Notes under the pieces: model-generated | What the model was told of the DNA's origin: nothing | Databases searched by the model: none | What the model saw: the letters and a program-made list of their open reading frames with translations, nothing else | Virus record (IMG/VR): IMGVR_UViG_3300042889_000228 | Coordinates: 1-31,397 of that record | Length of the DNA: 31,397 bases | From: a virus | Reading direction: 5' to 3' (one strand) | In this document: in pieces, positions 1-31,397 of the stretch | Layout: every line of letters begins with the position of its first letter | Position numbering within the stretch: the stretch's first letter is position 1 | Position numbers and translations under genes: made by a program

Positions 1-188
1 GTTACACCAGTCTGGTCAACAGTAACTAAGACCACTTCTTCTTTAGCGGTATCTGGATTAATTACAAGAACATAGGGTGCACTAGGTAAACCAGTAACAT
101 TGTTTAATGTAATCTGTGTCGCTGAAGCATCAGTGATGTTTGCTGTTAATGTCTTTGGTTCAACAACTGAGGAATAATTACGTGCCAT
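1..188 (-). CDS. Late structural protein, N-terminal part (runs off window)
   Basis: The first 62 residues are visible, starting with ATG at 188 (MARNYSSVVEPKTL...). The segment is rich in Thr, Val and Asn and looks like beta-structured virion protein (a VEPKTLTANITDAS stretch, then NNVTGLPSAPYVLVINP). It is the last visible gene of the minus-strand late operon, seven bases after the probable adaptor gene. By position and composition it is likely a head-tail or tail structural protein. I recognise no specific family, and the C-terminus is missing. Confidence 0.6.
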   Translation of the reverse strand, partial: MARNYSSVVEPKTLTANITDASATQITLNNVTGLPSAPYVLVINPDTAKEEVVLVTVDQTGV

Positions 189-195
189 GGTTTAC

Positions 196-1095
196 CTATC
201 GGGTGAAGTGGATACGGATTGGGTTGCGGTCATTAAGTTTTCTTGCTTCTTCGGATAAACGCTTGTCGTAAAGAGCAAGTAAGTATTTGGATGCGTTAGT
301 ACCTGCACCATAGGAACGACCAGCAATCTGTGACTGTTGGTCAGACTCAGCAGAACCAAAGGTCAAACGACCTGGGTCAATGAAGGATGCTAGACGTGCG
401 GTGGCACCTAGAACGATGACATCTTTGCAAGATATAGGTAGACCTGTAACTATCTCAAAGTCATCATCGTTTGCATCCATTACGGTAGGAGCAGAGGTAT
501 AGAATACTTGGACAGTGCGACCAGACTCAACGCCAGATAGCAAAGTAATACTATTTTTAGAATTAAAAGAATCAACATTAGCCATAGGGTCAATCCGATA
601 ACCACGAACTGGAAGCCATTCTTTAGTAGGACCAGTAGTTTCATAGGATACCGCCAATACTGTTTCAACTTCATCAGGTAAAGCGTAGGTAGACTTGGCT
701 GGAGAGAACGAGAATGTGTGTGTGCCAGTGGTGTACAGGTCTGGGAATGTAGCAAGTAGGGTTTCGTTGATTGCATCCTTGACATCCACAGATGGGAAGG
801 TGGGAGAAACAATTACACGTGCACCATTCTGATGGGTTGCAGCAGAAGTACCATTATAGCCACGACCATAAGGTGGGATGCTTAGTGTTCCAGCCACACG
901 GTCATAAGAATCTACATAGATTAATTCGTCATCAATCTGAATGATACCTGAAGAGATGTTGTTTGCAGAGGCAACAGTAATAGTTGTGGCTGTCGCACTA
1001 AGCGCAGCAGTAAGATGTGTCTGACGGTCTTGACGCAATGTAAACCCTGCTAGTTTACGTGCGACCTCATCAGTCATAGAACCGAATGTTGCCAT
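196..1095 (-). CDS. Probable head-tail adaptor / neck-type virion protein
   Basis: This 299-residue protein starts at an ATG that overlaps the stop of the HNH gene (TAATG). The N-terminal part (MATFGSMTDEVARKLAGFTLRQD) is helical. A Thr/Ala-rich stretch follows, then a beta-rich region with IDDELIYVDSYD near residues 51-62, and an alpha-helical C-terminus ending NDRNPIRIHFTR. Phage adaptor proteins are often mixed folds of this kind that sit between portal and tail. The assignment is inference from position in the virion block and general character. It could also be another tail-completion protein. Confidence 0.45.
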   Translation of the reverse strand: MATFGSMTDEVARKLAGFTLRQDRQTHLTAALSATATTITVASANNISSGIIQIDDELIYVDSYDRVAGTLSIPPYGRGYNGTSAATHQNGARVIVSPTFPSVDVKDAINETLLATFPDLYTTGTHTFSFSPAKSTYALPDEVETVLAVSYETTGPTKEWLPVRGYRIDPMANVDSFNSKNSITLLSGVESGRTVQVFYTSAPTVMDANDDDFEIVTGLPISCKDVIVLGATARLASFIDPGRLTFGSAESDQQSQIAGRSYGAGTNASKYLLALYDKRLSEEARKLNDRNPIRIHFTR

Positions 1096-1376
1096 TACGT
1101 ACTCTTCCTATTCTTGTTTCCCTTAGCAATGTTCTTAGAAGCACTAGTTGCTTTAAGGTTTGAGACTTTGCCGTTCTTATGGTTGTTGTCTTTATGGTCA
1201 ACGTGTGTCTTCTTGGACAAAGACTTACCAGTTGCCTTCTTGTAATCTAAGCGAGCAGCATTAGTTGAAGTTGTTTTTTGTCCATTTTTAATGACGTAAA
1301 TCTTTCTGCCATCATTTTCTTCGCTACCTTTGTAAGGTCCGTAGACTTTTTTAACTGGCTTCTTTTTAGCAACCAT
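1095..1376 (-). CDS. HNH endonuclease-like small protein
   Basis: The protein has 93 residues. I chose ATG at 1376 because it overlaps the preceding stop as TAATG, like most junctions in this operon; an ATG two codons upstream is also in frame. The C-terminal half reads THVDHKDNNHKNGKVSNLKA and then ASKN, which fits the HNH_3-type pattern (His and Asp-His, then Asn, then a final Asn). The N-terminus is Lys-rich (MVAKKKPVKKVYGPYKG). Phage HNH enzymes can be homing nucleases or can help terminase cut DNA. This one lies far from the terminase gene, among small basic proteins. Domain call is good; role is unknown. Confidence 0.75.
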   Translation of the reverse strand: MVAKKKPVKKVYGPYKGSEENDGRKIYVIKNGQKTTSTNAARLDYKKATGKSLSKKTHVDHKDNNHKNGKVSNLKATSASKNIAKGNKNRKST

Positions 1377-1642
1377 TACCATTTAACCTTGTCTGCCCAG
1401 TATGCTGCGCTCATCTTGCCTTTAGCAATATTTTTAGCGTGACGGGCTTTAAACGAAGCCTGTCTTGCGGTAGGTTGTCTATCACCCGTCACACCTTGCT
1501 GACCAAAGCGAATAGTTTTAACCTGTGTACCTTCTTTAGCCACAACTACGTGTGACTTTGTTGGGTGTCCAGGTGTACGCTTTGGCTTGTTGTAGCCAGA
1601 AACACCTGCACGTGTTAAACGTGGGTCCTTCTTAACTGCCAT
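1376..1642 (-). CDS. Small basic conserved phage protein
   Basis: This 88-residue basic protein starts MAVKKDPRLTRAGVSGYNKP and ends MSAAYWADKVKW. The pattern of RAGV.G.NKPKRTP, SHVV.AKEG, IRFGQQGV and SFKARHAKNIAKGKMSA resembles a small-protein family I recall from phages of other aquatic bacteria (possibly the one catalogued as DUF5872, not checked). It is unusually well ordered in motif for so basic a protein, which argues for a specific nucleic-acid-binding role. It sits between a Lys/Ala-rich protein and the HNH gene and shares its stop with the HNH start. Function unknown. Confidence 0.75.
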   Translation of the reverse strand: MAVKKDPRLTRAGVSGYNKPKRTPGHPTKSHVVVAKEGTQVKTIRFGQQGVTGDRQPTARQASFKARHAKNIAKGKMSAAYWADKVKW

Positions 1643-1645
1643 AAT

Positions 1646-2152
1646 TTACGGATTACCTCTTTTGTAAACACCAGTTGTTGGCTTTGGTGATGGCTTGCTA
1701 CCAATAGTAGAACCCTTAGTGGAACCTCTGGCTGGCTTGGTGTTCTTCTTCTTTTGCGCCTGAGTTTCCATCAACTTGCTCTTGGCTTTGGATGCAGCCT
1801 TTTTCTTTGCTGTAGCCATTTGCGATGCAGTAGGCTTAGGGTTTCCAGCAGTTGCCTTCATAGCAGCAGGATTAATACCAGTCTTTAAGTATTTTTGCTT
1901 AGCAGCAAATCCTGCACCAGTGTAGGCTTGAAGAAGGCTCAGTTTTTGTGAGGCACTTTCTCCCACTTTATAACGCCCACTACTATTTCCTGTACCTTCT
2001 AGCATTGAACCTGGAGCCTTGTAACCTTCTTGCTTGGTTCCACCGACTGGCTTCATGTAATCTTTGTTACCTGATTTTGCCTTAGGCTTTGCCTTAGCAC
2101 CTGGCTTTGCTACTGTCTTTTTGATTTTGTAATCTCTTGGTTTGTCTGCCAT
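1646..2152 (-). CDS. Lys/Ala/Gly-rich very basic protein
   Basis: This 168-residue protein is dominated by Lys, Ala, Gly, Pro and Thr, with runs such as KPGAKAKPKAKSGNK and KKKAASKAKSKL, resembling a histone-H1-like tail. A more ordered middle (KLSLLQAYTGAGFAAKQKYLKTGINPAAM, about residues 71-100) may be the only folded part. It may bind and condense DNA or be packaged in the virion, but no family is recognised. ATG at 2152 directly follows the stop of the upstream Cys-motif miniprotein. Confidence 0.7.
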   Translation of the reverse strand: MADKPRDYKIKKTVAKPGAKAKPKAKSGNKDYMKPVGGTKQEGYKAPGSMLEGTGNSSGRYKVGESASQKLSLLQAYTGAGFAAKQKYLKTGINPAAMKATAGNPKPTASQMATAKKKAASKAKSKLMETQAQKKKNTKPARGSTKGSTIGSKPSPKPTTGVYKRGNP

Positions 2153-2305
2153 TTACTTGCCTTTCTTAGTTGACCTAGGCATAGCAGGAACTGCTGGAAC
2201 CTTTGGCATGTTGTAGTTTACTACCTGTGGTGTGAAGGATGAACCTTCCACCTTAGGCATCTCATGTTGATAGTTGATGTGATTGCATCCACATTTTGCA
2301 CACAT
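2153..2305 (-). CDS. 50-residue miniprotein with N-terminal CxxCxC motif
   Basis: The small gene begins MCAKCGCNHINYQHEMPKV and ends PRSTKKGK. Its stop directly abuts the start of the next gene, and its ATG overlaps the preceding stop as TAATG; this coupling is the main reason to believe it. Cys2, Cys5 and Cys7 with nearby His residues could bind a metal. Similar very short proteins with CxxCxC starts are common in tail-proximal regions of actinophages as I recall. Function unknown. Confidence 0.7.
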   Translation of the reverse strand: MCAKCGCNHINYQHEMPKVEGSSFTPQVVNYNMPKVPAVPAMPRSTKKGK

Positions 2306-2508
2306 TAGTATGTATCTCCGCCCAGAACTTTTTTGCTGTTCTTCTTTTTCATGGCAGCGTTAAATCCCTTTTCGTATGCCATACGTTCTTTTGTCATCTT
2401 GATGTCACGAAGATTTCTTGGAGACTTAGGATTGGCTACCTTGTCTGACTTACGTGTTGCTGTCAATGCCTTAGCATTTACTTTTGGTTTCTTAGAGGTC
2501 GGAGCCAT
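2305..2508 (-). CDS. Small basic protein (67 aa)
   Basis: I start this gene at the ATG at 2508 (MAPTSKKPKVNAKALTATRK), which has an AGGA about ten bases upstream. A longer in-frame version from 2583 would overlap the previous gene by over 90 bases and is less likely. The product is Lys/Arg-rich with a helical centre (RNLRDIKMTKERMAYEKGFNAAMKKK). It overlaps the end of the upstream zinc-motif gene by 17 bases and shares TAATG with the following miniprotein. Probably a nucleic-acid or virion-associated basic protein; no family recognised. Confidence 0.6.
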   Translation of the reverse strand: MAPTSKKPKVNAKALTATRKSDKVANPKSPRNLRDIKMTKERMAYEKGFNAAMKKKNSKKVLGGDTY

Positions 2509-2869
2509 ATGCGTGTCCTGTCTTATCTGATACGTCAAGAGCCTTTTGAATCTTGGCGGTGGTTGTTCCGTCTGGGTGTACACCCTGCTTGCGTGCCGAA
2601 CGGTATAGGTCTAGTTCTTTGTCCCATTTCTTCTGGGACATATCTCTACCACCGTGGGCATCTCCAGTGTTTAACTGAAGAGTTCCTACTTTGCAAGCAA
2701 AACAACCTGCGACATAGGAAGTATGTGTGTGTTCAACTACAATGTTTCCATTGCTTGGTGCTTCGGTAAAGGTTTCTGAGCAGTCAGTGCAACCATAAGA
2801 ACCTGGCTTGTAGTTAAAGTTCTCATCAAGTTTCCAAGTGAGAATCTTTGCGGTATGACTATGTGTCAT
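2492..2869 (-). CDS. Unknown protein with two CxxC pairs
   Basis: This 125-residue protein contains CTDC (about residues 27-30) and CFAC (about 56-59) separated by a His-containing stretch (VVEHTHTSYVAG). This spacing suggests a single zinc-ribbon-like metal site. The C-terminal part is helical and charged, with SQKKWDKELDLYRSARKQGVHPDGT. It overlaps the glycosyltransferase stop by four bases (ATGA). Function unknown; metal binding is inference. Confidence 0.65.
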   Translation of the reverse strand: MTHSHTAKILTWKLDENFNYKPGSYGCTDCSETFTEAPSNGNIVVEHTHTSYVAGCFACKVGTLQLNTGDAHGGRDMSQKKWDKELDLYRSARKQGVHPDGTTTAKIQKALDVSDKTGHAYGSDL

Positions 2870-3936
2870 TGTTTATCCTTGAACTGTTTAGCCGTCTGTG
2901 TCATAATAAACTCATAGTTATCCACTAATCGTTTATCATCTGGATTGAGTTCAACTGCTTTACGTGCATACTTCTTAGCGGAACCCTTCTTGTCTAGGTT
3001 CCAGCAAGCAATAGCCAGCAAGTCGTACATTCTCCATGGCATTGAAGAGTCAGCCACATAATGGTTATGCGACTCAAGGGAAAGTTCGGTTACTTTGATA
3101 GCAGCCTGGTAACAGTGCTGCCACATTTTCTTTTCGTAGTAATGAAAAGCCAGAGGCATCCAAGCCTCTAAGTCTTCTGGTGCTTCCTCAACGTTACGTT
3201 GATACCAGTGTAGACCTTCATGTTCATTACCAAGTTTGATGTGCGCTTCGCCTACGGCTCGCCATGACTGGGCAAGTTCAACATTCCAACCACCAGATTG
3301 AAGTTCTAACTTCTTGCCGTGGTTAATAACTTCTTGCCACATACCCTTGAAGTAATACTCACGTATTAGATATACCAACATGCGGTGGTCATCAGGCATC
3401 TCACGATGTCCAAGTTCTAGTAGTGGTAAGTAACTACTACGTGGCTTGTCATTATCAGGTACATGCCGTACCGCAGTCTCAACAACAATGCAGTTATCTA
3501 CACCAGTAGTTGACTCAGTAACCTCATGGCAAGGATACTTCCACCTGTATCCATGTCTAGCATGAACACGTAGGTTGTTAGCCCAGATATTACCTGTGTC
3601 CCACATGACCCAAGCCCTACCAGTATCTGGCTTCCAGCCCTCACGAAGTAGGTCAAAGAAGTCTGGGTCTGGAATCTCGTCCATGTCTAAAGAGACACAC
3701 ACGTCCACGTCAGCAGGTACAAGGTCAAGTGCCATGTTCCTAGCCACATCAAACCTAAAGTCGCTTAGCGTGGCTCTGTGGGCTTCTACGGGGTACTTCT
3801 GGAGTAGGTCATAGGTGTTATCTTCTGACCCAGTATCCAGGACAATACGGACATCTGCTCCCTTGGTAGCATCTACCCATCTCTTGACGTGCTTAGCCTC
3901 ATTCTTGGCTATAGCATAGACTGCAATCTTAACCAT
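2866..3936 (-). CDS. GT-A-fold glycosyltransferase (family 2-like) with C-terminal TPR-like repeats
   Basis: The 356-residue protein begins MVKIAVYAIAKNEAKHVKRW, the start typical of GT2-like enzymes. DTGSEDNT lies at residues 34-41, and a DxD-type metal/nucleotide-sugar motif (SLDMDEI, Asp84 and Asp86) follows. After about residue 200 come helical, Trp/Tyr-rich repeats (YYFKGMWQEVINHGKKLE, AVGEAHIKLGNEHEGLHWYQ) ending with AKKYARKAVELNPDD, a classic TPR-like helix pair. Phage glycosyltransferases can modify virion proteins, phage DNA or host surface sugars. Its place just downstream of tail-fibre genes suggests glycosylation of fibres or of the host receptor; that part is inference. Confidence 0.85.
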   Translation of the reverse strand: MVKIAVYAIAKNEAKHVKRWVDATKGADVRIVLDTGSEDNTYDLLQKYPVEAHRATLSDFRFDVARNMALDLVPADVDVCVSLDMDEIPDPDFFDLLREGWKPDTGRAWVMWDTGNIWANNLRVHARHGYRWKYPCHEVTESTTGVDNCIVVETAVRHVPDNDKPRSSYLPLLELGHREMPDDHRMLVYLIREYYFKGMWQEVINHGKKLELQSGGWNVELAQSWRAVGEAHIKLGNEHEGLHWYQRNVEEAPEDLEAWMPLAFHYYEKKMWQHCYQAAIKVTELSLESHNHYVADSSMPWRMYDLLAIACWNLDKKGSAKKYARKAVELNPDDKRLVDNYEFIMTQTAKQFKDKQ

Positions 3937-3958
3937 GCTATTATCCTAGCACACTAGC

Positions 3959-4054
3959 CTAGGGGCGTAGTGAGGACTTATTAATTGCTACACCCTTACA
4001 GCAATCTGCGTATGATTCACAGTCTTGAGTTGGGCATCCTGTTCTACAAGCCAT
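3959..4054 (-). CDS. 31-residue Cys-rich microprotein
   Basis: The reading frame MACRTGCPTQDCESYADCCK... has five cysteines in its first 19 residues. Its ATG overlaps the stop of the tail-fibre gene as TAATG, matching the operon's coupling pattern. Microproteins with a TGCPTQD-like start are familiar to me from actinophage genomes, which supports a real gene. A metal-binding or disulfide-rich fold is possible. Function unknown. Confidence 0.6.
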   Translation of the reverse strand: MACRTGCPTQDCESYADCCKGVAINKSSLRP

Positions 4055-4908
4055 TATAGTTCCGCATTGAAATAAACAAAACCTGTATTTGTTTGAAGAA
4101 CTCCATATATTGGATACCTAGAAGCACCAACACCTGCATGGGTAACGGACATCATTACTGGATTTGGACCAGTAGTACTTGTTGTAAGACCAGTAATTGC
4201 TTGTGTATATGAAAACGAATCAGTAATTGCTACGGAGCCAGCGTAAGTCACTACAGGTTGCGCTCTCATTGAAACGGGTAAATAAAATAACAGTTCGCTA
4301 CCAGTTGTTGTTGCTTGCAAACCATTACACCAACGCATATTAACTATATTAGTGGGGTTACTAACTTGATGATAATACCTCTGACACAGCGCTAGTTCTG
4401 TACCAATAGGGCGTTGTTCAAATGTAGTAGAAACGCTACCTGCTTCTAGTTGTACATTCTGTAATGTTCTAGTTCCACCGCTAGCGGTAAATTCAACTAC
4501 TACATCTGCTGTTCCATCAAGAGTTACAGTTACTGGAGATGCAGCATAAGATGGCGCAGTGCCACCAGAGTTGTATACACGGGCAGTAGCAGTGCCAGTC
4601 CAAGTTAAAACATAAGTTCCTGCTGGCATGTTGGCACGTTCAACTACCTGTTGTAATCCACCACCACTGTTAATAGTTACTATCTGTCCTTGTGGTGCGC
4701 TAGTAAAAGTAAGTGTGGTGTTGGTGAAGTTAGACTTCCAACGGTCAAAGCCGTAAGCACCAGAGGCAAGGTTGGCAGCACTAACATACGCACGTTGATT
4801 GATTCTGAAATCACCATTGATTATGCGATTACGAAACCCACCAAGAAATGCTGGTATTCCACCTGCTTCGGTTACCCAAGCAGTACCGTTGTATCTTTTA
4901 ACTGCCAA
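4054..4908 (-). CDS. Tail fibre / receptor-binding-type protein
   Basis: This 284-residue protein begins MAVKRYNGTAWVTEAGG, a typical fibre-tip attachment sequence. It continues with FRNRIINGDFRINQRA, a phrase common in carbohydrate-binding fibre domains, then a beta-sandwich-like region (YVLTWTGTATARVY, DGTADVVVEF, LQNVQLEAGSVSTTFEQRPIGTELALCQRYY). The LEAGSVSTTFE...RYY block is typical of phage fibre proteins. The start is TTG at 4908, because no ATG fits and the sequence after it matches the expected N-terminus; it overlaps the upstream zinc-ribbon gene. Likely a host-binding fibre component. Confidence 0.8.
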   Translation of the reverse strand: MAVKRYNGTAWVTEAGGIPAFLGGFRNRIINGDFRINQRAYVSAANLASGAYGFDRWKSNFTNTTLTFTSAPQGQIVTINSGGGLQQVVERANMPAGTYVLTWTGTATARVYNSGGTAPSYAASPVTVTLDGTADVVVEFTASGGTRTLQNVQLEAGSVSTTFEQRPIGTELALCQRYYHQVSNPTNIVNMRWCNGLQATTTGSELLFYLPVSMRAQPVVTYAGSVAITDSFSYTQAITGLTTSTTGPNPVMMSVTHAGVGASRYPIYGVLQTNTGFVYFNAEL

Positions 4909-5035
4909 CTGGAATCACATCCTCAATCTGGATACCGCAAGGACCGCAGATAACAATGTCTGATGGGTCTTCAAAAGGAATTACAATATCTTTATTTTCA
5001 CAACCATCGGTGTGACACGTAACATTTTTAATCAT
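4898..5035 (-). CDS. 45-residue zinc-ribbon-like protein between fibre genes
   Basis: I start at ATG 5035, three bases after the previous stop, giving MIKNVTCHTDGCENKDIVI... Cysteines at 7, 12, 30 and 33 (CHTDGC and CGPC) form a plausible four-Cys zinc site. The gene overlaps the next fibre gene by eleven bases, which suggests coupled translation. Such ribbons sitting within a fibre operon are unusual; function is unknown. Confidence 0.6.
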   Translation of the reverse strand: MIKNVTCHTDGCENKDIVIPFEDPSDIVICGPCGIQIEDVIPVGS

Positions 5036-5037
5036 AA

Positions 5038-5343
5038 TTATCCTGACGCTGAACTTGAAGTCATTTGAATTGCAGTCCACACTACGCGAGTAATGGTTGA
5101 GCCACTAAAAGGAGTATGAGTTATTGTGCATCCAGAGGCTGTGTTAGAAGATGCTGTAGCCCATCCAGATTGACCCTCTTGATTCCCAAATACAAGCATT
5201 GGAGCAACTGTAAATCTATTTGCTGGAAAAGTTACTGAGTAGTTAGTTGCCGAACTAATAACTCCACCTGAAACTAATCCCATTGCCGTAGCAAATGGAC
5301 GCACTCCAGCAAGTCCACTTGCAAGGTCTCTCGCTCTAGTCAT
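5038..5343 (-). CDS. Small tail-fibre-like protein
   Basis: The 101-residue product begins MTRARDLASGLAGVRPFATA, then has a beta-rich domain (YSVTFPANRFTVAPMLVFGN, GCTITHTPFSGSTITRVVWTAIQMT) resembling the receptor-binding (H-type lectin-like) tips of phage fibres. MTRARDLA starts are common in small fibre proteins. It lies three bases downstream of the collagen-like fibre gene. Probably a fibre tip or accessory fibre. Confidence 0.7.
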   Translation of the reverse strand: MTRARDLASGLAGVRPFATAMGLVSGGVISSATNYSVTFPANRFTVAPMLVFGNQEGQSGWATASSNTASGCTITHTPFSGSTITRVVWTAIQMTSSSASG

Positions 5344-5345
5344 TG

Positions 5346-7243
<1,898 letters not shown>

Positions 7244-7244
<1 letters not shown>

Positions 7245-7573
7245 TATTGTGTCACCTGCGGTGTAACAATAAAGCGACCCTCCAAGATTCGTGTTACTTG
7301 CCCACCAGAAGAAGTAAGTTCAATATCGTAAACCCAACGACCAGCAGGTACACCAGACATGGTAGTAGCATTAACAGTCGCTGATACATGACCAACAGAA
7401 GTCATAGTTGCAGAAGTAATGTTAAGTAAGGTTGTGGTTGCAGAGGTAGAACGGCGAACCTGCATGGCAAAGGTGTATCCAGTTAGATTCCATGGAGTAC
7501 CATCAGTCTCAACACGAAAGTTTAGATTAAAGGTAGCACCTTGTTCGGCTACAATATTGTACTTACCACTCAT
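7244..7573 (-). CDS. Small tail/baseplate-associated beta protein
   Basis: This 109-residue protein ([21 protein letters not shown]...) has the alternating beta pattern of small baseplate upper or fibre-attachment proteins: [55 protein letters not shown]. Such proteins often directly precede fibres in actinophages. It shares ATGA with the previous gene and TAATG with the fibre. Probably links the fibre to the virion; the family is recalled, not searched. Confidence 0.7.
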
Positions 7574-7800
7574 AGTTCATCCTTAAGATGTAATGTAATA
7601 TGCTCATCTAAACGCTTTTCAATCCTGTCCACCGTACGGGCAATGTCTGGAAGACTACGACCACCATTAGCCGAAGGCTGGATAGGATGTGTCAGTTCTT
7701 TAATGTAAGATTTTAATGGAGTTACGATAAGCCACTTGCCTATCAATGCAATAATTCCCAGTGCCAAAGATACAACAGTCAAAGATTCTATCAGTGTCAT
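7570..7800 (-). CDS. Small single-TM protein with C-terminal coiled coil
   Basis: This 76-residue protein begins MTLIESLTVVSLALGIIALIGKWLI, one clear membrane segment (about residues 5-25). A linker and a charged helix follow ([25 protein letters not shown]). The topology fits a small holin-like protein or a virion membrane-interacting protein. No endolysin is visible next to it, so holin is only a possibility. It overlaps both neighbours by four bases. Confidence 0.65.
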   Translation of the reverse strand: MTLIESLTVVSLALGIIALIGKWLIVTPLKSYIKELTHPIQPSANGGRSLPDIARTVDRIEKRLDEHITLHLKDEL

Positions 7801-8048
7801 ACTGTACTCACCGTGTAACCAGCAGATTCTAAGTCAGTCTTCTGTGCTGCAGTAACATAGTGCTCATGTCCACCAAGGTAAACAACACTGGCTTCATCTA
7901 AATCATCTTGCGATGGGTATTGCTCTTCGTAATAGGTGTTACCTATTTTGTACACCGTAATGCCACGGGCAAGACTGTATCGCCAGAACAACCAGTGTCC
8001 ACCTGCTGGTCCTTGGATGACCGTAGGTGGTGCGAATAGATAAGCCAT
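7797..8048 (-). CDS. Small unknown protein downstream of capsid gene
   Basis: The 83-residue product starts MAYLFAPPTVIQGPAGGHWLFWRY and contains GNTYYEEQYPSQDDLDEASVVYLGGHEHYVT. The Tyr-rich, Gly-turn pattern suggests a compact beta fold. It is the first gene after the capsid stem-loop and overlaps the next gene by ATGA. A head decoration or tail-tip role is conceivable; no family recognised. Confidence 0.65.
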   Translation of the reverse strand: MAYLFAPPTVIQGPAGGHWLFWRYSLARGITVYKIGNTYYEEQYPSQDDLDEASVVYLGGHEHYVTAAQKTDLESAGYTVSTV

Positions 8049-8085
8049 TATATGTTTTCCTTCTGAGTTAGAAACATAACCCCAC

Positions 8086-8111
8086 CCCCAGGACCGTTAT
8101 ATGACCTGGGG
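8086..8111 (-). terminator. Stem-loop after major capsid gene
   Basis: A 7-bp perfect stem (CCCCAGG / CCTGGGG) encloses a 12-base loop just after the capsid stop. There is no U-run after it on the minus strand, so it looks more like an attenuator or RNA-stabilising hairpin than a strong intrinsic terminator. It would let capsid be expressed at a higher level than the tail genes. Confidence 0.5.
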
Positions 8112-8129
8112 ATGAGATTAGATTGCTAA

Positions 8130-9155
8130 TTAAGCAATGCTTGAGGATGACTCAATGCGGTATAGCGCTTCGTTGCGGTAGATAGCATGTCCTAGAACAC
8201 CGTACCAACCGATTGGACGCTGACGCATCAACTTGTCTGTAACTGGACCAATCACCACGTGTGGCTCTTCGGCTACAGCCTCAGCAAGTGCTTGCTGTCC
8301 TGCAATGAAGGTTGCGTAGGTGTTGATTGAACTAGCACCATTAGCAGCCTTGCGTAGGCGAGGGGATTCAATGAAGTAAGCACCTTCAAAGTTACCGATT
8401 TCGCCAGCCCAGATGTTCTCAACCTGTGAGTACTCGTGCGGTAGACGCCAGTTGGCGGAACCACTCTGAGCACGGAGGTCATGGGAAACTTCTGGGTGAA
8501 TACCACACCAGTACATTGAACCCTTACGTCCGTTAGCCTTGTTAGTACGTAACTTGGCAACAGCCTTGCGGATATCTGCAGCAGTGATTGTGTCATCTGA
8601 AGTGATACCTGAAGTAGTTGTTGCTACAGTTGAACCACCAGTTGCGTAAAGTACGTTAGTACCAGCAAGTAGTGCATCCTGTGCAAGTTCGTCAATGCTG
8701 TCAGCCATGTTGAATGCAATGATATTTGCAACAGCAGGGTCAACGTCTGCAAGAGACAGTAACTGCAACTTACGAGTAACGATGGTTGCGTTTCCGTATT
8801 CGTTTAGGGTTACGGTAACGATATCTGGAGTAGCAAGAGTTACTGCAGATGGGTCTACAACTTCGGATAGAGCAGTCTTAGCGACAGCCATATCGTTGTA
8901 GATTTGAAGCGCAACGCTTGAACCAGGCATAGCCTGACGTGCTGGCTTCTTGTCTGCTACTGAACGTAGCAATGGGGTAGCACGAAGTTCAAATTCAACA
9001 AGGCGGTCGTATGCCTTCTGAACTAGACCTGCACCGTTTGATGGAGTGAAAGCACCAACGTTGTTAGCGGAAGCGTATTGTCCGCCACCGAGACCACCGT
9101 TAGTTGTTGCATCTCCACCAGATGTAGCGGCATAGCCGCCAGTAGTGAATGCCAT
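8130..9155 (-). CDS. Major capsid protein (HK97-like fold, N4-gp56-like family)
   Basis: This 341-residue protein has a flexible Gly-rich N-terminus (residues 1-40), then AYDRLVEFELRATPLLRSVADKK and DIVTVTLNEYGNATIVTRKL. A central stretch (KGSMYWCGIHPEVSHDLRAQ, about 210-230) is followed by GEIGNFEGAYFIESPRL, both typical of the N4-gp56-like major capsid proteins. Placement directly after the scaffold gene supports the call. A ribosome site (AAGGA) lies before its ATG. The Gly-rich N-terminus could be a maturation target, but the cut site is not visible. Confidence 0.85.
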   Translation of the reverse strand: MAFTTGGYAATSGGDATTNGGLGGGQYASANNVGAFTPSNGAGLVQKAYDRLVEFELRATPLLRSVADKKPARQAMPGSSVALQIYNDMAVAKTALSEVVDPSAVTLATPDIVTVTLNEYGNATIVTRKLQLLSLADVDPAVANIIAFNMADSIDELAQDALLAGTNVLYATGGSTVATTTSGITSDDTITAADIRKAVAKLRTNKANGRKGSMYWCGIHPEVSHDLRAQSGSANWRLPHEYSQVENIWAGEIGNFEGAYFIESPRLRKAANGASSINTYATFIAGQQALAEAVAEEPHVVIGPVTDKLMRQRPIGWYGVLGHAIYRNEALYRIESSSSIA

Positions 9156-9188
9156 TATATTTTCCTTAATGGGTTAGATTGTTTGCGA

Positions 9189-9680
9189 TTATTCTGCGCC
9201 TTGACTGTAGAGGAAGTTAAGTAACTCCTCCGCAGAGCCAGCGTTGTTCATGATGTTGAATGCATCATTCACATCATCTGGAGAAATAGCACCAGATGTT
9301 ACTGCATCTATTTGACGCAATGCAGCGAGGTCATTACCATCCACTGCGTTTTGTTGTGTAGGTGCAGCAATCCCAAATAGTTCGCTATTGTCAGTCAGCC
9401 AGTTACTGATGCTGTCCGAGGACATTTCAATATCTGCTGGAATGAATTTAGCAACCTTTGGGTTGACACCTTTCTCCGACAAGACTTGACTAATTGTTGC
9501 TTCCCGTTGGAACTTGCGCAATGCTTCCAATTCGGCTTGCAACTCTTTGAGTTGTTTGTCTTTCGCACGTTCGGCACGTCTAACTTTCTTGAGTACATCA
9601 TCAGATGAACCACGTTGTGGCGCATCGTCATAGTCCTCAAACTCAAAGTCATCGTCCCAGTCTTGTGTATTGTTGCTCAT
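9189..9680 (-). CDS. Capsid scaffolding protein
   Basis: I start at ATG 9680 (MSNNTQDWDDDFEFEDYDDA), with GGGAGA upstream; an earlier in-frame ATG gives a poor extension. The 163-residue protein has an acidic N-terminus, a long charged coiled-coil helix (DVLKKVRRAERAKDKQLKEL and so on, about residues 29-65) and a second helical domain. Acidic plus coiled-coil proteins immediately before the capsid gene are the classical scaffold arrangement. It may be a substrate of the HslV-like protease; that is inference. Confidence 0.8.
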   Translation of the reverse strand: MSNNTQDWDDDFEFEDYDDAPQRGSSDDVLKKVRRAERAKDKQLKELQAELEALRKFQREATISQVLSEKGVNPKVAKFIPADIEMSSDSISNWLTDNSELFGIAAPTQQNAVDGNDLAALRQIDAVTSGAISPDDVNDAFNIMNNAGSAEELLNFLYSQGAE

Positions 9681-9770
9681 CGCAACTATCTCCCTTACAT
9701 TAGTTGTTGTTCGTACAAGTCTCACTCCTACACAGGGGTATGTAGGTTGGTATGTACTACCGCTCTTTTA

Positions 9771-9797
9771 CTCGTTGGGGGCGGTTAATCCAACGAG
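9771..9797 (-). other. Stem-loop upstream of scaffold/capsid genes
   Basis: A perfect 8-bp stem (CTCGTTGG / CCAACGAG) with an 11-base loop lies between the virion gene ending at 9804 and the scaffold start. No U-tract follows on the minus strand. It may be an attenuator or an RNA-processing site giving a separate scaffold-capsid transcript. Confidence 0.5.
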
Positions 9798-9803
9798 AGT
9801 TTG

Positions 9804-10679
9804 TTATACTTGCTTTTTGCGACCTAGTGAACCAGTTGTGATACCAGTGGTACCACCAAACTGTGCACGAGCCTGTGAACGAAGACGCTTTGCTGATGCT
9901 GATTCCGCACCAGTTAATGCTTCTGACTCAAGTTCTGCTTGTGTTGGTCCAGTTTCACCAAACATGCGAGATGCTTGTTGAATTCCACTACGTTCACGGG
10001 CAACTTGCTGGAATCCAGTCATAGCCTTTTCACGAGTTACACCTCGGCGAGCAAGGTCTTCTGTGTTAAGTGATGACGCAATACCAGCAGCAGCAGCCTC
10101 AACCTTAATTGCAGCAGAACCAAATTTAATCTTCTGTTGAACTGAATCTGTTGTGCCAGTAACCAAGGACCTAGCCAAGTCATCATCAGTAAGACTAGGA
10201 AACTCTCTTTTAATCTGGTCTTTAAGTGCTTGGTCTGCAGTTGTAACTGCATAGTATGCATTGTTAATGCGCTCTTGAACTTCATCAACAGATGTTTTAC
10301 CAGAGATAAACTGTTTAATATTTGCATCAGTTGCTAAATCAGCAAATGCTGTTTTTGAGCGTAACACCGAGGCATAAGACCTTTCGGTCTGAATGTAATC
10401 ACTAATATTGGAGAACTCTGGTTGTGTTCCTGTGGCAATAGCATCATTGCGTTGAGCAAGGTAAACAGAAAAGCGGTCACGAAATCCAGCAAGTTCAGGT
10501 GACTCAGTGTCAGTTAAAACTAAATCATAAATAGTTGGGTCATTGTATGCGACAAGATTTGTGTCAACATATTTTTTAGCAACAGTATATAAACTATTAA
10601 CCCAAGGATTTCTTGCAGAATCAATACCAGTTAACTGTGTAAAGATTCTAGCAAATGCTACTTCGTCAGCATACGACAT
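9804..10679 (-). CDS. Unknown helical virion protein
   Basis: This 291-residue protein begins MSYADEVAFARIFTQLTGID and is almost entirely alpha-helical, with Ala/Gln-rich stretches (AAIKVEAAAAGIASSLN, ESASAKRLRSQARAQFGG) and a basic C-terminus (GSLGRKKQV). Helical proteins between portal and scaffold are often internal or ejected virion proteins. It directly follows the EF-hand-bearing gene with no gap. No family recognised. Confidence 0.65.
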   Translation of the reverse strand: MSYADEVAFARIFTQLTGIDSARNPWVNSLYTVAKKYVDTNLVAYNDPTIYDLVLTDTESPELAGFRDRFSVYLAQRNDAIATGTQPEFSNISDYIQTERSYASVLRSKTAFADLATDANIKQFISGKTSVDEVQERINNAYYAVTTADQALKDQIKREFPSLTDDDLARSLVTGTTDSVQQKIKFGSAAIKVEAAAAGIASSLNTEDLARRGVTREKAMTGFQQVARERSGIQQASRMFGETGPTQAELESEALTGAESASAKRLRSQARAQFGGTTGITTGSLGRKKQV

Positions 10680-11828
10680 TTAGAATCCCATCGCTGAAGC
10701 AAGACCAGATGCGAAACTGGATGCTTCTCTTTGTGCAGTAGTAGTATTACGAAAACGAATATCCTGACGTAAACGCTTGTAAGCGTCTCCATAGGACGGA
10801 AGTGTTTCACCATTAATTAGACTTTGTACGGTGGCATCAGTTAAAGATATGTTATTCATGTCCGTCTCAAAGGTATCAGCCATTAGTTTAATGTATGGAT
10901 TAGCAAGGTCACGAACAGTTAGTGCAGGTTCTCTAAGTAGACGGTCAGAGAAGTTTCTGTACAAAGCCGCCGCTTGCTTTCGGTTGTCAGCCAGCACGTC
11001 TTCTGCTGTGGTTTCTCCCTTAACAATCTTACGTACGTTAGATATGATTTCACGGTCACTAAGGAAGATGCCCATGTTCTCGGCATTCTGACGTAGCGCA
11101 TCCTGAGTCTCACCTAGTTTTCCACCTAGGTCAATGTATTCATCGTTAGGTGAAATTTTATCTAAAACTCTACCAATGTACTTATCGGTAAATGTCTTGT
11201 CATCAAAGTTTTGAGTAGTAGTTGTAGTGGTAGTTCCACCTTTGCGGCTTACTCTTGTTACAGTTCCAGCCTTAGCAGCCTTGTTAAACTCCTTAAAGAA
11301 GTTTCCCTTTTCTGTATCATCAGCCTTACGACCAAACATAGTTAGCATAACGTTATCAATAATTGAATCTGCAGTTGTACGGTCATACTGTTGCACACTT
11401 TTAGTTGTGTAACTACTTGGACCGCCACCACTAGTAGTTGTTAGTGCTGTACCATCTTCGGCATAACCACCAAGGTAAGCCTGTGCTATTTGGAATGGTG
11501 TCTTTGTACCACCAGATGCATCAGCCTTATCAACCATAGAAGCCCAGAATGTTTCTGGTGTACGGTTGCTAATTGCCCTGTTTTCTTTTAATGTTTTAAA
11601 GGTTGATTGTAGCCATGAGTATTCTGGTACACCAGGTACCATGTAACCTTTGGCTTCATCAATGGACTTGCGAATAAGTATGGCATCACCGCGACCATTG
11701 GTCTTCCAACCAACTTTACCTTTGTTACTGCCATTACCACTGCCTGAGCCAGATTCTTGTTCTTTCTTAAATCTGTCACGCTCGGCTTTGGTTATAGTTC
11801 CATTGCCATCGTAGTCAGGACCTGCCAT
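10680..11828 (-). CDS. Virion protein with N-terminal EF-hand-like calcium loop
   Basis: I start at ATG 11828, which overlaps the preceding stop as TAATG, rather than four codons earlier. The protein (382 aa) opens MAGPDYDGNGTITKAERDRF, where DYDGNGTITKAE at residues 5-16 fits the 12-residue EF-hand loop (Asp1, Asp3, Asn5, Thr7, Ile8, Glu12). A Gly/Ser linker and a long helical region follow. A Thr-rich insert (KGGTTTTTTTQNFDD) divides it. Probably an internal or connector virion protein with one calcium site. Only one EF-hand is present, so calcium binding is inferred. Confidence 0.65.
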   Translation of the reverse strand: MAGPDYDGNGTITKAERDRFKKEQESGSGSGNGSNKGKVGWKTNGRGDAILIRKSIDEAKGYMVPGVPEYSWLQSTFKTLKENRAISNRTPETFWASMVDKADASGGTKTPFQIAQAYLGGYAEDGTALTTTSGGGPSSYTTKSVQQYDRTTADSIIDNVMLTMFGRKADDTEKGNFFKEFNKAAKAGTVTRVSRKGGTTTTTTTQNFDDKTFTDKYIGRVLDKISPNDEYIDLGGKLGETQDALRQNAENMGIFLSDREIISNVRKIVKGETTAEDVLADNRKQAAALYRNFSDRLLREPALTVRDLANPYIKLMADTFETDMNNISLTDATVQSLINGETLPSYGDAYKRLRQDIRFRNTTTAQREASSFASGLASAMGF

Positions 11829-14800
11829 TACTCTCCCCAAACATTATTATTATCAATAGGTTCATAAGTATCATTATAAAAGAATATCTGGAAAAACTTC
11901 ATTACCTCAGGGTCTTTGTTTGCCAAATCTTCAAGTATTTGATTGCGTGATGCATCAATTTCTTTGGTGCTAACACCGTCAATCTTTTGTTGAACATAGT
12001 CTGGACGGAAATCATTTATGTATATGTCAGCAAGTTGAACAATCTTGCTTCTATTTCCAACACTGTTCATAAACTTTTTGTCGTTTATGAGAACAACCAT
12101 AGAGCGAATGTCAAGCATTCTATCTTTCTTTTCAAACTCTTGTCTGCGTATGCCAACATTAGGATACTTAAGATACAATTCTTCTTTAAATTGTTTCTTT
12201 AAATCTTCGTAGAAATATGCAGGTTGTTCCGTCCCATTAAGTGCATCACCTTGCTGCATTAAATCAATTTCTGCAGAGTATGGATAATACTCGTTGTTGA
12301 AAGCACGTTTTTGAGTGTCATACTTAATGTTTTCTCTGTTAGTATCCTTGTACTTTAATGGCTTACCATTAATTTTATTGTTGTACAAAAACTCATCAGA
12401 CAAAGCGCTACGGTCTTTTGAAGGATTTCCTTCGTTTACAAAATATCCAATAACATCGCTATCAGGATTATTTTCATCAATTAAAGCAATTTTTTCTGAG
12501 TTAAGTTTAAGGTTGTAAATACTTTGTGGATTAGCAAAAATTCCAAAACGATTCTCAGCAGCAGATGTTGTTGATGCTAACACTGCTTGATAAATAGGAC
12601 TCTGACTTTCATCAAATGACTGAGCAAACTTTAGTGTGCCTTCTTCATAGCCATATTGCTTAATAAGTCCGTTTAGTTTTTTACGTTCCATTTCTGCTTT
12701 AGATATTAACTTAGGCTTAGCGATAGCACCAAAGGTGCCTGAAAGAAATTCAGCAATGTAACCTCTAGCGGCTAATGCAAATGCTTTAGTGATAGCCTTA
12801 CCATGACCATCTGCAGTCAGGTAGTTACCCTTTGCATATTCCTCAGAAACTATAGTGTTGTACAATGACTGAGTTTTAGACATGGCACTATTAGTTGGGT
12901 CATCATCGTAAATGGAACCAAGATGAATCAATGACTTCCACTGCGAAGCATAACCAAATGCTCCACGCACCGTGGAAAATACCCAGTTCTCATCAGGATT
13001 TTCTTTATTGTCCTTATAGAACTTGATAACGTGGTCTTGAATAAAGTTAGGTCCTAGACCCATTTCCATTGCAAACCTGTCAGGGTCATACTTTGTGCCA
13101 GACAATGAGCGCATTATATTTGAACCAATAGTATCAATAACTGGACCACCAAGAGATGGTACACCAGGTACCTGACCCTGGAATGCTAAGTCAAGGCTAC
13201 TCTTGTAGATACCTGCGTAATCTTGACCAAAGAAATCAGCAACTGGTTTTGGCAAACCAACTATGATTTGATTTCTTTCAGCACTCCATGGTGTATCAAA
13301 TAGTGTTTGTTCACCATCTTCATTGTAAACAACGCCAAGTTTGTTTGGTACATTCCATAGTTGAAGCGCTTGGAAAAGTATTTGTGGACGGTCCTTTACG
13401 GCTCCTAGCCAGAAGCGAGAAGAGTTTTGACCAGACATGTAGAATGGGGTAAAGAACTGCATAACTTGACCAAAATCGGTGTACCGTTCAATAGAGTAAA
13501 GTTTTTCCATTACTTGTTTGTACGCTTCACTACGAGCAGCGTTAAGGATTTGCTGTTCGTATCTTTCTGGGTTTTTTCCTGAGTCAATTAGGAACTGTGT
13601 ACGTCTACGAACTTCGTTGCGGTAAACCATGCGATAAAATGGGATACGAACAAAGGTATCTTCTGGTCTTGTTCCAAAGAAGTTGAATAACTTGTTAACA
13701 AATCCCTTGTATGCACGTTTAACCGCTTTACCTTGGTCTTCTGCGTGCAGTGTTACGTCATATCCACGTGCTGGCATACGGTCAAGTTCAGGAATCTTAA
13801 GTGAATCTTCTGGAGTAAAGGTTCTATCAAGAACTTTTTGTCGCAATGCTGATAGGTCTTCACCATTAGCACCCACCAACGGGTAACGTTCTGCAATATC
13901 TACTGAGCGAATTTCAATAATTCTATCGTAACCCTTGCTGACTCCGCCTGGGTAGTAAGAAGCATCGTCATACATGGTTTCGCGCCACTTGGCACTAGCA
14001 CTAGTCTTTGCCCAAGCCTTAACTGATTCAACAGTTCCACCCTCAAGGAACAATCTTGCAACATCATCATTGTAGTAGATGTTATTTGAGTGTTCAGAGA
14101 ATGCTTCAGCCCAACGTGGATTCATTAATCCAACTTTGTTTCCATCAACGGCTATAGTTGGGAAAATTGTTGCTTCTCTTACTTGCTTGTTCCATGCTTG
14201 TTCTGCGATTGCTGAACGAACATTTAATATTGTGCTGCTTGTGCTGGCGTTTGAAGATATTTGTCCAAGCATGATTTCGTTAATTGCATTACTGAATGAA
14301 TCATCAAAGAAGTATCCCTTAACTGGTTCAAACTTACCCTCAGGTAGTGACCTAAATGGTATTTTTCCTTTTTGCGTACCAGTCTTTTGTTTTACAAAAT
14401 TTCCCTTATCACCAATAAACTTCTCAAGTTCACCACGCAACTGTGCACGATTAAGTAAAGAAAGCATTGACGCATCAGCGGCAAGTCCAATGTTTCCAAT
14501 AGAGTTAATTAAGTCAGGCATTAAAGCCTCAACACCTGGGGATGGCGATGTTTTACTTGCTGTATAGGCTAACTGATTAACTGCTTCTTGAGTTTGGGAT
14601 TTAATATATCCATAGGTAACACTTAATTGCTGATAAGACATTGAGTTTGAAAGTTCCCAAGCAAGTTTGTAATCACCACTAGTTAGCGCATCAAGGAATG
14701 GAACGGATATGTCATTTGGACGGTCAGCCTCAAATAAATTTCCAACAGTTCTGCGCACTGCAGTAATTCCAGCACTTTGTGAAGGACTTGCTGCAACATA

Positions 14801-17500
14801 ATTTTCAATACCATTTTTAGAATCACGCAAGATATTCATTGACATTGCAACACTGTCGGAAGCAGTTAAGAATGTATCTTCTGCTGCAATTTGAGCGATG
14901 CTCATATTTTTGGTGTGAGAATCAAACTTTAAGTTAAACTCTATGTCTTGTTTTTTCTGCTGAGTCTGACCCCTGCGGTTCTTAATACCACGACTAATGC
15001 GACCAGAGTTAGTAAAGTCAGTAAACATGTCAGCGTAACCGAATCCACGCTCTTCGTGGAATGAAGCCATCATTACAACAACACGACTCATACCTTCAGC
15101 AACGTTACGTGTGGTGTAAACAAAGCCAAGAAGAGTTAATGGTTTCCAAATTTGATTTTGCCATGCTAGTACTGCGTTAGCAAGAGTATCTTTACCAACT
15201 GTAAACGCTTCTCCAGCATTTTTACTAATTGTTCCTGGCATATTAACTGCATAGTTTTCAGCATTTTTAACAATGTCATCAATTAACCTAGCGTCAAAGA
15301 CTCCCTGTTTAATGTAATCAACAATTCCATTAAGTAGTTTTTTATTGTTAATAACAAAATCTTCTACGTCTTCAACGCGAGGAGCAAAGTGCACACCTGG
15401 AACCTGGGACTCCATTCCTGGAGTACCGCGAATAAGTTCATCTACAACATACTTTTCATCTGCTGCAGTTCTTGTAGCACGACCTTGACTTTGTGCATAA
15501 TCATCAGCAATGTCTTCAATTAAAAACTTTAACTGGGGGATTTGTATTCCCTTAAACTTTTCTACAACAGTGTAATCTTTTTCTGCTGCACGGCGAATTA
15601 CCTGAGAGCGCTTCTGAGTTGTCTTTATATTAATTTGTTCAAATATACGAACAAACAATGCTCTTTGCTCTGCGTTTAAACTATTAACTGATGGAATATG
15701 CTTAGCAGAAACATCAACCTGCATATCAACAACTTGCTTTTCTGCTAAGTTCCACCTAGAAGCCTTAGTGCTTTCCATTAAGTATTGGTTGTAACGTGAT
15801 TTCTGCCATTCACCAGATTTACCAGTTGCTTTTGCGTGACTACGAAAACGTGCAGCCATTTCAAGATGCGAACGGTCTCCAGCAGGACCAGAGAACTGCG
15901 CTAAACCACTAGGTGTTTCGTGAACACGCGAACCTGGATTTGCCCAGTAAGCCATGTAAGTTCCGTCTGGGCGTTGTGATGTTCCCCAGTATGATTCATC
16001 AGCCTTGCGACCAGCAGCAATTCTTTTATCTTCAAGTTTTCTTAGTGCATAAACAGGAACTGTCTGGTTAACCATAGTTGGACCAGTGCCTTGAATGTCA
16101 TACAAAAGTTGAGCCTCACGACTTTTTGAAGCAATGTCTTTGCGAAGTTCTTCTAGTGTTGTATCACGGAGGGTGTATGCCCACTGTTGTTCTTCAATAG
16201 TTGGAACGGTCTTATTTATAGTTCCAGGAATAATTAATTGCTGAGGACTATCAACAGAGTCAATAGGAGCAGTGTAACGATTAGGGTCAAAAATATCTTC
16301 AACATATGCGGTGACTGAACGTTCTCTAGCCTGAAGTGATTCTAGTTCACTGGCTAGGCGTTCGCTACGCACAGCAAGTTCGTCAAACTTTCCACCACTT
16401 AAATCCATACCAGCAGCAACGGTGTCAGCAACGAGTTCACGACCACCAATAATATGAGCCTTAATTAAAATTGGTGAAGTGTTGCCTGAAGCCTTACCAA
16501 CCATGGGGTGCCATAGCAATGCACTAGGTTGTAAATTATTTGGGTCTTCAGCAAGACGAGCAACTTCGTCATAGAGAGGACTAAAAGAGTTTCTGATTAG
16601 TGGGTCTTTAGCGTCATCCGCTTCTCTTAAAAGAGTTGGTAAATTTTTTGAATTTACTGGACGAACGATGTACCTCATGCGTGCGCTTTGAGCAACACCA
16701 GGAATAATATTTACAGGGTCTGGAATATTAAAGAAAAAATCACCAACACCAGAAAAGAATCTTGGTGCTCCTTGGCTATAAAATTCATCAACTTCTTGAC
16801 TATTTTCCCAGTCAAGTTTTTCAGCACCTTGTGTTCCAGAAATTGCATTAGCAATAAGTAAGATACCAGCACGCATTGGAGAACCTACACGGCGAGCGTA
16901 AATATCATTTGGGTCATCTTCTGGATTTACAGGACGGCGAGATGTTTCTAAAGCCTTCTGGAATAATGGACTTTGTTCGCCAAACTGTGAGTTTAATCCA
17001 AAAAATTCTTCAGCAAACGTTCCAGAGATATCTTTATTCTGTTCACGGAAGGTTGGTGATGCAACTAGGAATGACGCAGCAATGTATGGGCGGATGTACT
17101 GTGCACCAGGACGAAGTATCGGTTCAAGTAGTTCCGCACTACCTAAAGGCGGAACAGTTACCATTGGTATTCCAGCCTGGTCAAGTCTTGGATTGCCATT
17201 CTTATCAAGAATTGGCTGACCATATATTTGACTTGGTTGGTCGTCAAAAACAGTTCCCCTTTTAAGAACACCTAGAACTGTAGACTTTTGCTCTTCTGTT
17301 ACCGTGTTTTTAATTATAGAACCAAATGGAGCAAGCATACTTGCATACTTTTTATTCTTATTAAAGAATGAAGATACCGCATTGCCAGCAACAGTAGCAA
17401 AGTCTTGAGCACCTTGAGGAATTGTAATTAAACCATCAGCAGCATTTGCAACTGGATTGCTAGGACGTAACGGTTTTTCGGAGGATTCTCTTCTAACCAT
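11828..17500 (-). CDS. Giant virion structural protein (1890 aa)
   Basis: This is the largest gene of the window. It lies between two small portal-side genes and the EF-hand protein. The N-terminus is Ser/Pro-rich (MVRRESSEKPLRPSNPVANA), with a hydrophobic turn around residues 775-800 (KPLTLLGFVYTTRNVAEG). The C-terminal 400 residues are Tyr/Asn/Lys-rich (YIAEFLSGTFGAIAKPKLIS). There are no tape-measure-like repeats. In podoviruses such giant proteins in this slot are often internal proteins ejected with the DNA, and that is my best guess. It could instead replace a MuF-like minor capsid protein. One lone GTTTAAAC lies inside at 15674. Confidence 0.6.
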   Translation of the reverse strand: MVRRESSEKPLRPSNPVANAADGLITIPQGAQDFATVAGNAVSSFFNKNKKYASMLAPFGSIIKNTVTEEQKSTVLGVLKRGTVFDDQPSQIYGQPILDKNGNPRLDQAGIPMVTVPPLGSAELLEPILRPGAQYIRPYIAASFLVASPTFREQNKDISGTFAEEFFGLNSQFGEQSPLFQKALETSRRPVNPEDDPNDIYARRVGSPMRAGILLIANAISGTQGAEKLDWENSQEVDEFYSQGAPRFFSGVGDFFFNIPDPVNIIPGVAQSARMRYIVRPVNSKNLPTLLREADDAKDPLIRNSFSPLYDEVARLAEDPNNLQPSALLWHPMVGKASGNTSPILIKAHIIGGRELVADTVAAGMDLSGGKFDELAVRSERLASELESLQARERSVTAYVEDIFDPNRYTAPIDSVDSPQQLIIPGTINKTVPTIEEQQWAYTLRDTTLEELRKDIASKSREAQLLYDIQGTGPTMVNQTVPVYALRKLEDKRIAAGRKADESYWGTSQRPDGTYMAYWANPGSRVHETPSGLAQFSGPAGDRSHLEMAARFRSHAKATGKSGEWQKSRYNQYLMESTKASRWNLAEKQVVDMQVDVSAKHIPSVNSLNAEQRALFVRIFEQINIKTTQKRSQVIRRAAEKDYTVVEKFKGIQIPQLKFLIEDIADDYAQSQGRATRTAADEKYVVDELIRGTPGMESQVPGVHFAPRVEDVEDFVINNKKLLNGIVDYIKQGVFDARLIDDIVKNAENYAVNMPGTISKNAGEAFTVGKDTLANAVLAWQNQIWKPLTLLGFVYTTRNVAEGMSRVVVMMASFHEERGFGYADMFTDFTNSGRISRGIKNRRGQTQQKKQDIEFNLKFDSHTKNMSIAQIAAEDTFLTASDSVAMSMNILRDSKNGIENYVAASPSQSAGITAVRRTVGNLFEADRPNDISVPFLDALTSGDYKLAWELSNSMSYQQLSVTYGYIKSQTQEAVNQLAYTASKTSPSPGVEALMPDLINSIGNIGLAADASMLSLLNRAQLRGELEKFIGDKGNFVKQKTGTQKGKIPFRSLPEGKFEPVKGYFFDDSFSNAINEIMLGQISSNASTSSTILNVRSAIAEQAWNKQVREATIFPTIAVDGNKVGLMNPRWAEAFSEHSNNIYYNDDVARLFLEGGTVESVKAWAKTSASAKWRETMYDDASYYPGGVSKGYDRIIEIRSVDIAERYPLVGANGEDLSALRQKVLDRTFTPEDSLKIPELDRMPARGYDVTLHAEDQGKAVKRAYKGFVNKLFNFFGTRPEDTFVRIPFYRMVYRNEVRRRTQFLIDSGKNPERYEQQILNAARSEAYKQVMEKLYSIERYTDFGQVMQFFTPFYMSGQNSSRFWLGAVKDRPQILFQALQLWNVPNKLGVVYNEDGEQTLFDTPWSAERNQIIVGLPKPVADFFGQDYAGIYKSSLDLAFQGQVPGVPSLGGPVIDTIGSNIMRSLSGTKYDPDRFAMEMGLGPNFIQDHVIKFYKDNKENPDENWVFSTVRGAFGYASQWKSLIHLGSIYDDDPTNSAMSKTQSLYNTIVSEEYAKGNYLTADGHGKAITKAFALAARGYIAEFLSGTFGAIAKPKLISKAEMERKKLNGLIKQYGYEEGTLKFAQSFDESQSPIYQAVLASTTSAAENRFGIFANPQSIYNLKLNSEKIALIDENNPDSDVIGYFVNEGNPSKDRSALSDEFLYNNKINGKPLKYKDTNRENIKYDTQKRAFNNEYYPYSAEIDLMQQGDALNGTEQPAYFYEDLKKQFKEELYLKYPNVGIRRQEFEKKDRMLDIRSMVVLINDKKFMNSVGNRSKIVQLADIYINDFRPDYVQQKIDGVSTKEIDASRNQILEDLANKDPEVMKFFQIFFYNDTYEPIDNNNVWGE

Positions 17501-17664
17501 TACTCTCCAATCCTTTGTCCGTTGTTTGCTTCAACCATTTCGGCTATAAACTTGTTTCGTTCTTCAGTTGATTCCCAAGGAACCATGGCAAAAGCAAAAG
17601 TAACTTCTGGAACTTCATAGCCAAATAAATTAGAAAAGGCTGCAATGTGCTTGTCTATTGACAT
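17500..17664 (-). CDS. 54-residue small protein
   Basis: This short frame reads MSIDKHIAAFSNLFGYEVPE... and ends EANNGQRIGE. It is coupled by TAATG overlaps on both sides and so is likely real, although short. It contains a helix likely to pack (ESTEERNKFIAEMVEANN). It could be a small connector or chaperone for the giant protein. Unknown function. Confidence 0.6.
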   Translation of the reverse strand: MSIDKHIAAFSNLFGYEVPEVTFAFAMVPWESTEERNKFIAEMVEANNGQRIGE

Positions 17665-18113
17665 TAAATACCCTGTTGATTAAATGATGACTTAATTAGA
17701 CCCATAAAAATTTTAAATGCATCTGGTGCATCAGGCTGTGACGCAAGTGCTTCAAGTTCTGGCATATACTTTTCAATCATTGCATAACGACCAACAGGTT
17801 CTGGTGTACGACCAGGACCAACTGGAGCACCAGCAGTTACTGGTTCATTTGGTCGTTCTGTAGGTGCAAATAAATTTGTAAGTTGCTGACGTGGTTGTGT
17901 TGCTACACTTGGCGCAGGGACATTAGGTACTGGATTACCTTGCATTGGTGCACCTGACTGCATATCTGCCAACGCTTTTCTTTCTCCATATTTACCGCCA
18001 CCTGCAATTTCTTTAGCACCTTGGATTGGACCGCCGTCAGTGCGGCGTGAAAGAGAACCTGGACCCGATACTGCAGCAGGGTTGGCTGGCTTGCGATATC
18101 CACCTTTAGCCAT
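17664..18113 (-). CDS. Gly/Pro-rich protein downstream of the protease
   Basis: The 149-residue protein has a basic, Gly/Pro-rich N-terminus (MAKGGYRKPANPAAVSGPGS) and a disordered Pro-rich middle (PVPNVPAPSVATQPR). A helical C-terminus follows (YAMIEKYMPELEALASQPDA, FKIFMGLIKSSFNQQGI). TAATG overlaps connect it to both neighbours. The disordered N-terminus with a folded helical C-terminus would suit a scaffold-like or protease-targeted capsid assembly factor; that is inference. Confidence 0.6.
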   Translation of the reverse strand: MAKGGYRKPANPAAVSGPGSLSRRTDGGPIQGAKEIAGGGKYGERKALADMQSGAPMQGNPVPNVPAPSVATQPRQQLTNLFAPTERPNEPVTAGAPVGPGRTPEPVGRYAMIEKYMPELEALASQPDAPDAFKIFMGLIKSSFNQQGI

Positions 18114-18625
18114 TATTGTCCTCTTTCAACTATCTGGATTTTTCCACCAGTATTAATATCAAATTTTTTAGCAATCTTCATTGCTTCTTGCAGTGTTGCG
18201 CCATGCGCAATAGCACCAAGTGCGTAAGCAGCACCAGTGCCTATTCCATAAACACCCGTGTTTGTTTCAAGCACAGCGTAGTTAGATGCGACATGAAATA
18301 CTCTGTCTTTAAATCCAACAAGGAATACAAAGTCTTCATCTTCTTTCAGTGTGATACCAGCATCTTCATGTTGCTTGCGCATCTCAGGAATAAACTTAGA
18401 CACCATGAAGGTGTAGGCTTCTGAACCGTCATACTTCGGTGGTTCCCATCCGTACAAGATAACGTCACAGCAACGTGAATTACCAGCACCAGCCATTACG
18501 TACTGACTAACTTCAACAATCTTCTTCATGCTTCTATGTTGATACGGTCGTTCGGTATCTGTTACTTGTGCATCTGCTGCAAAGGTAAAACCTTTAGCAT
18601 TTTTAATGGCAATGATTGTAGTCAT
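18113..18625 (-). CDS. HslV/proteasome-like Ntn-hydrolase, candidate prohead protease
   Basis: The product (170 aa) begins Met-Thr-Thr, so cutting off Met would expose an N-terminal Thr nucleophile. Counting that Thr as 1, Asp17 (AADAQVT), Lys33 (SMKKIV) and Gly45 (MAGAGNS) fall at the positions of the catalytic Asp17, Lys33 and oxyanion Gly45 in HslV. A later GIGTGAAYALGAIAHG at 126-141 matches the HslV IGSGGPYA segment, with Thr in place of Ser. At about 170 residues it is HslV-sized. It overlaps the portal stop by TAATG, precedes scaffold and capsid, and no other prohead protease is visible. The family call is strong; a capsid-maturation role is inference. Confidence 0.85.
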   Translation of the reverse strand: MTTIIAIKNAKGFTFAADAQVTDTERPYQHRSMKKIVEVSQYVMAGAGNSRCCDVILYGWEPPKYDGSEAYTFMVSKFIPEMRKQHEDAGITLKEDEDFVFLVGFKDRVFHVASNYAVLETNTGVYGIGTGAAYALGAIAHGATLQEAMKIAKKFDINTGGKIQIVERGQ

Positions 18626-20415
18626 TATCCACCTAGTTGCGCTAGGATATCCTGAATGTTAGGAGTGGGAGCCCCAGGGGGCGCTGCTACAGGAGCACCA
18701 CCCATAGTTTCGGGTCCCTGTGCTTCAACTGGAGCACCCTCACCTGGGGCGGCTTGTGGAGCACCGCCCATGGAAGCCATCATTTCTTCTGGCGTTAGTG
18801 GTGCTTGTTCTTGGGGCTGTTCTACTGGTTCTGGTTTTTTGAATACTTCCATAACCGAATCTTCTACAGTCTTACCGCTACGGCGTGCGTCAATTACTTG
18901 AGCAATTTTCATAACAATTTCTGAAGGGTCTTGACCTTGAGTTGCCATTTGTGGAATGGCGCTTGAGGTTGCGTTAAGTGCACCCATAAGTGCACCACGC
19001 ATCTTCTCAATGTCAATGCGCTCAATTTCTTTGGATACATTTACGTTCCAAGGTAGTTCCTGCATTACAAATTCTTGTGAGATTAGGTTTGCCTGTAAAG
19101 CCTGAAGGCTAAAGATAAGGGCACGTGATGGGTCAAGTCCAGACATCAGACCGTAACGTACGTTTACGCTGTAGTCATCCTTGATATCTTTTTCTGGGCT
19201 GTACTTAAGAACGTAAGGTGCACCGTTGTAAGTCATCTGTGTTGACTTCTCGCCAGCAAATAACTTCTGGTCCATCTCCATGGCTAGAGCCATTACATCC
19301 TGCAGCGCTTCAGCAAGAATTTGCTGACCAGCCTTGATTTGAGAATCAAATCCACCAAGAAGTGCCTGAACACCAGAACCCGTAATTACGGATGCATTTA
19401 CGTTACCTGAGCGACCCTCTGGGTAACGAGCACCCATGCGCATTTCTTGTTCAAGAATGGCTTGTTCTTGGAAAGCACCAGGTGGAATTTCTAGACCAAC
19501 ACGGCGAACACCCTGTGGGTTGGCAGTACGCATGACTGCATCAGGACCAAATGCAAACTCTTGCATATCCTGTGGAACAACCATTGGTGCGTTAACTGAT
19601 TTCTCAGCAGCATCCATGGCTAGAAGGCTAAAACGAGCACGAGCAATCTGTGCCCAGATAACATCGTCAAATTGACCACGTGGGTCTTCGGTATCAATAC
19701 CAGGACGCTTAGCAATGCGCACACTTAGTTTACCTAGTATGTTCTTTGCCTTGCGAAGGGGAAGGTTTCCTCGTTGTGGAAGGAACAGGATTACCTGCTC
19801 TTTGTCCTCGTAGCGAATCAAATCAAGTAGAGTGCCGAGGTCAATGTCTCTGCGGTTATCTCCACCAAGGATTTGGCGTTCGTACTCTGGGAACTCAACA
19901 ACAAGTTCACCAATGGACTTCAGGTAACGCTTGCTATATGAAACACATCGTCCGTAGCGGTCATATTCTGGGTAAGCACCCAATGGGTTTTCTACACGAA
20001 TGCGTGGCATACGAGCCTCAAAGTCAGGCTCTACAACAAACGGCAGGAAGGCATAGGTATTATACCAATCTGCGCCTGTATACATCTGGGTTTGTAACCC
20101 AGAAAATTCAACATAGTTGTTGACAATCATAGAACGCAAGTCAGCGTTCTTCTTAGCACGGTCACTGTTTACGTCAGGTGTCTGACAGTTAAACGATGGT
20201 AGCGGTGCTAGAACTTCAGCCAAGTCACGAGCAACAACATCAACGAAGTTGGCAATCATTGGCTTAGACATGCCCTCAGGGAACATGTCAGGGTATACAG
20301 ATACCATGTCACCACGGCGTACAGCAGTGATATCAGCCATACGCTGGTCACGTACTGAGTATCGTTGGCGTAGGTAAAGTACCTTGTCAGCGACCTGTTC
20401 CATTGAGAGTGCCAT
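18625..20415 (-). CDS. Portal protein
   Basis: This 596-residue protein, directly after terminase, shows typical portal features: a helical start (MEQVADKVLYLRQRYSVRDQ), a wing-type middle (YNTYAFLPFVVEPDFEARMP, NPLGAYPEYDRYGRCVSYSK), and a long helical stem. The C-terminal tail is low-complexity and rich in Pro, Ala, Met and Gln. The ATG at 20415 has AAGGA upstream. The portal forms the dodecameric ring through which DNA is packed, and it docks terminase and the protease-linked head assembly. The call is from order and character. Confidence 0.85.
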   Translation of the reverse strand: MALSMEQVADKVLYLRQRYSVRDQRMADITAVRRGDMVSVYPDMFPEGMSKPMIANFVDVVARDLAEVLAPLPSFNCQTPDVNSDRAKKNADLRSMIVNNYVEFSGLQTQMYTGADWYNTYAFLPFVVEPDFEARMPRIRVENPLGAYPEYDRYGRCVSYSKRYLKSIGELVVEFPEYERQILGGDNRRDIDLGTLLDLIRYEDKEQVILFLPQRGNLPLRKAKNILGKLSVRIAKRPGIDTEDPRGQFDDVIWAQIARARFSLLAMDAAEKSVNAPMVVPQDMQEFAFGPDAVMRTANPQGVRRVGLEIPPGAFQEQAILEQEMRMGARYPEGRSGNVNASVITGSGVQALLGGFDSQIKAGQQILAEALQDVMALAMEMDQKLFAGEKSTQMTYNGAPYVLKYSPEKDIKDDYSVNVRYGLMSGLDPSRALIFSLQALQANLISQEFVMQELPWNVNVSKEIERIDIEKMRGALMGALNATSSAIPQMATQGQDPSEIVMKIAQVIDARRSGKTVEDSVMEVFKKPEPVEQPQEQAPLTPEEMMASMGGAPQAAPGEGAPVEAQGPETMGGAPVAAPPGAPTPNIQDILAQLGG

Positions 20416-20423
20416 GAATATCC

Positions 20424-22310
20424 TTAAAGATAAGTTGTAAATTGTTCCATTGCTAAATCGTCAAGATTAACAATGGCTTGTTGCGCCATTTGGCGCTGAG
20501 TAACAAAGCGGCTTGTTGCGTGGTAGATTTGAGTTCCTGAGTGCTGAATCATTTCTTTGGCTTTAATCTCGCAGAACCACAGAGCCATAACAACGTCTGT
20601 AGGATTGCGAGTTCCAGGCTTCCAAGTAATCAACTGATTGATTAGAGCCTTGATGCCCTCGTGGTATTGAGGGTCTGGTAGTTCAATGAGGTTATCTCGG
20701 TTGTGCTTGTTACTTGTCATAGTACCAAACAAACCTTGCATAGCAGCCACACCGAAGTCAGTGTCCCACTTGTTCTTACCAGTGAAGTGACTAGAGAATC
20801 TAACACCCTTGTTAGCCAGATACTGGCGGAACTCTTCATCCACCTCATACATCTTCTGGTGGGCGTTGATTTCAATACGCAGTTCTACTGGGCGGTAGGT
20901 GTTAATCCAGTCTTCAATGACTGCACGAATCTTGCCAGGTGTTGGGTCTGACATATTGTAGGCATCTAAAACCATACGCTTGCCAGACTGACGGTCTATT
21001 GCATAGGCTACAAATGCAGTCTTTCCTGCCATAGCAGGGTCCATACCAATTAAGGTTACCCATTGTCCGTCTCGTGGATGTCCAGCCGCTCCCACGCGGA
21101 GAGGACCAGGCTTACGCATACGGTTAACACAGGCATTAACAATCGTTGGGTTAAAAATCGCGTCATCGTCAATATCCTGTTGCTGGTAAACTAGTGCCCA
21201 TGTTGAGGCAGTCACCTCGCTACGTCTTGAAAAGAGTGCTGGTCCATCCCATTTCTGGTAGTAACCATCTTCATCTGGCACAGCATCCTCGTCACCATCC
21301 CAGGGACGGTCTGAACGCTCCCAGAGAGTAACCCACTTCTTAGGGTCATCATTGACTTCTAAGGCTGCTGGCATAGCCAAGCGAGTGAATGGGCTTGCAC
21401 CACCAGACCAGTGTTCTGGATTGCGTAGTTCGCGGTACAAGTCGACCGCGCCAATGCGAGTGCCGACAATCAGTAACTTACCGTTCTTACCTAGACGGGT
21501 GATAACTTCCTTCTGAAGCCAATCTAATTGCTTCTCCCACTCATGGGCATTCGCGGTCGTAATAACGTCATCTAGGATAATCAGGTCAGCACGAGCACCG
21601 TAAATCTGACCACCAATACCTAGCGCCTGAAGCGTAGGGTCCTTTTCGGATGAGTCACGGGCTTCTTGACCTAGGTAAACCGTATCGGTTTTCCAGGTGT
21701 CAGAGTCTTCTTTCCAACCACCAGAAGGTCCATAGACCTGCTGCAACTTGGCATAGCGTGGATGGCTAAGTCGCTGCTTGATGGAGTAGACGAACTCACG
21801 GGCTTTATTTAAAGTCTTGGACACCACAATGATACGCACGTTGGAATCCATGGCAATACGGTAGGTGCTATAGCCTACGGTGATTACGGTGGATTTGGCG
21901 TGCTCAGGTGGCACATTAATCAAGATACGGTTCTTGTTGCCCTTTTCATAGGACATGGCTGGATGGAGCCAACTAGGCTCCCTTCCCTCCAGAACGTCAA
22001 TCCAGTCCTGCTGGTGAGGGAATACTTCGTTACCTAGGAACTCTTTAGAGAACGTGGCGAAGTCTATGTTCTTGCCGTTCTCGCTTCCCAGCGTGACCTT
22101 CATTAGGTCTGAGCCAGCAGTTCTGGCTATCTCTAGGTTCTTGGCGAACACAGGGTCTGTGAGCCACTTCTTTAGAACATCGGGCTTGCGACCGACCATG
22201 GCAATGGCGGCTCGCACCTCAATGCCAGTTTCTACGTGGGCTATAACCTTGGCTTTGTCTTCTCTGAGGCGTACCACATTATGGTGCTCTGCACCGCCCT
22301 TGGCTGCCAT
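20424..22310 (-). CDS. terL: Terminase large subunit with N-terminal HTH region
   Basis: This 628-residue protein carries an ATPase with a deviant Walker A (PPEHAKST, residues 134-141) and Walker B (LIILDDV, Asp247-Asp248). The C-terminal nuclease region starts near IGMDPAMAGKTAFVAYAI (Asp424) and ends with DVVMALWFCE. The first 90 residues are extra: ETGIEVRAAIAMVGRKPDVL and following KKWLTDPVFAKNLEIART read like the helix-turn-helix of small terminase subunits. No separate small terminase is visible nearby, so this may be a fusion. It cuts and packs DNA with the portal. Confidence 0.92.
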   Translation of the reverse strand: MAAKGGAEHHNVVRLREDKAKVIAHVETGIEVRAAIAMVGRKPDVLKKWLTDPVFAKNLEIARTAGSDLMKVTLGSENGKNIDFATFSKEFLGNEVFPHQQDWIDVLEGREPSWLHPAMSYEKGNKNRILINVPPEHAKSTVITVGYSTYRIAMDSNVRIIVVSKTLNKAREFVYSIKQRLSHPRYAKLQQVYGPSGGWKEDSDTWKTDTVYLGQEARDSSEKDPTLQALGIGGQIYGARADLIILDDVITTANAHEWEKQLDWLQKEVITRLGKNGKLLIVGTRIGAVDLYRELRNPEHWSGGASPFTRLAMPAALEVNDDPKKWVTLWERSDRPWDGDEDAVPDEDGYYQKWDGPALFSRRSEVTASTWALVYQQQDIDDDAIFNPTIVNACVNRMRKPGPLRVGAAGHPRDGQWVTLIGMDPAMAGKTAFVAYAIDRQSGKRMVLDAYNMSDPTPGKIRAVIEDWINTYRPVELRIEINAHQKMYEVDEEFRQYLANKGVRFSSHFTGKNKWDTDFGVAAMQGLFGTMTSNKHNRDNLIELPDPQYHEGIKALINQLITWKPGTRNPTDVVMALWFCEIKAKEMIQHSGTQIYHATSRFVTQRQMAQQAIVNLDDLAMEQFTTYL

Positions 22311-22329
22311 ATGAAGTTATCCTGTCTGG

Positions 22330-22638
22330 TTATTTTTTCTTTGTGGTCTTACCGTAGCCTGAAGTTGGGGCACCCATTGCTTTGGCTCCCTGAGCCTTCA
22401 TCTTGTTCTTAGCGCCAGTCTTGACTGGCATGGAAGGCTTGGTGGCTGATACAGAGTTTGCTGGCTTGAAGCCACTTGAGGTGGTTCGGATGTTTGCGCC
22501 CTTGCCAGCCTTATTTGCGTTACGGGTTTCTTTGTTGAACGCTTTGGCAGCAGAGGCACCTACTCGTAGTTCGCCCTTGGCTAGTTTAGCGGCGCTGCGC
22601 TTTGCGTTGCGTATGTCTAACTTGTCACCTTTAGCCAT
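22330..22638 (-). CDS. Lys-rich basic protein, first gene of the late operon
   Basis: The 102-residue product begins MAKGDKLDIRNAKRSAAKLA and is basic throughout (KMKAQGAKAMGAPT, KTTKKK at the end). AGGAG stands before its ATG. It sits where a small terminase is often found but has no HTH that I can see. It may bind DNA or nucleate packaging; that is inference. It resembles in composition the basic proteins at 1376-2508. Confidence 0.7.
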   Translation of the reverse strand: MAKGDKLDIRNAKRSAAKLAKGELRVGASAAKAFNKETRNANKAGKGANIRTTSSGFKPANSVSATKPSMPVKTGAKNKMKAQGAKAMGAPTSGYGKTTKKK

Positions 22639-22665
22639 TTGGCTCTCCTAAGTGGGTTGGTTTAA

Positions 22666-22684
22666 TTTAGCATCCACCGCTAAA
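22666..22684 (-). other. Stem-loop in late leader near start codon
   Basis: A 6-bp stem (TTTAGC / GCTAAA) closes a 7-base loop. In the minus-strand RNA the loop reads GGTGGAT, which is Shine-Dalgarno-like. It lies about 28 bases before the first late start codon and may affect ribosome access. Confidence 0.4.
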
Positions 22685-22722
22685 TCATGTCTAAATAAAA
22701 TGATATAAAGAACTTAATATAA

Positions 22723-22824
22723 GAGCGCCGAAAGGCGCTCATAATAGCAGCCCCCAAAGGGCTGCTTTAGGTTATGTTAGGCAGCCACAAAAGGCTGCCA
22801 TTAGGTTGTGTGCGCAAAGCGCAC
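22723..22824 (-). other. Four tandem stem-loops in the late leader
   Basis: Four perfect hairpins lie head to tail: 22723-22740 (7-bp stem, GAAA loop), 22746-22766 (8-bp, CCAAA loop), 22780-22799 (7-bp, ACAAAA loop) and 22810-22824 (6-bp, AAA loop). Each has a different stem but an A-rich loop on the plus strand. The spacers between the last three resemble TTAGGTTRTGTTA. None has a clear U-tract on the minus strand, so simple terminators are unlikely. They begin just after the predicted late start site. Confidence 0.75.
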
Positions 22825-22836
22825 TTATGTTATTTT

Positions 22837-22865
22837 ATCCTACATATATACTAACCCTGTTACAA
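22837..22865 (-). promoter_or_regulatory. Candidate late promoter (leftward)
   Basis: Read on the minus strand, TTGTAA (-35, at 22865-22860) is followed by a 17-base gap and TAGGAT (-10, at 22842-22837). This gives a start near 22830, just before the tandem hairpins. Each hexamer matches the sigma-70-type consensus at four of six bases. Moderate support only. Confidence 0.45.
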
Positions 22866-22889
22866 AGGGACTGTAACGTTTCGTTATCA

Positions 22890-22900
22890 AATTGTTATAA
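22890..22900 (-). promoter_or_regulatory. TTATAACAATT element, copy C
   Basis: The 11-base string TTATAACAATT, on the minus strand here, also occurs at 23209-23219 and 25913-25923 on the plus strand. Here it lies 24 bases upstream of the candidate late -35. In the other two copies it lies 22 bases upstream of a TTGACA. Likely a binding site upstream of promoters. Confidence 0.5.
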
Positions 22901-23116
22901 ACTATTTTTAAAGTCCTTATTCCAATGGGTTTTATATTGTGTGCCTATAGAGCAAATACTGGAAAAAATATTTGATGGGAGTCATACTGGTTATAGTAAT
23001 TATAGATTAACAACTGGGGGTCGTAGCGATTTTTTTCCACAGGTTATCCACAGGTGTTAATAACTTGTGTATAACTTATCCCCACCCCTGTGGACGGATT
23101 GGATACGATTATTTAA

Positions 23117-23132
23117 GCAACCTTTTGGTTGC
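23117..23132. other. Small stem-loop between DnaA modules
   Basis: A 6-bp stem (GCAACC / GGTTGC) with a TTTT loop lies between the two DnaA-box modules. It is short and may be part of the origin structure. Confidence 0.4.
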
Positions 23133-23208
23133 GTAATTAACATTAAACGGGGGTTGCGCGGTCTGGGACTCTCCACCCCTCCCGTTTAAACGGGGAGCAC
23201 AATTTCAT

Positions 23209-23247
23209 TTATAACAATTTGGTAAACATCGGCGTGTCGGCTTGACA
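23209..23247 (+). promoter_or_regulatory. TTATAACAATT element plus TTGACA, copy A
   Basis: TTATAACAATT (23209-23219) is followed at an offset of 32 bases by CTTGACA (23241-23247), exactly as in copy B at 25913. The TTGACA could be a -35 box, but no good -10 is seen within 16-18 bases. It overlaps the second DnaA module, so initiation and transcription could be linked. Confidence 0.45.
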
Positions 23248-23475
23248 AAAGTTATCCACAGATTTCTACGACCTGTGCATAACATTGTGGATAAGTGTTT
23301 CATAATACGCAACTTGAGCAGGTGCCATTTTCAGGGCTCCTGTGTCTACTAGTGCCAGTTAGGGGTTATAGGGGCTTAGAATGGCTCTGAGAGCCTCCTA
23401 AAGGTATTCCCTTTATTTGCAAGGGTTTTAAGGGGACAACACGACACGCCCATAATCTGGGATTTGGGAATGGAT

Positions 23476-23503
23476 TTGACATTGCCTCCATAACTACTAC
23501 TGT
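23476..23503 (+). promoter_or_regulatory. Candidate early promoter before the SprT-like gene
   Basis: TTGACA (23476-23481) is separated by 16 bases from TACTGT (23498-23503), a TAnnnT -10. It lies 52 bases before the SprT-like start codon. Good -35, modest -10. Confidence 0.55.
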
Positions 23504-23555
23504 TAGTCATAAGAGGTTGCCAACAAGGTGCAACCCCATAACTGGAGGTACGAAG

Positions 23556-24203
23556 ATGAAGACAACAACAACGAAGACATTCCCAAAGATTGACCTAGAA
23601 CTACGTGACCCAAAGATAAATACCGCCCTTTACAACCTGAAGACATTGACCCGTGAAGAATGGTTACAGGCAGGAATCAACGGACTCAAGATGATGTTCG
23701 CCGAAATCGGCGAGACAATCCCTGAGGTTTATGTATCCGTTGGATACCCAAAAGGCTCACGAGGCAAGGGCAAGACGGTCGGACAATGCCACCCCGCAAT
23801 CCTTTCGGGTGATGAGAAGGCTCACGTGTTCATTCACCCATGCCTAACCGATTCTTTTGAGGTGCTGGCGGTGTTGTCTCACGAGATGATTCACGCCCTA
23901 GACAACTGCGAGAGCGGACACAAGGGACGATTTGCCAAAGTTGCAAAGGCATTCGGGCTTGAAGGCAAGATGACCGAGACAACCGCAGGAGCAGACCTTT
24001 TGGAGCGTTTAAACGTCCTCATCGTGATGCTGGGAGAATACCCTCACGCCCTCCTAAAGGAATCAGGCAAGAAGCAATCCACCCGCATGGTGAAATGTGA
24101 GTGCCCTGAGTGCGGTTACATCGCCCGCACATCCCAGAAATGGATTGACGAACAGGGCGCCCCGTTGTGCCCATGCACTGGCAAATCTATGGAAATCGGG
24201 TAA
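23556..24203 (+). CDS. SprT-like zinc metalloprotease
   Basis: This 215-residue protein starts at ATG 23556 with GGAGG upstream, rather than at an in-frame TTG further left. It has the zinc-protease motif HEMIH (His109, Glu110, His113) and a third probable ligand His122 in SGHKGRF. A C-terminal zinc ribbon follows (CECPECGY at 181-188, then CPC at 205-207). This is the SprT/Spartan arrangement; host relatives cut DNA-protein crosslinks. As the first rightward gene it may clear protein blocks from phage DNA or act on a host protein. GTTTAAAC occurs inside at 24007. Confidence 0.85.
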   Translation: MKTTTTKTFPKIDLELRDPKINTALYNLKTLTREEWLQAGINGLKMMFAEIGETIPEVYVSVGYPKGSRGKGKTVGQCHPAILSGDEKAHVFIHPCLTDSFEVLAVLSHEMIHALDNCESGHKGRFAKVAKAFGLEGKMTETTAGADLLERLNVLIVMLGEYPHALLKESGKKQSTRMVKCECPECGYIARTSQKWIDEQGAPLCPCTGKSMEIG

Positions 24204-24219
24204 CGATTAGGAGAGGGTT

Positions 24220-24244
24220 ACCCTCCGTTTAAACGGCGGAGGGT
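24220..24244 (+). terminator. Stem-loop after SprT-like gene with embedded GTTTAAAC
   Basis: ACCCTCC pairs with GGAGGGT around CGTTTAAACGGC, itself partly self-complementary, giving an 11-bp bulged stem. TTTCCCCC follows, so the U-tract is short. It may attenuate transcription after the protease gene, and it carries a copy of the GTTTAAAC palindrome. Confidence 0.5.
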
Positions 24245-24267
24245 TTCCCCCTAGTAATCGCTAGGAA

Positions 24268-24287
24268 GACACGCCCGACACAAACTA
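24268..24287 (+). repeat. 20-bp direct repeat, copy 1
   Basis: GACACGCCCG followed by ACACAAACTA is perfectly repeated at 24836-24855. Each copy lies in the leader of a small gene, and each is followed by CAAGGAG(A/G)CAAGACAA before the start codon. TAACGATTAG precedes both. A shorter relative (CACGACACGCCC) is at 23440-23451. It looks like a duplicated leader or regulatory site. Confidence 0.7.
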
Positions 24288-24305
24288 AAACAAGGAGACA
24301 AGACA

Positions 24306-24464
24306 ATGACAAAGAAGCACTTTGAAGCAATCGCCAAGACCATAAAGGAGCAGGGCGCAAACCCTAACCCTTGGGAAATCACAGAAGCCCTTGCGGAACT
24401 GTTCGCAACCTTTAACCCACTATTTGACAGCGAGCGTTTCTTAGACGCTTGTTCACAAGATTAA
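24306..24464 (+). CDS. 52-residue early protein
   Basis: The frame MTKKHFEAIAKTIKEQGANP... ends LDACSQD. It follows AAGGAG-type ribosome site sequence 9 bases upstream and the first copy of the 20-bp repeat. The sequence is helical with an amphipathic C-terminal half. Its stop codon overlaps the Shine-Dalgarno of the next gene. Function unknown. Confidence 0.7.
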   Translation: MTKKHFEAIAKTIKEQGANPNPWEITEALAELFATFNPLFDSERFLDACSQD

Positions 24465-24478
24465 GGAGCGTTTAAACA

Positions 24479-24718
24479 ATGAGCAACAACTGGGACACAA
24501 CTACAACCAGCACGACCAGCATTCACGTGAGCGACTGGGACAGGGAGGGCGCATCGCTAATCCACTGGAACCGAGGCGCAGAGGACCGCTACAGCCTGAC
24601 GATAGCAAGCGTGACTTTCTTCTTCACTGGTGAAGACTTTAGAAATAAGTTTTTGCCAGAGTTGCAAGAGGCAATCGCCAACCCAATCACACAGAGCAAG
24701 ACCAAGGAGAGTGTTTAA
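24479..24718 (+). CDS. 79-residue early protein
   Basis: It starts MSNNWDTTTTSTTSIHVSDW and is Thr/Ser-rich at the N-terminus, then mixed (LTIASVTFFFTGEDFRNKFL). AAGGAG is at 24463-24468, and GTTTAAAC (24470) fills most of the gap before ATG. It ends with GTT TAA inside another GTTTAAAC (24713). Function unknown. Confidence 0.7.
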   Translation: MSNNWDTTTTSTTSIHVSDWDREGASLIHWNRGAEDRYSLTIASVTFFFTGEDFRNKFLPELQEAIANPITQSKTKESV

Positions 24719-24721
24719 ACG

Positions 24722-24826
24722 ATGTACAAGTGCGAGCACGTTTGGATTGAACTAAGGGAGGGCGGTGCCTTGTGCGCCGTGTGTGATTCAAGCGAAGACA
24801 AGAACGGAAAAGTAACGATTAGATAA
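24722..24826 (+). CDS. 34-residue zinc-finger-like miniprotein
   Basis: The frame begins MYKCEHVWIELREGGALCAVCDSSE (shown in part). Cys4, His6, Cys18 and Cys21 could form a small zinc site. ATG follows one base after the GTTTAAAC palindrome at 24713. Similar CxH...CxxC mini-ribbons recur in this early region. Function unknown. Confidence 0.6.
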   Translation: MYKCEHVWIELREGGALCAVCDSSEDKNGKVTIR

Positions 24827-24835
24827 CGAAATCAC

Positions 24836-24855
24836 GACACGCCCGACACAAACTA
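24836..24855 (+). repeat. 20-bp direct repeat, copy 2
   Basis: Identical to 24268-24287 and 568 bases from it. It lies in the leader of the gene that starts at 24914. Confidence 0.7.
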
Positions 24856-24913
24856 GACACCTGCACCGTGCAGGAGTTAACTAGAACTACCAACAACAAG
24901 GAGGCAAGACAAC

Positions 24914-25210
24914 ATGGAGACGAAGACAACAGCGAAGAGGAACTATGACAGGGATTACCGAGAGGTGTCGCACGTAGTCTACCTAGACGCAGGGCACACG
25001 ACTAACGGCAACCCTCGCAGGGGCTGGATAGTGTTTGACGGTGACCGCATCGCAGGATTCGTGCAAGAAGACCACGCAGGAAAAATCAGCCTGTTCACGG
25101 AACTAATCTTGCAGGGTGGCTACACTGGAGGACGTTTAAACGGTGACTCTTTCAAGATTCAAGTAAGTGTTAAGACATTCAACGAATGGAAAAATGGAGG
25201 CAAGAAGTAA
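24914..25210 (+). CDS. 98-residue early protein
   Basis: Starting METKTTAKRNYDRDYREVSH, with AAGGAGG before it, this small mixed protein carries VVYLDAGHTTNGNPRRGWIV and DGDRIAGFVQEDHAGKISLF. GTTTAAAC lies within the frame at 25134. It is the first gene after the second 20-bp leader repeat. No family is recognised; the beta-rich sequence suggests a small fold. Confidence 0.7.
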   Translation: METKTTAKRNYDRDYREVSHVVYLDAGHTTNGNPRRGWIVFDGDRIAGFVQEDHAGKISLFTELILQGGYTGGRLNGDSFKIQVSVKTFNEWKNGGKK

Positions 25211-25434
25211 TGAACGAAGACTACGAAACACAGGAAATGGAAGACGAATACGAAGCACCGAGCCTATACCTAGCCATTATGAAAGTGTTCATGGAGACTA
25301 GGGGCAGTATTTACACCGCAGATGCACTCTTCACGGAGTTAATTGAGTGGGGAATCATTGAGGCGAACGACCCAGAAATCTTCAAGTTTGAAAAAACTTG
25401 GGCTGACATGGTTGCAGAACGGGACGGTGTTTAA
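25210..25434 (+). CDS. 74-residue acidic early protein
   Basis: I start at ATG 25210, overlapping the previous stop as TAATG, with GGAGG upstream; a longer frame from 25186 is less likely. The protein is strongly acidic (MNEDYETQEMEDEYEAPSLY). Its end is inside GTTTAAAC at 25429, and the next ATG follows it directly. A helix-rich core (YLAIMKVFMETRGSIYTADA) follows the acidic N-terminus. Function unknown. Confidence 0.7.
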   Translation: MNEDYETQEMEDEYEAPSLYLAIMKVFMETRGSIYTADALFTELIEWGIIEANDPEIFKFEKTWADMVAERDGV

Positions 25435-25436
25435 AC

Positions 25437-25607
25437 ATGGCAACTTACAGTGGAACTATAACTATCAACATAAAAGAATTTGAGGCAAGAGACGATGAGC
25501 ACGCTGCAAGGAGACTTGAATACATCAGATACGCCCTCGTTGAGGGCACGCCACTAGAGGGACTAGGGTTCACCGAACTAAGCAACGAAATAAAGGAGAG
25601 TGTTTAA
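25437..25607 (+). CDS. 56-residue early protein
   Basis: The frame MATYSGTITINIKEFEARDD... ends NEIKESV with TAA inside GTTTAAAC (25602). ATG directly follows the preceding GTTTAAAC. A beta strand (GTITINI) and a charged helix (EARDDEHAARRLEYIRYA) are visible. Its regular place between two GTTTAAAC junctions supports a real gene. Confidence 0.65.
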   Translation: MATYSGTITINIKEFEARDDEHAARRLEYIRYALVEGTPLEGLGFTELSNEIKESV

Positions 25608-25609
25608 AC

Positions 25610-25801
25610 ATGACTATGTTAGAAATGAGCAAGACAATCGGGGCAAATGCCTTCCTACGGATAGAGGCTTTCAGCGTGGCAGTGGAGGTCATGGACGCTA
25701 AGCAAGCGTATGGAAACACACGCTACCTAGTGACACCAACCAACGGACACGGCGAAGCGTGGGTAGATTCCTCACGCATCACAATTACGGAAGGTGTTTA
25801 A
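25610..25801 (+). CDS. 63-residue early protein
   Basis: Starts MTMLEMSKTIGANAFLRIEA directly after GTTTAAAC, with AAGGAG further upstream, and ends in another GTTTAAAC (25796). The sequence has a beta-rich pattern (NTRYLVTPTNGHGEAWVDSS) suggesting a small SH3-like barrel. Function unknown. Confidence 0.65.
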   Translation: MTMLEMSKTIGANAFLRIEAFSVAVEVMDAKQAYGNTRYLVTPTNGHGEAWVDSSRITITEGV

Positions 25802-25804
25802 ACG

Positions 25805-25912
25805 ATGAGACGAATCAACTGGTCAAGACTATGGGACGGGACTATCTTCTTCGGGTTGGGTGCTGCAATCATAGGCATCATCCTCTGGATGTTCGTCCTC
25901 GCCACAAACTAA
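25805..25912 (+). CDS. 35-residue single-TM microprotein
   Basis: Frame MRRINWSRLWDGTIFFGLGA... ends VLATN, with a membrane segment FFGLGAAIIGIILWMFVL. Positive residues at the N-terminus suggest Nin-Cout. ATG follows one base after GTTTAAAC. May be a small early membrane protein affecting the host envelope or superinfection; that is inference. Confidence 0.6.
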   Translation: MRRINWSRLWDGTIFFGLGAAIIGIILWMFVLATN

Positions 25913-25951
25913 TTATAACAATTAGGTAACGAATACTAAATAGCCTTGACA
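25913..25951 (+). promoter_or_regulatory. TTATAACAATT element plus TTGACA, copy B
   Basis: TTATAACAATT (25913-25923) and CTTGACA (25945-25951) have the same 32-base offset as copy A. The nearest -10 candidates are poor. It lies just before the gene at 26006 in the only clear intergenic gap of this block, so it likely starts a second early transcript. Confidence 0.5.
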
Positions 25952-26005
25952 CCTGTTAGGGACAACGATTAACTAGTAGTAACAAAGAAACTTGGAGGTT
26001 TCAAA

Positions 26006-26215
26006 ATGAGAGCAGAACGAGTAGACAACCCTTACATCAAGGGAGTGCCTGACTCAGGGATTTATACCCTAGAAGTCAGCGCAATGATAAGAGCCACCGA
26101 AACTGGACAGGTGTGGCTGGAACGCCAGACCTATCAGGGCACTGACGTCAACAGCGCAAAGAAAATGTTCAGAGAACACATGAGAGAAAACGGATTCGTA
26201 CTAGTCAACGACTAG
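26006..26215 (+). CDS. 69-residue early protein
   Basis: Starts MRAERVDNPYIKGVPDSGIY with GGAGG upstream. It shows a beta-rich body (YTLEVSAMIRATETGQVWLE) and a helical C-terminus (SAKKMFREHMRENGFVLV). It is the first gene after promoter-like module B. After its stop comes GTTTAAAC (26219), then AAGGAGG. Function unknown. Confidence 0.7.
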   Translation: MRAERVDNPYIKGVPDSGIYTLEVSAMIRATETGQVWLERQTYQGTDVNSAKKMFREHMRENGFVLVND

Positions 26216-26238
26216 GACGTTTAAACAAGGAGGAAAAC

Positions 26239-26619
26239 ATGGGAAAAGTAATTATCAAGTACGAACTAGAAGACCAAGAACTATGGAGCGCAATGTGGGG
26301 CAGTGGATTTGAGTCCGACCCCGTAACACGCAACTACCTGATGTCACTGGATTTCATTGAAGGTGACTGGGAGACGGTGGGCATAGTCAACATTGGATAC
26401 GTTGACCCCAAAGATGACACCGAGGGCGAAGATGAAACCAAATGGTTGAAGAAGCGTTTAAACATCGTTGACCTAGTGGAAGCGCTGGAGGTAGCAATCA
26501 AGGGATTCCGTCACGTACCTTGCGGTGGAGACATAACCCCTGACCTTGAACAATGGGATGCCTGTATCAGTGACATCATCTTGCAACTAGCCCTATACGG
26601 CAAGGAGGTGTGGGCATAA
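26239..26619 (+). CDS. 126-residue acidic early protein
   Basis: MGKVIIKYELEDQELWSAMW... is acidic, with a stretch DPKDDTEGEDETKW. A strong AAGGAGG stands before it. GTTTAAAC occurs within at 26456. The C-terminal half is helical (LVEALEVAIKGFRHVPCG). It is followed by a TAATG overlap. No family recognised. Confidence 0.7.
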   Translation: MGKVIIKYELEDQELWSAMWGSGFESDPVTRNYLMSLDFIEGDWETVGIVNIGYVDPKDDTEGEDETKWLKKRLNIVDLVEALEVAIKGFRHVPCGGDITPDLEQWDACISDIILQLALYGKEVWA

Positions 26620-26843
26620 TGGCGCAATACCAATACGTAGTTATGTACGATTCAAGTACCGAACAATGGGAGGTTGATGTTGATACGGTGGCAGAACTAA
26701 ACGACAGGCTTTTCTATGACAGCGAGATACAGGAATGGATTTACCCTGATGACCCTGACTACCCAGTACATAAAGAGATTTACCTAGCAATGGAGGATGC
26801 GTTAGCCGTAATCCTTAAAGAAAATAGTATGGAGGAAATGTAA
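26619..26843 (+). CDS. 74-residue acidic early protein
   Basis: I start at ATG 26619 (MAQYQYVVMYDSSTEQWEVD), overlapping the previous stop as TAATG, with AAGGAGG 11 bases upstream. It is acidic and Tyr-rich (YDSEIQEWIYPDDPDYPVHK). Overlaps its successor by TAATG. Function unknown. Confidence 0.7.
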   Translation: MAQYQYVVMYDSSTEQWEVDVDTVAELNDRLFYDSEIQEWIYPDDPDYPVHKEIYLAMEDALAVILKENSMEEM

Positions 26844-27241
26844 TGGACGCAATCCAACACTACTTAGATTCAATAGGGTTCACGGTGGACACCACGCAAC
26901 AATACGGGGGTGACACCCCTAAGTGGGCAAAGGACATGAACGCTTATGAATGTATCCTCAAGCGCAACGGTGAGAGGATGTTTGCTACCCCATTTTATCA
27001 GGGCAAGGCACACGTTGAATCACCTAAGCGTGAAGACGTACTGCACGCCATACTTGCAGACAGAAGCACGTTAGATTATTCCAGAGATTTTGAAGACTGG
27101 GCTAACGGACTGGGCTACAACGTGGACAGCATTAGCGACAAGAAATTGTTTGATTTAATTACCGAACAAACAAACAAATTAGAACTACACTTTACAGAGC
27201 AGGAACTATCTATCCTGTCTGAACTAATGGAGGGAATGTAA
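26843..27241 (+). CDS. 132-residue conserved-type phage protein
   Basis: MDAIQHYLDSIGFTVDTTQQ... has the pattern W..DMNAYECILKRNGERM, PFYQGKAHVESP, DVLHAILADRS, FEDWANGLGYNVDS. I recall this as a widely spread phage family of unknown function. GGAGG is in the preceding gene. It is coupled at both ends by TAATG. No catalytic site is evident. Confidence 0.75.
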   Translation: MDAIQHYLDSIGFTVDTTQQYGGDTPKWAKDMNAYECILKRNGERMFATPFYQGKAHVESPKREDVLHAILADRSTLDYSRDFEDWANGLGYNVDSISDKKLFDLITEQTNKLELHFTEQELSILSELMEGM

Positions 27242-27483
27242 TGAGAACAGATGAGTTAATTGGGATGCTTACCAAGTACAGCAAGCCAGAGGAGCAGGTG
27301 TACGCCCTATGGTTTGACCGTGAATTGGTAGAGCAGTACAACGATACCGAGATACCATTGACTGAAGAAGAATGGCAGGAGTTTGAGGAAGACTGGCACA
27401 ACACCGACCTACAACTAGTTGATGTGTTTAACGCAATCATTAACGGAATACGAAACAAGGAGGAAAACAATGAGACTGTTTAA
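27241..27483 (+). CDS. 80-residue acidic early protein
   Basis: MRTDELIGMLTKYSKPEEQV... is strongly acidic (LTEEEWQEFEEDWHNTDLQL). It starts by TAATG overlap and ends with GTT TAA in GTTTAAAC at 27478. It overlaps the next small gene by 14 bases. Function unknown; a DNA-mimic role is possible given the charge but not shown. Confidence 0.65.
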   Translation: MRTDELIGMLTKYSKPEEQVYALWFDRELVEQYNDTEIPLTEEEWQEFEEDWHNTDLQLVDVFNAIINGIRNKEENNETV

Positions 27484-27598
27484 ACGAGCAGAGCAAGACA
27501 CGTACGAAATACTAGATGACCTAATGGTACGCATGGCAAGTGACGAAACGTATGATGAATACATTGTGATTAGAGGAGGCATGAACAATGGGCGATAG
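27470..27598 (+). CDS. 42-residue early protein
   Basis: MRLFKRAEQDTYEILDDLMV... has a very strong ribosome site (AAGGAGG, 8 bases upstream). It overlaps the preceding gene by 14 bases and the next by 11. GTTTAAAC falls in its own codons 3-6. Helical, unknown function. Confidence 0.55.
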   Translation: MRLFKRAEQDTYEILDDLMVRMASDETYDEYIVIRGGMNNGR

Positions 27599-28016
27599 AT
27601 TTACATTCGGCGTGACCGACAGAACTGGTGACGTGCTTTATCTTTACTCTCATTGGGGCGGAGAGGATTGGGATAACAACCTAAAGAATGCTATCCACAA
27701 GGCGTATGCACATAGTCAAAGTAGTGAACGTGCTAACCGTATTATTATCTCGCAACTAATTGGTGAATCTTGGGATAGCACAACAGGCTACGCCTTTAGT
27801 ATCAACAACGTGACGGATACAGAATACCAATACGTACCTGTTGTGGATTTTAACCACAGCACCGTTACATTCTATGAGTATAGTTATGAACACGAGTTAG
27901 GTGATGCGTTACTTAAACTATCTATCCTTGAGTACCTAGGTTGCAACGACATCTTTGGTCTGTTGCATTATGCGCAACAAGCACTAGAGGAGGCTAGACC
28001 TGATGTCACCGTATGA
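27588..28016 (+). CDS. 142-residue conserved-type phage protein
   Basis: MGDRFTFGVTDRTGDVLYLY... contains YSHWGGEDWDNNLKNAIHKA and NRIIISQLIGESWDSTTGYA, a pattern I recall from many actinophage hypothetical proteins. GAGGAGG precedes ATG. It has a beta-strand-rich core. Function unknown. Confidence 0.75.
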   Translation: MGDRFTFGVTDRTGDVLYLYSHWGGEDWDNNLKNAIHKAYAHSQSSERANRIIISQLIGESWDSTTGYAFSINNVTDTEYQYVPVVDFNHSTVTFYEYSYEHELGDALLKLSILEYLGCNDIFGLLHYAQQALEEARPDVTV

Positions 28017-28128
28017 ATTAGATGATGATGAGATACACACCGTATACACACAAGATGTGTATGTATGTAAGCGATGCAGTTTAAACGACCCTTGGCACGA
28101 ATGCGAGGGGAGACCAGACAATGAGTGA
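28003..28128 (+). CDS. 41-residue zinc-finger-like miniprotein
   Basis: MSPYELDDDEIHTVYTQDVY... carries CKRC, then His and Cys (WHEC), a possible four-ligand zinc site. GAGGAGG lies upstream. GTTTAAAC (28079) falls in its codons. It overlaps both neighbours. Function unknown. Confidence 0.55.
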   Translation: MSPYELDDDEIHTVYTQDVYVCKRCSLNDPWHECEGRPDNE

Positions 28129-28249
28129 GACTATGCATTGTGACTGGGTATGGCAGGACGATAGAGACGGTTACCGCTACTGGCGGTGTACCGAACACGG
28201 AGAAATAGAATCAGAACAACTGGAGGAAAAAACTTATGGAGAAAATTAA
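28121..28249 (+). CDS. 42-residue Cys/His miniprotein
   Basis: MSETMHCDWVWQDDRDGYRY... contains His6, Cys7 and CTEH further on, suggesting a small metal site. It overlaps the previous and next genes by 8 and 14 bases. Small Trp/Tyr-rich zinc-type proteins are common in early phage regions. Function unknown. Confidence 0.55.
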   Translation: MSETMHCDWVWQDDRDGYRYWRCTEHGEIESEQLEEKTYGEN

Positions 28250-28520
28250 GTACCCGAACTATGACGGCACACAGAACTGCGCACGTATGGGTGTGGATGT
28301 GTTCTATCAGGACTACGATAATAAGACAACGGCGCAAGAGGTAGCAGACTTAAAAGAGTTTTGCTCTAACTGCAACATACTTGTTGAGTGTGCAGACTAC
28401 GCAATCAAGCACGAGAAGTATGGTTTCTGGGGTGGTACTACGCCTTATGAGAGACGTACTATCCGCAACAAGCGTGGCATTAGATTGAACTTGCCCGAAA
28501 ATGATTGGACAAAAAAGTAA
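28236..28520 (+). CDS. WhiB-like iron-sulfur transcription regulator
   Basis: The 94-residue protein has the four WhiB cysteines (Cys15, then CSNC at 43-46, and Cys52) and the Gly-Trp turn (GFWGGTTPYERR, near 63-74) followed by a basic tail (RNKRGIRLNL). WhiB proteins bind a 4Fe-4S cluster and act with the main sigma factor; phage members (such as TM4 WhiBTM4) can block host WhiB and cell division. GGAGG precedes its ATG. This is the best host marker in the window. A role in switching phage or host promoters is inference. Confidence 0.9.
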   Translation: MEKIKYPNYDGTQNCARMGVDVFYQDYDNKTTAQEVADLKEFCSNCNILVECADYAIKHEKYGFWGGTTPYERRTIRNKRGIRLNLPENDWTKK

Positions 28521-28705
28521 TGGTAATCAGCACAGTTGAAAAAGAGTCAGATGTTTATGAGGAGATACACGTAGAGGTTGAGCCTGATACTGGGTCAATC
28601 TTTTTAGGTAACACACATTTCTTTATGGAACGCAAGACATTTGAACGCTTACTGTTCACAATGCAAGCCGCCCTATTAGAAGAAGAAATGTTGGGTAGTC
28701 AATGA
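28520..28705 (+). CDS. 61-residue early protein
   Basis: I start at ATG 28520 (MVISTVEKESDVYEEIHVEV), overlapping the WhiB stop as TAATG, rather than at an in-frame TTG. It is acidic with beta strands and a C-terminal helix (TFERLLFTMQAALLEEEM). It overlaps the next gene by ATGA. Function unknown. Confidence 0.6.
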   Translation: MVISTVEKESDVYEEIHVEVEPDTGSIFLGNTHFFMERKTFERLLFTMQAALLEEEMLGSQ

Positions 28706-28800
28706 ATTTTATTCTATTTGTTGTGTGCCTTGGACAGGCACTAGCGATACGCAGATTGTATCGGGAAAACAAGTTTCTAACGGATGTGTTGCGTAAATGA
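28702..28800 (+). CDS. 32-residue membrane-anchored microprotein
   Basis: MNFILFVVCLGQALAIRRLY... has a short hydrophobic N-terminus (about 13 residues) and a charged tail (RENKFLTDVLRK). It overlaps both neighbours by ATGA. The hydrophobic run is short for a membrane span, so anchoring is tentative. Function unknown. Confidence 0.5.
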   Translation: MNFILFVVCLGQALAIRRLYRENKFLTDVLRK

Positions 28801-29132
28801 GAACACGTAAGAAAGAACTAGAGGCTATCGCTGATGTCCTTGAGCAAGAGCACCATGACGTGGTTTATCTAGCAGAGATTATCTGGAAGATGATAGATGA
28901 GATGCGCCGTGAACGTGAACTTTACGTAGTAGGTGTGAACTATCAAGGTGTTGGACAGTTTCTATTCGGACCTTATGAGTCAGATACTATGGCTACTAAA
29001 GATTACGAGGGACGAGGTAACATTCGTGCGCTCCAACAAGGTGACATTGCCAAGGTGTTTAAACTACTTGCACCTACAAAAGTATTTGCAGACAGCGATG
29101 AGATACAAGGTGACTTGTTTGACATCAGATAG
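28797..29132 (+). CDS. 111-residue early protein, last gene of the block
   Basis: MRTRKKELEAIADVLEQEHH... has a charged helical N-terminus (VVYLAEIIWKMIDEMRRERE) and a mixed C-terminus (LFGPYESDTMATKDYEGRGN). GTTTAAAC occurs within at 29057 and overlaps its stop at 29132. It ends the small-gene block before a large inverted repeat. Function unknown. Confidence 0.65.
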   Translation: MRTRKKELEAIADVLEQEHHDVVYLAEIIWKMIDEMRRERELYVVGVNYQGVGQFLFGPYESDTMATKDYEGRGNIRALQQGDIAKVFKLLAPTKVFADSDEIQGDLFDIR

Positions 29133-29156
29133 TTTAAACGCTATCATTATAAATGT

Positions 29157-29213
29157 TGTCGGGGTTGAGCCGTGATTTTTTCACCTCCATGTTTCATCAC
29201 TGCTCCCCCGACA
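29157..29213 (+). other. Large imperfect hairpin with anti-SD-like loop
   Basis: TGTCGGGG (29157-29164) pairs with CCCCGACA (29206-29213), then GAGC with GCTC and GTGAT with ATCAC, a total of 17 bp with a two-base bulge and one mismatch. The 19-base loop (29177-29195) contains CACCTCC, as in the 16S rRNA anti-Shine-Dalgarno. It lies between the end of the small-gene block and a promoter. It may be a terminator-like barrier or a small RNA; no U-tract follows. Confidence 0.6.
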
Positions 29214-29226
29214 CACCGTGTACGAT

Positions 29227-29254
29227 TTGACAACCACCAAACATGGACTATAAC
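29227..29254 (+). promoter_or_regulatory. Promoter of the nuclease/helicase block
   Basis: TTGACA (29227-29232), 16 bases, then TATAAC (29249-29254). This is the best promoter in the window by consensus. The expected start is near 29261, 12 bases before two tandem stem-loops. Confidence 0.65.
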
Positions 29255-29272
29255 TTAACAACAACAACACAT

Positions 29273-29319
29273 GTTCTGCTAAGGCAGAACCAATAGTAGG
29301 TTCGCCCTTAAAGGCGAAC
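29273..29319 (+). other. Two tandem stem-loops in the nuclease leader
   Basis: GTTCTGC / GCAGAAC (29273-29290, 7 bp, TAAG loop) and GTTCGCC / GGCGAAC (29300-29319, 7 bp, CTTAAA loop) are perfect stems nine bases apart. They lie directly after the predicted start of transcription. They resemble the four stem-loops in the late leader. Neither has a U-tract, so they are not ordinary terminators. Confidence 0.65.
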
Positions 29320-29338
29320 ATAAGAAACAGAGGTAGAA

Positions 29339-29542
29339 ATGATTAAGGTGAATGGGTATGAGTTACCTGTGCATGTTAGCCATAGCCAGATAGGTACGTA
29401 CAATTCTTGTGGGTACAAGTACTGGTTACAGAAAGCATTGAACGTTGCCGAGGGTCAGACATGGTGGTTGGCTGGTGGTGTTGCAGTTCACGAAGCAACC
29501 GAAGCCTATGACCGTCAACTATGGGAACTTGAGGGACGATAG
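29339..29542 (+). CDS. Cas4/RecB-like nuclease, N-terminal part
   Basis: This 67-residue frame contains SHSQIGTYNSCGYKYWLQKA, with the first cluster Cys (Cys24), and GGVAVHEATEAYD (His51, Glu55), the N-terminal motif of PD-(D/E)XK exonucleases of the Cas4/AddB-like group. It ends with TAG, overlapping a GTG start for the rest of the enzyme (TAGTG). GAGG precedes its ATG. Alone it lacks the catalytic DxK. Either two chains assemble, the frame is shifted, or the split is a sequencing or assembly error. Confidence 0.7.
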   Translation: MIKVNGYELPVHVSHSQIGTYNSCGYKYWLQKALNVAEGQTWWLAGGVAVHEATEAYDRQLWELEGR

Positions 29543-30201
29543 TGACACAACAAGAATTACTACCCATAGCCAAAACATCTGAAGAGTTGTGGTCTACCTA
29601 CTGGGAAGCCAATTTAACCCGTCAGCGTGGCGTACAGGGGCAGGAAGACACATCCACGTGGCGTGCTGGTGGTCGTGCAACCGTAGCCAATCCCAACAAG
29701 GAAGACGGGGACTGGTGGCAAGCAAACGGTTTAAACATGGTGAACAACTGGGTTAGTTTCCGTAATGCGGAACACAACCTAGACCTATGGGTTACACCTC
29801 AGGGTGTACCTGCCATTGAACTTGTATTCAACATGAATCTAGATGGTGTCATGGTTAAGGGTGCACTTGACCGCATGATGGTGCTACCTGACGGTAGCCT
29901 TGTAGTGCTGGACATCAAGTCAGGTGCACGTATGCCTTCATCAGACTTTCAGTTGGGTATCTATGCGGTAGCCATGGAGGAAGTGTTCGGTGTTCGTCCT
30001 AAGTATGGGCTATACTGGGACGCACGTAAGGGCGCAACATCAGAGTTAATCAACCTAGATAAGTGGACACGTGAAACGGTGTCAGAGATTGTAGGAATGT
30101 TTGACAAGGCTCGGAGGGCTGGTATCTTTATACCTAACTTTGACCACTGTAAGATGTGTAATTTTAAGAACGATTGTAAGTATCAGAATGGAGATAAGTA
30201 A
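29542..30201 (+). CDS. Cas4/RecB-like PD-(D/E)XK nuclease, C-terminal part
   Basis: The 219-residue frame starts with GTG at 29542, overlapping the preceding TAG. It has the catalytic core: Asp110 (GALDRMMV), Asp124-Ile-Lys126 (LDIKSG) and Gln137/Tyr141 (QLGIY). The end has CKMCNFKNDC (Cys203, Cys206, Cys212), which with Cys24 of the upstream frame would give a four-Cys iron-sulfur site. Phage members degrade DNA ends in recombination or replication. GTTTAAAC is inside at 29729. Confidence 0.8.
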   Translation: MTQQELLPIAKTSEELWSTYWEANLTRQRGVQGQEDTSTWRAGGRATVANPNKEDGDWWQANGLNMVNNWVSFRNAEHNLDLWVTPQGVPAIELVFNMNLDGVMVKGALDRMMVLPDGSLVVLDIKSGARMPSSDFQLGIYAVAMEEVFGVRPKYGLYWDARKGATSELINLDKWTRETVSEIVGMFDKARRAGIFIPNFDHCKMCNFKNDCKYQNGDK

Positions 30202-30648
30202 ATGGAAAAGAACTATGTAGTAAACGTAAAGACAAACAAGGGCACAATCATCACAGCACGTGGTGACAGTGCCGAGGAACTAATCGCTAACGTTAATGCG
30301 TTGGTAGCACAGGGTGCACCTGATGCAATCAGCACATTAGAGGAAGCATTCACTGGTGTATCAGCACCACGTGTACTAGCAACAGACCCTGTTGCTTTAG
30401 TTCAGGCATCACTAGGTGGGGAAGTTGTTGCAGAAGTACCAGCGTTTGCACCTGTTGCACCGCCAGTACAGGCATCAGTATCTAGTGGTAGCGATAAGAT
30501 GTGCATTCACGGTGCAATGGTTAAGCGAACAGGCAACGGTGCTAAGGGAGAATGGCGTGCATTCTTCTGCCCAACACCTAAGGGCACAGCAGACCAGTGC
30601 TCACCAACGTTTGCTAACCGCAACACACCAGAGTGGAACAGTTTCTAG
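30202..30648 (+). CDS. Zinc-ribbon-like protein next to nuclease
   Basis: The 148-residue protein has an N-terminal alpha/beta domain (MEKNYVVNVKTNKGTIITAR), an Ala/Pro/Val-rich linker (about 55-95) and a C-terminal metal-type domain with CIHGAMVKR, FFCPTPKG and DQCSP (Cys101, His103, Cys123, Cys133). Phages often keep such a C-terminal domain beside recombination enzymes; a single-strand DNA-binding role is possible but inferred. It follows the nuclease stop with no gap. Confidence 0.7.
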   Translation: MEKNYVVNVKTNKGTIITARGDSAEELIANVNALVAQGAPDAISTLEEAFTGVSAPRVLATDPVALVQASLGGEVVAEVPAFAPVAPPVQASVSSGSDKMCIHGAMVKRTGNGAKGEWRAFFCPTPKGTADQCSPTFANRNTPEWNSF

Positions 30649-30684
30649 CACTTCGGGTACTAGAAAAACATAACTGAATAAAGG

Positions 30685-30768
30685 TCTGTCCTGCTGGAGG
30701 GGAAGCCAGTCAGTACAGATAGGGATGTAGGTCAGAAAGCCTACATGTGGTGCAAGTCCACACATCCC
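30685..30768 (+). ncRNA. Structured RNA element before helicase gene
   Basis: Two structures lie in the gap before the helicase. The first is a bulged hairpin: TCTGT / ACAGA outer (30685-30689 with 30715-30719), CTG / CAG, and CTGG / CCAG around an 8-base loop. The second is a three-way junction: GGGATG (30722-30727) with CATCCC (30763-30768), TAGG / CCTA, and TGTGG / CCACA closing TGCAAGT. The last hairpin resembles a tRNA T-arm. AAGGAGG is 10 bases downstream, so it could regulate translation. Known class not recognised. Confidence 0.6.
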
Positions 30769-30788
30769 ACGCTTAACAAGGAGGAACA

Positions 30789-31397
30789 ATGAAAACATTA
30801 AGCAGGTCCGTAGGACGTTCAGACATTGGTGGCGAGCCAATGCCGTCAGTCTTTCGCACGTTTGAACAGAATAAGATTATCTTTAGACGTTCAGAGGTAT
30901 CGTTAATTGCTGGCACACCTGGTGCAGGTAAGTCAACACTTGCCCTAGCACTAGCCTTGCGTATGCAAGCACCAACACTGTACGTATCAGCAGATACCAA
31001 TGCTCACACCATGGCAATGCGTTTGTATTCCATGATTGAGGGTGTCTCACAGACAGATGCAGAGAAGATTATCTCCGAGCAACCAGAGTTAGCCAAGGAA
31101 AAGTTGGCACAAGCACGACACATCTACTGGTCATTTGATTCATCACCTAGTCTAAGCGATTTAGATGATGAGGTTACTGCCCTTGAAGAAACGCTTGGCG
31201 AAAGCCCTGCTCTCATAGTTGTTGACAACTTAATGGACATTAACATGGACGGTGGCGAAGAGTTCGGTGCTATGCGTAGCGCACTAAAGGAACTTAAGTA
31301 CCTAGCCAGAGATACCAACGCTGCCGTTGTGGTACTACACCACACTAAAGAGGGTTACTCAGGCACACCATGTCAACCAAGGTCATCAGTTCAGGGA
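30789..31397 (+). CDS. RecA/DnaB-like ATPase (helicase-type), partial
   Basis: Only the first 203 residues are visible. Walker A is GTPGAGKST (42-50), Walker B ALIVVDNLMDI (Asp146), and LHHTK (His184, His185) fits the RecA-fold sensor region of DnaB-like helicases. The N-terminus (MKTLSRSVGRSDIGGEPMPS) lacks a primase-binding domain, so it may be a short helicase or a RecA/RadA-like recombination ATPase. AAGGAGG stands before ATG. Likely part of the replication block with the nuclease. Confidence 0.8.
   Translation, partial: MKTLSRSVGRSDIGGEPMPSVFRTFEQNKIIFRRSEVSLIAGTPGAGKSTLALALALRMQAPTLYVSADTNAHTMAMRLYSMIEGVSQTDAEKIISEQPELAKEKLAQARHIYWSFDSSPSLSDLDDEVTALEETLGESPALIVVDNLMDINMDGGEEFGAMRSALKELKYLARDTNAAVVVLHHTKEGYSGTPCQPRSSVQG

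Follow-up and report, generated by a model that had tools for sequence, protein, structure and literature searches.

Within the phage group studied here, a gene for a SprT-like zinc metalloprotease and a short palindromic word, GTTTAAAC, occur together and disappear together, and across phages of many hosts this gene family is accompanied by the same word or by one nearly identical to it. From sequence comparison, we consider it somewhat likely that the SprT-like protein encoded by the phage itself recognises GTTTAAAC (in its extended form Y-GTTTAAAC-R), and that the word is used in the manner of operators and stoperators.

The window, i.e., the whole stretch of DNA analysed (31,397 nucleotides, a 31.4 kb phage contig), is an entire deposited virus record, itself a fragment. 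It contains exactly 17 copies of GTTTAAAC, 16 of them within positions 23184-29736 (6.55 kb) and one elsewhere (Table 1). This exact recount bears out the original prediction, which had given 16 copies in 6.6 kb and one in the remainder; its chance estimate of 0.1 per 6.6 kb was slightly low, 0.2-0.3 being fairer, with no effect on the outcome. When the window was shuffled 100 times with its dinucleotides preserved, GTTTAAAC occurred 1.23 +/- 1.24 times (maximum 7), and none of the 100 shuffles reached 17. These shuffles, together with the reversed-word control given below, rule out chance or base composition as the origin of the sites. Only 12 one-mismatch neighbours accompany the 17 exact copies, where about 20 are expected for both together; because the neighbours are not in excess, GTTTAAAC is an exact, maintained word. 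It is a perfect 8-bp palindrome, corresponding to the PmeI site, and a variant, GTGTAAAC, is half-palindromic. The flanks common to all phage groups give Y-GTNTAAAC-R, and the extended consensus Y-GTTTAAAC-R is palindromic. An Rfam search of the window gave no match.

Table 1. GTTTAAAC sites and associated features of the window.
Feature	Position	Strand	Context
GTTTAAAC	15674..15681		lone outlier, within 1890-aa leftward gene (probable tape measure)
GTTTAAAC	23184..23191		in longer imperfect palindrome CTCCCGTTTAAACGGGGAG; non-coding stretch with DnaA-box-like repeats
SprT-like zinc metalloprotease, 215 aa	23556..24203	+	phrog_6361 (6.5e-47), alignment, AlphaFold; proposed cognate factor
GTTTAAAC	24007..24014		within SprT-like gene (ERLNV codons); also kept in G001 and L006
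GTTTAAAC	24227..24234		in hairpin CCCTCCGTTTAAACGGCGGAGGG directly 3' of SprT-like stop codon; kept in three phages
GTTTAAAC	24470..24477		immediately 5' of ATG
GTTTAAAC	24713..24720		gene junction: TAA of upstream gene within site, ATG one base beyond
GTTTAAAC	25134..25141		intragenic (GRLNG); kept in G001
GTTTAAAC	25429..25436		stop-start junction (GTTTAAACATG)
GTTTAAAC	25602..25609		stop-start junction (GTTTAAACATG); kept in L006 and G037
GTTTAAAC	25796..25803		stop-start junction (GTTTAAACGATG); kept in 4/4 dense genomes aligned
GTTTAAAC	26219..26226		between stop codon and following ribosome-binding site; kept in 4/4 dense genomes
GTTTAAAC	26456..26463		intragenic (KRLNI); kept in G001 and G037
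GTTTAAAC	27478..27485		gene overlap (MRLFKR in one frame, NNETV-stop in the other); kept in 4/4 dense, broken in 4/4 sparse
GTTTAAAC	28079..28086		intragenic (CSLND); kept in 4/4 dense, broken in 4/4 sparse relatives
GTTTAAAC	29057..29064		intragenic (KVFKL); kept in 4/4 dense, at least 1 base off in 4/4 sparse relatives
sigma70-like promoter match, strong	29119..29147	+	TTGACA 29119-29124, TATCAT 29142-29147; 17-bp spacer holds GTTTAAAC 29132-29139
GTTTAAAC	29729..29736		within PD-(D/E)XK exonuclease gene (NGLNM); also in G001 and G004

The sites follow one another about every 270 bp, more regularly than randomly placed ones (CV 0.32 vs 0.68, p 0.0015), and regular spacing is also seen in most of the other clusters tested. 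Six of the 16 lie within 25 nt before a start, against 1.3 expected, which reveals an enrichment at gene junctions; stop codons are overlapped by six of the 16, and roughly half of the sites in the window lie inside genes. A longer relative, G001 (38.2 kb), carries 20 of its 21 sites in the non-structural region 15999-27050, and the confinement therefore holds there too. Neither an even spread over the genome nor an equal density in controls, which the original prediction had named as counting against it, was found in the window phage or its dense relatives. Genome-wide spread does occur in other phages that encode this protein family, and some phages also carry sites in their structural genes. 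Concerning promoters, the overlap of sites with promoter-like sequences in GTTTAAAC phages is no commoner than at control positions, and placement in promoter spacers is unsupported as a general rule there. The match at 29119-29147 has a score of 8.7, about 0.3% of control positions reaching 8, and the GTTTAAAC in its spacer has, as judged from its sequence, an operator-type arrangement. This site is absent from the aligned relatives.

The comparison of relatives ties the sites to one gene. Only two of 41 related records encode the SprT-like gene, and they hold 21 and 19 sites, vs 0-7 in the others; no other gene is common to all dense relatives and absent from all sparse ones. In a group whose terminases are 95-98% identical, the gene is present in the dense genomes and missing from sparse ones that are nearly identical to them, whereas G028, which is more distant (79% terminase), is dense. 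The density thus follows the gene, and simple kinship is ruled out. Four relatives carry sites at homologous positions, including positions where a synonymous codon would destroy the word. For three coding sites (27478, 28079, and 29057) taken together, all 12 dense sequences keep the word and all 12 sparse ones break it; as a background, 39 of 829 sequence windows conserved in the dense set (4.7%) differ in all sparse relatives. Amino-acid conservation was rejected as the cause, because the changes that abolish sites in the sparse relatives are synonymous or conservative and because several reading frames are used. An alternative palindrome was looked for in the sparse relatives, and none stood out. 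Since the sites are kept at the DNA level regardless of frame, have a palindromic consensus, and track one phage gene, the idea that they are stoperator-like but fully palindromic binding sites for a phage regulator remains the best fit; membership in the L5 family is unsupported, the sites being palindromic and without orientation. No factor reading the sites had been named in the original prediction.

The SprT-like gene lies near the start of the rightward region. Its product carries HExxH at residues 109-113 and a third His at 122, and H109, E110, H113, and H122 are invariant in 58 sequences. The C-terminal zinc-ribbon-like module carries KKQSTRM-KCEC, including a conserved QxTR. The AlphaFold model (pLDDT 85) predicts a Spartan/Wss1-like protease fold, the best solved matches being human SPRTN (6mdx, Z 8.3, 97 residues, 3.3 Å) and yeast Wss1 (Z 7.7). 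These Z values are modest, yet the two proteins rank top. PF10263 matches below its cut-off (15.5 vs 25.6 bits), a profile search of PDB sequences gave no match, and Foldseek against the PDB gave none below E 0.001, the realignment then putting SPRTN and Wss1 on top. This solved-structure search concerns the whole protein and says little on the C-terminal module alone.

The link extends well beyond this group. Among 89 phage SprT-like loci with a GC content of 33-73%, 76 are enriched for GTTTAAAC or GTGTAAAC. GT[TGC]TAAAC is present 648 times in these loci (339 + 309) where 29 (12 + 17) are expected, and the reversed words 24 times (9 + 15). Conversely, when records were selected solely by the presence of two copies of GTTTAAAC, 46 of 77 encoded the gene, and three more a divergent SprT domain, while the matched control with reversed pairs gave the gene in 0 of 80 records. 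The SprT-like family is the most widely shared one in contigs picked by paired GTTTAAAC, the next DNA-binding family, LexA-like HTH, reaching 18 of 80. Members with QxTR are enriched for the word in 69 cases and not in 8, those without it in 2 and 5, respectively (Fisher p 0.0007); the eight QxTR-bearing members show no clear enrichment. As for the exceptions, several of the large SprT-negative contigs (G110, G109, and G125) end where the gene would be, some short dense contigs are SprT-negative, and in three dense contigs the only SprT-domain ORF is a divergent one of about 125 aa, the ribbon being absent in the one read. A stand-alone zinc-ribbon protein (phrog_34373) was considered as the factor in SprT-negative dense contigs, and none was found there. 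The comparison of C-terminal sequences with T or G at word position 3 gave no clean single-residue rule. We found no report of the motif, or of a motif-SprT link, in the open-access papers searched.

Phages of Arthrobacter cluster AZ and Microbacterium cluster EH have been reported to lack a recognisable repressor, although AZ phages are temperate and immune; Powerpuff is temperate and homoimmune with no repressor identified (PMC8758107). We counted 27 copies of a variant, GTTTACAC, in Powerpuff, whose SprT-like protein is gp49. In AZ/EH phages and prophages, this variant lies in the spacer or adjoins the -10 of repeated promoter-like sequences, and such a sequence with the variant site is also present upstream of the SprT-like gene itself. 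The operator part of our proposal rests on these AZ/EH relatives and on one window site, because promoter overlap in GTTTAAAC phages equals that of controls. We suggest that the zinc-ribbon-like module with its QxTR would read the palindrome, probably as a dimer, and that the dispersed sites would act like operators and stoperators. Occupancy of a site within or beside a promoter would block initiation, and proteins placed every ~270 bp, often at gene junctions, would block or pace transcription of the early operon. The conserved protease active site could then release the block by removing the protein itself or another DNA-bound protein. No integrase was seen among the proteins examined from the window phage's group, and a role in lysogeny is therefore unsupported in this group.

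Could the sites instead serve the protease without any control of transcription? They would then dock or spread the Spartan-like protein on phage DNA and mark self DNA, the targets being host proteins bound or crosslinked to it (silencers, defence proteins, or stalled complexes). SPRTN and Wss1, the nearest solved folds, are indeed proteases of DNA-protein crosslinks, the HExxH motif and the third His do not vary among the 58 sequences, the spacing is even, and the sites are spread across the whole genomes of JuneStar, Elezi, and R5C. On the other hand, the confinement of the window group's sites to the early region, their enrichment before starts, and the AZ/EH placement at promoter-like sequences, including the SprT-like gene's own, look regulatory, and we judge this explanation rather unlikely. 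It is also conceivable, if unlikely, that another small phage or host protein is the palindrome repressor and that the SprT-like protease destroys it on cue, the co-occurrence arising because the protease gene belongs to the same switch. Such protease-repressor pairs exist (IrrE-DdrO and CapP-CapH), a weak Foldseek match to CapP (7t5t, E 0.3) was obtained, and DNA-binding genes adjoin the SprT-like gene in AZ phages. However, dense and sparse relatives are told apart by no second gene, no other regulator family, LexA-like HTH included, is found in as many of the contigs picked by paired GTTTAAAC, and SprT-like proteins that have themselves lost QxTR tend to come from phages that have lost the motif.

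That a perfect 8-bp palindrome, moreover a PmeI site, is a methylation or nuclease target separating phage from host DNA is in our opinion very improbable. Some AZ phages do encode methyltransferases, but none was recognised in the subset of window proteins scanned; phages usually lose sites of the restriction or modification type, and the regular spacing, the junction preference, and the half-palindromic GTGTAAAC do not fit. Equally doubtful is a role as linkers, by which conserved junction words would allow the exchange of small early gene cassettes. L006 does have its cassettes in another order than the window, the new junction bearing a GTTTAAAC, and stop codons are often overlapped; yet many sites are intragenic and kept by synonymous codon choice, and both the SprT tie and the AZ/EH promoter placement are left unexplained.

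The co-occurrence ties a widespread family of phage proteins to one defined DNA word, and it does so in phages of Actinobacteria, Proteobacteria, and others. Recognition of the word by the SprT-like protein, the reading that we favor, would make this protein a concrete repressor candidate for AZ and EH phages. It also suggests that specific DNA sequences can direct a Spartan-like protease, a type known from the repair of DNA-protein crosslinks. More tentatively, at somewhat less than an even chance, Spartan-type metalloproteases reading a palindrome via a zinc ribbon may form a new class of phage regulators, with dozens of copies as genome-wide operators and roadblocks, acting as the immunity repressor in temperate phages such as those of Arthrobacter cluster AZ and in early-region control elsewhere.

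Among known systems, the stoperators of L5-type (cluster A) mycobacteriophages also consist of at least 20 copies of one short phage-specific word across the genome, located in promoters and intergenic gaps and presumably recognised by a single phage protein. Each L5 site is an asymmetric 13-bp sequence whose orientation follows transcription, and an HTH repressor binds it as a monomer (PMC9283540). Here, many copies of one word are likewise present (17 vs 1.2 expected). The sites show junction enrichment and one strong promoter match (29132), while promoter overlap overall equals that of controls in GTTTAAAC phages and about half of the sites lie inside genes. No HTH repressor was seen in the subset of window and group proteins scanned. 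In contrast to L5, the site is an 8-bp palindrome with Y..R flanks, often intragenic, the linked protein is a Spartan-like metalloprotease, and the pattern recurs in phages of hosts as different as Actinobacteria, Proteobacteria, and others. The start-associated sequences of cluster K mycobacteriophages, 13-bp elements located 3-9 bp upstream of starts (PMC11373665), are also short repeats beside the starts of many small early genes. Their word is different, and the present sites do not form a 13-bp sequence just upstream of starts, only about one-third being at starts and many intragenic. As proposed here, a metalloprotease is tied to transcription control, as in IrrE-DdrO and CapP-CapH; in these pairs the repressor is a separate HTH protein, whereas no separate repressor gene tracks our sites. 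Finally, the phage proteins (phrog_6361) share with SPRTN and Wss1 the HExxH with its third His ligand and, as modelled, the SprT fold. We know of no sequence-specific sites for SPRTN or Wss1, and the phage family is predicted to differ from them by adding a zinc-ribbon-like module and a cognate word dispersed over the genome.

The window, a complete IMG/VR virus record of 31,397 bases, carries leftward structural genes (terminase, portal, capsid, and tail) and rightward small genes, the last ones coding for an exonuclease and a DnaB-like helicase. An actinobacterial host is indicated by a WhiB-like protein. The original prediction, that the eight-base palindrome GTTTAAAC is confined almost entirely to the rightward region, holds: 16 of the 17 copies lie there, the shuffles giving 1.23 for the whole window. 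It is the top-enriched 8-mer of the window, and its one-mismatch forms show no excess there. As also predicted, sites occur in genes as well as in gaps, with coding sites alongside gene-end and pre-start ones. All reading frames are used, the intragenic phases being xGT-TTA-AAC or xxG-TTT-AAA-C; at gene ends, the site provides the TAA stop, and the next ATG comes 0 or 1 base on. Gene junctions are preferred: stop codons are overlapped by six of the 16 sites where 0.6 would be expected, and the 25 nt upstream of starts likewise hold six (1.3 expected). The densest run is evenly spaced (mean 272 bp, CV 0.32 vs 0.68 at random, p 0.0015), a regularity found in several other phages and absent in three of 12 clusters tested.

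Features of the window and their coordinates
Feature	Position	Strand	Remark
Site-rich region	23184-29736
Hairpin row	22720-22824		Shares its non-coding stretch with the DnaA-box-like trio; made of four small hairpins with the arms GAGCGCC, AGCAGCCC, GGCAGCC, GTGCGC
Possible replication origin	23040-23300		Long non-coding stretch preceding the SprT-like gene
DnaA-box-like TTATCCACA	23044-23052		Trio beside site 23184
DnaA-box-like TTATCCACA	23252-23260
DnaA-box-like TTATCCACA	23286-23294	reverse
SprT-like gene	23556-24203	+
Small early genes	24306-25912		Reordered relative to the related locus L006 (3633-4816), site at junctions
Coding sites	27478, 28079, 29057
Promoter-like element	site 29132		GTTTAAAC in the 17-bp spacer of TTGACA-TATCAT
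Two adjoining hairpins	29273-29322		Intergenic; GTTCTGC/GCAGAAC and GTTCGCC/GGCGAAC
Helicase leader	30640-30788		Long, 5' of the gene, structured-looking (GGTGCAAGTCCACACATCCC); Rfam gives no hit at E values up to 1

Relatives were retrieved with four queries (SprT-like gene, helicase, terminase, and exonuclease), and counting GTTTAAAC in them, as originally suggested, separated dense genomes (the window, G001, L006, G037, L093, G023, and G028) from sparse ones (G003, G004, G027, G002, and more). Among all genes of the complete relatives, only the SprT-like gene is present in every dense genome covering the region and absent from all sparse ones. When 41 related records were searched with a profile, only G001 (21 sites) and G028 (19 sites) proved to encode it; site counts in the remaining 39 are 0-7. 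Since G028 is the more distant phage (terminase identity 79%), the dense-site trait tracks the gene and not general kinship. Four dense genomes were aligned with four sparse ones, and most sites are common to the former and missing in the latter. Three coding sites are preserved in every one of 12 dense sequences and in 0 of 12 sparse ones, their flanks showing a mean identity of 85% between dense sequences and 81% between dense and sparse. As background, of the 829 8-base windows that the four dense genomes all keep, only 39 are changed in every one of the four sparse genomes; the word itself is thus under selection at the DNA level. Three sparse genomes (G003, G004, and G005) retain 5-7 copies, above chance and chiefly within the helicase gene and those that follow it, as remnants or under weaker constraint.

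The tie also runs from word to gene. A gene-blind scan of the viral collection for paired GTTTAAAC 215-245 bases apart gave 77 new records (median nine sites in the stretch examined), of which 46 encode the SprT-like family and three more a divergent SprT domain. The reversed word CAAATTTG gave 80 records with a median of two sites and no SprT-like gene, a meaningful control because the same profile detected the gene in the test set. SprT-blind clustering of all ORFs in dense contigs ranked this family first (43/80), ahead of the large terminase (32/80). For several large dense contigs that lack the gene, comparison with relatives showed where they break off: both ends of G110 are genes that flank SprT, G109 starts with the gene preceding it, and G125 starts about 1.5 kb past it. 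These three IMG/VR contigs are thus fragments without the SprT interval; such metagenome contigs end near it as if assembly often breaks there.

We also examined cultured phages with the same family, reading genomes whole except for R5C. The Arthrobacter phages JuneStar and Elezi and the Microbacterium phage Zeta1847 each carry 20-23 copies of the near-identical variant GTGTAAAC (0.1 expected), and the part of Dinoroseobacter phage R5C that was read has 10 GTTTAAAC (0.02 expected). Neither word occurs in Brahms and Celaena, and QxTR is missing from the SprT-like proteins of both. A wide scan added about 80 SprT-like loci, most with GTTTAAAC or GTGTAAAC among the top-enriched 8-mers. Altogether, 76 of 89 loci are enriched (46 for GTTTAAAC, 29 for GTGTAAAC, and one for GTCTAAAC), with 339 and 309 copies of the two words against 12 and 17 expected; the reversed words gave 9 and 15. 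The family is also encoded in bacterial genomes, where it seems to belong to prophages; over half of these bacterial loci are likewise enriched, the maximum being 26 copies in 17.6 kb. Three SprT-like phages (L312, L315, and L321) have a further dispersed word, AATACTAG or AATGCTAG (5-10 copies vs 0.03-0.11 expected), and the SprT-like loci L286, L295, and L328 strongly repeat the non-palindromic CCCGTTCC, AACCGCTG, and AACCACAC.

In every group, a pyrimidine precedes the word and a purine follows it (82-95% of sites), extending the palindrome and therefore suggesting one shared recognition mode. The protein structure was predicted with good confidence (pLDDT 85); the closest matches of the catalytic part are SPRTN from human (Z 8.3) and Wss1 from yeast (Z 7.7), and the zinc ligands and catalytic Glu are invariant. 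The C-terminal part is predicted as a short hairpin-helix of zinc-ribbon-like form, preceded by KKQ[ST]TR. SprT-like proteins without QxTR are mostly without the motif (Fisher p 0.0007, an optimistic value as related sequences were counted singly). We infer that the SprT-like protein binds the site, probably through its C-terminal module, and would thereby regulate transcription. A protease tethered at the sites for clearing is a serious rival to regulation. The regulatory reading is based on site placement in the actinobacteriophage clusters AZ and EH and in prophages. The variant GTTTACAC lies between the -35 and -10 boxes in Zeta1847 (TTGCGC-17-TATGAT), and directly 3' of the -10 in Powerpuff and Pseudarthrobacter prophages, in the repeated promoter-like TTGCGYAAG...TAGACT-GTTTACAC; promoter-associated copies also precede the SprT-like gene. 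Of the 27 sites in Powerpuff, 13 are intergenic, although intergenic DNA makes up only 8.5% of its genome. Published work shows this phage to be temperate and homoimmune, and no repressor could be identified in it (PMC8758107). We therefore propose the SprT-like protein as its repressor, or part of it. For the group to which the window belongs, the proteins examined included no integrase; hence, as far as the evidence goes, the protein there would be an early-region regulator.

The open-access literature yielded no description of GTTTAAAC, its variant, or a link between the word and SprT. The originally noted resemblance to stoperators stands in part: the defining asymmetry and orientation of stoperators are not found in the GTTTAAAC sites, whereas the system would work somewhat alike.
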